Source: Phycisphaerales bacterium (GTDB lineage Bacteria > Planctomycetota > Phycisphaerae > Phycisphaerales > UBA1924). From it: a stretch of DNA of 64,000 nucleotides. Where the stretch lies: assembly GCA_905339235.1 (NCBI GenBank), contig CAJPFG010000001.1, positions 206,645-270,644 of the forward strand. Reading direction: 5' to 3'. The translations under genes and the position numbers were made by a program. Position 1 is the stretch's first letter. Every line of letters starts with the position of its first letter. Positions 1-64,000 of this stretch are shown one piece after another. The notes under the pieces are model-generated. The model was not told where the DNA came from, did not search any database, and saw only the letters and a program-made list of their open reading frames with translations.

Positions 1-1
1 G

Positions 2-901
2 GTGCTGTTCCTGACGGGCGGCGCCACGACGCAGAACTTCATGGTTCCGGCGAACCTGCTGCCCGACGAAGGGGTCGCCGCGTTTCTCACCACCGGGTAC
101 TGGGCCGAGAAGACCTGGGACGAGAGCAAGGTCTACTCGGGCAAGTGCTACGAGGCCTGGGACGGGCGGGGCGTGAAGCACGCGTACTGCCCCGCGGATT
201 CGGAGATCACGTACCGGGACAGGCCGGTATACGTGCACATGTGCACGAACAACACGATCTACGGCACGCAGTGGCGCAACGCCGACGGGTCGATGCGGCT
301 GCCGAGGGTGCCCGACGGGGTGCCGCTGGTATGCGACATGTCCAGCGACATGTACAGCCGGCCGTTCGACGTGAGCAAGTTCGGGCTGATCTACGCGGGC
401 GCCCAGAAGAACGTGGGCATCGCGGGCACGACGCTGATGATCGTGCGCGACGACCTGCTCAAGCCGGTGCGGAAGCTCCCGACCATGCTGCGGTTCGACG
501 TGCACGCCAAGGACCAGAGCCGGCACAACACGCCGCCGGTCTTCGCGATTTACCTTAGCGGGCTGGTGTTCAAGTGGATCCTCAAGCAGGGCGGGCTGGA
601 GGCGGTGCACAAGGCCAACATGGCCAAGGCGGGAATCATCTACGACGTCCTGGACAGCGTGCCGTTCTACAAGGGCCACGCCCGCGGCGACAGCCGGAGC
701 CTGATGAACCTCACTTTCCGTTGCCCTACGGAGCAGTTGGATGACCTTTTCGTCAAGGAAGCGTTTAAGAATGGCATGGATCAGTTGAAAGGTCACCGAT
801 CCACGGGCGGAATGCGGGCGAGCACGTACAACGCGTTCCCGGCGGATGGCTGCCGCGCACTGGCGGAGTTCATGCGGGAGTTTGCCAAGCGGAATGGCTG
901 A
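2..901 (+). CDS. serC: Phosphoserine aminotransferase SerC, C-terminal part
   Basis: PLP-dependent transaminase of serine biosynthesis (3-phosphohydroxypyruvate plus glutamate to phosphoserine) and of the matching pyridoxine-pathway step; cytosolic. Seen: about 299 residues, starting inside the protein at the LFLTGGATTQ segment that corresponds to the LFLQGGATTQF region of SerC. The stretch GLIYAGAQKNVG carries the Schiff-base lysine, and GHRSTGGMRASTYNA matches the C-terminal substrate-binding region. The reading frame is open at the left edge, so the true start lies outside the window. The stop is followed by a 293-bp gap. The family call is secure; the substrate is inferred from the family. 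Confidence 0.95.
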   Translation: MLFLTGGATTQNFMVPANLLPDEGVAAFLTTGYWAEKTWDESKVYSGKCYEAWDGRGVKHAYCPADSEITYRDRPVYVHMCTNNTIYGTQWRNADGSMRLPRVPDGVPLVCDMSSDMYSRPFDVSKFGLIYAGAQKNVGIAGTTLMIVRDDLLKPVRKLPTMLRFDVHAKDQSRHNTPPVFAIYLSGLVFKWILKQGGLEAVHKANMAKAGIIYDVLDSVPFYKGHARGDSRSLMNLTFRCPTEQLDDLFVKEAFKNGMDQLKGHRSTGGMRASTYNAFPADGCRALAEFMREFAKRNG

Positions 902-1004
902 GGTACCGCCGAAACCGCCGCCATGAGACAGGATTGCCCCTCCGTACGGTCGGCATGGTTTGAATCGGTCGTAAACCGCTTTGGATGTTGGGGATAGGTT
1001 CGAG

Positions 1005-1055
1005 TTGACAACCCGCGAAAGCGGACTTGTGGTTTCGCGGAGTTTGCTCTAGGAT
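1005..1055 (+). promoter_or_regulatory. Putative promoter/operator region with an 8-bp inverted repeat
   Basis: The 293-bp gap after serC has no plausible gene. It holds a TTGACA hexamer at 1005-1010, an 8-bp perfect inverted repeat (CCGCGAAA at 1013-1020 and TTTCGCGG at 1033-1040) and a TAGGAT hexamer at 1050-1055. The distance from TTGACA to TAGGAT is too long for one simple sigma70 promoter. The inverted repeat could be an operator, or a hairpin in the leader of the downstream secreted protein gene. Confidence 0.35.
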
Positions 1056-1194
1056 GTGGCCGTCGCGGAGAGAGAGACACCCCGCGACAAGTTGAAGACC
1101 GGCCCCGCCGCGGTGTGCGGCGCGGGCGGTGCGTTTGCGTGAACCGGAACGAGAGAGCCGGGAAGCGCCGGGATTGCGGGCGTGGAGACAAGAC

Positions 1195-1896
1195 ATGACG
1201 AACAAGTTGCTATCGGTGTTGGCGGTGCTTTGCCTGGCAGGCACGGCGCAGGGCGTGGTGACGATCAATGAGGTCCGGGCGGACCAGTCGGGTGTGGACA
1301 ACGACGAGTACTTCGAACTCGCGGGCCCTGCCGGGATGTCGCTCGCCGGATTGACGTACCTGGTGATCGGCGACGGGACCGGCGCCAGCGGCGTGGTGGA
1401 AACCGTGGTGGACCTGTCGGCGTTCTCGATTTCGGCGGACGGGTATTTCTGTGCCGCTGAGACGACTTTCACCTTGGGCGGAGCCGACACGATTCTGGCC
1501 GGCGCCAATCCGCTCAACTTCGAGAACACAGACAACGTTACCCACATGCTCGTGTCGGGATTCTCGGGCGCGAACCTGATGGACCTGGACACCAACGACG
1601 ACGGCGTGCTGGACCTGACGCCTTGGTCGAGCATGCTCGACAGCATCGCACTCGTCAACGGGTCGATGCCGCCCATGGCGAACGTCGAGTGGTGGTACGG
1701 GCCGACCGTCGGTCCTGACGGAACGTTCCACCCCGGCCACGCGTATCGCTTCCCCAACGGGAGCGGGCCGTGGAACATCGGATTGTTCAATGTGGTTGGC
1801 GGGCAGGACACCCCGGGCCGGGCGAACACCCCCGCGCCGGGTGCGCTCGCGCTTCTTGGACTCGGAACGCTGGTGGCGATGCGCCGTCGGCGTTGA
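1195..1896 (+). CDS. Secreted lamin-tail-like protein with PEP-CTERM-type anchor
   Basis: About 233 residues. Seen: an N-terminal signal peptide (MTNKLLSVLAVLCLAGTAQG), then VVTINEVRADQSGVDNDEYFEL, which resembles the start of a lamin-tail domain (LTD, an Ig-like beta-sandwich found on secreted bacterial proteins). The C-terminus, PAPGALALLGLGTLVAMRRRR, is a planctomycete-type PEP-CTERM-like sorting tail: a short motif, a hydrophobic helix and an arginine cluster. The protein is probably exported and handled by an exosortase-like system. The start at 1195 is preferred over an upstream GTG at 1129 because it opens directly with the signal peptide and has GGAG 8 nt upstream. Substrate or partner unknown. 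Confidence 0.8.
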   Translation: MTNKLLSVLAVLCLAGTAQGVVTINEVRADQSGVDNDEYFELAGPAGMSLAGLTYLVIGDGTGASGVVETVVDLSAFSISADGYFCAAETTFTLGGADTILAGANPLNFENTDNVTHMLVSGFSGANLMDLDTNDDGVLDLTPWSSMLDSIALVNGSMPPMANVEWWYGPTVGPDGTFHPGHAYRFPNGSGPWNIGLFNVVGGQDTPGRANTPAPGALALLGLGTLVAMRRRR

Positions 1897-1922
1897 GTTG
1901 GTTGGAGACGTGAGATCCGCGT

Positions 1923-1948
1923 GGGCCCGGCGGGAAACCGCCGGGCCC
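1923..1948. terminator. Bidirectional hairpin terminator
   Basis: A perfect 11-bp GC-rich stem (GGGCCCGGCGG / CCGCCGGGCCC) closes a GAAA tetraloop between two convergent genes (plus-strand stop at 1896, minus-strand stop at 1971). It has no clear T-tract on either side, as is common in GC-rich genomes. Its position and symmetry suggest that it ends transcription from both directions. Confidence 0.8.
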
Positions 1949-1970
1949 GATGCGTTCTTGACTGCTGCCA

Positions 1971-3002
1971 TCATCCAAGTCTCAGCCGCGCCGCCGCAAC
2001 GACCTCCGCGGCGGAGATGCGTTCCATCAGGGCTCGCGCGGCCGAACTCTTGTGATCGAGCCGATCGCGGGCGGTCGCGTGCTGAATGACATCACCCGCG
2101 CGTCGGTACGGGCCGACACGATGGACCCGGGTCGGCCCATAGAGCGCGATGAGAGGGCGATTGAAACCCACGGCGATGTGCAGGGCCGCGGAGTCGTTGG
2201 CGACGACCAGCGCGGAGTGCTCGAGGACGTCCATGAGTTGTCCGACCGAGGTCCGCCCGAGCAGGTCAACGACGCACGGGTTGGCCTCGGCGAGGGCCAG
2301 GCAGCCCGGGACCTGCGACCGCTCCGACGCCGAACCGACGAGCACGACCGTGAGCCCGTCGCGGGCGAGAGCGCTCGCGAGCGTTGCGAAGCGCTGATCG
2401 GGCCACTGCTTGGCGGGCCAGCGGGATGTTGGCGAGAGAACGACGTATCGGGCGCCGCCGATGAGAGGGTGCTTCGCGGTGAATCCGGCGGCGGACGGAG
2501 GCGTGTAGAGCCGCATGGCCCGGGTATCGGCGACCGCCGGAGCGCCCACTGCCGCGGCGAGTGAGAGCATCCGGTCAACGGTGTGCTGCTCGATGTCGGC
2601 CGGCACGCGCTGGGTGTAGGCGAGGGCGGCGAACTCGCGGGCGTCGGCGTGCCCGACGCGGTGCGGGGCACCGGTGGCCCGGGCCATGAAGGCGCTTCGG
2701 GCGAGGCCCTGAGCGTCGATGACGAGGTCGTACTGGCGGTCGCGGAGGGAGCGGAGGTACATCGCCAGGCGGTGCCAGTGCATGCACCTGAACCAGGCCG
2801 TGAATTCCCGGCGCGGGAAGGGGATGACTTCCGTGAGGTCGGGATGGGCACGGACCACATCGACGAAGGAGTCTTGGGCGAGCCAGTCGATGGCGGCAGC
2901 CGGAAAAGCCCGGCGAAGTGAAACCAAGACGGGGACGGTGCGCGAAACATCGCCGAGGGCAGAGGGACGAATGACCAAGATCCGAGGCGCAGGCGGGTAC
3001 AC
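1971..3002 (-). CDS. Glycosyltransferase family 9 (heptosyltransferase-like)
   Basis: 343 residues. Probably transfers a sugar, heptose in the best-known members, from an NDP-sugar to lipopolysaccharide core or a related envelope glycan on the cytosolic face of the inner membrane. Seen: the N-terminal ILVIRPSALGDV motif typical of WaaC/WaaF-like GT-B enzymes, the middle VVLSPTSRWPAKQWP segment and the C-terminal nucleotide-binding NDSAALHIAVGFNRPLIALYGPT region. It begins with GTG at 3002. It is convergent with the preceding secreted protein gene and divergent from the SUKH gene. The exact sugar and acceptor cannot be read from the sequence. Confidence 0.88.
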   Translation of the reverse strand: MYPPAPRILVIRPSALGDVSRTVPVLVSLRRAFPAAAIDWLAQDSFVDVVRAHPDLTEVIPFPRREFTAWFRCMHWHRLAMYLRSLRDRQYDLVIDAQGLARSAFMARATGAPHRVGHADAREFAALAYTQRVPADIEQHTVDRMLSLAAAVGAPAVADTRAMRLYTPPSAAGFTAKHPLIGGARYVVLSPTSRWPAKQWPDQRFATLASALARDGLTVVLVGSASERSQVPGCLALAEANPCVVDLLGRTSVGQLMDVLEHSALVVANDSAALHIAVGFNRPLIALYGPTRVHRVGPYRRAGDVIQHATARDRLDHKSSAARALMERISAAEVVAAARLRLG

Positions 3003-3043
3003 TCAGAACATTACTCAAGCACAAGGCACGTCGAGGTGGATCA

Positions 3044-4591
3044 ATGGATCTGAAGCAGGAACTCGTGTTCAACCTTCAATACTTGCCGGACTCGGTGTTC
3101 TTTCGGCTGGGAGCGGCCACGAGCCGTGACGGCCCACCAACTCGCCGACTTGATTATCTGGCCGCGAGCCAAGTGCGTGCGGCAGTACTAACGGAGTTCG
3201 GCCTTGACCCTCGGCAGTCATTCAACCGCATTGCCCTTGACGATCCACGACTGCCGGCGCTACTGAACCGAGTTGAGGTCCTCAACGCTCAAAAACAACT
3301 CGGGTTTCGGGGATCGGGAGGGTGCTGGATCGAAGAGACTCTGATTCCGGATTCAACGACCGAGTGGTACTGCATTGAACCCCAGGCCCCCTTTGAACGA
3401 GCCGATCGCGTCGTGCCTGGTCGGGAGCTTCGGGGGGGCAGACCGTATGGGTCGGAGAGGTTCCTGGCAGCGGTGAAGGCCGCGGGGCTAACGGGACTCG
3501 GCACCCGTTGGTGGAAAGACCGGTCCACGTATCGATCGGTTCAGTGGTTTGAGATATTCGCGTTCGAACCGCTTGGAAGAGGGCTGGACCACCCGTGGTT
3601 TGATGTGCAATCACTGACGCGGTCCGAGGCTCGGCTGAAGAACCTCGACCCAGCGTTCCGTTCTGGAATCGTTCAGGTATGGGGATCAAACATCCGGTTA
3701 CCTTCCGGCGAAATGGACCCACTCCTGCTTCGGGCGTTTCAGTTGGCAGACCCATCCCAGTTTTCCATCCGAAGTTACCGGCGGTATCTTCGAGCGGTGG
3801 CACCCGCGACCGACTTTGCTTACTGGTGGGATTCGAAGCCGGTCTCTCAGCGGCCCGCGGATGGACCTGGAGATCGGTTCAGGAAATTGGCCTGCAATGC
3901 GCGAGCGGCAAGCGCGTTAATGAAAGCCGGAGTCCTTCGAACTGACGAGATCGTCGCCATCCAAATGCTCGATGACGTGCCGGTCGGAACTGAGCACCTC
4001 GACGCGAGCGCCGTCCCGGTGCCGGCGCCAGTGTTCACAAAGTCGGAGTACGAGGTGTTCGCGCCGCGGAACCGCGAGGAATATCGCACTTGGCAAGGGA
4101 CTCCGCTGCCCGAGCGGTCGATCGATATCGAACAAGTCATGCCGAGACTCAAGGAGCTCTCCCGGCGGAATCGAGCAGTTGGAGATCGCTCCGAAATCGA
4201 CTTGGACGAGTATCGTGCGGCCGAGCAGGAACTCGGCGTGAGGATTCCGCAGACATGGAAGAAGGTTGTTCCGTTGCTCGGCTCGGGATTCATGCTCGAC
4301 GGGGAGGGGCACGAGTTGGGAACGTACGGGAGGTTTGTTCAGGACGTTCGCGATCAGATGCAAGTGCTCAAGGAGCAAGCCAGCGACGCCGGACCCGGTT
4401 TGGTCTACTTTGCGTCGTCGAGTTGCGGCGACGCGTTTTTCTTCGACACCGCGAGCCCGCTTATGCCAAGCGACTGCCCGGTGCTCAAACTCAATCACGA
4501 AACGATGAACTTCGAGGGGTTTTGGCCGACGATCGCTGCATTCGTTGAGGAAACACTGCCCCCCGATACGCAGGGGAAAGAGGTCCACTGA
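3044..4591 (+). CDS. SUKH (SMI1/KNR4-like) domain protein with unknown N-terminal region
   Basis: 515 residues, with a GAGGTGG ribosome-binding site just before the ATG. Residues about 380-505 look like a SMI1/KNR4 (SUKH) domain: an opening helix ending in ELGVRIPQTWKKV, a central region containing YFASSSCGDAFFFDT and a closing FEGFWPTIAAFVEETL helix. Known SUKH proteins are often immunity proteins against contact-dependent or polymorphic toxins. The first 370 residues match no family I recognise; they are rich in Trp, Tyr and Arg. No toxin gene is adjacent, so the immunity role is only a possibility. It converges on gspE with a 6-bp gap. Base composition looks less GC-rich than its neighbours, which hints at acquisition. 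Confidence 0.65.
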   Translation: MDLKQELVFNLQYLPDSVFFRLGAATSRDGPPTRRLDYLAASQVRAAVLTEFGLDPRQSFNRIALDDPRLPALLNRVEVLNAQKQLGFRGSGGCWIEETLIPDSTTEWYCIEPQAPFERADRVVPGRELRGGRPYGSERFLAAVKAAGLTGLGTRWWKDRSTYRSVQWFEIFAFEPLGRGLDHPWFDVQSLTRSEARLKNLDPAFRSGIVQVWGSNIRLPSGEMDPLLLRAFQLADPSQFSIRSYRRYLRAVAPATDFAYWWDSKPVSQRPADGPGDRFRKLACNARAASALMKAGVLRTDEIVAIQMLDDVPVGTEHLDASAVPVPAPVFTKSEYEVFAPRNREEYRTWQGTPLPERSIDIEQVMPRLKELSRRNRAVGDRSEIDLDEYRAAEQELGVRIPQTWKKVVPLLGSGFMLDGEGHELGTYGRFVQDVRDQMQVLKEQASDAGPGLVYFASSSCGDAFFFDTASPLMPSDCPVLKLNHETMNFEGFWPTIAAFVEETLPPDTQGKEVH

Positions 4592-4597
4592 ACTGGC

Positions 4598-6280
4598 CTA
4601 TGCACTGACCGCGGACAGGACTTCCTCGATCGTCGTCAGCCCTTCTCGCACCTTCGTGTACCCATCCTCGATCAGCGTCGTCAGGTCCCCCGCGGCCTTG
4701 GCCTTGTGGGCGATGTCCGGCGCACTGTCGCGCTCGGTGATCATGTGCCGGAGGTCGTCGTTCATGCGAAGGAGTTCGTAGACGCCCACGCGACCGCGGT
4801 ACCCGGTGTTCCTGCACGCGCGGCAGCCGGGGCCTCGCCTGAGCTCGCCGCTCTCGGGGAGCACAAAGCCGTGGGGGAGGTCGGCGGGGTCGGCCTTGTA
4901 CGTGGCCCCGCACTCCTTGCAGATGCGCCGGACCAGTCGCTGGGCCATGATGCCCTCGACCGAAGAGGAGACCAGGAACGGCTCGACCCCCATGTCGAGC
5001 AGGCGGGTCGTTGCGCCCGCGGCGTCGTTGGTGTGGAGGGTCGAGAAAACAAGGTGGCCGGTGAGCGAAGCCTGGATCGCCGTGTCGGCGGTTTCCTTGT
5101 CACGGATTTCGCCGATGAGCACGACGTCGGGGTCGTGGCGGAGGATGGACCGAAGACCCGCGGCGAAGTCGAGGCCGACCTTGTTGTTGACCTGGATCTG
5201 GTTGACGCCCGCGACGTGGTACTCGACCGGGTCTTCGACGGTGATGATCTTGATGGCGTCGGAGACGATGCGGTTGAGTGACGCGTAGAGCGTGGTGGAC
5301 TTTCCCGAGCCGGTGGGTCCGGTGACGAGCAGGATGCCGTGGGGGCGGGCGATGAGGCCGTCCCACGATTTCAGCACGTTGTCGGGCATCCCCAGGTCGT
5401 TGAGCGAAAGCAGCACGGCGGTCTTGGAGAGGATTCGCAGGACCACGCCCTCCCCGAAGAGCATGGGGATAATCGAAACGCGCAGGTCGAACTCCTGGGG
5501 CGCCTGGCCCGGCAGGCGCGGCTTGAAGGTGATGCGGCCGTCCTGGGGGCGGCGCTTTTCGGCGATGTTGAGGTTGGCCATGATCTTCAGGCGGCTGATG
5601 ATGGCCGCGCCGAAGCGGTTGATCGAGGGCGGAACGTTGGCCTTCTGGAGCACGCCGTCGATGCGGTATCGCACGATGAGTTCGTGTTCGTACGGCTCGA
5701 CGTGGACGTCGGTAGCGCGTTCGGAGATGGCCTCGGCGAGCAGGTCGTTGACCAGTTTGATGACGGAGGCTTCCTGAGCCTGCTCCGCCTCGTCGTGGGG
5801 CTTGAGTTCGACGTGGCCGGCCTTGTCGAGCCCCGCGGCCATGGCGTCGAGGGTGTCGCCGCCGACTCCGTAGTTCGCGCGGATGAACTTGGCGAGTTCC
5901 TCTTCGTCGGCGAGAACCATGTCGATGGGGCAGCCTGTGGCGAGGCGCAGTTCATCCGCGGCGGCCAGGTCGTAGGGATCGCTGGTCGCGATCGTCAACA
6001 CTCCGTTTTCCCGACTGATCGGGACGCAACGGTGCTTGAAAATGATCTTGGGAGGGAGCGCGGCCAGGATCTCGGGTTCGACGTCGAGTGCGCCGGGGTC
6101 CACGACGGGCATGTGGAACTGGTCGGCGATGACCGCGAGGACGTCGCGGCGGGTGGCGAATCCCAGTCGCACGAGGACCCGCTCGAGGCGCTCGCCGGAG
6201 TTAGATTGCTCCGCGACCGCCGCGCTTAACTGCTCGGACGAGAGCACGCCTCGGGAGATGAGTTCGTCGCCGATCGCCAT
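4598..6280 (-). CDS. gspE: Type II secretion / type IV pilus assembly ATPase GspE/PilB
   Basis: 560 residues; cytoplasmic hexameric ATPase that powers pseudopilus assembly. Seen in order: an N-terminal GspE/MshEN-type domain (about 1-150, opening with LISRGVLSSEQLSAAV), Walker A GPTGSGKST near residue 320, an aspartate box and Walker B in DPDVVLIGEIRDKETA, a conserved LTGHLVFSTLHTND segment, and a C-terminal tetracysteine zinc site (CKECG ... CRACRNTG) followed by GRVGVYELL. It lies on the minus strand, opposite to the rest of the locus. A TACGAT hexamer sits 9 nt before the ATG and no strong Shine-Dalgarno is present, which suggests a leaderless transcript. Confidence 0.95.
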   Translation of the reverse strand: MAIGDELISRGVLSSEQLSAAVAEQSNSGERLERVLVRLGFATRRDVLAVIADQFHMPVVDPGALDVEPEILAALPPKIIFKHRCVPISRENGVLTIATSDPYDLAAADELRLATGCPIDMVLADEEELAKFIRANYGVGGDTLDAMAAGLDKAGHVELKPHDEAEQAQEASVIKLVNDLLAEAISERATDVHVEPYEHELIVRYRIDGVLQKANVPPSINRFGAAIISRLKIMANLNIAEKRRPQDGRITFKPRLPGQAPQEFDLRVSIIPMLFGEGVVLRILSKTAVLLSLNDLGMPDNVLKSWDGLIARPHGILLVTGPTGSGKSTTLYASLNRIVSDAIKIITVEDPVEYHVAGVNQIQVNNKVGLDFAAGLRSILRHDPDVVLIGEIRDKETADTAIQASLTGHLVFSTLHTNDAAGATTRLLDMGVEPFLVSSSVEGIMAQRLVRRICKECGATYKADPADLPHGFVLPESGELRRGPGCRACRNTGYRGRVGVYELLRMNDDLRHMITERDSAPDIAHKAKAAGDLTTLIEDGYTKVREGLTTIEEVLSAVSA

Positions 6281-6471
6281 TCAGCGGACATCGTACGGGA
6301 GAACGCGCGAAAGTGGAGCGCGGGGCGGCCGGAATCGCGTGTTCTCGGGCGTCCGGGCCGGTTCGGAGGCGAATCCGGGGATCTGCGACGCGGACGTGGG
6401 AAGGTGCGAAGAATGGGGGGCTTGGCAGCCGGGTTGGGGAGACCGGGCGGCCGCGAAGGGAAGGGCGCGTC

Positions 6472-7167
6472 ATGAGGATCTTGTCGTCAAACGTGTCGAG
6501 GTCTCTAGCCACCGCTGTTGCCGGGCTGGCGGGAGCGTGTGGGTTGGCAGGGTTGGCCTGGCAGCCGGAGAAACCGAAGGAAACCGAGAAGCCGGCGCAA
6601 CCCGCCCCCGCGCCGGCACCGCAAGCGCAACCGGAGAAGCCGGGCGAGAAACCGGCGGAGCCGCCGGCGGCGCCGGATCCCTACGTGCTGGGATTCACGA
6701 TCCCGGATATCGACGGAAAGGACCAGGACCTGGCCCAGTGGAAGGGCAAGGTGATCCTGATCGTGAACACCGCGAGCAAGTGCGGGTACACGAAGCAGTA
6801 CACCGCGCTCGAAGAGGTATACCAGGCGAAGAAGGACAAGGGGTTTGTCGTCCTGGCGTTCCCGTCGGGCGACTTTGCCAACCAGGAGTTCGAGGACAAC
6901 GCCAAGATCAAGCAGTTCTGCACGGTGGACGAGTTCAAGGTGACCTTCCCGCTGTTCGGTCGGCTGCACGTGAAAGGTGAGCACTCCCATCCCTTGTTTA
7001 AGAAGTTGGTCGGGCAGGCGGCGCCGATCGGGGGTGATCCGAAGTGGAACTTCACCAAATGGCTCATCGATCGCAACGGCAATGTGGTGAACCGGTTCGA
7101 CTTCCGGGTGAGCCCGACGGCCGAGGACGTCACCAAGAAGATCGACGACCTTCTCGCGGGCAAATGA
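6472..7167 (+). CDS. Exported glutathione-peroxidase-family thiol peroxidase
   Basis: 231 residues. Seen: an N-terminal hydrophobic signal region (residues 1-30), a linker very rich in Pro, Lys, Glu and Gln (about 31-70), then a thioredoxin-fold GPx domain. The peroxidatic cysteine is in NTASKCGYTKQY and the tryptophan in KWNFTKWLIDRNG. The usual FPCNQFG motif reads FPSGDFANQEF, so the second-motif cysteine and the classical glutamine are absent; I recall similar D-type variants in bacterial family members. Probably reduces peroxides with a thioredoxin-like donor in the periplasm (inference). It sits between gspE and gspF, an unusual place. The start at 6472 was chosen over 6313 because it opens the signal peptide. 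Confidence 0.85.
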   Translation: MRILSSNVSRSLATAVAGLAGACGLAGLAWQPEKPKETEKPAQPAPAPAPQAQPEKPGEKPAEPPAAPDPYVLGFTIPDIDGKDQDLAQWKGKVILIVNTASKCGYTKQYTALEEVYQAKKDKGFVVLAFPSGDFANQEFEDNAKIKQFCTVDEFKVTFPLFGRLHVKGEHSHPLFKKLVGQAAPIGGDPKWNFTKWLIDRNGNVVNRFDFRVSPTAEDVTKKIDDLLAGK

Positions 7168-7203
7168 CCGCGGCATGGAATCTCACCGGGGCGGCCCGGC
7201 GCT

Positions 7204-7219
7204 CTAGACTCTCCGCGTG
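7204..7219 (+). promoter_or_regulatory. Putative leaderless -10 element for gspF
   Basis: TAGACT at 7204-7209 lies exactly 7 nt before the GTG start of gspF at 7217, and there is no Shine-Dalgarno sequence. The same geometry (TAnnnT, 7-9 nt, start codon) recurs at several operon-leading genes in this window. Transcription would then start at or next to the start codon. Confidence 0.45.
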
Positions 7220-8410
7220 GCGACCTTCCGGTACACAGCATTGACCACGGCGGGCCAGCGAGTGAGCGGGTCGCTCGCCGGGCCTAGCGAGCAGGCGGTG
7301 CTCGCGGAGTTGGAGTCCCGCCAACTTACGCCCGTGGTGATCGAAGCGGGTGCGGAGCGGAAGGCGGGCTTCGGGCGCGGCGTTTCGACGCGCCGGCTGG
7401 GCGAGTCGTACGGGCAAATGGCTGATCTCTTGCGGGCCGGCGTGCCCCTTCTGCGGAGCCTGAAACTCCTCGGCGGGCAGAAATCTCGCGGGCACCTGGC
7501 GCTGGTGTATCGGAACCTGGCGGAGGCGGTCGAGAAGGGGTCGGACCTGGGGGCCGCGATGGAGATCTCGGAGGGCGTGTTCCCGCCGGTGCACATCGCG
7601 ATGGTGCGCGCCGGCGAAAAAGGTGGGTTCCTTGAGCAGGTGCTGGCGCGGCTGAATGTGCTGGTTACACGGCAGGCCGACCTGAAGTCGAGGTTGATCG
7701 GGAATCTGATCTATCCGAGCGTGCTGGTGGTTTTCGGGGTGGGAGTGGCGGGGGTGATCTTCGGTGTTTTCGTGCCCAAGTTCCGAGGGATGTTCGCGAA
7801 ACTCGGGGACGATCTTCCGGTGGTTACCAAGTTGGTGTTCGCGGTCAGCGACGCGATAACGGCGCACGGGCTGGCCACGGCGGTCGTGCTCGCGGGGTTG
7901 ATCGTGGCCGTGTGGCGGATGCTCCAGAACGCGCAGGTCAAGGCTTGGATCAGCGCGCGGATCGTTCGGGCCGCGGTGCTGGGTCCGATTCTCCGCGGGT
8001 TCGCGACGGCGCGGTTCTGCGGGTTGCTGGGATCGATGCTGGCGAACGGAGTGCCCGTGCTGACGGCGCTGGGGATCGCCAAGGACGGAGCGGGGAACCT
8101 GTTGATGGTGAAGGCCATCGAAGAGGCGTCCGAGTCGGTGAGATCGGGCGAGCACCTGGCGCCGCCGCTGTCGCGGAGCGGGATGTTCGACGAGGACGTG
8201 GTGGAAATGATCGCGGTGGGTGAGTCGGCGAACAACCTGGACGAGGTGCTGATCCGGATCGGAGACACGATCGAAGCGAGGTTGGATCGGCAACTCACGG
8301 CCGCGATGCGGCTGGTGGAGCCGCTGCTGCTGCTGGTGCTGGCGGGGGTGGTCGGAGTCGTGGCGGCGGGATTGCTGCTGCCGATGAGCAAGCTCAGTTC
8401 GGCGCTCTAG
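7217..8410 (+). CDS. gspF: Type II secretion platform protein GspF/PilC
   Basis: 397 residues; polytopic inner-membrane platform protein that couples the GspE ATPase to pseudopilin assembly. Seen: the N-terminal ATFRYTALTTAGQRVSGSL motif typical of the family, two tandem T2SSF domains (about 65-190 and 270-390), each with G-rich cytosolic helices followed by hydrophobic helices (near residues 168-190, 215-235 and 368-390), and the conserved MVRAGEKGGFLEQVLARL and MIAVGESANNLDEVL motifs that occur once per domain. Length is as expected. It is the first gene on the plus strand of the secretion locus and is followed by gspG after a 146-bp gap. Confidence 0.95.
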   Translation: MATFRYTALTTAGQRVSGSLAGPSEQAVLAELESRQLTPVVIEAGAERKAGFGRGVSTRRLGESYGQMADLLRAGVPLLRSLKLLGGQKSRGHLALVYRNLAEAVEKGSDLGAAMEISEGVFPPVHIAMVRAGEKGGFLEQVLARLNVLVTRQADLKSRLIGNLIYPSVLVVFGVGVAGVIFGVFVPKFRGMFAKLGDDLPVVTKLVFAVSDAITAHGLATAVVLAGLIVAVWRMLQNAQVKAWISARIVRAAVLGPILRGFATARFCGLLGSMLANGVPVLTALGIAKDGAGNLLMVKAIEEASESVRSGEHLAPPLSRSGMFDEDVVEMIAVGESANNLDEVLIRIGDTIEARLDRQLTAAMRLVEPLLLLVLAGVVGVVAAGLLLPMSKLSSAL

Positions 8411-8420
8411 GGGCCATCGG

Positions 8421-8436
8421 CGGGCGGGAAAGCCCG
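8421..8436 (+). terminator. Small GC hairpin after gspF
   Basis: A CGGGC / GCCCG stem with a 6-nt loop lies 10 nt past the gspF stop, before the gspG promoter region. The stem is short and there is no T-tract, so it may only attenuate transcription. Confidence 0.3.
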
Positions 8437-8503
8437 TGTCCGTTCGCCGGCGTGCGAGCGTCTGAAAATCAGAGATTCTCCGGTTGATTCCGCGGGTTGC
8501 GGG

Positions 8504-8509
8504 TATCAT
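8504..8509 (+). promoter_or_regulatory. Candidate -10 box for the pseudopilin operon
   Basis: TATCAT lies in the gap between gspF and gspG, with a TTGATT further upstream at 8484-8489 (a short 14-bp spacer). If used, it gives gspG about a 40-nt leader containing the GGAGG site. It would let the highly expressed major pseudopilin be transcribed apart from gspF. Confidence 0.35.
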
Positions 8510-8556
8510 GAGGTGTGGCCCGTTCTTGCGAATCGGGCGCGAAATGGAGGCCGGGT

Positions 8557-9066
8557 ATGAAGCAGCGACGTGGACGGAATCGCGGGGCTCGCGGCTTTAC
8601 GCTGATCGAAGTCATGATCGTGATTCTCATCGTGCTCGCGCTGGGCGGGCTGGTGGCGTACAACCTGTTGGGCACCAAGGAGAAGGCCGACGACGATCTG
8701 GTCAAGATCGACATGAACACACTGAAGCAGGCGCTCAAGAACTTCCGGTTCACTCACAACCGGTACCCCACCGACGAGGAGGGACTGCGGGTTCTTTGGG
8801 ACAAGGAAGCGGCGATCGATGAGGATGTCCAGAAGAAGTGGACCAAACTCACGGAAGCCCCGATGGCCAAGGATCGCTACGGCAACGAGTGGGGATATCG
8901 CCAGAAGAGCGAACACACCGAGGATGAAGACGCCTACGACCTGTGGTCGTATGGGCGGGACAAAACCGAGGGCACCGACGACGACATTGTCTCCTGGGAC
9001 AAGGACGCCGAGTCCGGCGGCACGAGCGGGGACTCGTCGGGTTCGACGGGCACGACGGGCGGATGA
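8557..9066 (+). CDS. gspG: Major pseudopilin GspG
   Basis: 169 residues; main subunit of the pseudopilus. Seen: a short basic leader, then the prepilin peptidase recognition and methylation segment GFTLIEVMIVILIVLALGGL (residues about 11-30, with the +5 glutamate), the alpha-helical spine, and the GspG signature YPTDEEGLRVLW followed by MAKDRYGNEWGY and YDLWSYGRDKTEGTDDDIVSWD, which forms the calcium-binding C-terminal loop. The start at 8557 is favoured over a GTG at 8515 because GGAGG (8546-8550) lies 6 nt upstream and the leader is then of normal length. The C-terminus is a Gly/Ser/Thr-rich tail. Processing needs a prepilin peptidase, which is not in the window. Confidence 0.95.
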   Translation: MKQRRGRNRGARGFTLIEVMIVILIVLALGGLVAYNLLGTKEKADDDLVKIDMNTLKQALKNFRFTHNRYPTDEEGLRVLWDKEAAIDEDVQKKWTKLTEAPMAKDRYGNEWGYRQKSEHTEDEDAYDLWSYGRDKTEGTDDDIVSWDKDAESGGTSGDSSGSTGTTGG

Positions 9067-9069
9067 CGT

Positions 9070-9750
9070 ATGACATCCGCCCGATGCCAGCGAGCGCGGG
9101 CGGAGAAGCGCGGCCTCGGTTGGGGAGGGGGGTCGCGCCGGGGGGTCATTCGGCGCGGTTTTTCCATCCTTGAGTTGTTGATCGTGCTCGCGTTGGTGCT
9201 TGCGGTGCTTTCTCTGGCGATGCCGTCCTTGACGGTTTGGGCGACCGCCGGAGAGCGAGAGTCCCGCGAGCAGTTCGCCAGCGCGGCCATGATGGCGCGC
9301 GGAGCGGCGCGGGAGCGCGGGATCACAGTGGAACTTTGGGCGGAAGGAGCCGGCAACCGGCTCGTGATCCGGCGGGCTGCAAACCCGTCGAATCCGAACT
9401 CCGAGGAAACGGGGCCCACCGCGGCGGGGCCGGTGCTGGAGCGGCTTGACGAGTTGCCGGGCGGCGCGAGGATAGGGATCGAATCGGACGCTGAGGTGGA
9501 GGGACTCACACCACCATCCGAGCGGGTGGAGCGTGCGATACTGCTGGCCGTCTTCTGGGCGGGAGGCGGGAGCGAGTTGCAGGGGAGTTGGAGCCTGCGG
9601 GCCGGCGCCGACACCTTCCGGCCGGTTATCAATGAATGGACCGGGTCGATTCAGTTCGAAGCGGTCGATACCGCGGCGGAAGCCGGAGACACCGCTCCGG
9701 CGGAGCCCGTGCCCGAAGAGGGCGAGCCGTCCGAAAAGGAGGCCGCATGA
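9070..9750 (+). CDS. gspH: Minor pseudopilin GspH/FimT-type
   Basis: 226 residues. Seen: the class III signal segment RRGFSILELLIVLALVLAVL, with the cleavage glycine and +5 glutamate, preceded by an unusually long (about 28-residue) Arg/Gly-rich leader. The globular part resembles the GspH/FimT family (MMARGAARERGITVELW ... NRLVIRRA), and the C-terminus is a Glu/Pro-rich tail. Minor pseudopilins cap and initiate the pseudopilus. The start follows the gspG stop by 3 nt; no shorter start with a normal leader exists in frame. The gene overlaps gspI by ATGA. Confidence 0.85.
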   Translation: MTSARCQRARAEKRGLGWGGGSRRGVIRRGFSILELLIVLALVLAVLSLAMPSLTVWATAGERESREQFASAAMMARGAARERGITVELWAEGAGNRLVIRRAANPSNPNSEETGPTAAGPVLERLDELPGGARIGIESDAEVEGLTPPSERVERAILLAVFWAGGGSELQGSWSLRAGADTFRPVINEWTGSIQFEAVDTAAEAGDTAPAEPVPEEGEPSEKEAA

Positions 9751-10169
9751 GAGGGATTCTCGTGCGACGGCGAGGCGCGATCCTGCTGGAGTGCCTGTTG
9801 GCGCTCGCGATATTCGTGGCCGCGGGGCTGGCGATTCTGGCATATGTGGATCGGGCCTCGGGTTCGATGACGCTGACGCGGGACACGCTCCGGGCGGCTG
9901 ACCTGGCGCGAACAGCGATGAGCCGGATCGAGGCCGGGGTCGCGTCGGCGGACACAATGTCGGGCCCGGTGAGGCCGGAAGATGAGGAGGAATCGACGCT
10001 CTCCGCCGAGGCGTGGGAGTTGGAAGTACGAAGCGAGCCTGCTGGGCCGCAGGGTCTCTCGCGCGTCACGATTCGGGCGATCAAGAGGCCCTCAGGAGGA
10101 TCGGACCGCGAACTGGCGTCATTCACGCTGGTGCAGGGCGTTCGGCTTGCGCGGAGGGCAGAGCGATGA
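9747..10169 (+). CDS. gspI: Minor pseudopilin GspI-like
   Basis: 140 residues. Seen: a prepilin-like N-terminus RRRGAILLECLLALAIFVAAGL, with glycine before the cleavage site and glutamate at +5, then a small globular domain. The usual F at +1 is replaced by A. Position between gspH and gspJ, size and the ATGA overlaps with both neighbours support GspI, a component of the GspI-J-K tip complex. Sequence similarity beyond the N-terminal helix is weak, so the I designation rests largely on gene order. Translation is probably coupled through 9747-10750. Confidence 0.75.
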   Translation: MRGILVRRRGAILLECLLALAIFVAAGLAILAYVDRASGSMTLTRDTLRAADLARTAMSRIEAGVASADTMSGPVRPEDEEESTLSAEAWELEVRSEPAGPQGLSRVTIRAIKRPSGGSDRELASFTLVQGVRLARRAER

Positions 10170-10750
10170 AGCGCGGGTTCACGCTGATCGAGGTGATCGT
10201 CGCGATCGCGCTCATCTTGGCGCTCAGCATGAGCATCTTCTCCTTCGGATGGGCGATGCTGCACCGTCGGGAGTGGTTCTTGATGGAGTGCGCCGGCGAC
10301 GCCGCGGCGGAGGCCATGTGCGACGAGTTGGAAGATGACCTCGCGACAACGTCGGTGATCGACGGGTCGGGGAACGCGGGGATCGAGGGGACGGGGGAGT
10401 CGATCGTAGTTCGTGCCCGCGGCGTGCGGCGCGGCGGAGCGTCGCTCGCCGAGGATACCGGGTGCGAGTTTCGCTTCGACGTCGCGTCGGGAGCGCTCCA
10501 CGGCCGCCGGCTTGATGGCGCATCGGCGGATTCGGTGGTGGGGAAGTTGGGGCGGGTACGGCTGAGGTATTGGGACGGGCGCGAATGGCAAGATTCCTTC
10601 AACAGCGCCCGCGCGGGTCGCCTTCCGGCGATGGTTGAGGTGCGTTTCTGGCGCTCGGGAGCGGGAGGTGAAGACGAGGAGACCTGGGGCCTCGCGGACC
10701 GGACGCGAGTGATGGTCGTTCCCGATTCGGGAGAGAGGGAACAGGGGTGA
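10166..10750 (+). CDS. gspJ: Minor pseudopilin GspJ-like
   Basis: 194 residues. Seen: a short leader MKRG, then FTLIEVIVAIALILALSMS, a canonical prepilin cleavage and methylation site with +5 glutamate. The rest has a predicted beta-rich domain with FRFDVASGALHGRRL and VRLRYWDGREWQDSF; the WDGREW type of motif is common in GspJ proteins. It overlaps gspI by ATGA at its start and gspK by GTGA at its end, so the pseudopilin set is translationally coupled. GspJ forms a tip complex with GspI and GspK. Confidence 0.85.
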   Translation: MKRGFTLIEVIVAIALILALSMSIFSFGWAMLHRREWFLMECAGDAAAEAMCDELEDDLATTSVIDGSGNAGIEGTGESIVVRARGVRRGGASLAEDTGCEFRFDVASGALHGRRLDGASADSVVGKLGRVRLRYWDGREWQDSFNSARAGRLPAMVEVRFWRSGAGGEDEETWGLADRTRVMVVPDSGEREQG

Positions 10751-12282
10751 GCACGCGGCGAGCCACACCTTCGCTGACGAACCGCCGCGTGACGCGCGCG
10801 GGGGTGGTGCTGCTCGCGGTGCTGGTGGTGATCACTCTGTCGGCGCTGATCGGGACGACGCTGATACTTCGAGCGGATGCGGAGCGTGCGGGCGCTTCGG
10901 CGTCGCTGGAGCGAATGCGGCTGCGTGCGCTCGCGTGGTCGGGCGTGCAGGCGGTCATCGCCGAGATGGAGGCCCAGCGAGACACGCTGCTGGACGGGGG
11001 CGAGCCGCTCCTGAATCCCGAATGGACGCTTTGGGAGGAAGGCGGGCGGCGGGGCGTCGTGCGATTGCAGGCGGTCCACGGCGAAGACCTGGTCGAGAGC
11101 GAGGGCGCCAAACTGGACGTGAACAAGGCTACGGAGGCCATGCTGGCGCTGGTCCCCGGGCTCGACGCGGGCAAGGCTAAGGGGATCGTGGCGGCGAGGG
11201 GATCGGGCGAACTGGGCTCCGCCGAGGCTATTGGTGGTGTGCAGGACATCACTTGGGATGCGATGTACGGGTCGGTTGATGCGACGGGCGGGGGCGATTC
11301 GCCCGGTTCGCTCGTCTCGTTGCTCACCGCGTTCGCGTTTGATCCCAACATTCAGGCAGGGGTTTCTCGTGAAGGGCGAGAATCACGGGGAGAGGAGAGG
11401 GTTCATGTATCCGAGGGCTGGTCCGAGGAATTGAAGAAGCAGTTGGAGGGTCGATTGTCCGGGGCGGCGTTGGCCGCGGCCGAGGCGGTACTTCGTACCT
11501 CCACGGTCGCCCATGAATCCGCGGTCGTGGGGATCGCCCGGGCCAAGACTGGTGACGCCAGGGTCTGGGGCGAGGTGTTGGATGTCCTGACGACTCGCGA
11601 CGACGCGTTCGCGAGGGGTCGGGTGGATGTGACGCGGGCGTCCGCGGCGGTTCTGGGGTGCATTCCGGGCATTGACGCCGCCGCGGCCGCGAGAATCCTG
11701 CGGATTCGCAGCGGCCTGGCGACGGAAGACCTTCGGAACGTGGGATGGCTGGTAACGGATGCGGGGCTGACGCCGGATCAGTTTCAGCAGGCCGCGGCGT
11801 GGGTGACGACGCGGACCACGGTGTGGCGGGTTCGGATCGAAGCGTCGATCGAGGCGCCGGAGATTGACGAAGAACGCGGCGAAGTGGAAGCCCACCGAAT
11901 GGTCTGGGATGCGGTTGTTGACGCGTCGGGGCCCGTGGCACGGGCGGCGTATCTGCGGGATGTGACCTACCTGCCGGAACTGCGGACGAGGCTGGAACGG
12001 GCGGACGCGGAGAAGGAGCGGATCGCGGCGATGTCACCGACGGCGGAATCGGAAGCGTCCGGAACGCCGAGCCGGGAGTCGGCCGCGGAACCGCGTTCTG
12101 GGGAGGCGGGGGTGCCGCGGGGGGGCCGGGAAAACAAGCCTCGGGAGGCCTCGACAACGCGTGATCCGCAGGTCAAAGATGAACGGACGGAACCCCCGGC
12201 GGTCGATGCTGAGGGGACAACGAGCGGGGCGCCTGTGCTGAAGGATCGGCGGATAGGGCGTTGGCGCGGGCGAGGAGCGTGA
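10747..12282 (+). CDS. gspK: Minor pseudopilin / tip protein GspK
   Basis: 511 residues, longer than the roughly 320 of typical GspK. Seen: an N-terminal hydrophobic segment GVVLLAVLVVITLSALIGTT (about 19-38), a helix with RLRALAWSGVQAVIAEME, then two helix-hairpin-helix-like units: LDVNKATEAMLALVPGLDAGKAKGI and VDVTRASAAVLGCIPGIDAAAAARIL. GspK is the pseudopilus tip subunit, lacks the +5 glutamate in many species and contains such SAM/HhH-like repeats. The C-terminal about 130 residues are a charged, low-complexity extension (EKERIAAMSPTAESEASG ...), which is unusual. GTG start overlapping the gspJ stop. Confidence 0.85.
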   Translation: MSTRRATPSLTNRRVTRAGVVLLAVLVVITLSALIGTTLILRADAERAGASASLERMRLRALAWSGVQAVIAEMEAQRDTLLDGGEPLLNPEWTLWEEGGRRGVVRLQAVHGEDLVESEGAKLDVNKATEAMLALVPGLDAGKAKGIVAARGSGELGSAEAIGGVQDITWDAMYGSVDATGGGDSPGSLVSLLTAFAFDPNIQAGVSREGRESRGEERVHVSEGWSEELKKQLEGRLSGAALAAAEAVLRTSTVAHESAVVGIARAKTGDARVWGEVLDVLTTRDDAFARGRVDVTRASAAVLGCIPGIDAAAAARILRIRSGLATEDLRNVGWLVTDAGLTPDQFQQAAAWVTTRTTVWRVRIEASIEAPEIDEERGEVEAHRMVWDAVVDASGPVARAAYLRDVTYLPELRTRLERADAEKERIAAMSPTAESEASGTPSRESAAEPRSGEAGVPRGGRENKPREASTTRDPQVKDERTEPPAVDAEGTTSGAPVLKDRRIGRWRGRGA

Positions 12283-12285
12283 CTC

Positions 12286-13851
12286 ATGGTCGGGTCTGGA
12301 AGGGACTACACGTTGGTGGAGTTGGATGGGAGACGCCTCACGGCGATCGCCGCGGCGGTCGGGCTGGAGCGGGTCGAGGTATTGCGGTGGCACACCGCGG
12401 ACCGGCCGGAGCGAATCAAGGGGGACGACGCGGCCGCGCTCGGCGGCTGGATCGCCGAGGAGTTGCGGCAGGCGGAGATCGCGAGGGGTCGGGTGGTGCT
12501 GGTGATTCCCCGTGGGGAAGTGGTGTTGAAGCCGCTTTCGCTGCCGCGGCCGGCGGTGGGCGCCGTGGGAGATGCGGAACTTGGCGGGATGGTCCGGCTT
12601 CAGATCGCGCGGCAACTCACCATGACCACGGAGCAGACCGCCATCGATTACGTGGTGCTGGGCGAAGCGGCAGGTGAGGGCGCGGGGACGGTCAACGTGC
12701 TCGCGGGAGCGCTGCCGGCGGATCGCGCGGCATGGTGGATGTCGCTTTCGGACGAGGCGGGTCTGGCGGTGAAGCGGATCGCGTTGCGATGCCTGGGTAT
12801 CGGCGCGCTGCTTGGTGAACTGTCGGTGCGGAGGGCGGGGGCGGTGATGGGCGTCGCGGTGGGGGCGCATGCCACCGACTTTGTGATCGTCGAAGAGGGA
12901 CGCGTGGTGTTCGCTCGCGCGGCCGAGCAGCCCCGGCCGGCGGATTCGGACGCGTTCGAGACCTTCGCCGAGCGGATCGGGGTCGAAGCGAAGCGCACGT
13001 GGATGAGTCATCGTGGCGGCAAAACCGCGGGTGCGATCGAGGGCGTGGTGGTTGTTGGCGAGGGGTCGTTGTGCGAGCGGGTCGCGGCGAGGTGCGGCGC
13101 GGCCTTGGATACCAAGGGCGAGACCATGCGGGCTCCGGCGCTCGTCCGGATGCCCGACCACATGCCCGAGATGCTGCGGGCCGACGCGGCGGCGCTGATG
13201 GGCTTACTCCTGGAAGTCGTGCAGGAACGGGTGAGCCTGGACTTTGCGAATCCGAGGAAAGCGCCTGACGCCGCGGCCCGGAAGCGCCAGTTAACGCTGG
13301 CCGGGGTGCTGGGCGCCATCATCCTCGGCGGCGGGGGCTATGTCGCGGCGAGCCAGAGCCTTCAGGGCTTGCGCGGGGACCTGAAGGGGCTGGAGGCCCG
13401 CGAAAAGACGCTTCAAGGCGACGTTGATGCGTTCTTGAGAGAGCACGCCCGGGTGAGGCATGTGGAGCAATGGAGGGGCGGCGGCGTGGATTGGCTCTCC
13501 CACGTGGCGTACCTGAATCAGGCGATGCCCGATCCGAGGCTGGCCACGCTGGACGAGTTCACCGCGCGGATGTCCGGGGAGGTCTCGTTCTCGCTCAAGC
13601 CAAAGAGTTCGTACCCCGCCGGGACCTGGGCCGTTCGACGGAGCGCTTCGATCGATCTGACGGGCCGGATGGAAGCCAGGCAGGTCGCTTCAGAGTTGCG
13701 TGACATCCTCATCGCCTCGGGCGCGTACGAGGTTCAAAGTCGCGGGGCGGATACTCCGGAGCGATTCAGCCTGCTCCTCGCGAGCGACCGTCTTAAGCCG
13801 ATTCCCGAGCCCGCGGCGGCCAAGCCATCGGGGAAAGGAGCGGCGAAATGA
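12286..13851 (+). CDS. gspL: GspL/PilM-PilN-type assembly protein
   Basis: 521 residues. Seen: an actin-like PilM/GspL cytosolic domain (residues about 1-325; it opens with YTLVELDGRRLTAI and contains MGVAVGAHATDFVIVEEGRVVFAR as the nucleotide-binding-like sheet), a basic stretch and one transmembrane helix (LAGVLGAIILGGGGYVAAS, about 343-362), then a coiled coil and a periplasmic ferredoxin-like domain (about 430-505) like PilN. In type IV pilus systems PilM and PilN are separate; in T2SS they are fused as GspL, as here. It recruits GspE to the membrane. It starts 3 nt after gspK and overlaps the next gene by ATGA. Confidence 0.85.
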   Translation: MVGSGRDYTLVELDGRRLTAIAAAVGLERVEVLRWHTADRPERIKGDDAAALGGWIAEELRQAEIARGRVVLVIPRGEVVLKPLSLPRPAVGAVGDAELGGMVRLQIARQLTMTTEQTAIDYVVLGEAAGEGAGTVNVLAGALPADRAAWWMSLSDEAGLAVKRIALRCLGIGALLGELSVRRAGAVMGVAVGAHATDFVIVEEGRVVFARAAEQPRPADSDAFETFAERIGVEAKRTWMSHRGGKTAGAIEGVVVVGEGSLCERVAARCGAALDTKGETMRAPALVRMPDHMPEMLRADAAALMGLLLEVVQERVSLDFANPRKAPDAAARKRQLTLAGVLGAIILGGGGYVAASQSLQGLRGDLKGLEAREKTLQGDVDAFLREHARVRHVEQWRGGGVDWLSHVAYLNQAMPDPRLATLDEFTARMSGEVSFSLKPKSSYPAGTWAVRRSASIDLTGRMEARQVASELRDILIASGAYEVQSRGADTPERFSLLLASDRLKPIPEPAAAKPSGKGAAK

Positions 13852-14852
13852 AGACCTCTCCGTACCTGATGCCGGTTGCGGCGGGCCTTGGCGCGATCGG
13901 GCTGGGCTGGGTCGGCGTGAACTCGGTGTACCTGGCGCCCAAAGACGAACTGATGTCGCGGATTGAGGCGAAGCGGTCGAGCATCGCTGCGATGGAAGGG
14001 ACGCTGAAGAATCGGCCCGACGTGCGATCCGAGGCCAAGGCCATTGGTGCGTCGCTGCTCGGCGAGGACCTGGACGAACTGAGCGCCCGCTTCCGCGACG
14101 GACTGGCGCGGGTGGCCGAGCAGAAGGGCCTGATCAAAGTGACCGTGGAAGCGGGGCGTCCGCAGGACGAACTCAATCCGCTGATCAACACCAAGGGAAT
14201 CGCGGTCACACTGAAGAAGGACCTGCGAAAGTACCCGGACTTCGGCGTAGTTCGAGGCACGGTGAAGGGGCAGGGTTCGTTGGAAGAAGCCTTGGGGGTG
14301 GTGGCCGCGTTGGAGGCTCAGACCTGGGTGCACCGTGTGGAGGGATTCTCCATCAAGCCGGCGGACAAGGATCGAACCCGGTTCGAGGTACGGGTGGAGG
14401 CGGCGACGCTCTATGCCCCAGACCTGGCGAAGGCAGCCGGGGCGGCCGGTCCCGAGCCGACTCTGGCCCTCGCGTCGGAGAAGGCGGGGGAGTTGGTTCG
14501 GCAGGTCGCGGCCAAGAACGTATTCCGCAAGCCTTCAGACGCCGGGGCGCCTTCCGTGCCGGTCGTGACACTCAAGCCCTCGCCCTCTCCGGACAGCGAG
14601 CCGCCGCGGGCGATTCCGTTCGCCACCTACGAGGACTGGAAACTCACCGGCGTTGCCCTGGGACACGCCGGGGCCGAGGCATTTTTTCTGAACGTGCGCA
14701 CCGGCGAAAAGGTGACCGTTCAGAAGGGTGGGGCGGTGCTGGACGCGGTGTTCCTCGATGGAACCGGTGAGACGGCGGTGGTGGAGATCGCTGGGAAGCG
14801 GTTCGAAGTGACAAACGGCCAGACTCTGGCCGCGCGTAAGCCCATGGGATGA
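13848..14852 (+). CDS. gspM: GspM/PilO-type protein fused to a PilP/GspC-like domain
   Basis: 334 residues. Seen: a short cytosolic tip, one transmembrane helix (LMPVAAGLGAIGLGWVGVNS), a coiled-coil segment and a ferredoxin-like PilO/GspM domain (about 90-185). A linker follows, and then a region that resembles the homology-region domain of PilP/GspC: it starts AAKNVFRKP (about 220-230), with a Pro-rich spacer and then WKLTGVALGHAGAEAFFLNV and the closing GKRFEVTNGQTL. In other systems that domain binds the N0 domain of the secretin. No separate gspC is present, so this fusion would link the inner-membrane platform directly to the giant secretin (inference). Confidence 0.75.
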   Translation: MKTSPYLMPVAAGLGAIGLGWVGVNSVYLAPKDELMSRIEAKRSSIAAMEGTLKNRPDVRSEAKAIGASLLGEDLDELSARFRDGLARVAEQKGLIKVTVEAGRPQDELNPLINTKGIAVTLKKDLRKYPDFGVVRGTVKGQGSLEEALGVVAALEAQTWVHRVEGFSIKPADKDRTRFEVRVEAATLYAPDLAKAAGAAGPEPTLALASEKAGELVRQVAAKNVFRKPSDAGAPSVPVVTLKPSPSPDSEPPRAIPFATYEDWKLTGVALGHAGAEAFFLNVRTGEKVTVQKGGAVLDAVFLDGTGETAVVEIAGKRFEVTNGQTLAARKPMG

Positions 14853-14860
14853 TGTAGACT

Positions 14861-14911
14861 GTCCCCGCAGCGGGCGGAGTTGCCCGCGGAACTCGATTCG
14901 TTTGCGGGGAC
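14861..14911 (+). promoter_or_regulatory. Nested hairpins in the leader of the giant secretin gene
   Basis: A 9-bp perfect inverted repeat (GTCCCCGCA at 14861-14869 and TGCGGGGAC at 14903-14911) encloses a second 6-bp stem (GCGGGC / GCCCGC, 14870-14887). The structure lies between the gspM stop (14852) and the AGGGAGG ribosome-binding site at 14921-14927. It could act as an attenuator or 3' stabiliser that sets secretin level apart from the upstream operon. Confidence 0.55.
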
Positions 14912-14932
14912 CGTGCAAGCAGGGAGGTTCCG

Positions 14933-17900
14933 ATGCCCCGTCGCAAGACCCGGAGTCTATTGGTATCGGCGTCGCTGGTGGCCGTGGTCGGCCTGCCGGT
15001 GTCGGTATGGTCGCAGGACGCCCAGCCGCCGGTGAAAGCGCCCGAGTCCGCGGCGGGCGGTGCTGCGGCGATGCAGCCGGATCCGACCAAGGCGGACTCG
15101 AAGTTGAGGTTCAACTTCAAGGACACGCCGATCGACCAGGTGCTGGACTTCTTCGCTCGCGAAAGCGGAGTGCCGGTCATCTACGAGGCGGCCATCCCGG
15201 CGGGGACGGTTTCGTTCGTCAGCGCGTCGGAATACACGTACGCCGAAGCGCTGTCCATTCTGAACCTGAACCTGGCCCGCTTCGGTGTGCACCTGAGGCG
15301 CGAAGCGCAGTACATGTACCTGGGGACTCTCCAGGACTCGATGAAGCGAGCGGCATCAACACCGGCGGATATGGCCCGGCTCAATGCGCTCACGCCCGAC
15401 CAGATCGTCACGGTCAGCATTCCCCTGGACAACGCCCGTGCGGACCAGGTCGCCGAGCAGGTGAAGACCATGGTGGGGGCCTACGGCGGGGTGCTCGCCA
15501 TCCCGACGCAGAACATGATCGTGGTGGTCGAGAGCGTCGGGCAGATCCGCCGCATCCGAGATGTGGTCGAGGCCATCGATTCAAGGAAGCCCGCCGACGC
15601 CGCGTTCAAGATGTTCGTGCTTCAGTACGCCAACTGCGACGCGGTGCTGAACGCACTCCGCGGCCTGGTGAGCGAGCGGCGGAGCACCGTCATCGTGGAC
15701 AAGGACGGCGGACAGCGAGTCGTGCAGGACCAGAACCTGCAGGGGCTGAATCTGGCCTCGGACCCGCGCACGAACTCGATTGTTGCGGTGGGGCCGGAAT
15801 CCCGGATCAAACTCGTGGCCGAGGTCGTGACGATGCTCGACGTGCCGGAGAACGCCGTCGGCACGTTCGGGGCCGCGACGGACACGAACGCGGGGGTCGA
15901 ACTTCGCACGTTCACCCTGACGAACATCACGGCCGAGGAGGCCGCGAAGCAGGTCAACGCGCTCTTCCAGGCGCTGGATCCCAAGCGCCGTCCGGCGGTG
16001 CTGCCTCTGCCGTCGGCCGGCAAGATCACGATCATCGGCGGCAAAGGGCTGGTGTCGCAGGCGGCGATGCTGCTTGGCGAACTGGACCCGGGCGCTGGTA
16101 TCGGCGGGCCGGCATCGGCAACTCTCGAGCGCCGCGCGGCCACGATCAAACTGAAGAATGCGACCCCGGCCATGATTGAGGGGCTGGTCACTCGACTCGG
16201 CACGCCGCGCCAGCAGCAGGTCTTGAAGATCGCGCCGACCCCGGACGGCAAGTCGATCATCGTGATGGGTCCGGACGCGGATGTGACGGCGGTGGAATCG
16301 CTGATCACAGCCCTGGATGTGCCCGCGGAGATGGACCGCGACGTTCGGATGGTGAAGATCACGCGGGGCGAGGCCGCGGAGGTCCTGCGACAGACCCAGA
16401 GCCTCTACGAGAAGACCGGTAAGGCGGCGCGCGAGCCGATCACGGCGACCCTCGACGAGGCGACGCGAACGGTGACGCTGGTCGGCAGCCGCGCGGCCTT
16501 GGGCGACTTCGACACGCTCCTCAACTCCACGCAAGCCGTCTCGGCGACCGAGCAGGAATCGCGGAAGTTCCAGTTGCAGCGCGGGACCCCCAGCAGCATT
16601 GCGGGGAAACTCTCGCGGCTGTCGCGATCGCTGCTCGCGCCGAGCGACGGCGCCGCGTATGTCGAGCCGATCTTCGACCCGGTTGACGAACTCGGGCTGC
16701 TGGTCGTGCGCGCCCAGCCCGCCCAGTTCCAGGTGCTCTCGGTGCTGGTCCAGCAACTCGACGCGGCCGAGGGCGGTGGCAGGGACGTTCGAGTCGTCAA
16801 ACTCGGGACCGCCGATCCGCACGGCGTGCTCAAGCGGGCACAGAAGATGTACGAGGAACGCACGGCCGGAATGACTCCCGAGCAGGCCGGCCCGATCGTC
16901 GCCGATTTCGACGAAACGACGGGGGCTGTCGTACTTTCGGGGCGCGCCGTGGGCATGCGGCTCTTTACCGAAACCCTGAACCAGGCGCAGCAGTTGGTGC
17001 CCCCCGCCCGTACCACGCGCGTGGTCGACGTCCACAACACCAGCGCGGCCAAGGTCATCGAGCCGCTGCGGAGCCTCATGGCCTCCGCGGACTCCATCGA
17101 CCCCGCACGCAAGGTCCCCGACCCGACGATGCAGGTGGTAGAGCGGACCAACTCGCTCCTGATCACGGCGGAAGACGCCCAGCACCGGCTCATTCAGGAC
17201 TTTGTCACACGCCTGGACAAGGTGGACGACCAGACGCTCCCGCCGATGAAGTTGATTCAGTTACGCCAGGCCGACGCCGCGGGCGTTGCCGGAATGCTGA
17301 CCGAGCAGTATGGCAAGCGCCCGCAGTCGGAGCGGCTGGCCAAGCCCGTGGAGGTCCGGTCCGACGCGGCGACGAACACGCTCATCGTCTCGGCCCACCC
17401 CGACCTCTTCACGGAGATCAAATCGTTCGTGGAAGAGATGAACAAGGAAAAGCGCGAGGCGCCCGATCGCGTGACGGAGTTGTTCCCGCTCAAGGTGGCC
17501 AAGGCGGTTGACGTCGCGACCGCGATGGATCGGCTGTACCCCGAGCCCCCGATGCCGGTGGATCGATTGAACCGGCCGCAGCCGTGGCTGCGCAAGGCGA
17601 AGGACGTCTTCGTTTCGGCGGAGGCCACAAGCAACTCGCTGATCATCGACGCATCGCCCGAGCGGATGGAGTCGCTCAAGCAACTGGCCGAGCGACTGGA
17701 CCGGGTCGAAGTGCCGCCGCAGGCTCAACTTCGCACCTTCCGCGTGCCCACGCAGAGCCTGGACGCGGTGACACGCACGCTCCAGAGCATGTCCACACGC
17801 GGCCTTCTCACCGAGCCGGCCCAGCCGGGCAAGCAGCCCGTTCAGGTGCTCATCGAGCCGGAGCCAAAGAGCGGCACGCTGATCGTCGCCGGAGATTCCA

Positions 17901-20900
17901 AGACCTTTGAGACGGTCGAGCAGTTAATGAAGGACCTTTCGCTGGTGCCGGTCGAGAAAACCCTTCGGATCTTTCCGATCTCCAACGAGAAGGCGTCCGT
18001 GGTGCGCGATCGGGCGATGGCGATCTACGACGCCCAGGTCGCGCAGGTCCCCACGGCCAACCCGATCGACGTGACAGCGGATGAGAAGGCGAACACCCTC
18101 GTGGTCGTCGCCGACGGCGAGGGGATGCAGCGGTTCAGCAAGGTCATCGACGAACTCAACCGCCAGTCCGGCCCGGCACGCGAAGTGCGACTGATCGACC
18201 TGAAAATGGCCAAAGCCGACGAGGTCGTGGGTTTCCTCCGGGATCTGGTCAAGTCGAGCGAATCGTTCACGATCAAGGGCGGCGCCGAGCCGGTCTTCGA
18301 GGTGATCGAGTCCACCAACCAGATCATGGCCGCCGCACAGCCGATGCAGTTCCTCGTGATCGAGGCGCTGGCTCGCAACCTGGATTCCAAGCAGGGAGGC
18401 GACCGCCCGCCGATGCGGATTCTCAAACTCCGCACCACCGACGCCGCCAACCTCGCCGGAGTTCTCCAGCGTTCGTACGACGCCCGAACGCCCGAGGAAC
18501 GCGGCAAGAAGCCCGTATCCATCGAGTCCGACGCCGCGACCAACACGCTGATCGTGTCGGCCCATGCGGAAGTGCTGCCGGAGATCGAGGGGATCATCTC
18601 GCAACTCAACGAGACCGAGGCCGCGGATGCGAACGGCCGCGAGATCCGGATCTTCCCGTTGAAGGTGGCCCGCGCGGAGGAACTCGCGCAAACCATCGAC
18701 CAGATGTATCCGGAGCCGCCGATTCCGCTGGACCCGCGGACGCGCCAGCCCCGCCCGGACCTCAAACTGCCGCGCGAAGTGATCGTGCGGGCAGACCGGG
18801 CGACGAACTCGCTGATCGTGGATGCCCCTTCGAAGCGGCTGGCCGGGTTCGAGCAGTTGGTCAAGAGCCTGGACCAGACCAAACTCGCGGATAACGTGAC
18901 GCTTCGCACCTACCGCGTGGAGCGGGCGGACCTGAACTCGCTCGCGACAACTCTGAAGAACCTGTCCGCGACCGGATCGCTGGGGAACAAGAGCAGCACC
19001 GCGCCCGTGACGATCTCGACCGACACGCCTACCCGCACCCTCATTGTGAGCGGCCCCACCGAGGTGTTCGCGGCCGTCGAGGACGTGCTCAAGAAGTTGG
19101 ACACCGGCTCCAGCATGCCTCCGTCGGACATGAAGTTGTACGCGCTGGTCAGCGCGCGGGCCGATCGCATCTCGCCGCTGGTCGAGCGCGTCCTCACGAC
19201 CCGCGCAAAGGAGATGCGGGCGGCGGAGGGCAAGGGTGTTCCCGACAATGAAAAACTCGTGGAAGTTACCCCGGACCCCGCGTCGAACACGCTGATTGTC
19301 TCGGCGCCGTCGAACGTGCTGCTGATCGCCGACGGGATCATCAAGGCGCTGGATCAGCAGTCGGTGGCGACGGCGGTGGAGGTCCGCGTGTTCCGTCTCA
19401 GCAAGGGCGAGGCCGCCAGCGTGGCGACGGCGATGGGCACGGCCCTGAAGGCGCAGGACAAACCCGGCGCCACCGCGGCGACCGTGACCCCCGAGCCCGC
19501 GAGCAACACGATTGTCGTCGTCGGCACCGCCGAGCAGATCGAGCGGGCGGGTAAACTCGTCGAGACCATGGACGCGGCGGTGGACCGCGACGGGATGGGA
19601 CTCAAGACGATCATGCTCAAGCACGCGCGCGCCGAAACGCTGGCACCGGTGCTCGAAGGGGTGCTCGCGAAGGAATCGTCGATCGATCGCCTTCCCCAGT
19701 GGATGCAGGCCCAGGTTCTCTCCCGCGGCGGCACGGAGCCGCCCAAGGTCCGGGTGATCGCGGAGCAGCGCCTCAACGCGCTGGTGGTCAGCGGTCCGCG
19801 CGCCATCATCGATATGGCCGAGCAGGCAATCGCCGAACTCGACGCCGATCCCACCGGCGCCGGACCCCAGCGGGCCGTGCGTGTCATCACACTCCAGAAC
19901 GCCGACGCCGCGCAACTCGCCGCGAGCCTGGAGGCGGTCTTCAAGGATGCCGCGGGGCAGGAGCCCCCGCCCGTGATTCGGGTTGATTCCCAGAGCAACT
20001 CGCTGATCGTCCGCGGCTCGACGGAGCAGATGACGACCGTCGATGACCTCACGAAGAAACTCGATGCGGCCGCGGTCAACGTCAGCCGGCAGATGCGGAT
20101 GGTGCCGATCGATCCTTCCCGGGCCGACGCGGAACTCCTGGCACGCACGCTCAAGCGGCTGATCGAGCAGCAGGGCGGCACCAAAGTCGAGGTCATCTCG
20201 ACGGAAGAACTGCTCAAGCGGTCCCAGAAGGGCGATCCGGGCGAAACCGAAGCGCCCAAGGAAAAGCGGACCGGCTCACTGAACGATCGGGGGTCACGAA
20301 GTCGAGGTCTGAGCACGCTCGGAGCGGCAATCGTCGCCGCCGTCACGGCAATCCCGCAGGCGGAGGCCGCGCCGGCTCCGCAGGCGCAGCCGGCGCCGGA
20401 AGCGGAAGACACCGGCGTCACAATCGCTGTAGACAAAGCGACCAACACGATCATGTTCGTGGGCTCGCCGCGCATGGCCGACCGTCTGGCGCAACTCGCG
20501 AAGCAACTCGAAAGCCAAATGCCCGCCGAGCCCACGGGCGTGCGTGTCGTGACGATGCCTTCGAACGTCGATGCGGACCAGGTCGCGCAGATGGTGCGGC
20601 AGACCGTCTCCCAGATCGGCCGCCTCTCCGCCGGAAATGCGGGCGGATTCACGGGCCCGGTGACCCTGAGCGTCGATCCCGCGGGCGGGGCGCTGATCGT
20701 CCTGAGCAACGACACCGACTTTGAGACCGTGGGCAAACTGATCGCAACCATGACGCAGACGGTGCCGGGCGGCAAGATGACCGTCAAGGTCTACCCGCTG
20801 ACGAGCATCTCGGCCCAGCGCGCGATCCAGTCGGTGCAGGACCTCTTCACGACCGCGCCGCGCGGCGCGCAGGCCCGCCGCATCCGTGAGATCGAACTCT

Positions 20901-23900
20901 CGATGCCCGGCGCCCAGGGCGAGATCACCGGCCGCATCGACCCCTCGACTATCCGCATGACCAGTGATCCGGGCGGGGCGGGGGTCATCATCGCCGCCCC
21001 TGACGAGGCAATCCCGATCATCGACCGGCTTCTGGAGACGATTGACCAGAGCCCTGTAAAGGACCGGCTCGCGATTCGTCGGTACGAGGTCAAGAACGCC
21101 AGGGCCGAAGATCTCGGCCGCACGCTTCAGTCGCTCTTTGACGCACAGCGGCAGGGAACGAGCGCCAACGACCTGCCGCAGGCGAGATTCGTTCCCGATG
21201 CCCGTACGAACACGTTGCTCGTGACGGCCAGCGATCCGCAGCACAAGGACGTGGTCCGCCTGCTCGCAGAGGCCGACGCGCCGATGGATCGGCCGGACCG
21301 CGAGATGGCGATTATCACGCTGCGGCAAGCCGCGCCGAGCACGGTGCGGCGGATCGTGGATGAAGTGCTCATCGCGCGTGACCCGGCCCGGAAAGACCGA
21401 ATCCAGATCTCGGCCGAGGACGGGTCGAGCGTGCTGGTGGTCCGCGCCGCCAAGGAGGACCTGGAGCAGGTCCGCGCCATTATCGCGCAGGTGGATCAGG
21501 CCGAGACCGGCGGGCAGCCCGTGCGTTCGATCAAACTCGAACGGGCCGACGCCGGGCAAGTGGCCCAGGCTCTTCAGACGTTCTTCCGCGACCGCGCAAC
21601 GGGCCGGCCCGGGCAGCGGGGCGTGAATCGCGTTGCGGTGGTGGGCGACAAGCGGACCGGCACGCTGGTGGTCTCCGCCTCGGACGAGGACTTCGCGCAG
21701 GTAACCGAACTCATCAAGACGTTCGACACCCCGGCGCCCTCGCAGGATCTTCAGTTCAAAGTCGTGCCGCTCAAGAACGCACGTGTCAACGACGTTTCGA
21801 ACACCATCAAGTCGATCGTCGATGAAGTTCGCTGGGAGACGGCGTTCGGCGCCGGGGGCCAGGGCGACAAGGTTGACCTGCACATCGAGGCCAACGAGCG
21901 GACCAACAGCCTCGTGCTGATCGGCCGCGGTGAAGCCATGCAGACCGCCGAGCGCGTGATCCAGGCCCTCGATATGCCCGAGGAGGCGAGAGCGACGCTG
22001 ACCATCAAGAGCGTTAAGGTTCGCGGGGCGGACGTGCAGGCGCTCCGTAACGTGCTTCAGCGCGCCTTCACGACGCCGAACTGGCGCTCGTGGCGCGGTC
22101 CGGACCCCGAGGCCATCACCGTCGAGATCGACCGGGCGCAGCGGGCGTTGATCCTCGTCGGCAAGGCCGAGCGGGTGCAGCAGGCGGCCGACTACATCAC
22201 CCAACTCGATCAGGGCGCCGAGGGCGGTGCGCTGAAAGTCGAAGCCATCACGCTCGAACATGCCAAGGCGGATCGCGCGGCCAACAGCCTGCGGCAGTTC
22301 TTCTCCGACCGCGCCAAGGCCCAGGGCGTTGATCAGCCCGGAGTCAGCATCATCGGCTCCTCCGACGGGAACGTGCTGATCGTTTCGGGCGATGATGACA
22401 ATCTCGCGACGCTCAAGGATCTCATCGCGCAGATCGACCAGCCCGACGGCGGGAAGGACCGCCGCATCGATGTGGTGAGCCTGCAGAACGCGCAGGCGAA
22501 CGACGTCGCGACCTCGCTGCGCGCCATGTTCGCGCGCGGCACGCGCGAGGACGAACGCGTCATCATCACGCCGCAACCTTCGACCAACTCCGTGATCGTT
22601 TCGGCGCCGGCGGGAACGTACCCCGAGGTGCTGACGCTGCTCAAGCAACTCGACGCAGCGCCCAAGGCCGACGAGGCGAACATCGAGACGGTGGCGCTTA
22701 CGAGCGCGCGGGCGCAGGACGTGGCGCAGGCGCTGAAGACCGCCCTTCCTCCAAACGTCAAGGTCACCGTGACGCCGGTGGTCCGCAGCAACTCGCTGCT
22801 CCTGACCGGCTCCAAGGAAGCCATCGCGATCGTGATAGACCAGATCAAGAAGATCGACACCGAACCGGTGCGCAGCGGGCTGGTCTTCCGCAGGTTCAAA
22901 CTCACCAGCGCCGAGTCCTCGGACGTCTCCTACACCGTCGAGCAACTCCTCCGCGCCCGGCCCAAGAGCCCCACCGAGCCCGCCGCGAGCATCGACTACA
23001 GCCGCAACGACAACACGCTCACCGTCTACGCACCCGCCGACCAGATCGAGGAGATCGAGAAGATCATCCGCGAACTCGATCAGGCGCCCAGCGAGGAACG
23101 CACCACCGAGTTCGTGAAACTCGACTACGCCAACGCCACGCAGGCGGCCAATGCCCTGCGCGTGTTCTACGGCCGCAGCGCGCCCGAGGCCGCGAGCGCC
23201 GGCGCTCGAAACGTGACGATCCTCCCGGACGCGCTGTCGAACTCGCTGGTCATTCGCGCCGACAAGACCCAGTGGGAGGGCATCCGCGCGCTCCTGACCA
23301 AACTCGATACCAAGGAATACGACACCACCCGCCAACTCGCGGTGATCGGCCTCGAGCACGCCGACGCGGCCAGCGTCGCCAAGGCGCTCAACGAGGGCTT
23401 GCGCGCCCCGCTCGAAGAGCAACTCCGCCAGGCCCAGATCCGCCAGGTCCGCCAGCGCCAGGGCCAGCCGGTCCGCCCGAGCGACGAGCGGGCCGAGGCA
23501 ACGGTGCTCGTCGATGCCGAGGGTGTTCCGACGGTCTCGGCCGAGCCCCAGACCAACTCGCTGATCGTCTTCGCCGGAGGCAAGGAACTCGAACGCATCC
23601 GCGAGATTGTGCGCCAACTCGACGTCTCGGGCTTCGCCGATATGCCCAAGCCGCGCATCATCGCGTTGAAGAACGGCAAGCCCACGGCCGTCGCGAACAC
23701 CATCCGCGAGATGTATCTGAACAAACTCGAGCGGGCCAACGGGCCGCGGGCGGTGCTGGTGATCGGTGAGGATACCACGGGGGCGCTCATCGTCCGCGCC
23801 GACGATGAGAAGTTCGCGCAGATCAAGGCTCTCGCGGAGACGCTGGAGCAACAGGGCGAGATCGGGCGGGTTTCCCCACACGTGGTCCGGCTGAAGAACA

Positions 23901-26900
23901 TCGCCGCCGGGCGACTTCGCCAGACCATCCTGACAACCTTTACCGAAACCGCGAAGTCGCAGGGCGAGACTCTGGCGGTCGAGGTGGACCGCGCGAGCAA
24001 CTCGCTCGTGGTCGCGTGCAGCAGCCGCCTGCTCGAAGAAATCAAGAAGGTCATCGCCGAACTTGACCAGCCCGCCTTTGGGACTTCGCCGGACGGCACC
24101 GGCGCCGGGCTGATCGGGCAGAATGTGACCATCGTCGATGTGGTCAACAACGATCCCGCCGATATCAAGCGCATTCTCGACGACATGGGGCTCACCAAGG
24201 TGCAGGCCCTGGATCGCCCGGGAGTCGTCTCCGAGCAGGTCAGCATCAGCGTGATGTCCACCCGCCGCGCCCTCGCCGTGGTCGGCGCGCCCGGGGATGG
24301 CAGGGCCGTCGAGGGGCTCGTGAAAGCGCTCGACGCGGCGCCGATGGACGCCCAGCAGCAGGTGTTCATCGTCCCGCTCAAACTTGCGACCGCGGCGACG
24401 CTCGCCACGACTCTGAACACCATGCTCAAGGTAGACGATCCGGCCAACGGGCTGACGGGCCCGGCCCGCGCGCTAACCGAGCAGATCCGCCGCCTGCAAC
24501 TGGTGAAAAACGGCGCCGATCAGCCCACCGGCGTCGTGGACCTGTCCAAACCCATCAAGATTCTGGCCGATGCGGAATCCAACTCGCTCATCCTGACCTC
24601 CACGCAGGCGAACATCGACGCGCTCCGCGAAGTCGTGAAGTCGCTGGACATCCTGCCCACCGGCGACGCGGTCGTGATGCGGATATTCCCGCTGGAAAAC
24701 GCCAGCGCCACGCGCGTGAAGGCCGTGGTGGACCAGTTGTTCCAGCAGGGCGAGGAACTGCGGAGACTCCCCGGAACGAAGCGTCAAGGGCTTCCGCCCA
24801 CCGCCACCGGGCAGGCCCTCGCCGGCGAAATCGCCATCGCCGTGGACGATCGCACGAACACGCTGATCGCCGCCGGGCGAGAAGAGGCCGTGGCTCTGGT
24901 CGAAGTGCTCATCAAAGACCTCGACGGCGAGCGCGTGAGCAAGTGGGTGGAGCCGGTGATCGTGCCGCTGAAGTTCGCCGATGCGCGGACGCTCGCCGCG
25001 AAACTCAACGAAGTCCTGGTGAGAGGCCTGAGCACTACGCAGGAGGCCGCGGGGCTTCAGAAGCAGTTCGGCCGGCTGCGACTCATGCAGCAGGGGGCGG
25101 CCCCGGCGGCGCCGGTCAACGGCCCGGCTCCGGTCCCGATTTCCAACATGCTCCAGGCCGACCTGTTCGCGCCCGTGACCGGACTTGTCGTCACCGCCGA
25201 AGAGCACATGAATGCCCTGATCGTCGTGGGCACTCCCGCCAACAACGCCGTGGTCAGGGCACTGGTGGCCCAACTCGACGTCGAAGCCGCTTCCGCGGCG
25301 AACACCGTCCGGATCTTCCCGCTGCGGTTCGCCGCGGCGGAGCGGGTGTCCGGCGTTCTCCGCGACGTGTTCCGGCAGCGTGCGGAGGCCGATCAGGACC
25401 GTCCGGAAGACCGCCTGATCATCACGACCGACGTTCGAACGAACGCGCTGGTTGTCTCCACGAGCCCGCGAAGTTTCGCGGTGGTGGAGGGATTGCTCAA
25501 GACCCTCGACGGCGAAAAGAGCAACTTCTCCGTCGGGATGCACGTGCTCCCGATCGTGAACTCCGACGTGCGTCAACTGGCCCCGCGGATCGAGCGGCTG
25601 ATGCGGGAGCGAATCCAGGCCGCGGCCCAGGTCGGGAGCATCCGCAACCCCCTCGACGCCTTCAGCATCGAGCCCGAGCCGACCAGCAACCTGCTGATCG
25701 TGGCGTGCAGCGACGAGAACCTGACGGTCGTGAAGGAACTGATCGCGGCCCTGACGGCCGACTCGGAGAAACTCGCCGCGGGCGAGCGGGTGGACATCGT
25801 GCAGTTGTCCCGCGCCCGAGCGGGAGAAGTCGCCCAGTCGCTGGATCAGTTATACATCGAGAAGGAGAACCAGCGCCGGGGCCCCGGGGCCGTGCGTGCG
25901 ATGGCCAACGAGCGGCTGAACGCGCTGGTGATCAGCGGCAACGAGCAGGACTTGATCGAGTTGCGGGCACTGGCGAAGAAGGTTGACAGCGCCGAGTTCA
26001 CGCAGAAGCAGCAGATCAAGTGGATCGAGTTGAAGAGCGCGAACGCCAACGAGGTCGTGCGGCTCGTGCAGAGCGTGCTCGCGGGCCGGCCCATGGGCGG
26101 GGGCAGCGGGCTGGGCGCCCGTCAGGCGACGCGGGTGCAGTTCCTGCGAGAGAAGATGCGCGACGAGATGGTCGGGCAGGGCAAACCGCCGACCGAGGCC
26201 GATATCGACGGCGCGATCAAGGACCAGGTGACCCTGAACGCCGACGTGCGCACGAACTCGGTGTGGATCACGGCGCCCGAGGCGATGGCCACGCTCATCA
26301 CCGAGATGATCACGGACATCGAGGAATCCAGCGCGGGGGCGCGCAAGATCGAGAAGTTCCGGCTCGTCAACGCCGACGCCGTCAAGATGCGGGAACTGCT
26401 CCGCGATATCTTCCAACTCCAGCAGCAGGGCGAATCGCTCGTGCTCGTCCCGGTCCGCTCCGACCTCAACCAGCGGAACGAGCCTGCTCAGTCCCCCGCG
26501 GCCGACGGCGCGTCGGTCGCGATGGAGGACGTTTCGGTCACGCCGGTCCCCGACGAACGCCAGCAACTCTCGATCGCCGTCGATCAACGGACCAACTCGC
26601 TGATCGTCTCCGGCACCGACGAGTACCTCACGCTGGTCCGAAAGGTCGTGACCGAACTCGACGCGATCAGCGCGAACGAGCGGGAACGCCGCGTCTACAA
26701 ACTTCGAAACGCGAAGGCCAAAGAGATCGAAACGACGCTCAAGTCGTACTTCCAGGGCGAGGCCGACAAGGAGCGCCTCACGCTGGGCACCGATCGCGCG
26801 GGCTCGCTGATGAAGCAACTCGAAGAGGAAGTGACCGTCGTCGGCGACGAAGCCAGCAACAAACTCGTAATCTCGACCTCACCCAAGTACATGGAGTCGG

Positions 26901-27865
26901 TGCTCAAGATCGTGGACGAACTCGACCAGACCCCGCCGCAGGTGATGATCCAGGTCCTTCTCGCGGAAGTGACTGTGGACAGCGCCGAGCAGTGGGGGAT
27001 GGACGCCAAGGTCGGGCCCTTCGGCGGCGACGGCTACGTCATCGGTTCGACGGCCCAGGGCGTGGGAGTCGCGACGGCGCTGGGCGTGCCCAATCTTTCC
27101 GTGACAAGCGCCGACTTCGGCGTGCTCATCCGCGCGCTCGAACTCCAGGGAAAACTCGAAATCCTCAGCAACCCGCAGGTGCTCGCCAACAACAACAAGC
27201 AGGCGCAGATCAAGGTGGTGGACGACATCGGCCTGGCCGGCAACACCCAGCGCGGCTTCGGCTCGGACACGATCGTCTCCACCGTCCAGCGGCAGGACGT
27301 GGGGATCATCCTGAAAGTCACGCCCGCCATCTCGGCCGACGGCTTCGTACGCATGGAAATCTCGCCCGAGATCTCGTCCCTCACCAACCGCACGACGCAG
27401 ATCAACCGCGATCAGACCGCGCCCATCATCACCAAGCGCACGGTGGACACCGTCGTGACCGTGAAGGACGGTCAGAGCGTCGTCATCGGCGGGCTGATCC
27501 AGACCACCGAAGAGCGTCGCCGTAGCAAGGTCCCGATACTGGGCGAAATCCCCATCTTGGGCCTGCCCTTCCAGACCAAGCAGAACACCATGAACAAGAC
27601 CGAACTGCTGGTCATCCTGACACCCCGTGTCATCCCCAACGACGGCGCGGACACCGACCAACTCGTGCAGGATGTCACCGAGCAGCGGGTGGACCAACTC
27701 GACGATCCCACCCGTGTGCAGGACTTCCTCGAGCGCATTCGCCTGGAGGTCAAACAGCAGAACGCCAAGCACGGCATCGTTCCGCCGGCTCCCGCGCAGG
27801 ATGTGCCTCCCGCCGAGCCGGCCGCGCCTCCCCCACCCAACAACGCACCACAGGAACCGCGATGA
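14933..27865 (+). CDS. gspD: Giant secretin (GspD-type) with about 46 N-domain repeats
   Basis: 4310 residues against about 650-750 for ordinary GspD. Seen: a signal peptide (1-27), N0 domain (57-130), about 46 tandem secretin-N-type repeats (157-4000, mean about 84 residues), the C-terminal secretin beta-barrel domain (4001-4236, with EILSNPQVLANNNKQAQI, VGIILKVTPAIS and VVIGGLI ... KVPILGEIPILG) and a Pro-rich tail. Each repeat has a helix-rich first half and a strand motif like TNSLIVSA followed by a helix ending in LD. Secretins form outer-membrane channels; the N domains stack in the periplasm and N0 contacts the inner-membrane platform. The strong AGGGAGG site 5 nt before ATG fixes the start. 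The frame is uninterrupted. It is co-directional with gspF-M, and its stop overlaps the next gene by ATGA. The function as a secretin is secure; what needs such length is unknown. Confidence 0.97.
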   Translation: MPRRKTRSLLVSASLVAVVGLPVSVWSQDAQPPVKAPESAAGGAAAMQPDPTKADSKLRFNFKDTPIDQVLDFFARESGVPVIYEAAIPAGTVSFVSASEYTYAEALSILNLNLARFGVHLRREAQYMYLGTLQDSMKRAASTPADMARLNALTPDQIVTVSIPLDNARADQVAEQVKTMVGAYGGVLAIPTQNMIVVVESVGQIRRIRDVVEAIDSRKPADAAFKMFVLQYANCDAVLNALRGLVSERRSTVIVDKDGGQRVVQDQNLQGLNLASDPRTNSIVAVGPESRIKLVAEVVTMLDVPENAVGTFGAATDTNAGVELRTFTLTNITAEEAAKQVNALFQALDPKRRPAVLPLPSAGKITIIGGKGLVSQAAMLLGELDPGAGIGGPASATLERRAATIKLKNATPAMIEGLVTRLGTPRQQQVLKIAPTPDGKSIIVMGPDADVTAVESLITALDVPAEMDRDVRMVKITRGEAAEVLRQTQSLYEKTGKAAREPITATLDEATRTVTLVGSRAALGDFDTLLNSTQAVSATEQESRKFQLQRGTPSSIAGKLSRLSRSLLAPSDGAAYVEPIFDPVDELGLLVVRAQPAQFQVLSVLVQQLDAAEGGGRDVRVVKLGTADPHGVLKRAQKMYEERTAGMTPEQAGPIVADFDETTGAVVLSGRAVGMRLFTETLNQAQQLVPPARTTRVVDVHNTSAAKVIEPLRSLMASADSIDPARKVPDPTMQVVERTNSLLITAEDAQHRLIQDFVTRLDKVDDQTLPPMKLIQLRQADAAGVAGMLTEQYGKRPQSERLAKPVEVRSDAATNTLIVSAHPDLFTEIKSFVEEMNKEKREAPDRVTELFPLKVAKAVDVATAMDRLYPEPPMPVDRLNRPQPWLRKAKDVFVSAEATSNSLIIDASPERMESLKQLAERLDRVEVPPQAQLRTFRVPTQSLDAVTRTLQSMSTRGLLTEPAQPGKQPVQVLIEPEPKSGTLIVAGDSKTFETVEQLMKDLSLVPVEKTLRIFPISNEKASVVRDRAMAIYDAQVAQVPTANPIDVTADEKANTLVVVADGEGMQRFSKVIDELNRQSGPAREVRLIDLKMAKADEVVGFLRDLVKSSESFTIKGGAEPVFEVIESTNQIMAAAQPMQFLVIEALARNLDSKQGGDRPPMRILKLRTTDAANLAGVLQRSYDARTPEERGKKPVSIESDAATNTLIVSAHAEVLPEIEGIISQLNETEAADANGREIRIFPLKVARAEELAQTIDQMYPEPPIPLDPRTRQPRPDLKLPREVIVRADRATNSLIVDAPSKRLAGFEQLVKSLDQTKLADNVTLRTYRVERADLNSLATTLKNLSATGSLGNKSSTAPVTISTDTPTRTLIVSGPTEVFAAVEDVLKKLDTGSSMPPSDMKLYALVSARADRISPLVERVLTTRAKEMRAAEGKGVPDNEKLVEVTPDPASNTLIVSAPSNVLLIADGIIKALDQQSVATAVEVRVFRLSKGEAASVATAMGTALKAQDKPGATAATVTPEPASNTIVVVGTAEQIERAGKLVETMDAAVDRDGMGLKTIMLKHARAETLAPVLEGVLAKESSIDRLPQWMQAQVLSRGGTEPPKVRVIAEQRLNALVVSGPRAIIDMAEQAIAELDADPTGAGPQRAVRVITLQNADAAQLAASLEAVFKDAAGQEPPPVIRVDSQSNSLIVRGSTEQMTTVDDLTKKLDAAAVNVSRQMRMVPIDPSRADAELLARTLKRLIEQQGGTKVEVISTEELLKRSQKGDPGETEAPKEKRTGSLNDRGSRSRGLSTLGAAIVAAVTAIPQAEAAPAPQAQPAPEAEDTGVTIAVDKATNTIMFVGSPRMADRLAQLAKQLESQMPAEPTGVRVVTMPSNVDADQVAQMVRQTVSQIGRLSAGNAGGFTGPVTLSVDPAGGALIVLSNDTDFETVGKLIATMTQTVPGGKMTVKVYPLTSISAQRAIQSVQDLFTTAPRGAQARRIREIELSMPGAQGEITGRIDPSTIRMTSDPGGAGVIIAAPDEAIPIIDRLLETIDQSPVKDRLAIRRYEVKNARAEDLGRTLQSLFDAQRQGTSANDLPQARFVPDARTNTLLVTASDPQHKDVVRLLAEADAPMDRPDREMAIITLRQAAPSTVRRIVDEVLIARDPARKDRIQISAEDGSSVLVVRAAKEDLEQVRAIIAQVDQAETGGQPVRSIKLERADAGQVAQALQTFFRDRATGRPGQRGVNRVAVVGDKRTGTLVVSASDEDFAQVTELIKTFDTPAPSQDLQFKVVPLKNARVNDVSNTIKSIVDEVRWETAFGAGGQGDKVDLHIEANERTNSLVLIGRGEAMQTAERVIQALDMPEEARATLTIKSVKVRGADVQALRNVLQRAFTTPNWRSWRGPDPEAITVEIDRAQRALILVGKAERVQQAADYITQLDQGAEGGALKVEAITLEHAKADRAANSLRQFFSDRAKAQGVDQPGVSIIGSSDGNVLIVSGDDDNLATLKDLIAQIDQPDGGKDRRIDVVSLQNAQANDVATSLRAMFARGTREDERVIITPQPSTNSVIVSAPAGTYPEVLTLLKQLDAAPKADEANIETVALTSARAQDVAQALKTALPPNVKVTVTPVVRSNSLLLTGSKEAIAIVIDQIKKIDTEPVRSGLVFRRFKLTSAESSDVSYTVEQLLRARPKSPTEPAASIDYSRNDNTLTVYAPADQIEEIEKIIRELDQAPSEERTTEFVKLDYANATQAANALRVFYGRSAPEAASAGARNVTILPDALSNSLVIRADKTQWEGIRALLTKLDTKEYDTTRQLAVIGLEHADAASVAKALNEGLRAPLEEQLRQAQIRQVRQRQGQPVRPSDERAEATVLVDAEGVPTVSAEPQTNSLIVFAGGKELERIREIVRQLDVSGFADMPKPRIIALKNGKPTAVANTIREMYLNKLERANGPRAVLVIGEDTTGALIVRADDEKFAQIKALAETLEQQGEIGRVSPHVVRLKNIAAGRLRQTILTTFTETAKSQGETLAVEVDRASNSLVVACSSRLLEEIKKVIAELDQPAFGTSPDGTGAGLIGQNVTIVDVVNNDPADIKRILDDMGLTKVQALDRPGVVSEQVSISVMSTRRALAVVGAPGDGRAVEGLVKALDAAPMDAQQQVFIVPLKLATAATLATTLNTMLKVDDPANGLTGPARALTEQIRRLQLVKNGADQPTGVVDLSKPIKILADAESNSLILTSTQANIDALREVVKSLDILPTGDAVVMRIFPLENASATRVKAVVDQLFQQGEELRRLPGTKRQGLPPTATGQALAGEIAIAVDDRTNTLIAAGREEAVALVEVLIKDLDGERVSKWVEPVIVPLKFADARTLAAKLNEVLVRGLSTTQEAAGLQKQFGRLRLMQQGAAPAAPVNGPAPVPISNMLQADLFAPVTGLVVTAEEHMNALIVVGTPANNAVVRALVAQLDVEAASAANTVRIFPLRFAAAERVSGVLRDVFRQRAEADQDRPEDRLIITTDVRTNALVVSTSPRSFAVVEGLLKTLDGEKSNFSVGMHVLPIVNSDVRQLAPRIERLMRERIQAAAQVGSIRNPLDAFSIEPEPTSNLLIVACSDENLTVVKELIAALTADSEKLAAGERVDIVQLSRARAGEVAQSLDQLYIEKENQRRGPGAVRAMANERLNALVISGNEQDLIELRALAKKVDSAEFTQKQQIKWIELKSANANEVVRLVQSVLAGRPMGGGSGLGARQATRVQFLREKMRDEMVGQGKPPTEADIDGAIKDQVTLNADVRTNSVWITAPEAMATLITEMITDIEESSAGARKIEKFRLVNADAVKMRELLRDIFQLQQQGESLVLVPVRSDLNQRNEPAQSPAADGASVAMEDVSVTPVPDERQQLSIAVDQRTNSLIVSGTDEYLTLVRKVVTELDAISANERERRVYKLRNAKAKEIETTLKSYFQGEADKERLTLGTDRAGSLMKQLEEEVTVVGDEASNKLVISTSPKYMESVLKIVDELDQTPPQVMIQVLLAEVTVDSAEQWGMDAKVGPFGGDGYVIGSTAQGVGVATALGVPNLSVTSADFGVLIRALELQGKLEILSNPQVLANNNKQAQIKVVDDIGLAGNTQRGFGSDTIVSTVQRQDVGIILKVTPAISADGFVRMEISPEISSLTNRTTQINRDQTAPIITKRTVDTVVTVKDGQSVVIGGLIQTTEERRRSKVPILGEIPILGLPFQTKQNTMNKTELLVILTPRVIPNDGADTDQLVQDVTEQRVDQLDDPTRVQDFLERIRLEVKQQNAKHGIVPPAPAQDVPPAEPAAPPPPNNAPQEPR
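15101..15325 (+). other. Secretin N0 (STN-like) domain of the giant secretin
   Basis: Residues 57-130: FKDTPIDQVLDFFARESGVP followed by VSFVSASEYTYAEALSILN and HLRREAQYMYL matches the beta-alpha-beta pattern of the secretin/TonB short N-terminal domain. It is single-copy, unlike the domains that follow. Confidence 0.85.
16781..17950 (+). repeat. Five-domain block A of the secretin array
   Basis: Domains 7-11 by my count (390 residues). Each aligns in order with the five domains of the next block. Examples are QYGKRPQSERLAKPVEVRSD against SYDARTPEERGKKPVSIESD, and DRLYPEPPMPVDRLNRPQP against DQMYPEPPIPLDPRTRQPRP. The equal length of the two blocks supports a unit duplication. Confidence 0.7.
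17951..19120 (+). repeat. Five-domain block B of the secretin array
   Basis: Domains 12-16, the partner of block A, again 1170 bp. The best-conserved pairs are domains 9/14 (both with SDAATNTLIVSAH) and 10/15 (both with MDRLYPEPP- or DQMYPEPP-like inserts), while the first domain of each block has diverged more. Confidence 0.7.
20285..20368 (+). other. Signal-peptide-like segment inside the giant secretin
   Basis: Residues 1785-1812 read as a basic stretch RGSRSRG, a hydrophobic core LSTLGAAIVAAVTAI and an AEA-like cleavage site, followed by an Ala/Pro/Gln-rich linker. It sits inside repeat 21, whose normal loop it expands. It looks like a former N-terminus absorbed by gene fusion, or a flexible hinge. 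Confidence 0.5.
26933..27640 (+). other. C-terminal secretin domain
   Basis: Residues 4001-4236: opens with VMIQVLLAEVTVDSAEQWG, contains the gate region and the conserved VPILGEIPILGLPFQ and LLVILTPRVI motifs of the outer-membrane beta-barrel. Length and motifs are ordinary for GspD/PilQ, so only the periplasmic part is enlarged. Confidence 0.95.
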
Positions 27866-28371
27866 CCGAAGTTCGAACGATTCTGATCTGGAGCATCGCG
27901 GCCTCGCTCCTGGGAGGATGCGTGACCGACGGGCCCAAGACCGGCCCGAAACGCCCGCAGCCGTCCAACGCGGTCCCCACGCAGTTCGTCCCCTCCATCG
28001 GGAGTTTCGAGGACACCAACGCCAACGGGTACCCCGACAGCGCCACGATCTCGATCTACGTGTTCTCGGATTCGTACCCAGAGGCGTCGATCCTTGTCCC
28101 GGGCACGCTCTCGTTTCGGCTGACCACTCGCGATGGCAAGGTGCTGCGGGAGTGGGCGTTCGACGAGGCGCGCACCGCCGGGTTGGTGCGGCGAGGACCC
28201 GTCGGCCCGGGTTATGTCCTGCGCCTGAGCCTCCTGGACCAGGGCGGAACGGATGTGCTCACGGAAAACAGGGGCGATCTGGTCGTCATGTTCCGATCCC
28301 GCGACGGGGCGACACTGACATCGCTCCCGGAAACCGTTCGCATCGGAAAACCTGGCCGCCCGGGGGGCTGA
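27862..28371 (+). CDS. Small lipoprotein overlapping the secretin gene
   Basis: 169 residues. Seen: an N-terminal hydrophobic segment with the lipobox LLGGC (cysteine near residue 20), a Lys/Pro linker, then a beta-rich domain without a family match: DTNANGYPDSATISIYVFSD, which looks like a calcium-loop-like motif, and SFRLTTRDGKVLREWAF. The ATG overlaps the giant secretin stop as ATGA, so the two are probably translated together. Position suggests a role in secretin insertion or stability, as pilotin lipoproteins have, but no sequence similarity to pilotins is visible. Function unproven. Confidence 0.75.
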   Translation: MTEVRTILIWSIAASLLGGCVTDGPKTGPKRPQPSNAVPTQFVPSIGSFEDTNANGYPDSATISIYVFSDSYPEASILVPGTLSFRLTTRDGKVLREWAFDEARTAGLVRRGPVGPGYVLRLSLLDQGGTDVLTENRGDLVVMFRSRDGATLTSLPETVRIGKPGRPGG

Positions 28372-28508
28372 ACGGCTTCCGTCCCAGAGTCACCCCCGGC
28401 CACACTCGACAACAAAAAGGACCGATAGTCGCCTAGCATGTTGGCCGCTGACGGCCGGCAGTGAACGGCATTTGTTCGGCCAACAGGCTCTCGAATACAG
28501 GAACGCAC

Positions 28509-31349
28509 ATGACCGGGTCTCCGCGCACTTCTGATGCAAGCCAGAGCGCCGTTCGCGCCGTCCCCGCGTCGGTCAACGGCTGGCAGGTTGGCTTTCTTGA
28601 GCAGGAATACGATCGGTTCCGGACCGATCCGGCCTCGGTGAGTCCCGAGACTGCCGCGTTTTTCCGTGGGTTTGACCTGGGTTCCGCCGGCGGAGCGTTC
28701 AAGTCCGAGGGCGACTCCTCCCCGTTCCAATCCAGCGTTTCAGATCTCGTCAACGCCTACCGCGAGTTTGGCCATCAGGGGGCGCGGCTGGACCCGCTGG
28801 GCCGAGAGCCGCAGCGTCCCGCGGTCCTGACCCTCGAATACCACCAACTCTCAGCCGCGGACCTCGATCGCGATGTTGCTACCGATGTTTTTCCAGGGAG
28901 GAGTTCCTCGACCCTTCGCCAAGTGATCGACCACCTCGAGCGGGCCTATTGCGGCTCGATCGGCTCGGAGTTCATGCACATCCCGGTGGACGAAGAGCGG
29001 GAGTGGTTCCTTTCGCGGCTTGAACGCGGCGAAGGCCGGCCCGCGTTCGCTCCCGAGGATCGCAAGAGCATCCTTGCGGAACTCGCGTCCGCGGAAGCGT
29101 TCGACAAGTTCCTCGGCAAGCGGTATCAGGGGAAGAAACGATTCGCCCTTGAAGGCGGCGAGACGCTCATCCCCCTGCTGCAGGCGATGTTCCGGCACGC
29201 CGGCAGCGTCGGGGTCGAAGATCTGGTGATGGGAATGGCCCACCGTGGCCGCCAGACAGTGTTGCGGGTGTGCCTCCGCAAAGACCTCCAGCAACTTTTC
29301 ACCGAGTTCGAGGATTCCTGGGCCGACGGCGAGAACTACACCGGCGGAGACGTGAAGTATCACGGCGGATACGCCGCGGACATGCCGCTGGCGAACGGCA
29401 AGTCGATCCACCTGTCGATGCTCAACAACCCAAGCCACCTCGAGGCCGTGAACCCGGTGGTGATGGGCCGTTGCCGAGCGAGGCAGGATCAGTTGGGCGA
29501 CACCGAGCGCCGGCGAGCGATTTCGCTGCTCATCCACGGCGACGCCGCGGTCGCCGGGCAGGGGATCGTCAGCGAATGCCTGACGATGAGCCAGTTGGAT
29601 GGCTACACCGTCGGCGGCACGCTGCACGTGGTCTCCAACAACCAGATCGGCTTCACCACCAACCCGCGCGACGGCCGCTCCAGCCTGTACTGCACGGATG
29701 TCGCCAAGATCATCAACGCGCCGGTGCTTCACGTGAACGGAGACGACCCCGAAGCCGCGGTGTGGGCGGCCATCCTCGCGATCGAGTACCGGCACAGGTT
29801 CCGAAAGGACATCTTCATCGATCTGGTGTGCTTCCGGCGGTACGGCCACAACGAGCAGGACGAACCGACCTTTACCCAGCCCGCAATGTACGCGCTGGTT
29901 CGCCAGCACCCGGGCACCGCGGAGAAGTATCGCCAGCGACTCATCCAGGACGGCGTCGTCACGCCCGAGCAGGCGCAGGCGATGCTCGACGCCGAGCAGC
30001 ACGAACTCGACGCCGCCCAGGCCGCGGCCAAGGAAAAGCCGGTCGATCCCGTGGCCCCGCCCGGCGGTGGGGAATGGAAAGGCCTGACGGCGAAGTATTC
30101 GTTCGAATCGCCCCGCACGGCCGTGGACCCCAAGGTGCTGGCGGAAGTGTGCGAAGCCCTCGGGCGAGCGCCGGAAGGCTTCCATGTCCATCCCAAACTC
30201 AAGGCACTGATGCAGTCGCGGGCCTCGATCGCGACGAGCGGCAAGGTATCTCACGCCGACGGCGAGCAACTCGCGTTCGGGACGTTGCTGCTGGACGGGA
30301 CCGACATCCGGCTCTCGGGTCAGGACGTTCGGCGCGGCACGTTCACCCATCGCCACTCGATGATCTTCGATGAGCAGACCGGCGAGGCGTACACGCCGGT
30401 CAACCACATCCGGCCGGGAAAGCAGCGTCGCTTCAGCGCCTGGAACAGCCCGCTTTCCGAATACGGCGTGATGGGCTTCGACTACGGGTACTCGTGCGGC
30501 TCGCCGCGGACGCTGGTGATCTGGGAAGCCCAGTTCGGCGACTTCTTCAACGGCGCCCAGATCATCGTGGACCAGTTCCTGTCATCGTCGGAAGTCAAGT
30601 GGAGCCGGTGGACGGGGCTGGTGCTGCTGCTCCCGCATGGGTGCGAGGGCCAGGGTCCGGAGCATTCCTCGGCGCGCCTGGAGCGATTCCTGCAGATGTG
30701 CGCGGGCGAGAACATGGAGGTCGTCAGCCCGACCACCGGCGCCCAGACGTTCCACCTCCTGCGGCGCCAGGCGCTGCGAAACTTCCGCAAGCCGCTCATC
30801 GTGATGTCGCCCAAGCGTTTCCTGCGCTTGGATACCAGCGCCGTGGACGAACTCACGACGGGCTCGTTCCAGCATGTGCTCGACGATCCCGCGATGAAGG
30901 GCGAAGCGCGGAACGTCAAGCGGGTGATCTACTGCACCGGCAAGATCTTCCACGAACTCGCCGAGAGACGCGCGGCCTCCGGCCGTAACGACGCCGCGAT
31001 CATCCGCATCGAGCAGTTGTACCCGTTCAACGCGCCGATGGCCCGGGAGATCGACGCGCGGTACCCCGCTTCCATCCCGCGCGTGTGGGTCCAGGAAGAA
31101 CCGCGGAACACCGGCGGCTTCCCTTACATCTCCGAAGTATTCCGCGACCAACTCGGGATTCATCTCGGGTACATCGGGCGGGCCGCCTCGCCCTCTCCCG
31201 CGACCGGCTCCGAGCACGCCCACAAGGACCAGCAGGAGCGATTGCTCACCGATGCCCTCAGCGTCGGCGCTCCGGCCCCGGCGGTCAACGGGTCCGGCAT
31301 CGAGCACAAGTCCGCCCGGGCCGCGCACATTGTGAAATCAAAGCACTGA
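28509..31349 (+). CDS. sucA: 2-oxoglutarate dehydrogenase E1 component SucA
   Basis: 946 residues, normal for SucA; thiamine-diphosphate enzyme that decarboxylates 2-oxoglutarate in the TCA cycle; cytosolic complex. Seen: the N-terminal E1 motif NGWQVGFLEQEYDRFRTDP with a Pro-rich start, GMAHRGR (catalytic histidine region), the TPP/Mg site HGDAAVAGQGIVSECLTM and NNQIGFTT, FRRYGHNEQDEP, and the C-terminal transketolase-like region with FDYGYSCGSP and RIEQLYPFNAP. The start at 28509 is preferred over a GTG at 28461: AGGAA lies 5 nt upstream and the protein then begins in the usual place. It is followed by sucB after 33 nt. Confidence 0.96.
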   Translation: MTGSPRTSDASQSAVRAVPASVNGWQVGFLEQEYDRFRTDPASVSPETAAFFRGFDLGSAGGAFKSEGDSSPFQSSVSDLVNAYREFGHQGARLDPLGREPQRPAVLTLEYHQLSAADLDRDVATDVFPGRSSSTLRQVIDHLERAYCGSIGSEFMHIPVDEEREWFLSRLERGEGRPAFAPEDRKSILAELASAEAFDKFLGKRYQGKKRFALEGGETLIPLLQAMFRHAGSVGVEDLVMGMAHRGRQTVLRVCLRKDLQQLFTEFEDSWADGENYTGGDVKYHGGYAADMPLANGKSIHLSMLNNPSHLEAVNPVVMGRCRARQDQLGDTERRRAISLLIHGDAAVAGQGIVSECLTMSQLDGYTVGGTLHVVSNNQIGFTTNPRDGRSSLYCTDVAKIINAPVLHVNGDDPEAAVWAAILAIEYRHRFRKDIFIDLVCFRRYGHNEQDEPTFTQPAMYALVRQHPGTAEKYRQRLIQDGVVTPEQAQAMLDAEQHELDAAQAAAKEKPVDPVAPPGGGEWKGLTAKYSFESPRTAVDPKVLAEVCEALGRAPEGFHVHPKLKALMQSRASIATSGKVSHADGEQLAFGTLLLDGTDIRLSGQDVRRGTFTHRHSMIFDEQTGEAYTPVNHIRPGKQRRFSAWNSPLSEYGVMGFDYGYSCGSPRTLVIWEAQFGDFFNGAQIIVDQFLSSSEVKWSRWTGLVLLLPHGCEGQGPEHSSARLERFLQMCAGENMEVVSPTTGAQTFHLLRRQALRNFRKPLIVMSPKRFLRLDTSAVDELTTGSFQHVLDDPAMKGEARNVKRVIYCTGKIFHELAERRAASGRNDAAIIRIEQLYPFNAPMAREIDARYPASIPRVWVQEEPRNTGGFPYISEVFRDQLGIHLGYIGRAASPSPATGSEHAHKDQQERLLTDALSVGAPAPAVNGSGIEHKSARAAHIVKSKH

Positions 31350-31382
31350 ACCCGCGGCGATCCGCCGCTTCCGAGGTGATGC

Positions 31383-32678
31383 ATGGCAGTCGATATCGTG
31401 ATCCCCCAGGCCGGCGAGAGCGTGACGAGCGGCGTGATCGCGCGCTGGGTCAAGAGCGAGGGCGATCAGGTTCGGCGCGACGAGACCGTCCTCGAACTCG
31501 AAACCGACAAGGTCACCATGGAAGTCGTCGCCCCCGCCGCCGGAGCGCTCAAGATCCTCGTGCAAGCCGGTGAGACCGTCGCGATCGGCCAGAAGGTCGG
31601 CGCGGTCGATGAGTCCGCGGCCGGAGCGGCGGCGCCCACGGCAGCCAAGCCCGCGCAGGCTCAGGCCGCGGCCTCCAGCCCCCCCCCGCCCGCATCGGCG
31701 ACCGCCGTCGCGGCCCCGGCGGAGCACGCGGAAGGAACCAACGGCGACGTTCGCGCGACCCCGCTCGCGAAGAAGATCGCCGCGGAACACAACGTCGATC
31801 TCGCGAAAGTGCAGGGGACCGGCGCAGGGGGCCGGATCCGCGAGCAGGACGTGCTGGCGGCGGTGGAGTCGCGCAAGTCGGCGCCCGCGCCGGCCGCGCG
31901 TCCGACGGCGCCAGCGCCCGCTCCGGCGACCAGGCCCGCCCCTGGTCCGGTGGGTTCTCGCGGCGTAACCCGCGAACGCATGAGCCCGTTGCGCCAGCGC
32001 GTGGCGCAGAGGCTGGTGCAGTCCCAGCACACCGCGGCGATTCTCACCACCTTCAACGAGGTGGACATGACCGCGGTCATGGACCTGCGAAAGCAGTACA
32101 AGGAGGATTTCGAGAAAAAGCACGGGATCGGGCTGGGGTTCATGAGTTTCTTCGTCAAGGCCGCGGTCGCCGCCCTGCGCCACATGCCGGTGGCCAACTC
32201 CTTCATCGTGGAGGAGAACGGCGTCCCGATGATCGAGCGGCACGACTACTGCGACATCGCGGTGGCGGTGAGCACGCCCAAGGGCCTCATGGTCCCGGTG
32301 CTGCGCAACTGCGAGGCGAAGAGTTTCGCCGGGATCGAACTGGCCCTGAAGGACCTGGCCGTCCGCGCCCGCGACGGAAAGATCGAACTCTCCGACCTCC
32401 AGGGCGGGACGTTCACGATCAGCAACGGCGGGGTCTTCGGCAGCCTGATGGGGACGCCCATCATCAATCCGCCCCAGTCGGCCATCCTCGGCATGCACGC
32501 GATCAAGAGCCGGGCGGTCGAGTGGCCCGTGGGCAGCGGGCAGGTCGCCATCCGCCCGATGATGTACCTCGCGCTCTCGTACGATCACCGGCTGCTCGAC
32601 GGCGCCGACGCCGTGCAGTTCCTCGTGAAGGTCAAGCAGTGCATCGAAGACCCGCACCGGCTCATGCTCGAAGTGTGA
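31383..32678 (+). CDS. sucB: Dihydrolipoamide succinyltransferase E2 (SucB/OdhB)
   Basis: 431 residues; the core of the 2-oxoglutarate dehydrogenase complex, transferring succinyl to CoA. Seen: a lipoyl domain (1-76, lipoylated lysine in [10 protein letters not shown]), an Ala/Pro-rich hinge, a peripheral-subunit-binding domain (about 115-150: [19 protein letters not shown] ... GRIREQDVL), a second hinge and a catalytic domain whose end carries [14 protein letters not shown] (catalytic His and Asp). GAGGTGATGC precedes the ATG. It forms an operon with sucA; the E3 gene (lpd) is not in the window. Succinyl specificity is inferred from linkage to sucA. Confidence 0.95.
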
Positions 32679-32681
32679 TGT

Positions 32682-33443
32682 TCAATACGAGGCGTCGCTC
32701 GGATCTTCGCACCGTACGGCGAACAGCCGGCACGACAGCCAGCACACCAGCCCGAGATACACAACGCACGCGGTGATCACCGGCACCATGCCCCAGACCA
32801 TGTAGCCCGTCACGCCAATCACGTCGGGCGGATCGCCGGCGCCTTGCCCAACCACCAGCGTCAGCACCGTCGCGAGCACCACGAAAACTCCGAGCACGCC
32901 GAGGATCGGGATCAGCCACAGGCAAACGACGGCAAAGTGCGCAAGCCTCAGATCGTTGATTCTCAACGCCGTCCAGCGGCAGAGCCATACGGAGCAGAAG
33001 AACATGGTGATCGCCGCCAGCGACTTCAGCAGCGCCTGCGGAACTACTTCCGCGAGTGCGCGAGTGCCCCCGTTCGACCCGCGGGCGTACATCACGACGG
33101 AAACCACGGCGTAGAGCACGAGCGCGATCCGCAGGACAATTTTAGTGCCCCAGATTCCCGAAGGGTCACGTGTTCCGTCGGGGGTCGCGAAGAGCCACCA
33201 CCCCGCCGCGCTCAGCAGGCCCAGGCTCAGTTCGAGCAGGCCGGTCTGAAAGCCGCCCGCGCCCGATCGTGCAGATATCGTCGCCAGCCCATCGATCATC
33301 AGCACCAGTTGCGCGAGCCACGAGAGAATCACCAGCACCGTGCCCAGCCACAGATGGCGCCAGGCAGGCGAATACGGGTCCAGCACGGGCACCCGAAGCC
33401 CCGGAATCTCCACGTACCCAATCCCCGTGGAAGTGACGCTCAT
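32682..33443 (-). CDS. Multi-pass membrane protein of unknown function
   Basis: 253 residues with about six hydrophobic segments (examples: LWLGTVLVILSWLAQLVLMI, LELSLGLLSAAGWWLF, KIVLRIALVLYAVVSVVMYA, FAVVCLWLIPILGVLGVFVV and MVWGMVPVITACVVYLGLVC). I recognise no family; the topology resembles planctomycete integral-membrane hypotheticals. It ends 4 nt from the convergent sucB stop. A TGTGGTATACT promoter-like element lies with its TATACT box 7 nt before the ATG. Confidence 0.7.
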   Translation of the reverse strand: MSVTSTGIGYVEIPGLRVPVLDPYSPAWRHLWLGTVLVILSWLAQLVLMIDGLATISARSGAGGFQTGLLELSLGLLSAAGWWLFATPDGTRDPSGIWGTKIVLRIALVLYAVVSVVMYARGSNGGTRALAEVVPQALLKSLAAITMFFCSVWLCRWTALRINDLRLAHFAVVCLWLIPILGVLGVFVVLATVLTLVVGQGAGDPPDVIGVTGYMVWGMVPVITACVVYLGLVCWLSCRLFAVRCEDPSDASY

Positions 33444-33450
33444 CGCGGGC

Positions 33451-33461
33451 AGTATACCACA
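33451..33461 (-). promoter_or_regulatory. Extended -10 element for the membrane protein gene
   Basis: Read on the minus strand: TGTGGTATACT, with the TATACT hexamer ending 7 nt before the start codon at 33443. A near-identical TGTGGTATAGT occurs at 46118-46128 upstream of the gene that starts at 46010. Confidence 0.5.
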
Positions 33462-33477
33462 GTTTCTGCGTTCCCCG

Positions 33478-33972
33478 TTACTGGCCAGACTCGCCCGAAA
33501 CCCGGGCCAGCAAGCCCTCGCACGCCGAGTTCACCATTTCGTACATCGCCTCGAACCCGTTGTCTCCGCCGTAATACGGGTCCGGAACGACCAACTCCGA
33601 CTCCGGCCTGCCGGAGAGTGCCGGGTCAAACGCCCGAAGCAGGTGCACACGCTCCCGCGGCGCCCCAAGGTGGAGCAGCCGGCTGCGATTCTCCAGGTCC
33701 ATCGCGATGAGGTACTCAAACGTCACGAAATCCGTACCCGGCCGCAGAGCCCGCGCGATGTGCGATGCGTCCAGCCCCCGGGCCCGGGCGACCGCGACCG
33801 TCCTTGGGTCGGCCCCTTCGCCGGCGTGCCAGTCGCCGGTCCCGCACGAGTCAATCAGGAATCGATTCGCCAGGCCGCGCCGGGTGGTCAGGTCCGCGAA
33901 CACCATCCTCGCCATGGGGCTGCGGCAGATGTTCCCGAGGCAGATGAACAGCACGCCCGTTTGGCCCGTCAT
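33478..33972 (-). CDS. Low-molecular-weight protein tyrosine phosphatase
   Basis: 164 residues, the usual length. Seen: the P-loop CLGNICRSP (CX5R catalytic signature) near residue 10 and the general-acid aspartate in VVPDPYYGGDNGF. Removes phosphate from tyrosine residues or arginine in target proteins; family members often regulate exopolysaccharide tyrosine kinases. The ATG overlaps the upstream glycosyltransferase stop by 4 nt, so the pair is co-translated; that supports a link with glycan synthesis. A larger open frame runs upstream but contains no domain. Confidence 0.93.
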   Translation of the reverse strand: MTGQTGVLFICLGNICRSPMARMVFADLTTRRGLANRFLIDSCGTGDWHAGEGADPRTVAVARARGLDASHIARALRPGTDFVTFEYLIAMDLENRSRLLHLGAPRERVHLLRAFDPALSGRPESELVVPDPYYGGDNGFEAMYEMVNSACEGLLARVSGESGQ

Positions 33973-35015
33973 GCCAGACCCCCGAGATCGCTGAGAGACG
34001 CGGCGACCTGGCGCGCCAGCGGCTCTGCGCGTTGCCGCCCGGCCTCCTCCAGCGCGGCGCGAGCACCCTCCAGCACGCCCGGATTCGCCAGCAGAGCGCT
34101 CAAGGCCCCCGCCAGGTGCGGCGGCTCGCTCGACCGGGCCAGGCACACGCTCGCCTCTCCCGGAAAGAGCGGCGCTGTCTCCGGGCCCGCCGCCGTCACG
34201 ACCGGCAGCCCCGTCGCGAGCACGCTCCGCAGCACGCACAGGGCATCGAACGCCGGTGGAACGCTCATCGGCATCAACGCGGCGTCGAGCGCCGGCAGAA
34301 ACCTCATCACCGGCGGGCCCACCACGATCATCCGCCGGAGATATCCCCCCTCCCGAACGTGCCGGCGCGCTCGCTCCAGGCCCGGAATGCCCCGCCGCAC
34401 CAGCCCGGTGCACGGCAACGACCCCAGATTCAGCATTCCGGCCGAAAATGCGAGCGTGATCGCCGCGTCTGGCCCTTCGGAGAGCACGCCGACGACCCGC
34501 TCGCCGACCTCAATCTTCAGCCGCTCACGAAGTTCCTGCCGCGCACGAACCGGCCCCGGCCCGATCGGGGCCGGCCGGAGCGACGACCGGCTTCGTGTCG
34601 CTTCACCCGTCTCGGGATTCACGCCTCTGGCGTCGATGCTGGCGCCGGAAAGATCGACCCGAGCGACGCGCGTGGGCAGCCCCCGCAGCCGCATCAGGCG
34701 GCTCCCGAACGAAGGGTCCCACGAAACCACCGCGTCAGGGTCGTGGTCATCCAGGACGTTTTCGATGGCGCGCGAGGCCAGCCCGGCCCGCTTCAGCAAC
34801 GGCGCGACCCGATAGGAAATCGGGGCGCCAAGAGCCCCCGCCGCGCGCGCCTCCTCCGACCCTCCCAGAAACAGCAGTTCGTGCCGCCTGTCTGTATCGA
34901 GCAGCGAGAGATCCCGGAACGCGAGCAGTTCCGCGTCCGACCGACGCCGGTTGCACTCCGCCCCCGGTTCCGAAGGGGCGATCCACGCCGGGATGAGGTG
35001 CAGGATCGTGCGCAC
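33969..35015 (-). CDS. GT-B-like glycosyltransferase
   Basis: 348 residues. Seen: an N-terminal MRTILHLIPAWIAPSEPGAE segment like the opening of GT4-type enzymes, then a central RVARVDLSGASIDARG region and a C-terminal half with VVGVLSEGPDAAITLAFSAG, DAALMPMSVPPAFDALCVLR and ATGLPVVTAAGPETAPLFPG, which resemble the donor-binding domain of GT-B enzymes. No clear EX7E motif, so the family is uncertain. The downstream phosphatase is translationally coupled. Substrate unknown. Confidence 0.6.
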   Translation of the reverse strand: MRTILHLIPAWIAPSEPGAECNRRRSDAELLAFRDLSLLDTDRRHELLFLGGSEEARAAGALGAPISYRVAPLLKRAGLASRAIENVLDDHDPDAVVSWDPSFGSRLMRLRGLPTRVARVDLSGASIDARGVNPETGEATRSRSSLRPAPIGPGPVRARQELRERLKIEVGERVVGVLSEGPDAAITLAFSAGMLNLGSLPCTGLVRRGIPGLERARRHVREGGYLRRMIVVGPPVMRFLPALDAALMPMSVPPAFDALCVLRSVLATGLPVVTAAGPETAPLFPGEASVCLARSSEPPHLAGALSALLANPGVLEGARAALEEAGRQRAEPLARQVAASLSDLGGLA

Positions 35016-35018
35016 GGC

Positions 35019-35684
35019 TCACTTGCTGGAGATATGGGGGCGAGACTCGTGCTCAAAGAACAACTGCGCCAGCGCCAACCCGACATCTTCGCCCAGTTTC
35101 TCCTGAGCCTTCACGAACTCCGCGGGCGTGCGCGGGGGAGTCGCGGCCGATGCCCCCGGTGCCACCACCAACTCGTATCCCTCCACGTCGGACGGCCACA
35201 CCCGTCCCGTTTCGCCCGCGGTGTCGATCACCTTGACCCGCAGCCGCGCCATCGGCTGAATCGTCTGGCCATCGGTTGTCAGCGTGAACTGCTTCACGGT
35301 CGCGTAGATCATGACCTCCGCCCGCGCGTTCCTGCACAGCGTGACCAGGTCCAGGGGCGCGCCGGCCTCTTCGCCCGCCGAGGCCTGAACGCCGGCGGTG
35401 GGGTCCACAACCTGCGTCAGCACGCCCTTCTTGAGCAGCACGTCGCCGGCTTCATTGGCGATCGCCAGCCTGAGCGTCCGGCGCGGGAGCCGGCTGGAAC
35501 GATCGTCGATGAAGACGACGGTTGGCCGCGCCTTCTGCAGCGAGTACGCCGCGTCTGTCGTCGGCGGGCCCTTCAGCACAACCGCCGCGGTTCCGATGAC
35601 GTTGCACCCCGCGAGCCCGGCCGCGCATCCAACCGCGGCGAGCAGCGAAGCCGCGCCGCGGATCAAAGGTCGTCGAAAAGTCAT
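35019..35684 (-). CDS. Lipoprotein of unknown function
   Basis: 221 residues. Seen: a basic N-terminus, hydrophobic core and lipobox LAGC (cysteine about residue 27), then a compact domain with PTVVFIDDRSSRLPRRTLRLAI, ARAEVMIYATVKQFTLTTD and MARLRVKVIDTAGETGRVWPS. This resembles lipoproteins that assemble in the periplasm, but I recognise no named family. The last residues form a helix LALAQLFFEHE. It is followed on the same strand by another lipoprotein gene with similar layout, suggesting paralogues or partners. Confidence 0.7.
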   Translation of the reverse strand: MTFRRPLIRGAASLLAAVGCAAGLAGCNVIGTAAVVLKGPPTTDAAYSLQKARPTVVFIDDRSSRLPRRTLRLAIANEAGDVLLKKGVLTQVVDPTAGVQASAGEEAGAPLDLVTLCRNARAEVMIYATVKQFTLTTDGQTIQPMARLRVKVIDTAGETGRVWPSDVEGYELVVAPGASAATPPRTPAEFVKAQEKLGEDVGLALAQLFFEHESRPHISSK

Positions 35685-35702
35685 CGGATGCTCCCGGTGT
35701 GT

Positions 35703-36371
35703 TCAGTACTTGGGGTAGTAGGGTTCTTTATGGTCATAGAACGGCCACGAGGCGCGATCGATGAGGCGGCCGCCCAACTGCGAATAGACCAGCGCCGCGG
35801 GCGTGTCGTTGGGCCCCTTGCCGGTTTCGTCGGGATAGCGGATCGAAATCGTCCGCTCGAAGATCGCCAGTTCGGGAGTAGGCGAAGAAGGGTCGTAGAC
35901 CGAAATCACTCCCGACGCCATGCCGTCCCACACGTACGGATTGCCCGGATCGTGCAGCCTGTACTCCATGATCTCGAGAATCACGATCCGGTCCACGCCG
36001 CCGAGCGCCTCGGCGAGTTCCGCCTTGCTCTTGTACGTCCACGCCGGAGAACTGTAGATATAGGCGAGCACGTCATTGGCCGGGATGAATCCCCCGGCCC
36101 GCGGATTGTTCCCGGAGGAACTCAGGCGTGCCGTCAGCGTCGCCGTCAAATCATCCACCATGGCGGGGAAGTCGCCCTGGATGCCCCGATCCGCCACCAC
36201 GATGGCGGCGAACGACTTGCCTTCGAGAACCGTCGATTCCGCGTCCACGGTCTTGGTGGCGTCCTTGCGATAGTTCTCGACGGCGACCCCGACCAGTTGG
36301 CACCCGCCGACCAGAAGCGAAACGGCGCAAGCCGTGACGGGCGCAATGCAATTCCAGCGTGGTCTGTTCAT
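35703..36371 (-). CDS. Second lipoprotein of unknown function
   Basis: 222 residues. Seen: lipobox LLVGGC near residue 24, then FAAIVVADRGIQGDFPAMVD, a strand-rich middle with DRIVILEIMEYRLHDPG and VISVYDPSSPTPELAIFERTIS, and a Tyr/Pro-rich end. The start at 36371 opens the signal sequence; a longer open frame upstream is not supported. It lies 18 nt upstream of the other lipoprotein gene (minus strand order), so the two probably form one transcript with the DUF2752 gene. Confidence 0.7.
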   Translation of the reverse strand: MNRPRWNCIAPVTACAVSLLVGGCQLVGVAVENYRKDATKTVDAESTVLEGKSFAAIVVADRGIQGDFPAMVDDLTATLTARLSSSGNNPRAGGFIPANDVLAYIYSSPAWTYKSKAELAEALGGVDRIVILEIMEYRLHDPGNPYVWDGMASGVISVYDPSSPTPELAIFERTISIRYPDETGKGPNDTPAALVYSQLGGRLIDRASWPFYDHKEPYYPKY

Positions 36372-36388
36372 GATCGCCTCGCGTTGTG

Positions 36389-36877
36389 TTAGCCGGGCCA
36401 GGTCGCCAGTTTGTAGACCCAGGCCGCAGCCGTTCCCGCCGCCAGTGTCCATAAACCCCGCGGCCGGACCATTGTTGCACAGATCGAGGCCAGACGCGAG
36501 CCCGTCAGCGCCACGTGCAGGCACCCCCAGAATCCCGCCGCCGAGCCCACCGCCAGCACCATCCCCATCGGCTGGGTCAGGAACGACGCCCCGAATCGGA
36601 GGTCCGCGGCATGGGAAAACGACGTCGTCATCCCGCAGGTCGGGCACGGTTTGTTGAACGCCATGACCCAGCCGCATGGGAACATGCCCAACTGCAGGTG
36701 CGTTCCGTGGCCGTCCGGACTCGCGTTGAGCCACGCAGCGGTTGAGAGGACCGCGAGAATCGCCACGGCGCACGCCGAGGCCCCCACACGGGCTCCAATT
36801 CCAACGCGAATCGCGACCCGCCCCGGCGCGCGACGGGGGAGCGGCGGAACGAAGGCGGGAGCACCGATTGTGGTCAT
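36389..36877 (-). CDS. DUF2752 membrane protein
   Basis: 162 residues. Seen: an N-terminal hydrophobic helix (VAILAVLSTAAWLNA), the DUF2752 signature CPTCGMTTSF, and two further hydrophobic segments (MGMVLAVGSAAGFWGCLHVA and TLAAGTAAAWVYKLA). The CPxCGMT motif is found in small bacterial membrane proteins of unknown role. Start at 36877 chosen as the first ATG that leaves a short cytosolic lead. It begins 28 nt after the nuoA stop. Confidence 0.8.
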   Translation of the reverse strand: MTTIGAPAFVPPLPRRAPGRVAIRVGIGARVGASACAVAILAVLSTAAWLNASPDGHGTHLQLGMFPCGWVMAFNKPCPTCGMTTSFSHAADLRFGASFLTQPMGMVLAVGSAAGFWGCLHVALTGSRLASICATMVRPRGLWTLAAGTAAAWVYKLATWPG

Positions 36878-36905
36878 GACGTGACACCCGCGGCGGAGCA
36901 CAGCG

Positions 36906-37310
36906 TTAATCGAACTTGAAGACGCCCTTCCGGAAGCCGTAGACGTACGCCACAACCGTCGTGAACAGGAAGAACAGGATTCTCATGAGCCACAGGAACG
37001 ACTCGCTGGACCCCGGTGAGAGGTTGGGGAAAGTGGATGCCCACGGGTACAAGAAGATGATCTCCACGTCAAAGACGAGGAAGACCATGGCGATTAGATA
37101 GAACCGCACGTTGAACCGCTTGCGAGCGGTTCCCACCGGGTTCATGCCGCTCTCGTACGACTGGCCCTTCACCTTGCCCGGCCGCCGGGGGCCGATCACC
37201 TGGCTGGCCACCACGTTGCCAACCCCGAACGCGATCGCCATCAGCACGATGAGCGCGATGGGTAGGTATGAAGCGAGATCTGTCTCGGCGAGGGTGAGCA
37301 TCTGTGCCAT
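36906..37310 (-). CDS. nuoA: NADH-quinone oxidoreductase subunit A
   Basis: 134 residues; small membrane subunit of complex I. Seen: three transmembrane helices (YLPIALIVLMAIAFGVGNVV, RFYLIAMVFLVFDVEIIFLY and LWLMRILFFLFTTVVAYVYG), the quinone-cavity loop YESGMNPVG and the helix with FDVEI, all typical of NuoA. Complex I genes usually sit together as nuoA-N, but here no nuoB follows; the downstream genes are a DUF2752 protein and lipoproteins. So nuoA is apparently separated from the rest. TACCAT lies 8 nt before the ATG. Confidence 0.93.
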   Translation of the reverse strand: MAQMLTLAETDLASYLPIALIVLMAIAFGVGNVVASQVIGPRRPGKVKGQSYESGMNPVGTARKRFNVRFYLIAMVFLVFDVEIIFLYPWASTFPNLSPGSSESFLWLMRILFFLFTTVVAYVYGFRKGVFKFD

Positions 37311-37359
37311 CGGTTCGGATGGTAGCACAATCTGTGATGCCCGTGAGCGATCCAACCCA

Positions 37360-37376
37360 CCTGCCGCTTTGGCAGG
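37360..37376 (+). promoter_or_regulatory. Hairpin in the nuoA-groEL divergent region
   Basis: CCTGCC / GGCAGG, a perfect 6-bp stem with a 5-nt loop, lies in the 262-bp divergent gap between nuoA and groEL. No CIRCE operator is visible there. Confidence 0.3.
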
Positions 37377-37467
37377 AAGCGCGCGGCTTGGACTAGACGA
37401 CGACGCCGCCGGGCAGGTGGTGGGGGCCATTCCTTCGCACCCAGCGTCCTCGGAGGGTGCGGGAAGT

Positions 37468-37482
37468 TGGCACCGACCTTGC
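37468..37482 (+). promoter_or_regulatory. Putative sigma-54 promoter upstream of groEL1
   Basis: TGGCAC-CGACC-TTGC matches the sigma-54 -24/-12 consensus TGGCAC-N5-TTGC, including the invariant GG and GC spaced by 10 nt. It points towards groEL1, whose start lies about 90 nt downstream. Heat-shock genes are normally sigma-32- or HrcA-controlled, so the match would be unusual and could be chance. Confidence 0.4.
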
Positions 37483-37548
37483 CCACGCTTCTCCCACACC
37501 CGCGCGGTGACTACCGCCCGAACGAAGCCGTACTTATCAGACTCCTAA

Positions 37549-39288
<1,740 letters not shown>

Positions 39289-39333
39289 GAGCACAGTTCA
39301 GGCCGCGTCCGCGCGACCGGAGAGGATCTCGTC

Positions 39334-39552
39334 ATGGCCAAGGCATCCGACATTCTGAACAAGTCCGGCTCGAGCGGGCTTTCGCCGCTGGGCGCTCCCA
39401 AGGACGTTCTTGATCTCAACGCGACGCCCAGGAAGGACCTCTCGAAGGGCGAGAGCATCGCGACGCACAAACCCGATTCCGGTCCCACGCTCCACGGCCC
39501 CGGCAAGGCGCAGGGCGGCGGGGGCGGCTCGGCCGCACGACCCAAGGTCTAA
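39334..39552 (+). CDS. Small protein of unknown function, 72 residues
   Basis: Begins MAKASDILNKSGSSG and ends in a Gly-rich stretch, GGGGGSAARPKV. GGAGAGGA, a strong ribosome-binding site, lies about 8 nt before the ATG, so it is likely translated. No transmembrane segment and no cysteines. It has no family I recognise; the composition (Ser, Gly, Lys, Pro) suggests an unstructured protein. It lies between groEL1 and dedA in the same direction. Confidence 0.6.
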   Translation: MAKASDILNKSGSSGLSPLGAPKDVLDLNATPRKDLSKGESIATHKPDSGPTLHGPGKAQGGGGGSAARPKV

Positions 39553-39582
39553 CCCAACGAGCGGTGCCGTCCATGGCGCTTC

Positions 39583-40314
39583 ATGCGACAACTCCTCCAC
39601 GACATCTTCAGCGATCTGCCGGGGCTCCTGCAGCGGTTCGTAGACTCCCACGGCGCGGGCGTCTACGCGCTGCTCTTCGCGATCGTCTTCTGCGAGACGG
39701 GCCTGGTGATCACGCCCTTCCTGCCGGGGGATTCGCTCTTCTTCGCGGTGGGGGCGCTCTGCGTCCCCGCGGCCGACGGTTCTCGAATCCTCGAACTCCA
39801 GGTCGCGGCGCCGATCCTCTTTGCCGCCGCGATCATCGGGAACACGTCCAACTACTGGATCGGCCGGGCGACGGGGCCGCGCATCTTCCGGGGCGAATCG
39901 GGGTCGCTCTTCGCCCGGCTGCTCAGCAGGAAGCACCTCGCGGCGGCGCATCGCTTCTACGAGCGGCACGGCGGGAAGGCCGTGATCCTGGGTCAGTTCC
40001 TTCCGATCATCCGCACGTTCGTTCCCTACGTCGCCGGGGCCGGCGCGATGAACTACCCGCGCTTCATGATCTTCAACATCCTCGGCGCGGGGCTGTGGGT
40101 GAGCATCTGCGTCGGCGCGGGATACCTCTTCGGGAACATCCCGTGGGTGAAGCAGAACTTCGAACTCGTCGTCATGGGGATCATCGCCGTCTCGGTGATC
40201 CCCGTTATCGTGCAGGTCATCCGCACCAGATTCCCGTCGCGGGCCGAGGCGCAGACGGCGCCCCCGCCCGAGTCCATCCCGATCGATAACTCCAAGACCG
40301 GGGACGCCGCGTAG
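39583..40314 (+). CDS. DedA-family membrane protein (VTT domain)
   Basis: 243 residues; inner-membrane protein of the DedA/VTT family, several of which flip undecaprenyl phosphate or phospholipids and support envelope stress tolerance. Seen: the membrane re-entrant motif LVITPFLPGDSLFFAVGAL, NYWIGRATG, the FLPIIRTFVPYVAGAGAM signature and four to five hydrophobic segments, ending in a charged Pro-rich tail. It is embedded between groEL1 and groES, on the same strand, which is unusual. The lipid substrate is unknown. Confidence 0.9.
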   Translation: MRQLLHDIFSDLPGLLQRFVDSHGAGVYALLFAIVFCETGLVITPFLPGDSLFFAVGALCVPAADGSRILELQVAAPILFAAAIIGNTSNYWIGRATGPRIFRGESGSLFARLLSRKHLAAAHRFYERHGGKAVILGQFLPIIRTFVPYVAGAGAMNYPRFMIFNILGAGLWVSICVGAGYLFGNIPWVKQNFELVVMGIIAVSVIPVIVQVIRTRFPSRAEAQTAPPPESIPIDNSKTGDAA

Positions 40315-40374
40315 GCCCCGGAGCACAAACCACACGGGCCATGCCCGTCGAGCAGAAACCGCAGGAGATACAGA

Positions 40375-40665
40375 ATGGCCATCAAACCTCTCGAAGACCG
40401 CGTTCTCGTCAAGCCCATGGACCCCGAGACCAAGACCGCCTCGGGAATCTACCTCCCCGAGGCCTCGAAAGAGAAGCCCGTCAAGGGCGAGGTCATCGCC
40501 ACCGGTCCGGGCAAGCGCCTCGACAACGGCAAACGCGGCGAGATGTCCGTCCGCAAGGGCGACACCGTCGTCTACGGCAAGTACGCGGGCACCGAAGTCG
40601 AGATCAAGGGCGTCAAGCACCTGATCCTGCGCGAGAGCGAACTGTTGGGCGTGATCGAAGGCTGA
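40375..40665 (+). CDS. groES: Co-chaperonin GroES
   Basis: 96 residues; heptameric lid that caps GroEL. Seen: PLEDRVLVKPMDPETKTASG at the N-terminus, the mobile-loop region (TKTASGIYLPEASKEKP) and the closing VKHLILRESELLGVIEG. GCAGGAGA precedes the ATG. It is directly upstream of groEL2, separated by a 96-bp leader. Confidence 0.97.
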   Translation: MAIKPLEDRVLVKPMDPETKTASGIYLPEASKEKPVKGEVIATGPGKRLDNGKRGEMSVRKGDTVVYGKYAGTEVEIKGVKHLILRESELLGVIEG

Positions 40666-40670
40666 CGCAA

Positions 40671-40755
40671 GGGCCAATGGCAAAGCAGCCAAATGGCCAC
40701 AGCGAACCGTCCGAGTTTGGCCCCTTGGCACTTCGCCAACATGGCAAATTGAGGA
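40671..40755 (+). promoter_or_regulatory. Repeat-rich leader between groES and groEL2
   Basis: The 96-bp gap holds a GGGCCAA / TTGGCCC inverted repeat (40671-40677 and 40717-40723), a direct repeat ATGGCAAA (40677-40684 and 40741-40748) and several more GCCAA or TTGGC half-sites. It ends with GAGGAA 5 nt before the groEL2 ATG. It may be an operator, or an RNA structure affecting the relative amounts of GroES and GroEL2. Confidence 0.35.
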
Positions 40756-40761
40756 ACCGCA

Positions 40762-42378
40762 ATGAGCACCAAGCAACTCATGTTCAAAGACTCGGCCCTG
40801 GCCGAGATGAAGAAGGGCGTTGAGCGCCTCGCCGACGCCGTCAAGTGCACGATGGGCCCCGCCGGGCGCCATGTCGTCATCGAGATGTCCTACGGCGGCC
40901 CGCAGATCACCAAGGACGGCGTCACCGTCGCCAAGGAAGTCACGCTCCCCGAGCCTTTCCAGGCCATGGGCGCCAAGATGGTGAACGAAGTCGCCAAGCG
41001 CACCGCCGACAAGGCCGGCGACGGCACCACCGCCGCCACCGTCCTGGCCCAGGCCATCTTCACCGAGGGTCTCCGGCACGTCGCCGCCGGCGCCAACCCC
41101 GTGCACCTGCACCGCGGAATCAACGCCGCCGCGAATATCGCGTCCGACGAGATCGACAAGATGGCGATCAAGTGCAAGGGCAAGGAGGACTACCGCAAGG
41201 TGGCGATGGTCTCGTCAAACTACAACACCGAGATCGCCGACGTGATCGCCGAAGCCATCAGCCGCGTCGGCGCCGAGGGCGTTGTCGAAATCGAGGACGG
41301 CAAGGGCGCCACCACGACGCTCGAGTACGTCGAGGGCATGCAGTTCGACAAGGGCTACCTCTCTCCCTACTTCATGACCGACCCCAAGACCGGCGAGTGC
41401 GTCCTCGAAGACGCGTACATCCTCATCTACGAGAAGAAGATCAGCAGCCTGCCCGACCTCCTCCCACTGCTTAACAAGACCGCCGTCACCGGCAAGCCCC
41501 TCCTCATCATCGCCGAGGAAGTCGAGAACGAGGCCCTCGCGACCCTCGTCGTGAACCGTCTCCGCGGCATGCTCAAGATCGCCGCCGTCAAGGCGCCCGG
41601 CTTCGGCGACCGCCGCAAGGCCATGCTCGCCGACATCGCCGTCCTCACCGGCGGCACCTTCATCGCCGAGGACCTCGGCCGCACCATCGAGAGCGTGGAA
41701 CTCGCCGAACTCGGCCGCGCCAAGAAAATCATCATCACCAAGGACGACACCACGATCATCGAGGGGGCGGGCAAGAAGGCCGACATCAAGGCCCGCGCCG
41801 AGCAGATCAAGTCCCAGCACGACAAGTCCACCAGCGATTACGACCGCGAAAAACTCATGGAACGCCTCGCCAAGTTGACCAGCGGCGTGGCCATCGTCTC
41901 CGTCGGCGGCGCCACCGAGATCGCCATGAAAGCCGCAAAGGACATGGTGGACGACGCTCTCAAGTCCACCCGGGCCGCGGCCAAGGAGGGGTACGTCCCC
42001 GGCGGCGGTGTCGCGCTGCTCCGCACCCAGGACGCCATCCGCGCCGCGGCCAAGAAGGCCAAGTCCGACGATGAGCGCCAGGGATACGAGATCATCGCCC
42101 GCGCGGTCGAGTCCTGCTGCAAGCAGATCGCCGACAACGCCGGCTTCGACGGCGACCTCGTCGTCGAGCGCGTCAAGGAGTCCAAGGGCGCCAACGGCTT
42201 CAACGCCGCCAGCGGCGAGTACATCGACCTGGTGAAGGCCGGAATCATCGACGCGGCCCTGGTCGCGAAGACCGCGCTCATCAACGCGGCCAGCGTGGCG
42301 GGGCTGATGCTGACGACCGATGTGCTGGTCACGGACCTGAAGGAAGAGAAGCAACCCGCTGAAGGCGCGGTTGCCTGA
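40762..42378 (+). CDS. groEL: Chaperonin GroEL (copy 2, no GGM tail)
   Basis: 538 residues. Seen: the equatorial [16 protein letters not shown] loop, the apical domain with [15 protein letters not shown] and the [14 protein letters not shown] return segment. The end is [14 protein letters not shown], without the Gly-Gly-Met tail of copy 1. It is more diverged from copy 1 than expected for a recent duplication. Multiple chaperonins in planctomycetes are known; copies with and without GGM tails probably serve different client sets (inference). Confidence 0.96.
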
Positions 42379-42383
42379 GAGAT

Positions 42384-42402
42384 CCCGGTGCGCAAGCACG
42401 GG
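42384..42402 (+). terminator. Hairpin after groEL2
   Basis: CCCGGTGC and GCACGGG pair with one bulged base around a GCAA loop, starting 6 nt after the groEL2 stop. A possible terminator that ends the groES-groEL2 unit; no T-tract is present. Confidence 0.5.
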
Positions 42403-42418
42403 AATGAGCAACGACCAC

Positions 42419-42448
42419 GAGCCCACATCCCGAAAGGCGTGTGGGCTC
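42419..42448 (+). promoter_or_regulatory. Hairpin holding the dnaJ ribosome-binding site
   Basis: A perfect 9-bp stem (GAGCCCACA / TGTGGGCTC) with a 12-nt loop ends 4 nt before the dnaJ ATG. The only Shine-Dalgarno-like sequence, GAAAGG, is in the loop. The structure could act as a terminator after groEL2 and also tune dnaJ translation. Confidence 0.55.
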
Positions 42449-42452
42449 ATTC

Positions 42453-43607
42453 ATGCCCGCCCAACGTGACTACTACGAAGTCCTCGGGGTCGAAAAGACC
42501 GCAGACGCGGAGGAGATCAAGCGCGCCTACCGCCGCCTGGCGATGAAGTACCACCCGGACCGAAACCCGGGCGACGCCGAGGCCGAGGCCAGGTTCAAGG
42601 AAGCCGCCGCGGCCTACGAGGTCCTCGCCGACGTTCAGACCCGCCAACTCTACGACCAATACGGGCACGAGGGCCTCCACTCGCGCGGGGCTGCCGCCAC
42701 CCACGACTTCTCCCGCATGGATATCAACGACATCTTCTCGATGTTCGGCGATATCTTCGGCGCGGGGGTCGGCGGCGGTGGGGGGCGGAGCGGTCGGCGC
42801 GGCCCGGCACGCGGCTACGACCTCGAAACCGAAGTCACGATCACCCTCGACGATGTCCTCAAGGGCTGCGAGCGCGACGTCGAGTTCACGCGCCTGGACA
42901 TCTGCGACAAGTGCACAGGCACGGGCGCCAAGCCCGGCTCCAAGCCCGTGCAGTGCCCAACGTGCGGCGGGCAAGGCCGCGTCCAGCAATCCGGGCTGGG
43001 CGGCATGTTCCGCATGGTCACCAACTGCCCCGCCTGCGGCGGGCGCGGCCAGGTGATCCGCGAGTTCTGCGAAGGCTGCCGCGGCAAGGGCCGCGTTTCC
43101 CGAAAGCGCAAACTCACCGTCAACATCCCGGCGGGGATTCGCGAGGGCCAGGCCGTGCGCGTCCAAGGTGAGGGCGAGCCCCCGCCCCCGGAAGCCTCTC
43201 CCGCGGGCGAGGGCATCCGCGGCGATCTGCACGTGGCGGTGCGGGTGAAGGGGCACGATTTCTTCCACCGCGACGGCGATAACCTTCTGCTGGAAATGCC
43301 CATCAGTTTCACACAGGCCGCGCTCGGCGCCGATCTCGAGATCCCCACGCTCGACGGCGCGGCGAAACTCACGATTCCCAAGGGCACGCAGTTCGGCTCG
43401 GCGTTCCGAGTTTCGGGCAAGGGCCTTCCGAACCTGCGCAACGGGCGGCGGGGGGATCTGGTGGTCGGCGTGAAAGTGGAGATTCCAAGGCGGCTCTCGG
43501 CCAAGCAGGAGAAACTCCTCCGCGATTTCGCCGAGACCGAGGACAAGAGCGTGCTCCCCGAAAGCACGGGATTCTGGAAGAAGATGGCCGACCTGCTCGG
43601 CGGCTGA
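42453..43607 (+). CDS. dnaJ: Chaperone DnaJ
   Basis: 384 residues; Hsp40 co-chaperone of DnaK. Seen: a J domain at the N-terminus with YHPDRN (HPD motif), a short Gly/Phe-like linker (SMFGDIFGAGVGGGGG), four zinc-binding CxxCxGxG repeats (CDKCTGTG, CPTCGGQG, CPACGGRG, CEGCRGKG) and a beta-sandwich substrate domain. ATG at 42453 is favoured over a GTG 12 nt upstream because MPAQRDYYEVLGV is the usual beginning. Next to grpE but with no dnaK in the window. Confidence 0.96.
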   Translation: MPAQRDYYEVLGVEKTADAEEIKRAYRRLAMKYHPDRNPGDAEAEARFKEAAAAYEVLADVQTRQLYDQYGHEGLHSRGAAATHDFSRMDINDIFSMFGDIFGAGVGGGGGRSGRRGPARGYDLETEVTITLDDVLKGCERDVEFTRLDICDKCTGTGAKPGSKPVQCPTCGGQGRVQQSGLGGMFRMVTNCPACGGRGQVIREFCEGCRGKGRVSRKRKLTVNIPAGIREGQAVRVQGEGEPPPPEASPAGEGIRGDLHVAVRVKGHDFFHRDGDNLLLEMPISFTQAALGADLEIPTLDGAAKLTIPKGTQFGSAFRVSGKGLPNLRNGRRGDLVVGVKVEIPRRLSAKQEKLLRDFAETEDKSVLPESTGFWKKMADLLGG

Positions 43608-43629
43608 TCGTGGGCACGGAGTGACGGAC

Positions 43630-44184
43630 ATGGCCGAAGAACAATCCAAACCCAGGCCCGGAGACGAACAGGACGATCCTCGCGTCTGGGACGTTTCGGA
43701 CGCCGACGCCGGCGACACGTCCTCGGTCGAAGATCGCGTCGCGCAACTCCTCGCCGAACTCGAGGACGCCAAGGGCCGCACGCTCCGCATCATGGCGGAC
43801 TACAACAACTACCAGCGCCGCGCCCTCCAGAACGAGCGCCTCGCACGCTCCGACGGCACGGCCGACGTGGTCAAGAGCGTGGTGGGCGTCATCGACCACT
43901 TCGACATCGCCCTCAACGCGGATCTCAGCAAAGCCACGCCCGAGCAGATCGTTGACGGCGTCAAGGTCATTCGCGAGGAACTGCTCAAGGCCCTCGCCCA
44001 GCACGGCGTCGGCCTCATCAACCCCGCCAGGGGCGAACTCTTCCAGCCCGGCCGGCACGAGGCCGTCATGCAGATGAGCGCCGAGGGCGTTGACAGCGGC
44101 CACATCGTGCAGACGTTCCAGGCCGGCTACACCCTGGGAGCCGATCGCGTGCTGCGCCCCGCCAAGGTCGCGGTCGCGCCGTAG
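43630..44184 (+). CDS. grpE: Nucleotide exchange factor GrpE
   Basis: 184 residues; dimeric exchange factor for DnaK. Seen: a charged N-terminus, a long coiled coil ending in IMADYNNYQRRALQNE, the conserved VIDHFDIALN and VKVIREELLKALAQHGVG, and the beta domain with HEAVMQMSAEG and GYTLGADRVLRPAKVAVA. GGAG 8 nt upstream supports ATG at 43630 over a GTG at 43621. It is co-directional with dnaJ (gap 22 nt). Confidence 0.95.
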   Translation: MAEEQSKPRPGDEQDDPRVWDVSDADAGDTSSVEDRVAQLLAELEDAKGRTLRIMADYNNYQRRALQNERLARSDGTADVVKSVVGVIDHFDIALNADLSKATPEQIVDGVKVIREELLKALAQHGVGLINPARGELFQPGRHEAVMQMSAEGVDSGHIVQTFQAGYTLGADRVLRPAKVAVAP

Positions 44185-44194
44185 GAAACCCACC

Positions 44195-44530
44195 ATGCCG
44201 ACCTACGACTACCGATGCAAGGCCTGCAAGCGCGAGTTTGAGCAGTTCCAGTCCATCAAGGACAAGCCGCTGAAGAAGTGCCCCAAGTGCGGCAAGATCT
44301 CCCTCGAGCGCCTCATCGGCACCGGCGGGGCCATCCTGTTCAAGGGGTCGGGCTTCTACCAGACCGACTACCGCGGCGAGTCCTACAAAAAGGCCGCGGA
44401 GGCGGACAAGCCCAAGGCCGCCGCGGAATCGAAGGCGGATTCCAAGCCGGCGGAATCCAAGCCGTCCGCGCCGGCCAAGCCCCACGAAGCCAAGCCTCAT
44501 CACGAGAAGAAGCGATCCACGAAGCACTGA
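44195..44530 (+). CDS. FmdB-type zinc-ribbon protein
   Basis: 111 residues. Seen: MPTYDYRCKACKREFEQFQS followed by KKCPKCGK, the two-CxxC zinc ribbon of the FmdB family (small DNA-binding-like proteins of unknown exact role), GSGFYQTDYRG, then a long Lys/Ala/Pro/His-rich tail. It follows grpE after 10 nt and precedes acpS, so it probably belongs to the same operon. The role is not established; FmdB was named from a formamidase regulator. Confidence 0.85.
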   Translation: MPTYDYRCKACKREFEQFQSIKDKPLKKCPKCGKISLERLIGTGGAILFKGSGFYQTDYRGESYKKAAEADKPKAAAESKADSKPAESKPSAPAKPHEAKPHHEKKRSTKH

Positions 44531-44553
44531 CAGACGCCCGCGGTTGCATTTCC

Positions 44554-44949
44554 ATGCCCATCCTCGGCCACGGCATCGACTTGGTGGAAATCCGACGCGT
44601 CGGTGAGATCTTTGACCGCCACGGCGAGCGGTTCCTGATGCGGGTGTTCACCACGCTCGAGCAGGCTCATTCGCTCCCGGCGCGGCGTCGGGTTGAGCAT
44701 CTCGCGGGGCGCTTCGCCGCGAAGGAAGCGACGCTCAAGGCCCTGGGCACCGGCCTCTCGCACGGCATCGCCTGGACCGATATCGAGATCCGCGTGCTTC
44801 CCAGCGGGCAGCCCACGCTGCGACTCCACGGGCAGGCGGAATCCATCGCGCGGACGCTGGGCGTGCGCGAGTGGCACCTGTCGATCAGTCATTCGAGGGA
44901 CTACGCCATCGCATCGGTCATCGCGATGGGCGCCGAATCCGAGCCCTGA
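44554..44949 (+). CDS. acpS: Holo-[acyl-carrier-protein] synthase AcpS
   Basis: 131 residues; transfers 4'-phosphopantetheine from CoA to apo-ACP, needed for fatty-acid synthesis. Seen: HGIDLVEIRRV with the Mg-binding aspartate, GRFAAKEATLKALG with the second metal-binding glutamate, and LSISHSRDYAIA. Length is normal. It follows the zinc-ribbon gene after 23 nt and is convergent with the next gene; its stop lies 2 nt from that gene's stop. Confidence 0.95.
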   Translation: MPILGHGIDLVEIRRVGEIFDRHGERFLMRVFTTLEQAHSLPARRRVEHLAGRFAAKEATLKALGTGLSHGIAWTDIEIRVLPSGQPTLRLHGQAESIARTLGVREWHLSISHSRDYAIASVIAMGAESEP

Positions 44950-44951
44950 AC

Positions 44952-46010
44952 TTACTTGGTTTCGGTGTTCTTCGCCGCGTCCGCCGCCTTCTGCTCTTCG
45001 GCGCGCCGGGCCATCTCGGGCAGGAAGTCCTTCGCGTACCACTGCCGCCACGCGGGCACGTTCCAGCCCAGTCCCCTGGTCGATTGCCCGTACATCCGCG
45101 ACGTGAAATCAGTCAGCACGTTATAGATGTCCACGTGGTAAGTCACGACAACCGCGTCGAGCACCCGGAGAATGACGCCCTCGTTCACCACGCTCAGTTG
45201 CGGATCGAAGGCCACCGCGCTGGGGCCGACCACGGGCGTCAGGTCGCTCACAAACGCGGTCTGCGTGCCCACCATAATCCACGCGAGCGCCGAGTCAGGA
45301 TCGCGCGAGCCGATGCCGATCGACTGCGTCTGCGGGGTCTGGATCGGCTGACCCGTGATCAGTCGGGCGATCATCCACGGGATCGAGTCCATCATGTCGA
45401 TGCCCGCTCCCAGTCTCGCGGCGGACGTCACAACGTCGGTATCCTGCGACCTCAGCCCCTCGAACACCACGTACTTCACGGGGTTCGGCACGCCGCCGTG
45501 ATCGGCGACGAGTTTCTTGACGCGCTTGGTCGCGTCGTTCCGCAACTCCACATCCTTGTCGAAAACGCCCATCCACGCCAGCGCGGCTTCGCCCTCGGGC
45601 GTGCCGGAATCCTGGAAGTGGTCGAGCAGCGCGGTGCGCACATCGGCGCCTTCACGCTCGAAGAGCCGGATCATGCTCGAGAACAGCGAAGGCTCCGTGA
45701 ACTCACGGAGTTGCACGATGCCCTCCTGCCGGATCTGGACATTCTTAATCGTCCCGAAGTGCTTCGCGCGGATCTTTCGCAACGACTTCTCGGCCGCCAG
45801 CCGGGCCTTCTGCTGCTCGGCATACCGCTTCGCCGCAGGACTGTTCGCGTCGATCGCCAGCCGTTTCATCCACTCCGCGGCATCTTCGGCGCCGGTCTCG
45901 GTCGGCCCGGAGACCTGCACGGGTCCGCTGGTGGTGGTTTGCGCGATCGCCCCGGAAGCGGCGAACAGCGCGAGCACGAGGCACGAGCGCCCGAACGGGT
46001 GGTTCTTCAT
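44952..46010 (-). CDS. Exported protein with HEAT-like helical repeats
   Basis: 352 residues. Seen: a signal peptide (hydrophobic CLVLALFAASGAIAQ), a short Thr/Ser/Glu linker, a coiled region with AAKRYAEQQKARLAAEKSLRKI, then helical pairs such as ADVRTALLDHFQD ... EGEAALAWMGVFDKDVELRNDATKRVKKLVAD that resemble HEAT-like repeats, and a Trp-rich end. No family recognised; periplasmic scaffold is a guess. The start at 46010 has AGGA 8 nt upstream; an ATG 9 nt earlier (46019) is a less likely alternative. Confidence 0.6.
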   Translation of the reverse strand: MKNHPFGRSCLVLALFAASGAIAQTTTSGPVQVSGPTETGAEDAAEWMKRLAIDANSPAAKRYAEQQKARLAAEKSLRKIRAKHFGTIKNVQIRQEGIVQLREFTEPSLFSSMIRLFEREGADVRTALLDHFQDSGTPEGEAALAWMGVFDKDVELRNDATKRVKKLVADHGGVPNPVKYVVFEGLRSQDTDVVTSAARLGAGIDMMDSIPWMIARLITGQPIQTPQTQSIGIGSRDPDSALAWIMVGTQTAFVSDLTPVVGPSAVAFDPQLSVVNEGVILRVLDAVVVTYHVDIYNVLTDFTSRMYGQSTRGLGWNVPAWRQWYAKDFLPEMARRAEEQKAADAAKNTETK

Positions 46011-46106
46011 GGTCGGCATCCTGTAATTGACGCGCCGGCGGGCCGGCGGTTCCGGGCGGTCGGCGCTTGCCAACCACCTCTCCCTTGGGGCCGTTTGTTC
46101 GGCCTC

Positions 46107-46128
46107 TGGTATGTCACACTATACCACA
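46107..46128 (-). promoter_or_regulatory. Extended -10 inside a palindrome
   Basis: On the minus strand TGTGGTATAGT reads as an extended -10 (46118-46128). It overlaps a palindrome TGGTAT-N8-ATACCA (46107-46126), a likely operator. It would drive the exported protein gene that starts at 46010. The 103 bp between 46074 and 46177 hold no gene. Confidence 0.45.
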
Positions 46129-46176
46129 TCGGCCGCCGTCCGGTTGCTGCATCACCCAAAGCGCCCGCCGGCAGCC

Positions 46177-46980
46177 TCATTCCCCATCGGTGGTGGTCAC
46201 GAAAGCCCCCTTCCCGATGGCTTTCGCGACGCTGTCAGCGGTGGCCTTGGCGCCATAAAACCCCACCCGGACCGCATACAGCGTCTTGCCGGCCCGATCG
46301 CGGGTCGTGACGATGCGAGTCTCCCCACGAGCCTTGAGGGAGCCCGCCAGCGTCTCCGCGGTCCTTCGGGTCGCAAACGCTCCGGCTTGGACCGTGTACA
46401 CGCCCGAATGCGACCCCGAAGGCGTATGGCCGGCCAGGCGGTCGCCAATCGCAACCCGCAACTGCACGTCGGTCTCCACCTTTTCTCGTGCCCGCTGGTA
46501 CAAGGCCGTCGCCTCTTCGGTCTTCCCCTGTGCCTTCTTGGCGTCCCCGGCGTACATCAGCGCCCGGGCCGCGTCGTCGCCCGTTAGTTTGCCCGCGGCC
46601 TTCATGAAGTACTCGGCGGCCGAGCCGTGCGTCCCTTGCGCGGCCGCGAGCGATCCGAGCGTCGCGTTCGCCCTTCCGGCGATCCCCGGGTCCGGGTTGT
46701 CCACCAGCGGCAGCAGCCACCGATGGGCATCGCCCGCCTTCCCAAGCCGATACGCCGACAGTCCGGCGATGAGGGCCGCCCTGTCCCGGTGTGAGCCGCG
46801 CACCGATCCGGCGACTCCGCTGGCGGTCTCGTACGCCGCGGCGAACTGGCCCTGATTAAACAGGGCCATGTAGTCGTCCTTGGACCCGCCCTTAGGCGTC
46901 GAAGAGCAGGCTACGAGCAATGACAAGGTCGAAACCAGGAATCCGATGAGCAAGGGCAGCCGGGGGCGTCCGGTCTTCAT
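46177..46980 (-). CDS. Lipoprotein with TPR-like helices and SPOR domain
   Basis: 267 residues. Seen: lipobox LLVAC after a hydrophobic helix, TPR-like helical pairs (about 35-170; QFAAAYETASGVAG, GSLAAAQGTHGSAAEYFMKA, AGDAKKAQGKTEEATALYQRA) and a C-terminal SPOR domain (about 190-262; GVYTVQAGAFATRRTAETLA and YAVRVGFYGAKATADSVAKA). SPOR domains bind denuded peptidoglycan at septa, so this is probably an outer-membrane lipoprotein involved in cell-wall or division-site work. Confidence 0.82.
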   Translation of the reverse strand: MKTGRPRLPLLIGFLVSTLSLLVACSSTPKGGSKDDYMALFNQGQFAAAYETASGVAGSVRGSHRDRAALIAGLSAYRLGKAGDAHRWLLPLVDNPDPGIAGRANATLGSLAAAQGTHGSAAEYFMKAAGKLTGDDAARALMYAGDAKKAQGKTEEATALYQRAREKVETDVQLRVAIGDRLAGHTPSGSHSGVYTVQAGAFATRRTAETLAGSLKARGETRIVTTRDRAGKTLYAVRVGFYGAKATADSVAKAIGKGAFVTTTDGE

Positions 46981-47074
46981 GCGTCGCGACTCCACGATGC
47001 GCCGGCGGCCATGCCGACGCAGAGATCGGGTAGCATACACCCCTTCACCCGCACCAAGCGGAAGGACCCGCCGC

Positions 47075-48535
47075 GTGAGCATCCACTGGCCCATCATCCG
47101 TCAACTCGTCTTTCACCCGCTTCGCGCCTTTGTCGTTGACGACAAGCGCTCGTATCGGGGCGTTGACATCCTGGTGGCGTCCCTGCACGTCGCCGGGGCG
47201 ATCCGGGCACGATGCGAGTCCAAGACCGTCGGGCTGCTCCTGCCCACCAGCGGCGCGTTTCCCATCGCCGCCCTCGCCGGCTGGGGGATGGGCAAGGTCG
47301 TCGTGCCCCTTAACTACCTGCTCAAACGCGAGGAGTTGGAGTACGTCATCCGCGACTGCGGAACCGACACCATCGTCGCGGCCAGGGCCATGCTCGACTT
47401 CATGGGGTACCAGCCCCCGGTCAAGAACCTCATCCTGCTGGACGAGATCGAGTTCAAATCCGTTCCCGACCCCATCGTGCCCGTCGGGGTCTCCGATGAT
47501 GACCTGGGGGTGCTGCTCTACACGTCCGGAACAAGCGGGAAGCCCAAGGGGGTCATGCTCACCCACGCCAACATCATGGCGAACATCGCCCAGGTCCTCG
47601 CCTTCATCGACATCGGCCCCGGAGACATCATGCTCGGCGTGCTGCCGCAGTTCCATTCCTTCGGCATGACGGTGCTGACGCTGATGCCCCTCGCGGCCGG
47701 GCTGAAGTCGGTCTTCACCGCACGGTTCGTGCCCCACAAGATCGTCCGGCTGATCCGCGATCATCGCCCGACGGTGCTGGTGGCCATCCCGTCCATGTAC
47801 AACGCGCTGCTGAGCGTCAAGGACGCGGCGCCCGAGGACTTCAAGTCGCTGCGGTTCGTGGTCTCCGGCGGGGAGCCGCTGCCGGAATCCACGTTCGCTC
47901 GTTTCCGCGAACGGTTCGGCGTCACGATCAACGAAGGCTATGGCCTCACCGAAACCTCTCCCGTCACCAACTGGTGCCGCCCCGAGGAGTGGCGCCCGCA
48001 CTCCGTCGGCCCGCCCCTCCCCTTGATCGAGCAGCGCATCGTGGACCCGAGCGGGCGCGTGCTGGGCGCCAACCAGGACGGCGAGGTTCAGATGCGCGGC
48101 CCCAACGTCATGCAGGGCTACTACCGCCTCCCCGCCGAGACCGCCGCCGCGTTCACGGCCGACGGCTTCTTCAGGACCGGGGACATGGGCCGCCACGACA
48201 ACGACGGCCACCTCTACATCACCGGCCGGATCAAGGAAATGCTCATCATCGGCGGCGAAAATGTCTTCCCTCGCGAGATCGAGGAGGTCCTCAACCGGCA
48301 CCACAGCATCGCCGCCAGCGCCGTGGTCGGCAAGACCGATCCCATGCGAGGCGAACTCCCCGTCGCGTTCGTCGAACTCAAGGAGGGCGAGGCCTTCGAC
48401 GAGACCGCGCTGAAAAAATGGTGCCGCGACAGCCTCGCCGGCTACAAGGTGCCCGACACCATCACCCGCCTCGACTCCCTGCCCCGCAACCCCACCGGCA
48501 AGATCCTGCGAAAAGACCTGAAGAAACTGGTCTGA
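47075..48535 (+). CDS. Acyl-CoA synthetase / AMP-dependent ligase
   Basis: 486 residues; activates a fatty or aryl acid to its CoA thioester through an acyl-adenylate. Seen: the AMP-binding motif LLYTSGTSGKPKGVMLTHAN, the EGYGLTETSPV motif, FRTGDMGRHDNDGHLYITGRIKE with the hinge, GGENVFPREIEEVL and the C-terminal lysine in NPTGKILRKDL. Start at 47075 (GTG) has GGAAGGA 8 nt upstream; the in-frame extension to 46880 runs through the divergent promoter region and is unlikely. The N-terminal part is shorter than in FadD, close to that of long-chain or cyclohexane-carboxylate ligases. Confidence 0.9.
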   Translation: MSIHWPIIRQLVFHPLRAFVVDDKRSYRGVDILVASLHVAGAIRARCESKTVGLLLPTSGAFPIAALAGWGMGKVVVPLNYLLKREELEYVIRDCGTDTIVAARAMLDFMGYQPPVKNLILLDEIEFKSVPDPIVPVGVSDDDLGVLLYTSGTSGKPKGVMLTHANIMANIAQVLAFIDIGPGDIMLGVLPQFHSFGMTVLTLMPLAAGLKSVFTARFVPHKIVRLIRDHRPTVLVAIPSMYNALLSVKDAAPEDFKSLRFVVSGGEPLPESTFARFRERFGVTINEGYGLTETSPVTNWCRPEEWRPHSVGPPLPLIEQRIVDPSGRVLGANQDGEVQMRGPNVMQGYYRLPAETAAAFTADGFFRTGDMGRHDNDGHLYITGRIKEMLIIGGENVFPREIEEVLNRHHSIAASAVVGKTDPMRGELPVAFVELKEGEAFDETALKKWCRDSLAGYKVPDTITRLDSLPRNPTGKILRKDLKKLV

Positions 48536-48536
48536 C

Positions 48537-50672
48537 TTATTCGACGTTCAGCGAGGCGACGTACGCGGCGAGGTCCTGCTGCGCGGCCGTCAACCGCTCC
48601 TTCACCCCCGTCAGTTCTCCCGCGATCGCGTCCAGCCGCGTCTCCTGGTCGCTGAGTTTCTTCATGTACCGCGAATACAACTCGCTCGTGCGGTCCACGC
48701 TGCCGATGTTCTGCCGCACGCGGCTCTGGTCGGCGGTGATCTCGGACCGCTCTTTCTCAAGGCTGGCGATCGCCTGGTTCAGGTCGGCCACCGCGCCCTG
48801 CCGCTTGGCTACCTCGCGGACCGCTTCGATGACCTTCTCCGACACCTTCCCCTGCTTGCTGTATCCCACCAGCGTCTTCACGTCGAAGTAAGTGACCTCA
48901 AAACTCTGGCGATCGATGCGCTGCTGCGCAACGTCAACAGCCTTCTTCCCGCCCTTGGGAATCTCACACTGGAACCGAACCGCCGTGTCGGTCTTCTCGA
49001 CCGGCTTGGCGTCGCCGATAAACTCCCACGCGTCGCTCCGCGGATGCTCGATCAGGATCGTGCGCTCCCGCGCCAGGTCCTTGTTCTCGAACGAGTACGT
49101 CGTCGTTGTCTGCTGGAGCATCGTCTGCTCCAGCATCCCCTTCACGATCCTGAACTTCTGGACGGTGTTGGCTCCGGTTGTCTTGGTGTCCGCCGCTACT
49201 TCGAGATCAAGCGAGTACGCCAGCAGGCGCTTGTCGCCCTTGGGCACGTACATGATCTGCGCATCCCCCGCGTACGTGCCGTTGTCGTACACCGCGATCG
49301 GCCCGGGCATGAGCGGCACGTCCGACGAGTTGGTTATCTCCACGCCCCGCATCGGGTGTTCCCGATTGTCGCCGGGTGTGTAGATGCTCACGCGCCGGCC
49401 ATCGATGCTCGTGTTGACGATCGGGATCATCGCGGAACGCTGGCGCTCCACTGTGACAGGATGATCCACCTCGAACTGAAAGACTTCGCCCGATTCGATG
49501 CCACGCGCCCGGGCGGGCGCGGCCCCTTCGGCGAGCGCACTGGCGTCGAAGCGCAGCCGCGCACCCGTTTCGGCGGGAGCAGGAGCCGCCGGCGCCTGGT
49601 CCGCCCACGAGCGATTCCTTCGTTCTCCGACGCTCTTGGAGACGTCGACGTCCTCGCCCGCACTCACCAGGTCAGAGTCCGCGCGGCCTCCCCTGTAGAC
49701 CCTCGCAACCACGCCCGATTCCGTCGGCACCGGCAACTCCGGCCGCGTCATGAAGAGCGGCTCGTACAGGTCCATCCGAAAACTCACCGGCCGCCCCGAT
49801 ACCAGCGCCAGTGTGGCGTCTTTCCAGTCGTCGTCGGTCGTGTTCTCCACAATCGCCCAGCCATGCATCTGCATGCCCTGCTTGCCCGAGCCGCCGCCCT
49901 CGGGCAGAACCAACCGGTACGTCGCCTTCCACACCGGCGACTCCTGCACATACGCCAGCGCGATCTCGCGCGTCCCTTCGCCGGAGCACTGGATATCCAC
50001 CGTCTTCGTCCGATCCGCCCGGTATTCCGCGATCGCCGCGAGCGCCTTGGCGAGTTCCTCCGCCAGAGCCTTGTCGAGAATCTCAAACCCAGTCGCGTCG
50101 GTCAGGTTGACCGACCGCACACCCTGCGGCGTAAGCAGGTTGATCCAGGGCAGGTCGTGCCGCGCGGGCGGCCCGTCCTTCCCGCCCGTCACGATGGTGG
50201 GGCGGTCCTCGACGTTCAGCACCGTGCCCGAGAACTCGCCCTGCGACGTGATGATCCTGACCGGCGAGCCCCGCAGCCGTGCCAGGATCTCGCCCGCCTT
50301 TGGGTTGTCGGAGATGTCCACACCGAACGACGCCAGTCGTTTCGCGAGCGGTTCTTTCGATGCGTACGCGATGCCGTCGATCCGACCCTTCCCCTTCGAC
50401 AGGTCCACCGCCACCATCGACTTCAGGATGTCGTTGATCTGCTCGGTCTTGAACCGCAACTGAATCGTTGCATCGCCGTTCACCTCGCCCTGCCGCTGGA
50501 ACGACCCGACTCCCGACCGATACAGCGTGATCCGCTTGATCGGCAGCGAATCGGGCGCCAGCCCCGCCGTCGCGGCCTGCGCGGCGGGGGCCTGCCCGCC
50601 CGCGGGTCCCTGCGCGATCGCCGAAACTCCCATCGTCAGCCCCGCGATCACTGCCAGAACGGTCGGATTCAT
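48537..50672 (-). CDS. DUF4139-type exported protein, copy A
   Basis: 711 residues. Seen: a signal peptide (TVLAVIAGLTMGVSAIAQ), a conserved ITLYRSGVGSFQR opening, a DUF4139-like beta-rich core (WKATYRLVLPEGGG, WAIVENTTDDDW ... LVSGRPVSFRMDLYEPLF, EITNSSDVPLMPGPIAVYD), and a C-terminal coiled coil ending in YVASLNVE. GGGGAG 6 nt upstream supports the start. The next gene on the same strand is a close paralogue. The biological role of this family is unknown; export and the coiled coil suggest envelope assembly. Convergent with the acyl-CoA synthetase. Confidence 0.75.
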   Translation of the reverse strand: MNPTVLAVIAGLTMGVSAIAQGPAGGQAPAAQAATAGLAPDSLPIKRITLYRSGVGSFQRQGEVNGDATIQLRFKTEQINDILKSMVAVDLSKGKGRIDGIAYASKEPLAKRLASFGVDISDNPKAGEILARLRGSPVRIITSQGEFSGTVLNVEDRPTIVTGGKDGPPARHDLPWINLLTPQGVRSVNLTDATGFEILDKALAEELAKALAAIAEYRADRTKTVDIQCSGEGTREIALAYVQESPVWKATYRLVLPEGGGSGKQGMQMHGWAIVENTTDDDWKDATLALVSGRPVSFRMDLYEPLFMTRPELPVPTESGVVARVYRGGRADSDLVSAGEDVDVSKSVGERRNRSWADQAPAAPAPAETGARLRFDASALAEGAAPARARGIESGEVFQFEVDHPVTVERQRSAMIPIVNTSIDGRRVSIYTPGDNREHPMRGVEITNSSDVPLMPGPIAVYDNGTYAGDAQIMYVPKGDKRLLAYSLDLEVAADTKTTGANTVQKFRIVKGMLEQTMLQQTTTTYSFENKDLARERTILIEHPRSDAWEFIGDAKPVEKTDTAVRFQCEIPKGGKKAVDVAQQRIDRQSFEVTYFDVKTLVGYSKQGKVSEKVIEAVREVAKRQGAVADLNQAIASLEKERSEITADQSRVRQNIGSVDRTSELYSRYMKKLSDQETRLDAIAGELTGVKERLTAAQQDLAAYVASLNVE

Positions 50673-50730
50673 GCCAACTCCCCTATGCAATCGCGGCTCC
50701 GGATGTCTCCGCGCCGCGCGTGTGCTCGAT

Positions 50731-52893
50731 TTACTCAACGTTCAATCCCGAGATGTACGACGCGAGGTCCTGCTGGGCCGCGGTCAGGTTCGCGTGCGCC
50801 GTCGCCAGTTCACCGACGATCGCATCCAGCCGGGTCTCCTGGTCCGACAGTTTCCTCATGTACCGCGCGTACAGGTCGCTGGTCCGGTCCACGCTCCCGA
50901 TGTTCTCGCGCACGCGGCTCTGGTCGGACGTGATTTCGGCACGCTCCTTCTCGAGAGCACCGATCGCGAGCGCCAAGTCGGCGATCACCCCCTGCCGACG
51001 CGCGGCCTCACGCACCGCCGCCAACACTTCCTCCGACACCTTCCCCTGCTTGCTGTACGAGAGCAGTGTCGCCAGGTCGAACGACGTCACCTCGAAGCGG
51101 CTCCCCTCAATCCGGCGCTGCTTGACCTCCACCGCCTTCTTCCCGCCCTTGGAGACCTCGATCTGGAACCGCACCGCGGCCGTCGTTGTCTCCACCGGCT
51201 TGGCGTCCCCAACAAACTCCCACGCGTCGTCACGCGGATGCTCGATCAGGATCGTCCGCGGCCGAGAACCGTCCTTGTTCTCGAACGAATAGGTGGTGGC
51301 GCGCTCCAGGAGCGCGGTCTGCTCCATCGCGCCCTTGACAATCTTGATCCGCTGCACCGTGTACGCGCTGGTCGATTTCGCGTCCGCATCGACCTCCAGG
51401 TCCAGCGAGTACGCCAGCAGCCGCTTGTCGCCCTTGGGGACGTACATGATCTGCGCATCACCCGCGTACGTGCCGTCGTCGTACACCGAGATCGGCCCGG
51501 GCATGAATGGAACATCCGACGTGTTCGTGATCTCCACGCCGCGCATCGGGTGCTCCGGGTTGTCACCCGGCGTGTAGATGCTCACCCGCCTCCCTTCGAT
51601 TCCGGTATCAACAATCGGGATCATCGCGGAGCGCTGCCGCTCCACCGTGACGGGGTGATCGACTTCAAACTGAAAGACCTCCCCCGACTCAACGCCCCGC
51701 GACTGCGCGGCGAACCCGGTGGTCATGTCGTCGCCGGAGAGCCCGGTCATCGAATAGCCGACGCTGGGATCAGCTGCTTTCTCCGCTCCCCCCGACGGTC
51801 GGCCCGGCGCGGCCGCTCTCATTCGCGACGTGCGCGCGTCGAACTCGAGTGCCCGCAATGCTTCCTCCCGCGCAGGTGCCGCCGCGTCTCTGAACGGCGA
51901 TTGTCCAGCATCAAACACCCGCGCAACTACGCCCTGCTCCGTCGGCACCGGCAACTCCGGCCGAGTCATAAAGAGCGGTTCGTACAGGTCCATCCGGAAA
52001 CTCACCGGCCGTCCCGATACCAGCGCCAGCGTCACGTCCTTCCAGTCGTCGTCCGATGTGTTTTCGACAATCGCCCACGCGTGCATCTGCATGGGCGCTT
52101 TCTCCGCCCCCTCGCCGCCCGTTTTCGGGAGGATCAGCCGGTACGTCGCCTTCCACACCGGCGATTCCTGCACATACGCCAGCGCAATCTCGCGACTCCC
52201 GTCGCCCGAGCACACGATGTCCACCGTCTTGGTCCGGTCCGCCCGATACTCCGCCACGGCCGCGAGCGCCTTGGCCAGTTCCTCCGCCAGGCCCGGATCC
52301 AGAATCGCGAATCCCAGGGCTTCCGTGAGGCTAACCGACTTCACCCCCTGCGGCGTGAGCAGGTTGACCCAGGGCAGATCGTGCCGCGCGGGAGGAGCAT
52401 CCTGACCGCCCGTGACGATCGTGGGGCGATCTTCGACGTTCAGCACCGTACCCGAGAACTCCCCCTGCGACGTGGTGACCTTGACCGGCGAGCCTCGCAG
52501 CCGCGACAGGATGTCCCGCATCTTCGGGCTGTCCGAGATGTCCACGCCGAACGACGCCAACCGCTTGGCCAGCGGCTCTTTCGACGCGTAGGCAATCCCG
52601 TCGATCCGGCCCTTGCCCTTCGACAGGTCCACCGCCACCATCGACTTTAGAATGTCGTTGATCTGCTCGGTCTTGAACCGCAACTGAATCGTCGCGTCGC
52701 CGTTCACCTCGCCGAGCCGCTGGAACGACCCGACCCCCGAACGATACAGGGTGATCCGCCGGATCGGGAGCAGGTCCGCTCCGAGCACCCCCGGTGAGGC
52801 CAGGCTCGAAGACTTCACCGCAGGCCGGCTCTGTGCCATGGACGGGAGCGAAACGGCGATTCCCGCCAACGCCGCAATCAGCATGATGCGCAT
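50731..52893 (-). CDS. DUF4139-type exported protein, copy B
   Basis: 720 residues; tandem paralogue of the preceding gene on this strand. Seen: a signal peptide (LIAALAGIAVSLPSMAQ), the same ITLYRSGVGSFQR opening, near-identical segments such as LSKGKGRIDGIAYASKEPLA and the same coiled-coil end, YISGLNVE. The two differ most in a mid-protein insert (about 345-410) rich in Ala, Gly and Met. AGGGAG lies 7 nt before the start. Copy B is upstream, so the pair probably forms one transcript, 58 nt apart. Recent duplication followed by selection for a different middle region is an inference. Confidence 0.75.
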   Translation of the reverse strand: MRIMLIAALAGIAVSLPSMAQSRPAVKSSSLASPGVLGADLLPIRRITLYRSGVGSFQRLGEVNGDATIQLRFKTEQINDILKSMVAVDLSKGKGRIDGIAYASKEPLAKRLASFGVDISDSPKMRDILSRLRGSPVKVTTSQGEFSGTVLNVEDRPTIVTGGQDAPPARHDLPWVNLLTPQGVKSVSLTEALGFAILDPGLAEELAKALAAVAEYRADRTKTVDIVCSGDGSREIALAYVQESPVWKATYRLILPKTGGEGAEKAPMQMHAWAIVENTSDDDWKDVTLALVSGRPVSFRMDLYEPLFMTRPELPVPTEQGVVARVFDAGQSPFRDAAAPAREEALRALEFDARTSRMRAAAPGRPSGGAEKAADPSVGYSMTGLSGDDMTTGFAAQSRGVESGEVFQFEVDHPVTVERQRSAMIPIVDTGIEGRRVSIYTPGDNPEHPMRGVEITNTSDVPFMPGPISVYDDGTYAGDAQIMYVPKGDKRLLAYSLDLEVDADAKSTSAYTVQRIKIVKGAMEQTALLERATTYSFENKDGSRPRTILIEHPRDDAWEFVGDAKPVETTTAAVRFQIEVSKGGKKAVEVKQRRIEGSRFEVTSFDLATLLSYSKQGKVSEEVLAAVREAARRQGVIADLALAIGALEKERAEITSDQSRVRENIGSVDRTSDLYARYMRKLSDQETRLDAIVGELATAHANLTAAQQDLASYISGLNVE

Positions 52894-53014
52894 GACATGG
52901 CTCCCTGGCCGGGGACCCGGCCCGATCAGGATAAGACGACGCCGGCGGCAAACGGTTCACTCGGAACAGACAGTTGCGCGGGCGTGACAATCGGGGCCGG
53001 CCCTCGGCCGCGTC

Positions 53015-53031
53015 TAGAGTCCCGCCTCATG
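53015..53031 (+). promoter_or_regulatory. Putative leaderless -10 for the YdiJ-like gene
   Basis: TAGAGT (53015-53020) lies 8 nt before the ATG at 53029 with no Shine-Dalgarno sequence. Same geometry as at gspF. The 135-bp divergent gap with the DUF4139 pair otherwise has no gene. Confidence 0.4.
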
Positions 53032-56000
53032 GTGATCGGACAGCGCACACCGATCGTGCCGGCGGAGTCCCTGCAACGGGACCTGGAAAACGCGATCGAA
53101 GGCCAAGTCCGCTTCGACCGCCACAACCGAATGCTCTACAGCACCGACGCCTCGCTCTACCAGGTGGAGCCCATTGGCGTGGTCATCCCCGCTTCCGTGG
53201 ACGACGCCGTCGAGGCCATTCGGGTGTGCGCCCGTGCCGGTGTGCCGATCCTTCCTCGCGGCGGCGGCACCAGCCTCGCGGGCCAATGCACCAACAGGGC
53301 CGTGGTCATCGACTTCTCGCCCAACTGCCGCCGCGTGCTCGAGGTGAACGCCGCGGCCCGCACCGCCCGCGTCGAGCCCGGCGTCACGGTTGACGAACTC
53401 AACGACCACCTCACCAGCCTCGACGGGGCCGCGTCCGGGCTTTTCTTCGCTCCCGACCCCGCCACCAGCCGCCACGCCAATATCGGCGGCTGCATCGGCA
53501 ACAACGCCGCGGGAGCACGATCGATCCGGTACGGACGCACCAGTGAGAGCCTCCTCGCGCTGGACGTCTGCCTCGCCAATGGCACGCGAGCACGTTTCGA
53601 GAAGGGCGCCGCCCTCCACCATCCGGACGCCCGCGCGTTGACGCAGGCGGTCTGCGACGCCGTCGCGCGTCACGCCGCCGCGATCCGCGAGCGATTCCCC
53701 AAGACCGTCCGCCGGAATGCCGGTTTCGGGCTCGACATGATCCTGCACGCCATGGAACGAGGCGGATGGCGAAGCGGCGCCGTATCGACCGAGCACCTCG
53801 CCGAAGTCAATCTCGCCCACCTCGTCTGCGGAAGCGAGGGCACGCTCGCCGTGACCCTCGGGGCGGAACTCACCCTCCATCCAAAGCCCGCGGCCAAAGG
53901 CCTCGCAGTGGTCGGCTTCGACTCGCTCGATGCCGCCATCGAACGCGTGGTCCCCATCCTCGCAACCAACCCCTCCGCGATCGAACTCCTCGACGACACC
54001 GTCATCGACCTTGCCCGCGCCAACACCGAATACCGCCGCTACGTCGAACTCATGCCGCGCCCGGTCGGCGGCGAACTCAAGGCGGTTCTCTACGTCGAGT
54101 ACTTCGGTGAGAACGGGGACGAAATCGCCCGCTCGTTCGACTCCCTCCGCCGGACCGTCGCCGGCGAATCGATGGAGGCCCACACCAACGCCGCGGCCAT
54201 GCTCAACGCGTGGAAACTCCGCAAGGCCGGCGAACCTCTGCTCCACGGAATCCCCGGCCATCGCAAACCCCTTACGTTCATCGAGGACAACGCCGTCCCG
54301 GTCGAGAACCTCTCGGCCTTTGTCACGCAACTTCGCAAGATCGTCACCCAGCACGGCACCACCGCCGCGTACTACGCCCACGCCAGCGTCGGCGTGCTTC
54401 ACGTCCGCCCCCTGATCGATCTGCACGACGAACGCGACCGCGAGCGGCTGCGCTCGATCGCGGTGGCCGCGGCCGATCTCGCCCGCAGCCTGGGCGGCGT
54501 CATGAGCGGCGAGCACGGCGACGGACGCGTCCGCACGCCGCTGCTGGAGCGCTTCTTCGGGCCGGAACTCATGGGGGCCTTCCGCGAGGTCAAGCGACTC
54601 TTCGACCCCGCCGACCTGCTCAACCCCGGAAACATCGTGGACCTCACCGGCCACAACCCCCGCCCGCTCGGGTCGATCACGCAGAATCTCCGCGTAGACG
54701 CCGGCTTCGACGCCCGGCCCACGACCCCGCCTCCACCGGCGCCATCGCCCGAAACGTACTTCGACTACACCGACCAGCACGGCTTCGACGGCGCCGTCGA
54801 ACTCTGCAACGGTGCCGGAGTCTGCCGCAAGAAGCAGGGCGGCGCCATGTGCCCCTCGTACATGGCGACCCTTGACGAGCGCCACTGCACCCGCGGCCGC
54901 GGCAATGCGTTGCGCCTCGCGATCACCGGGCAGTTCGATGGAGAAGGGCGCGGCGGGCTGCAACCAAACTGGAGCGACCCGGGCACCATCGAAACACTGG
55001 ACCTGTGCCTTTCCTGCAAGGCCTGCAAGACCGAGTGCCCCAGCAACGTCGATATCGCCCGCCTCAAAGCCGAGTACACCGCGCAGCGGTACCGCGAGCG
55101 CGGAGCGCCTCTCGCCGCGCGAGTCATGGGCGTCGTTCGCATGCTCAACCGGCTCGGCTCGGCCCTCGCCCCGATCGCCAACTGGGCGAGCACATTCGGG
55201 CCCACGCGGGCCGCGATGAACGCCATCCTCGGCATCCATCCCGACCGCAGCATCCCACGGTTCGCCGCCTCCCTCGCCCACGACTGGCGCCCGGCGAGTG
55301 GCACCGGGCGTCCGCGACCCGTGCCCGAAGCCGCCACCCCCCGCGTCGCGCTCTTCGGCGACTGCTTCACGATGTTCAACGAGCCGGGCATCGGCCTGGC
55401 GACCCGGCGCGTCTACGAGGCCTTCGGCTACGGCGTGGATCTCGCGAACGCCGGGTGCTGCGGCCGCGCGAAAATCTCGTTGGGCCTGCTCCCCCAGGCG
55501 ATCCTCGAAATCGACGACACGCTCGAGCGTCTGCGGCCCTTCATCGAAGGCCGGCACGTCGAGGCGATCCTGGTCGCGGAGCCTTCCTGCCTCTCGGCCA
55601 TCAAGGACGACTGGCTCGCACTCAAACTCCGCACGCCCATCGCCCTCCGCCGCCGGCTCGCCGAAAAGGCCTTCCTCCCCGAGCACTTCCTCGACGCGCG
55701 CTGGGATCAACACCCTCGCCGTCCCACGCTCGGCCAACCGGGCGAGACCGTGCTCCTGCACGCCCACTGCCACCAGAAGGCCCTGTGGGGCGCCGAGACC
55801 AGCGCCGCGATTCTCAAGCGAGTCGGCCATGCCCAACTGCGCGTGCTCGACTCCGGCTGCTGCGGCATGGCCGGGTCGTTCGGATACAGCAAGGGGCGAT
55901 ACGACCTGTCCATGAGAATCGGCGAACTCTCTCTGTTCCCGGCACTGCGGGCCTCGCCCGGCGCAATCGTCTGCGCCCCGGGCACGAGTTGCCGCCACCA

Positions 56001-56070
56001 GATCCACGACGGGGTGGGGGCAAGGGCGATCCATCCGATCGAACTTCTCGAACGATTGCTGCCGGCGTAG
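53029..56070 (+). CDS. YdiJ-like FAD/Fe-S D-2-hydroxyacid dehydrogenase
   Basis: 1013 residues, the length of E. coli YdiJ (about 1018), a D-2-hydroxyglutarate dehydrogenase. Seen: an FAD-binding PCMH domain (GVPILPRGGGTSLAGQ and NIGGCIGNNAAGARSIRYGR), the FAD-linked oxidase C-terminal domain (GVMSGEHGDGRVRTPLLE), two iron-sulfur cysteine clusters (CNGAGVCRKKQGGAMCP near residue 593 and CLSCKACKTECP near 659), and paired CCG-type cysteine motifs (AGCCGRAK and DSGCCGMAGS). Oxidises D-2-hydroxyacids, passing electrons to an acceptor such as quinone (inference). The substrate is inferred from architecture only. Confidence 0.88.
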   Translation: MVIGQRTPIVPAESLQRDLENAIEGQVRFDRHNRMLYSTDASLYQVEPIGVVIPASVDDAVEAIRVCARAGVPILPRGGGTSLAGQCTNRAVVIDFSPNCRRVLEVNAAARTARVEPGVTVDELNDHLTSLDGAASGLFFAPDPATSRHANIGGCIGNNAAGARSIRYGRTSESLLALDVCLANGTRARFEKGAALHHPDARALTQAVCDAVARHAAAIRERFPKTVRRNAGFGLDMILHAMERGGWRSGAVSTEHLAEVNLAHLVCGSEGTLAVTLGAELTLHPKPAAKGLAVVGFDSLDAAIERVVPILATNPSAIELLDDTVIDLARANTEYRRYVELMPRPVGGELKAVLYVEYFGENGDEIARSFDSLRRTVAGESMEAHTNAAAMLNAWKLRKAGEPLLHGIPGHRKPLTFIEDNAVPVENLSAFVTQLRKIVTQHGTTAAYYAHASVGVLHVRPLIDLHDERDRERLRSIAVAAADLARSLGGVMSGEHGDGRVRTPLLERFFGPELMGAFREVKRLFDPADLLNPGNIVDLTGHNPRPLGSITQNLRVDAGFDARPTTPPPPAPSPETYFDYTDQHGFDGAVELCNGAGVCRKKQGGAMCPSYMATLDERHCTRGRGNALRLAITGQFDGEGRGGLQPNWSDPGTIETLDLCLSCKACKTECPSNVDIARLKAEYTAQRYRERGAPLAARVMGVVRMLNRLGSALAPIANWASTFGPTRAAMNAILGIHPDRSIPRFAASLAHDWRPASGTGRPRPVPEAATPRVALFGDCFTMFNEPGIGLATRRVYEAFGYGVDLANAGCCGRAKISLGLLPQAILEIDDTLERLRPFIEGRHVEAILVAEPSCLSAIKDDWLALKLRTPIALRRRLAEKAFLPEHFLDARWDQHPRRPTLGQPGETVLLHAHCHQKALWGAETSAAILKRVGHAQLRVLDSGCCGMAGSFGYSKGRYDLSMRIGELSLFPALRASPGAIVCAPGTSCRHQIHDGVGARAIHPIELLERLLPA

Positions 56071-56090
56071 CCCCGTGGATACCGTCCCAC

Positions 56091-56576
56091 ATGTCCATGC
56101 TCTATATCCGCGCCGCCCGTCCTGCCGATGTCCCGTTCATCGTCGCGCTCATCCGCGAACTCGCCGAGTACGAACGCGCCCCGCAGGAAGCCAAAGCGAC
56201 CGACGCGATGATCCACGACGCCCTGTTCGGCCCGCACCCCGCCTGCGAGGCCCTCATCGGCGAGGTTGACGGCAAGGCCGAGGGGCTGGCCCTGTTCTTT
56301 CACAACTTCTCCACGTGGACCGGCCGGCGCGGCCTGTACCTGGAGGACCTCTTCGTGCGACCCTCCGCGCGGGGCAAGGGGCTCGGCGAGATGCTGCTGC
56401 GAAAGGTGGCCCGAATCGCCGTCGAACGCGGCTGCCCGCGCGTGGAATGGACGGTCATCGACTGGAACGCCCCGGCCATCAACTTCTACGGCAAACTCGG
56501 CGCCGTGCCGCTGGACCAATGGACCGTCCACCGCCTGAGTGGTGAGGCCCTCACCCGCGTGGCCGAGGGCGATTAG
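56091..56576 (+). CDS. GNAT-family N-acetyltransferase
   Basis: 161 residues, typical GNAT length. Seen: the N-terminal strand IRAARPADVPFIVALIRELAEYE, the acetyl-CoA pyrophosphate-binding loop ARGKGLGEMLLRKV and the C-terminal WNAPAINFYGKLGAVPLDQW motif. The tryptophan-rich centre (STWTGRRGLYLEDLFV) is like that of diamine/spermidine acetyltransferases, but the substrate is uncertain. ATG at 56091 starts 20 nt after the upstream gene's stop. It overlaps the convergent CDGSH gene by 4 nt. Confidence 0.9.
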   Translation: MSMLYIRAARPADVPFIVALIRELAEYERAPQEAKATDAMIHDALFGPHPACEALIGEVDGKAEGLALFFHNFSTWTGRRGLYLEDLFVRPSARGKGLGEMLLRKVARIAVERGCPRVEWTVIDWNAPAINFYGKLGAVPLDQWTVHRLSGEALTRVAEGD

Positions 56577-56806
56577 ATCGAGCGCTGATCGACGACCTGC
56601 CCGGTCGCCGGGTCGTAGGTGTACAGCACGCCGGGCTTCTCGCCGGCCGCGCAGACCTTGTGCGACTTGTCGCAGTACGGAAACGTGCGAGTCAGCCCGC
56701 AGGCGCAGATCCAGATGGCCTTGAGATTGCCCTGCTCGTCGCGCGGGAACTTCTCGGGCTCGATCTTGAAGGGGCCGGTCGCGTCGATGCGGATTATTCG
56801 CGGCAT
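56573..56806 (-). CDS. CDGSH-type iron-sulfur protein
   Basis: 77 residues. Seen: the single CDGSH-like motif CACGLTRTFPYCDKSH, which keeps C-x-C-x2-T-x3-P-x-C-D and the histidine ligand, giving 3-Cys/1-His coordination of a [2Fe-2S] cluster. The usual Gly after CD is Lys. Members act in redox or iron-sulfur handling; no membrane anchor here. A separate transcript, convergent with the acetyltransferase. Confidence 0.85.
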   Translation of the reverse strand: MPRIIRIDATGPFKIEPEKFPRDEQGNLKAIWICACGLTRTFPYCDKSHKVCAAGEKPGVLYTYDPATGQVVDQRSI

Positions 56807-56815
56807 GGAAAGTCC

Positions 56816-57739
56816 TCACGCCGGGCTGGCGACTGTTTCGAGAACGCTCTGCAGGATTCGCCCGGTCTCGTGCTCGTCGCCGGGCACGCCCCGCGTGATC
56901 ACGCGGTGAGCGCACACCGGCCCGATGTTGTCGATCACGTCCTCGGGAATCACGTACTCGCGTCCCCGGAAAAACGCCGTCGCCCGCGCGGCCTGGGCCA
57001 GCGACAGCGATCCGCGGGGTGAGAGGCCGTGGAGCAGTTTCGATTCCCGGCGCGTGGCACCCGCGAACGCGACGACGTAATCCAGGATGGGCCGGGCGAT
57101 GTTCACGCGGTCCACCCGGTCCTGCAGTTCGATCAGTTGCTCCCGCGAAACCACCGGCCCCAGCGTGTGCAGGGGCGAGTTCGCGGGCCGCACGTCCAGA
57201 ACCCGGGCCTCCTCGTCGCTGGGCGGATACCCGATGCTCAGCCGCATCAGGAACCGGTCGAGTTGATTCTCGGGAAGGGCGTACGTCCCCTCGAAGTCGA
57301 AGGGGTTCTGCGTGGCGATCACCATGAACGGCGGATCCAGGGTCAGCGTGCGGCCGTCCACGCTCACCGTGCCCTCCGACATCGCCTCGAGCAGCGCGGC
57401 TTGCGTCCGGGGCGGGGTCCGGTTGATCTCGTCGGCCAGCACGATGTTCGCGAAGATCGGGCCCTTCTTGAAAACAAACACCCCCGAGTTCTTGTCATAG
57501 ATCTCTACACCCAGGACGTCACTGGGCAGAAGGTCCGGGGTCAGTTGGATCCTCGCAAACGAGCACGCCACGCTGCGGGCCAGAGCCGTGGCCAGCACCG
57601 TCTTGCCGACCCCGGGCACGTCCTCGATCAGCAGGTGCCCCCGGGCCAGCAGGCAGCACACCACGCGGTCCACCACGTCCTGCTTCCCAAACAGGACCTT
57701 CCCGATGTTTTCTCGCAGGCGTGTGACGGCTTCGTGCAT
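56816..57739 (-). CDS. MoxR-family AAA+ ATPase
   Basis: 307 residues, typical MoxR. Seen: Walker A EDVPGVGKTVLATALA, Walker B NIVLADEINRTPPRTQAALLEAM, sensor 1 in VIATQNPFDFEGTYALPE and the C-terminal SPRGSLSLAQAARATAF lid. MoxR proteins act as chaperones that help assemble or activate metal enzymes and VWA-domain partners. Usually a DUF58 (VWA-like) gene follows; here none does, only the CDGSH gene 9 nt downstream. Function therefore open. Confidence 0.92.
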   Translation of the reverse strand: MHEAVTRLRENIGKVLFGKQDVVDRVVCCLLARGHLLIEDVPGVGKTVLATALARSVACSFARIQLTPDLLPSDVLGVEIYDKNSGVFVFKKGPIFANIVLADEINRTPPRTQAALLEAMSEGTVSVDGRTLTLDPPFMVIATQNPFDFEGTYALPENQLDRFLMRLSIGYPPSDEEARVLDVRPANSPLHTLGPVVSREQLIELQDRVDRVNIARPILDYVVAFAGATRRESKLLHGLSPRGSLSLAQAARATAFFRGREYVIPEDVIDNIGPVCAHRVITRGVPGDEHETGRILQSVLETVASPA

Positions 57740-57825
57740 GGATGAATGGGACCGGGGCGGTGACGGAAAAGGGTGGGGGTGGGGACTTTCGGGGCGGCGG
57801 CCAGTATAGGAAACGCCGAATCGTG

Positions 57826-57841
57826 TACGCTTATGCCAATG
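57826..57841 (+). promoter_or_regulatory. Putative leaderless -10 element
   Basis: TACGCT (57826-57831) is 7 nt from the ATG at 57839. The divergent gap to moxR (100 bp) contains no gene. Confidence 0.35.
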
Positions 57842-58879
57842 CCCAACGGAGAGACCGGTGGAGCGGGGCTTGCTCAGCCTCCGCCCGCGGCAGGTAGGTC
57901 AGGGGTCGTTCTCGCGCCCGAACTGGGCGGGGACTTACCCTGCGCGCGATGCCGCTACAACCTCCGCGGCCTCTCGATCCGCGGCGTCTGCCCCGAGTGC
58001 GGGACGCCCATCCGCGCCACCATCCTTACCCGCGTGGACCCGTTGGCGAGTGAACTGCGCCCGATCTTCTTTCCGCGTCTCACGGCCTTTGGGTTGCTGG
58101 TTTGGGGCGTAACCCCCGTGCTGGCCGCGATGCTGGTGTGGTCGCTGCGACTGCTGGGGCCCGAATGGTTTTCGCTGGGCCTGCTGACTCCCGAGCACAT
58201 GATCGTGACGCTGTGCATACTGAGCGGGCTGGCAGCGGGGGTGCTGATCTCTCCGCACGCGGGCCCGCAGGCCCGTCGCGGCGGCTGGGCGGCGGGCTTG
58301 GGAGTGGCCGCGTACGTGCCGCTGTGCTGGATGCTCTGGCGGATCCACGTGGAGATCGACGGCGAGGGAGGGACCGCGTACGGAGATCGGGCCTTGCAGG
58401 ATCCCTCGCGGCTGCTGGCCCGGTTCATCGCCACCGGCGCGATCATCGCCGCGCTCTTCCTGCTCCGCCCCAACGCGCGTCTGCTCGCCGCGCGAAGCAT
58501 GCTCATGCGGGCCGGGAGCATCGACCGCCAGACCATGCGGGCCCTGGCCTCCGTCCTCGTCGTCGCCATGGCCGGCGACGGCCTGCGATGGCTCGGTTGG
58601 ACCAACAACGGCGCGGCCGGGGAACTCTTCGAGCAGGCCGGGCAGGCCCTTGTCCTGATCGGCTCGATCCTCTTCACCATCGGGCTCTTCGGGCTGGCGT
58701 TCGATTGCTGGCGGCTCTTCCAGGTACTGAACGAGCCCCCGCTGTCGCTGGGTCAGATCCTCGGCCCGCCGCCCGGCCCCGACCCGCCGCGAGCGATCGG
58801 CGGCGTGGGGGGCGTGGCGGACGTGGGGGACGTGGGGGACGTGGGGGGGCCCGGGCTGTCGGGGAGCGCCGCGCCATGA
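57839..58879 (+). CDS. Zinc-ribbon membrane protein of unknown function
   Basis: 346 residues. Seen: CARCRYNLRGLSIRGVCPECG, a two-CxxC zinc ribbon followed by several hydrophobic helices (FGLLVWGVTPVLAAMLVWSL, MIVTLCILSGLAAGVLIS, GVAAYVPLCWMLWRI and a C-terminal VLIGSILFTIGLFGLAFDCW). The tail is a Gly/Val/Asp microrepeat (GGVADVGDVGDVGG). Start could also be ATG at 57833. Planctomycete proteins with an N-terminal zinc ribbon of this type (YDLRG-like) are common but uncharacterised. The stop overlaps the next gene by ATGA. Confidence 0.65.
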   Translation: MPNGETGGAGLAQPPPAAGRSGVVLAPELGGDLPCARCRYNLRGLSIRGVCPECGTPIRATILTRVDPLASELRPIFFPRLTAFGLLVWGVTPVLAAMLVWSLRLLGPEWFSLGLLTPEHMIVTLCILSGLAAGVLISPHAGPQARRGGWAAGLGVAAYVPLCWMLWRIHVEIDGEGGTAYGDRALQDPSRLLARFIATGAIIAALFLLRPNARLLAARSMLMRAGSIDRQTMRALASVLVVAMAGDGLRWLGWTNNGAAGELFEQAGQALVLIGSILFTIGLFGLAFDCWRLFQVLNEPPLSLGQILGPPPGPDPPRAIGGVGGVADVGDVGDVGGPGLSGSAAP

Positions 58880-59319
58880 AGCGCGGCGAGCGAGATCGTT
58901 TCGACCATCTGCTTCAGGAGGTCATCGACGCGCTCCCGCCGGGAATCCGCCGCCTGCTCGACGAAGTGCCCGTCGTTGTGGACGACGCCCCCGACGAAGC
59001 CACACTTGACGACATGGGCGAAGAAGACCAACTGGGCCTCCTGGGCCTGCACACCGGCACTCCCTTTACCGAGAAATCGGTGGAGCACAGCGGCGAACTC
59101 CCCTCCGACATCCGCCTCTTCCGCGAGGCCATCGTGGACCACGCCGGCGGCTGGGCAGAACGCCCCGCCGAGCCGGGCGAGATCGAGGGCGATCCTCCCG
59201 ACGCGGTGCTCGGCGGGGAAGAGGCCGTGCGCGAGGAAATCCGCATCACGCTCCTCCACGAAATCGGCCACCAGTTCGGGCTCGGCGAGGATGACCTGGA
59301 GCGGCTGGGGTACGAGTAG
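58876..59319 (+). CDS. Zincin-like metallopeptidase family protein
   Basis: 147 residues. Seen: HEIGHQFGLGEDDLERLGYE near the C-terminus (HExxH zinc-binding motif with a downstream D/E-rich tail), and an acidic N-terminal half with DHLLQEVIDALPPGIRRLLDEV. This fits the small single-domain bacterial zincin family (PF06262-like), whose substrates are unknown. Translationally coupled to the preceding zinc-ribbon membrane protein by a 4-nt overlap. Confidence 0.85.
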   Translation: MKRGERDRFDHLLQEVIDALPPGIRRLLDEVPVVVDDAPDEATLDDMGEEDQLGLLGLHTGTPFTEKSVEHSGELPSDIRLFREAIVDHAGGWAERPAEPGEIEGDPPDAVLGGEEAVREEIRITLLHEIGHQFGLGEDDLERLGYE

Positions 59320-59508
59320 TGGTGGAATGCTGATTGCGGTAAAACGGTAGATGCGGCGTGTGAAGCAATAGCCGCACACGCGTGGATAGCCGAATCTTCT
59401 CCGATCACCACCGGTCCCGGCGGATGGGAGGCCGCGCCCGGAACCAAGCGCTACCCGATCGACACGTCGTGCCACATGGGCTGGTGGCCCGGCTCATTCG
59501 TTTCCTGA
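59320..59508 (+). other. Open stretch in frame after the zincin stop
   Basis: After the TAG stop of the zincin gene the same frame stays open for 62 more codons (ending GWWPGSFVS) without a normal start codon near its beginning. It may be a gene remnant, a read-through extension or chance. Confidence 0.2.
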
Positions 59509-59516
59509 CACCCTCG

Positions 59517-59647
59517 TGTGCCACTACTCCGCCCGGCTTTGCGGGCGCGAGTAGTGCATCGCGCGGAAGTCGCACTGACGAGGCCGCGTCACTCGACCCA
59601 CAGCGGGACCGCACTACTCGCGCCCAAAGCGGCGGAGTAGTGGCACA
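59517..59647. repeat. Long imperfect inverted repeat (MITE-like)
   Basis: Arms at 59517-59557 (41 bp) and 59611-59647 (37 bp) are near-perfect reverse complements (TGTGCCACTACTCCGCC ... GGGCGCGAGTAGTGC), separated by a 53-bp spacer. The arms differ by a few bases around the GCTTT centre. No coding content. It lies in a 440-bp gap and could be a mobile miniature element, a bacterial interspersed repeat or a large stem-loop. Confidence 0.75.
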
Positions 59648-59759
59648 TCATGGAGTCACAGAGACCAATGAGTCATGCCACCCGCCCTTTACGCACCGGG
59701 AACGGCAGGATCGTTCACGGCGTTGCGTGCCACCCGTCCCGCCGTTGAGACTCACAGTC

Positions 59760-61307
59760 CTACTTCTTGATTTTTCCAACGGTTTCAGCCAGCTCGTTAA
59801 ACTTTTCGAGAATCGGCGTCACCGCCTGCGCAGCAGCCGAGACTGGCGTCGGGTCTTTGCTGTGATGTTCGGAGCTCTGCCCCGGGGGCGTCGCGATCGC
59901 CTCAATCACGCGCTCGCAGAGTCTTGCGACTGGTGCACCATCCGGCGTGTCCGAGGGGAGTGTGGCAAACTCACGCTTGTACCCCTCGAACGATCTCGAC
60001 ATCGTCTCCTTGTGGGCGTAGGCCTCCTGGCATTGCCCTGCTAATCGCGATCGCGACGATGCAAGCAAGCCGAGCCAAAGCAACCCGCCGACAATGGGAA
60101 GCCGAGACAAGAAAGATCGAAGCAGTTCTTCGTAGCTCGGTACTTCTTTCGTCCAGATCCGGGCAATCTCGATCCCGCCGATTGTGACCAAGCCAGCGAT
60201 CGCTCCGAAAAACGCGATGTTCCACCAAACTCGGGGCCAGCGGTACTTTGTCCGCTGCTCATGGAACGCCGCCGCGAGACCCGTCGACGTCGCAGCGGGT
60301 AGTAGTGCCAGAATCTGCGTCTTTGTTGCCTCGAACTCGACCTTCAATGCGGCGAGCCGCTCCTCGTAGCCCCCGACGCGGCTTTCAACCTCTCCGCTGA
60401 CCTTGGCCAGTTTCGCCGTAGTCTCGGCATCTGCCGTCGCCGTTTCAAGTGCCTTCTGTGCCAGGTCCCGATGCTGCTCGGCCTCTTCCAAGGCTGCTCT
60501 AGCCTGATCGCGAAGGGCTTCGGCGGCCTCCATTGCCAGTCCCGCACGGTCTGCGGAGCCTTGGGCGCCGCTCAGCTGACCTTCGGCCTTGGCCGAGTAA
60601 TCCGCAACCTTCTTGCGCTCCTGCTGGATGTACTCCTCGCCATCGCTGACTGCTTTGCACTTTGCGGCCGAATCTGCGGCGCTCTGCGTCGCCTGCAACA
60701 GACTGGCCTCGGTGTCGAGTTTTGCTTTCGACGCAGCATCGACGGACTCGACCATTGAGTGTCGAGCTTTCTCGATCTCGTCCGTCAGCGGCGCAAGCTC
60801 ATCCCTCTTCGCCTGTAGCTCCATCAACAGCGTTGCCAAGCTTGCTTTCGTGACATCGGAGTCGGCCGCAGATTTGTCCGCTCGTTCCTTCGCCGCCGCA
60901 GTGGCGCCCGCCGTGTCGTCGATGCTCTTCGAAACCTTGCTGGCGTGCTCGACGGCCTTCTCGACGTGCCCGCTCCCAATCGCGACCTTCTTGGCGCTGG
61001 CATCGGCTTCGGCCGCGAAGGCGCCGGCCCGTGCGGCGGCATCCGCAGCTTCCTTCAACTTTGTCGCAACGGTTTGCTCGTGCTCGAGCGCCCGCTTCCG
61101 CGACAACTCCGCCTCGGTCGCATGATCCCCCGCCGACCTCTTGGCGTTTTCCGCCGAGGTTGCTGCCGCGCGGATCGTGCCAAGTAGCGACTCGGCCTCC
61201 GCCGCGGCGGCCGACAGAGTCACCTCTTTCTTCGCCTCGATTTGTTCGGCGGGCAGTAATTGATCAACAGACGCTGCCTCATGCCCTGGATCCGATTCAT
61301 CCGGCAT
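59760..61307 (-). CDS. Coiled-coil protein with two membrane helices
   Basis: 515 residues, unrecognised. Seen: about 350 residues of Ala/Glu/Lys-rich helix with heptad-like spacing, then two hydrophobic segments (WWNIAFFGAIAGLVTIGGIEI and LPIVGGLLWLGLLASS), a basic loop and a soluble C-terminus ending in ILEKFNELAETVGKIKK. The start at 61307 has GGGGA 6 nt upstream (alternative GTG 61319). It is probably the second gene of a two-gene unit with the gene at 61453-62289. No enzyme motif visible. Confidence 0.55.
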   Translation of the reverse strand: MPDESDPGHEAASVDQLLPAEQIEAKKEVTLSAAAAEAESLLGTIRAAATSAENAKRSAGDHATEAELSRKRALEHEQTVATKLKEAADAAARAGAFAAEADASAKKVAIGSGHVEKAVEHASKVSKSIDDTAGATAAAKERADKSAADSDVTKASLATLLMELQAKRDELAPLTDEIEKARHSMVESVDAASKAKLDTEASLLQATQSAADSAAKCKAVSDGEEYIQQERKKVADYSAKAEGQLSGAQGSADRAGLAMEAAEALRDQARAALEEAEQHRDLAQKALETATADAETTAKLAKVSGEVESRVGGYEERLAALKVEFEATKTQILALLPAATSTGLAAAFHEQRTKYRWPRVWWNIAFFGAIAGLVTIGGIEIARIWTKEVPSYEELLRSFLSRLPIVGGLLWLGLLASSRSRLAGQCQEAYAHKETMSRSFEGYKREFATLPSDTPDGAPVARLCERVIEAIATPPGQSSEHHSKDPTPVSAAAQAVTPILEKFNELAETVGKIKK

Positions 61308-61452
61308 AGCTATCCCCACGGCTCCGGCTTTAGGTCCGAACTGAACTACACTGAATCATACGTCGCCAACCTCGCGCCGCATCAAACACCCATCGCCCGT
61401 GTGCGAGGACACGCAGCCCGGGTTCTGGTTCGGGCCACCTGACTCACATTTG

Positions 61453-62289
61453 TTAGGGAGCCCCGTTCGATTCTCCTTCGGCCGCGTCCGGAGCGAGCGA
61501 GTTCTCGTCGACCACGCCTGCCAGTAGATGGGAGTCCGTCAGCAGGGCATGGATTGTCTGGCCCTTTTCCAGGACGTAATCTATCCGCTGCGCCCCATCC
61601 ACAAGCACCACAAGTCCGGCCACAACCTTGACCACCCGCGGCCAGAACTCGGATTTCTGAACCGCCTCGGGATCGAAGCCGACTCGCACTTTTGCCGCCG
61701 CTTCGTGCCCGTTGCAGGTTGAGAGCCCGTTCCAAAGCGCCTCAAACCCTTTGGTCCGGAAGTCGAACAACGCATCAGCAACTATCTGAAGGTGGCGCAA
61801 CAAGTACTCGCGGAGGAAGGCGTCGATCCCACTGTTGGCAACGGCACTGATGAGCGCCAGCGTTTCGTCGAGCAATCGGCGCACGCCGTTCTGATCCGCG
61901 ATCGGCTCGTGAGCGAACCTCTCCAAATGGTCGCTGCAGATCGAGAGCAACGCCATTGCAGAGCCGTCGAAGGTCTGGAGCACGTTGGAGAACTGATGGC
62001 CGTTCAGAGAGAGATGTTGAAAGCCATCCCTCACGCGGCCAGTCCACGCCAAGTGCTTCTCGGGATCGATGTCTGGGACGCACTTCACCAGGCGCTCGAC
62101 TTCCGCGACCAGTTGAACGAAATTGAGCGAGGAACGGAGAATGCCCGCGTGGTCTTTGGGGGAGACACCGAACATCCCCGCAATGCCCTCTTGGACGGGC
62201 TTGTTCTGGAACTCTCTTGCTCCGTTCACGAGGTTCCAAAGTCGCCCAGCGGGGTTGGTCAAAGGGGGATTCTTGGAGGTCGTTGCCAT
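61453..62289 (-). CDS. Helical protein of unknown function, partner of the coiled-coil gene
   Basis: 278 residues. Seen: an all-helical look (FNPP-like beginning TNPAGRLWNLVNGAREFQN, then LLSICSDHLERFAHEPIAD), one moderately hydrophobic stretch VVKVVAGLVVLVDGAQRIDY near residue 225, and an acidic tail. No family recognised. TTG at 62319 would give a longer form. It lies upstream of the coiled-coil gene on the same strand (gap 145 nt, no gene seen), so the two are probably co-expressed. Confidence 0.5.
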   Translation of the reverse strand: MATTSKNPPLTNPAGRLWNLVNGAREFQNKPVQEGIAGMFGVSPKDHAGILRSSLNFVQLVAEVERLVKCVPDIDPEKHLAWTGRVRDGFQHLSLNGHQFSNVLQTFDGSAMALLSICSDHLERFAHEPIADQNGVRRLLDETLALISAVANSGIDAFLREYLLRHLQIVADALFDFRTKGFEALWNGLSTCNGHEAAAKVRVGFDPEAVQKSEFWPRVVKVVAGLVVLVDGAQRIDYVLEKGQTIHALLTDSHLLAGVVDENSLAPDAAEGESNGAP

Positions 62290-62352
62290 TGCCTGTCGCT
62301 CTCGGAGCACTCTATGCAAGACGGAGCGGTCAATGCCGTCACGGCTCCTCCG

Positions 62353-62589
62353 TTACTCTGCTTTCTCTACGCCAGGTTCCACCCGCACCCCCTCCGGCAG
62401 CGCCGCCAGAAACACCCGCCCGTACCGTGCCGTGATCACCCGCTCGTCCAGGATCACCACCCGTCCCGTGTCCGACTTGCTCCGGATCAGGCGCCCGATC
62501 CCCTGCTTGAACTTGATCACCGCCCGCGGCAGCGAATCCTCCATGAAGGCGTTACCGCCGGTGGCATTGGCGGCACGGGTGGTACGCAT
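62353..62589 (-). pseudogene. dinG: Truncated C-terminal fragment of DinG-type helicase
   Basis: The last about 70 codons match the end of DinG/Rad3-type helicases: GGNAFMEDSLPRAVIKFKQG, then GRLIRSKSDTGRVVILDERV and TARYGRVFLAALPEGV. The helicase motifs before this point (Walker A, DEAH, Fe-S cysteines) are absent, and an unrelated gene lies upstream, so it is a remnant cut off near 62555. It ends normally at 62353. Confidence 0.7.
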
Positions 62590-62638
62590 GCCACCCCGCC
62601 GGGGCGGAGTTCCGCTCTGGGCGCGAGCGGATGGCTCA

Positions 62639-63784
62639 TCACCGGCGTTGGTACCGCCGCCACAAAACCGTGCCCGTCACGGCAAGCCCCGCCGCGCCAC
62701 CGCCGCCCCACCACACCCAACGCGGGGAATCCCGGCGGCCGGTTCGGGCGTCAACCGCCGGCTGGACATCGCCCTGTGAGAGCGGCGAGCGGCGCCGACC
62801 GGTGCGGGCCTCGGTGCGGGCCTCATCCACTGTGCCGTCGGGGCGGATAACGACGCCCCTGCCGCGATCCCATGCACGATCGGCGATCCGGTCCCACCTA
62901 AACAAGAGGGGATCAACGCGGGTTTCGCGCGTGAAGGTCATGAACTCTACGGGTCCGTCGTATCTCGTTCGAGCCGCCTCGTCCGGACTCGTCCCGGGCG
63001 CGACCTGCTTCATGAACTGAAAGTGCGGGTGCTTCGCCGGCAACCCCGGTCCTGAAAGTTCGCCATCCCACCACCACTCGCATGTTGTGCCCGATGGCAT
63101 GACCGTTCGTAGCCTCTCTAACTCGCCCGTGGAGGCGCTGAGGGTCGCGAACATTCCTAGCCCGACGGCCTCCAACTCAACCGAGTCTCCCTCCCTCGTC
63201 ACCTCTCGCACCTCGGTCGCGCAATCGAATGTTTCGGCAACCCAGCGGACAACCTCAACAAAGGACTTCTCCGCCCGGACCCTCGCGAATGGGGTTTCGC
63301 CCCGATTGTGGGAAGCCACCCGCTCAGCACACGACATCGGGGGCGTCGGCACGAGATTGGCCTCGACCCCAGGCTGATTGCCGCCGGGCCTCGCCCAGCC
63401 TTCCTCGCCCCAGACAGTGATCACCCGTACCGCGTCACGACCCGGCCCGGCGGAGCGATCTGTTCGCACCAACACATGAAGCCCACCCCGACCATCCGCG
63501 GTGACGCGCAGGACCCTCTTGTCGAACATGGGGGTGAGGGTTGTGGGATGGACCGACTCGGTGATTCCGGGCAGGGCGCGGTGCGCGGCGAGTCCGGCTT
63601 CATCCGCGCCGGCAATCAGCGACCACTCACGTACCTCTGAAGTGCTGGGTGCCCACGAAGCCGCGTAACTCCTGCGGAAGTTGGCCAGACACTCCTGCGG
63701 AGTCTGGGCCAATACGCATGAGGCACACATGGTGAATGCAGCCAGAGCGAAGAGGGAAGGACCACTGTGGTACTGCCGGTTCAC
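62639..63784 (-). CDS. Exported protein with C-terminal membrane anchor
   Basis: 381 residues. Seen: a signal peptide (LFALAAFTMCASCVLAQ), a middle of unknown fold with FRRSYAASWAPSTSEVREWSL and VRTDRSAGPGRDAVRVITVWG, and an end with two ARTGRRxSP copies and a terminal hydrophobic helix WWGGGGAAGLAVTGTVLWRR. A GTG start at 63784 with GGAGG-like sequence upstream is preferred to 63808. No family recognised. It lies between the dinG remnant and the IS-like end. Confidence 0.5.
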   Translation of the reverse strand: MNRQYHSGPSLFALAAFTMCASCVLAQTPQECLANFRRSYAASWAPSTSEVREWSLIAGADEAGLAAHRALPGITESVHPTTLTPMFDKRVLRVTADGRGGLHVLVRTDRSAGPGRDAVRVITVWGEEGWARPGGNQPGVEANLVPTPPMSCAERVASHNRGETPFARVRAEKSFVEVVRWVAETFDCATEVREVTREGDSVELEAVGLGMFATLSASTGELERLRTVMPSGTTCEWWWDGELSGPGLPAKHPHFQFMKQVAPGTSPDEAARTRYDGPVEFMTFTRETRVDPLLFRWDRIADRAWDRGRGVVIRPDGTVDEARTEARTGRRRSPLSQGDVQPAVDARTGRRDSPRWVWWGGGGAAGLAVTGTVLWRRYQRR

Positions 63785-63860
63785 CCTTCGCCCCCTCCCC
63801 CTCCGCACTCGCCATCGAAAGTGGCCAGGTTTGTCGAGATGGTCTCAGGAGTAAATGGGG

Positions 63861-64000
63861 CTGACCTGCCCCCATCCTTCGGTCCACCCCTTATGAGAGT
63901 GTGACCAACTCCTCCTCCCGCGTGCGTACCCGCAGGCGCAGCGCAGCGGAGCCGGAGGGTACGCACGCGGCCGCGAACTCCTCGGGGGTCTGGTACCCCA
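63861..64000 (-). mobile_element. End of an IS3-family-like insertion sequence
   Basis: A probable terminal inverted repeat starts at 63861 (TGACCTGCCCCCATCCTTCG), just outside the 3' end of a transposase-like frame. Only about 140 bp are visible; the rest is beyond the window, so neither the other end nor a target duplication can be checked. Confidence 0.5.
63891..64000 (-). CDS. C-terminal end of an IS3-like transposase (partial)
   Basis: The minus strand encodes GYQTPEEFAAACVPSGSAAL, followed by RLRVRTREEELVTLS and a stop at 63891. The TPxEFAA segment is typical of the last residues of IS3-family OrfB (DDE integrase) proteins. The catalytic residues are off the window. A 12-bp perfect inverted repeat (63920-63931 and 63957-63968) lies within it. 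Confidence 0.55.
   Translation of the reverse strand, partial: GYQTPEEFAAACVPSGSAALRLRVRTREEELVTLS

Follow-up and report, generated by a model that had tools for sequence, protein, structure and literature searches.

A giant type II-like secretin with 46 N-domains in a Phycisphaerales bacterium, probably a long periplasm-spanning channel

The window analysed here, a stretch of 64,000 nucleotides of a Phycisphaerales genome, carries a giant GspD-type secretin gene (14933..27865, forward strand). Its product is probably a type II secretion channel whose 46 N-domains stack as rings into a periplasm-spanning tube, likely more than 100 nm long. This proposal starts from what was observed, namely the domain content of the protein, its gene cluster, its conservation, the order of its domains within the family and purifying selection. 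Each N-domain would form a homo-oligomeric ring like N1-N3 of GspD, and a stack of up to 46 N-rings plus N0 would reach from a platform in the inner membrane to the pore in the outer membrane, with N0 presumably facing the platform. Through this tube the pseudopilus and cargo would cross a broad span of periplasm to arrive at the pore. Its length would be set by the number of N-domains; at 2.5-4 nm per ring (our own range), 46 rings would measure about 115-185 nm if every domain stacks.

The frame starts with ATG, encodes 4310 amino acids and contains no internal stop codon, in agreement with the first-pass annotation, which had described it as unbroken. All of its parts lie on the forward strand. 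A predicted N-terminal signal peptide (residues ~1-27, 14933..15013; hydrophobic stretch 8-27) is followed by N0 (residues ~57-130, 15101..15322), the inner-membrane-side module N1-N20 (residues 161-1715, 15413..20077), the junction domain N21 with a long insert in its alpha1-beta2 loop (20054..20524), N22-N46, which form the outer-membrane-side module of 26 domains when N21 is included (20501..26938), and the Secretin pore domain (residues 4068-4234, 27134..27634), whose fold matches GspD chains. In a Pfam search of the 4310-residue protein, Secretin_N (PF03958) matched 42 stretches that each pass E 1 alone (1163.9 bits in total), far more than the ten that the first-pass annotation had set as the minimum for its count of about 46 N-domains. 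A model built from the repeats of the protein itself resolved exactly 46 (residues 161-4002, each i-E ≤ 2e-11), neighbours lying no more than 14 residues apart, and a model retrained on the relatives again returned 46. Secretin (PF00263) gave a single match (residues 4068-4234, 157.7 bits, cut-off 27.5). The Pfam match to N0 was sub-threshold (residues 60-114, 13.8 bits against a cut-off of 27), and an N0 profile made from relatives placed exactly one N0 in 52 of the 53 complete fused giants (the miss is L075). The single N0 and single ordinary secretin domain were thus read correctly at first pass, as was an N-domain number far beyond that of GspD, which would make the periplasmic part very long if the domains stack.

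The NCBIfam model for GspD (TIGR02517) scored 1149.2 bits (cut-off 351.35), a score swollen by 27 stretches. The PilQ and SctC models also passed their own cut-offs with lower scores than GspD; PilQ (TIGR02515) reached 374 bits, over its cut-off of 284 and far below the GspD score. The AMIN domain is a PilQ feature, and no Pfam match to it was found in the 4310-residue protein at E ≤ 1. GspD of type II secretion has three N-domains after N0, N1-N3, which form rings, whereas the giant has one N0 but 46 N-domains. The giant secretin presumably works like GspD, in a variant architecture.

The genes around it form a type II secretion cluster, in which GspE, GspF and GspG all exceed Pfam cut-offs. 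The GspE-type ATPase with an MshEN domain (T2SSE) is encoded on the reverse strand (4598..6280), and the remaining genes lie on the forward strand: the GspF platform protein (7217..8410; T2SSF), the major pseudopilin GspG (8515..9066; T2SSG), GspH-like (9070..9750), GspI-like (9744..10169) and GspJ-like (10160..10750) pseudopilins, a GspK-like minor pseudopilin with a helix-hairpin-helix motif (10747..12282), a PilM/GspL-like protein (12286..13851) and a predicted inner-membrane protein of 334 amino acids (13848..14852). GspG also passes its NCBIfam cut-off; for the ATPase and the platform protein, GspE and GspF are the best NCBIfam models and score below cut-off. The GspH-like and GspJ-like proteins carry a prepilin motif over cut-off with their GspH and GspJ matches below, the GspI-like protein is below cut-off, the GspK-like protein passes for HHH_3 and is below for T2SSK and GspK, and the PilM/GspL-like matches fall below curated cut-offs. 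Downstream of the secretin, where all other cluster genes are upstream, lies a predicted lipoprotein of 169 amino acids (27862..28371, forward strand) that overlaps the secretin stop. The first-pass annotation did not mention this cluster, nor the six ordinary-size secretins of the genome and the near-constant outer module described below.

In type II systems the HR domain of GspC binds N0, and a pilotin is a lipoprotein that serves GspD. The 334-residue protein is GspM/GspC-like by position and by eye, its C-terminal part resembling the HR domain by eye; profile and family searches, including one for the HR domain, gave no confident match. The 169-residue protein has a lipobox cysteine (Cys 20) that is invariant in 22 aligned rows, and profile searches gave it no confident family match; it is a candidate pilotin. 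Both identities are leads, not findings. Relatives of several cluster genes adjoin giants in other families, with matches that weaken with distance and on stretches of unequal reach. Ordinary-size homologues (L050 and L068-L070; 742-809 amino acids, 3-4 N-domains) also lie downstream of GspE, GspF and GspG genes. Their like gene order shows that such a machine needs no giant.

Giant secretins are widespread in the class. Secretin frames of at least 2000 amino acids occurred in at least 31 of 61 genomes in a search of relatives and in at least 39 of 150 genomes in a search of the class (hand counts of the matches listed). In nine genomes of two other families, Pfam Secretin_N gave 32-45 matches each, most of those listed lying inside a single frame of 4144-4890 amino acids. 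Of the 1612 candidates scored in a protein search over lengths of ~2370-7540 amino acids, 502 reached E ≤ 0.001; such names as the 120 matches listed carry point mainly to Phycisphaerae, Phycisphaerales or Planctomycetota, and one label reads Leptolyngbya. Database names of family proteins are 'secretin N-terminal domain-containing protein' and 'type II secretion system protein D'. In 294 genomes of the phylum (272 outside the class), the longest secretin frame outside the class among the matches listed had 1491 amino acids; the 310-residue query of the class and phylum searches favours the window's own lineage, and we do not claim absence outside the class. Some records speak against a restriction to this class: giants of 4209 and 4273 amino acids come from two entries labelled Verrucomicrobia, and five labelled Planctomycetia or Planctomycetaceae (L130, L132, L135, L148 and L158) have 31-41 N-domains on the stretch analysed, although such labels are doubtful.

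Across 89 secretin frames (L001-L090, some cut at contig or stretch ends), the number of N-domains ranged from 0 to 63, the largest protein being L076 (6169 amino acids, 63 N-domains). Eleven family groups of the class have single chains of 30-63 N-domains, which shows that the giant frame is no assembly error. The search for orthologues in Phycisphaerae proposed at first pass thus returned giants from many families and assemblies, and independent genomes rule out misassembly as their source. Two other loci, L043 (three overlapping frames) and L131, resemble frameshifts by eye. N-domain numbers are close within most genera (49-50 in g23, 37-38 in g34, 38 and 38 in g59, 31 and 31 in g88, and 14 and 14 in g76, counting the pore-bearing chain only) and less uniform in g142 (37 and 40) and in the window's genus (46, 46, 47, 40 and 40). 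In a tree of secretin domains without far paralogues, the branch that sets the giants apart has support 0; with far paralogues included, short homologues nested inside the giants (support 86-88).

Domains were counted before and after the region of the window's N21, which was taken as the anchor. The outer-membrane-side module has 26 domains in 22 of the 23 proteins of the window's family (22 in L021; L045, cut by a contig end, was left out of this count), in all three complete f4 proteins, which belong to one genus, and 28 in two f2 proteins. The third f2 protein, L037, fell below the score limit of the anchored count and has 22 in the analysis of hydrophobic stretches. The inner side has 13-24 domains in the window's family and 7-24 over 33 complete fused proteins, with a standard deviation of 5.4 compared to 1.4 on the outer side (at least one record among the 33, L021 and L101, was entered twice). 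The tube would be built of two modules in series, a near-constant one on the outer-membrane side (26 domains in the window's family) and a variable one on the inner-membrane side.

The domains of the outer module are ordered one to one within the family. Each of the window's N21-N46 was compared with all eight other family proteins selected, and the best partner stood at the same rank from the C-terminus for 25 or 26 of the 26 domains. In six proteins of other families, same-rank partners were fewer (7 of 26 in f4, 5 and 5 in f2, 3 in f8, 3 and 5 in f16), in part because differing domain numbers shift the ranks. As judged from these alignments, strict domain order is a family-level fact. Changes on the inner side come as blocks: about six domains around the window's N7-N12 have no partner of their own in L018, and L011, L017 and L028 have four extra domains between N17 and N18.

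Whole-gene dN/dS against three congeners (L015, L022 and L018) was 0.18, 0.27 and 0.27. By part, it was 0.21-0.35 in the inner module, 0.16-0.26 in the outer module and 0.09-0.25 in the secretin domain, ratios that place the giant gene under purifying selection throughout. One block of the window looks duplicated, N9-N11 matching N14-N16 at 48, 42 and 32%, and would fit a recent, neutral growth of repeats. The best partners of the other repeats reach only 24-40%, and recent expansion was rejected except for that block. Together with the low dN/dS, the ordered domains of the family and the many families and assemblies that hold giants, this makes it very improbable that the repeats grew recently and neutrally or that the frame is an assembly artefact.

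The junction domain N21 stands out by its insert. Across the proteins analysed, 1023 of 1024 inserts of at least 18 residues lie in the alpha1-beta2 loop, and in 39 of 40 fused proteins (those with a detected junction insert, identical junctions dropped) no other insert is as hydrophobic as the one at the junction. Median hydropathy was 1.72 in junction inserts compared to 0.23 in the others (p 4.6e-24, a guide only, as the rows are related), and a crude signal-peptide pattern was present in 16 of 40 junction inserts vs. 14 of 391 other inserts. In the window, a signal-peptide-like hydrophobic stretch (residues 1792-1808, 20306..20356, forward strand) is followed by Q-A-E-A and then by a proline-rich linker. 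Compared to the three congeners, the insert is 42-54% identical and the gene 66-78%; the sequence of the insert drifts fast, while its hydrophobicity is kept across the order. Neither this insert nor the natural gene splits described below figured in the first-pass annotation.

An internal translation start at the window junction was ruled out, since codons 1748-1832 contain no in-frame ATG, GTG or TTG. At the junctions of relatives, a Shine-Dalgarno match (5 of 6) was present in 1 of 59 vs. 4% of random places, and any in-frame start codon within the 20 codons before the stretch in 42 of 59 vs. a background of 74%. ATG was commoner there than the background (26 of 59 vs. 28%), and some relatives may use internal starts.

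Similar stretches occur elsewhere in other families. In all seven fused f8 proteins, a hydrophobic core that ends in A-x-A/G-Q lies at rank 14-15, counted from the pore, and basic residues precede it in six of the seven stretches printed (both by eye); L150, L154 and L164 likewise have a signal-like insert 14-15 domains from the pore. This rank is close to the split place of f19, f17 and f21, whose pore-bearing chains have 12-16 N-domains. A further hydrophobic stretch lies at rank 30-33 in six of the seven f8 proteins, and f22 has one at rank 11-12 in four of six. In f5, f6, f14, f15, f16 and f25, stretches were flagged in 8 of 15 loci at scattered ranks, none of them signal-peptide-like by eye.

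In 14 loci, the giant is encoded by two or three consecutive genes (six loci of f19, together with f17, f21, f2 and five further loci; L038 and L134 are the same record), the f21 split giving three chains. The splits fall at the N21-type boundary or at another place about 15 domains from the pore. Each pore-bearing chain contains 12-24 N-domains and, by eye, opens with a hydrophobic signal-like stretch of its own, which in all 14 loci is followed by a partial N-domain. This begins at model column 44-57 (the beta2-beta3-alpha2 part) in 13 of the 14 and at column 31 in L090, and scores low (6 to 26 bits). According to the model, the beta1-alpha1 part closes the upstream chain in 10 of the 14 loci, in one case at a negative score. 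Six loci have N0 in their first chain, that is, all whose chain start is covered (the other eight run off the stretch), and the N0 profile found it in none of the 14 pore-bearing chains. The splits show serial chains, not rings, and chains that must act in series fit a stack. In the split lineages, the tube would be put together from two or three chains placed end to end, and the two parts of a divided domain, one on each chain, would make up the junction ring. In the window, both modules sit on one chain, which would keep a former or still active signal peptide in the loop of the junction ring.

Whether former or active matters for the mature protein. The insert may be a relic of gene fusion, kept uncleaved for a structural purpose, for instance to give the junction ring a hydrophobic constriction or a contact with a membrane. 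The preserved hydrophobicity of a drifting sequence and the near-universal place of long inserts in the alpha1-beta2 loop favour such a relic, whereas the f8 ends resemble, by eye, cleavage sites rather than a gate; we regard it as a serious contender, somewhat short of an even chance. Alternatively, the 4310-residue chain would be a precursor that signal peptidase cuts at the junction insert into an N0 plus N1-N20 segment and an N21-N46 secretin segment, which would dock via the divided junction domain in the manner of the split-gene lineages. Such a precursor differs from the one-chain tube only in its mature form. The outstanding hydrophobicity and signal pattern of the junction inserts, the f8 stretches near the split place of f19, f17 and f21, and the improbability of an internal start (no start codon in the window, scarce Shine-Dalgarno matches) speak for cleavage. 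Against it, once a chain has begun to enter the periplasm, an internal segment would be wrongly oriented for signal peptidase unless re-inserted, 24 of the 40 junction inserts fail the crude pattern, the flagged stretches of the six scattered-rank families are not signal-like, and the excess of ATG before the stretch leaves room for internal starts in some relatives. On balance we consider the precursor possible, if doubtful.

A broader form of this idea is a secreted polyprotein that is also a molecular ruler. Signal peptidase would cut at internal signal peptides, the segments would re-dock via the two-chain domain, the N-domain number would set a reach of more than 100 nm, and fused and split genes would interchange because the segments stack either way. 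This would explain why signal-like inserts are kept. It needs an unusual topology, and we hold it to be a speculative and rather improbable reading. The stacked tube remains our preferred explanation.

Structural comparison bears on the single domain. A profile of nine mid-chain N-domains matched solved GspD over one stretch of ~220 residues (best 5zdh, E 2.8e-30), the length of three N-domains. An AlphaFold2 monomer model of residues 2035-2720 (37 rows, pLDDT 80) shows nine beta-alpha-beta-beta-alpha units in an unreliable mutual arrangement (pTM 0.42), and a second one of residues 3523-4262 (54 rows, pLDDT 78, pTM 0.43) matches GspD chains. Among the 50 Foldseek matches listed, runs of domains do not superpose (query-normalised TM 0.08-0.18) and the best TM by target length is 0.46, to N0-N2 of XcpQ. 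On these predicted models, Foldseek speaks to the fold of the single domain, not to the arrangement of domains. The structure prediction proposed at first pass, run on two stretches, accordingly upheld the domain fold and left the arrangement unsupported. Both the low pTM of the monomer models and the runs that do not superpose count against the stacked tube.

The genome has seven secretins over cut-off, the giant and six of 764-1138 amino acids, one of which (L091) adjoins its own GspF, GspG and GspK relatives. Since the genome also encodes these six secretins of ordinary size, a periplasm that is everywhere as wide as the tube is long is unlikely. These six and the low pTM would suit a periplasm of ordinary width in which the N-domains are not stacked and instead fold back, form flexible arms or make a sheath around the pseudopilus. 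Such arrangements are unlikely given the short or absent linkers between domains, the ordered and near-constant outer module of the family, the N0 kept at the far end and the within-domain junctions of the split systems.

A stacked tube of 115-185 nm in small cocci would need a local widening of the periplasm or an infold of the inner membrane. Two described Phycisphaeraceae species are cocci of ~0.6 and 0.4-1.1 µm according to the available text of PMC7783415 and PMC8882080, and no such widening or infold is reported for Phycisphaerae in the available text of the literature examined. Variable enlargement of the periplasm is described for tomograms of Planctopirus limnophila (PMC5394234, available text). 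The first-pass annotation had also proposed a part in crater-like pits. The published descriptions do not support this role: in their available text the described Phycisphaeraceae are reported without crateriform structures, and three strains have fimbriae or fibres (PMC7783415, PMC8882080). The same texts count giant genes only above 15 kb, a limit that may be why the 13-kb secretin gene drew no attention.

We found no description of such a giant secretin in the literature searched, most subscription journals being outside the search, and the main text of PMC11266412, on Phycisphaerae genomes, lacks the words secretin, secretion and pili in the part available. If the domains stack, this would be the longest envelope-spanning protein channel known to us. 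It opens a testable question, whether the ring number sets the width of the gap that a secretion machine bridges. The modules and splits would mean that the periplasm is locally wide or infolded in a bacterial class that is large and for the most part uncultured.

Among known systems, the Amuc_1098 family of Akkermansia is a secretin family that matches the pore domain of the giant, but at 68.4 bits against a cut-off of 750 the giant is not a member. By E-value, the mid-chain model finds its best Foldseek match in DR_0774 of Deinococcus radiodurans (PDB 8co1), which has only 740 residues. PilQ of Thermus thermophilus shares extra N-rings with a wide periplasm: the available text of PMC5745081 and PMC4463427 gives rings N0-N5, a channel of ~35 nm and a periplasm of ~70 nm. 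By analogy, it is a precedent for extra rings in a wide periplasm. It differs in its 757 residues, its six N-terminal rings and its type IV pilus machine, and six is the largest ring number met in the available literature, compared to 30-63 N-domains in chains of the giant's family. The closest likeness in parts is to GspD of type II secretion, with N0, N-domains, the secretin domain and neighbouring gspE, gspF, gspG and prepilin-like genes. The giant departs from it in having 46 N-domains where GspD has three, in its two-module build, in its signal-like insert and in the split forms of its relatives.

In relatives of this Phycisphaerales bacterium, the giant secretin is encoded at several loci by two or three adjacent genes, with the break located within an N-domain (L038, L051, L053, L054, L064, L065 and L067). 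The same split state was observed at L085, L090, L136, L156, L159 and L165. In the fused giants, we analysed the junction, the region corresponding to the window's N21, whose insert harbours a signal-peptide-like hydrophobic stretch. An in-frame ATG preceded this stretch in 26 of the 59 fused junctions of relatives, and was commoner than at random places (28%). Shine-Dalgarno sequences were not enriched alongside the ATG excess at these 59 junctions.

ARAGORN called a tRNA-Phe within the secretin gene of the window, on the opposite strand (positions 25605-25695, minus strand); as it falls in coding sequence, the hit probably arose by chance. Elsewhere in the window, a glutathione peroxidase gene (6313-7167) lies between the divergent GspE gene and the GspF gene of the type II secretion cluster, and two cpn60 chaperonin genes (37573-39288 and 40762-42378) are located near one another on the same strand.

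Among the relatives, four loci (L046, L047, L048 and L049) harbour a second long secretin type (1310-1569 aa) with a long N-terminal part, in which the N-domain model, trained on the repeats of the giant and retrained on relatives, found no N-domain copies. The secretin of L171, labelled Gemmataceae, has 1968 aa and 11 N-domains, and those of L163 and L166, both labelled Verrucomicrobia, have 4209 and 4273 aa respectively, with at least 41 N-domains. The largest member seen was the L076 secretin (6169 aa, 63 N-domains).
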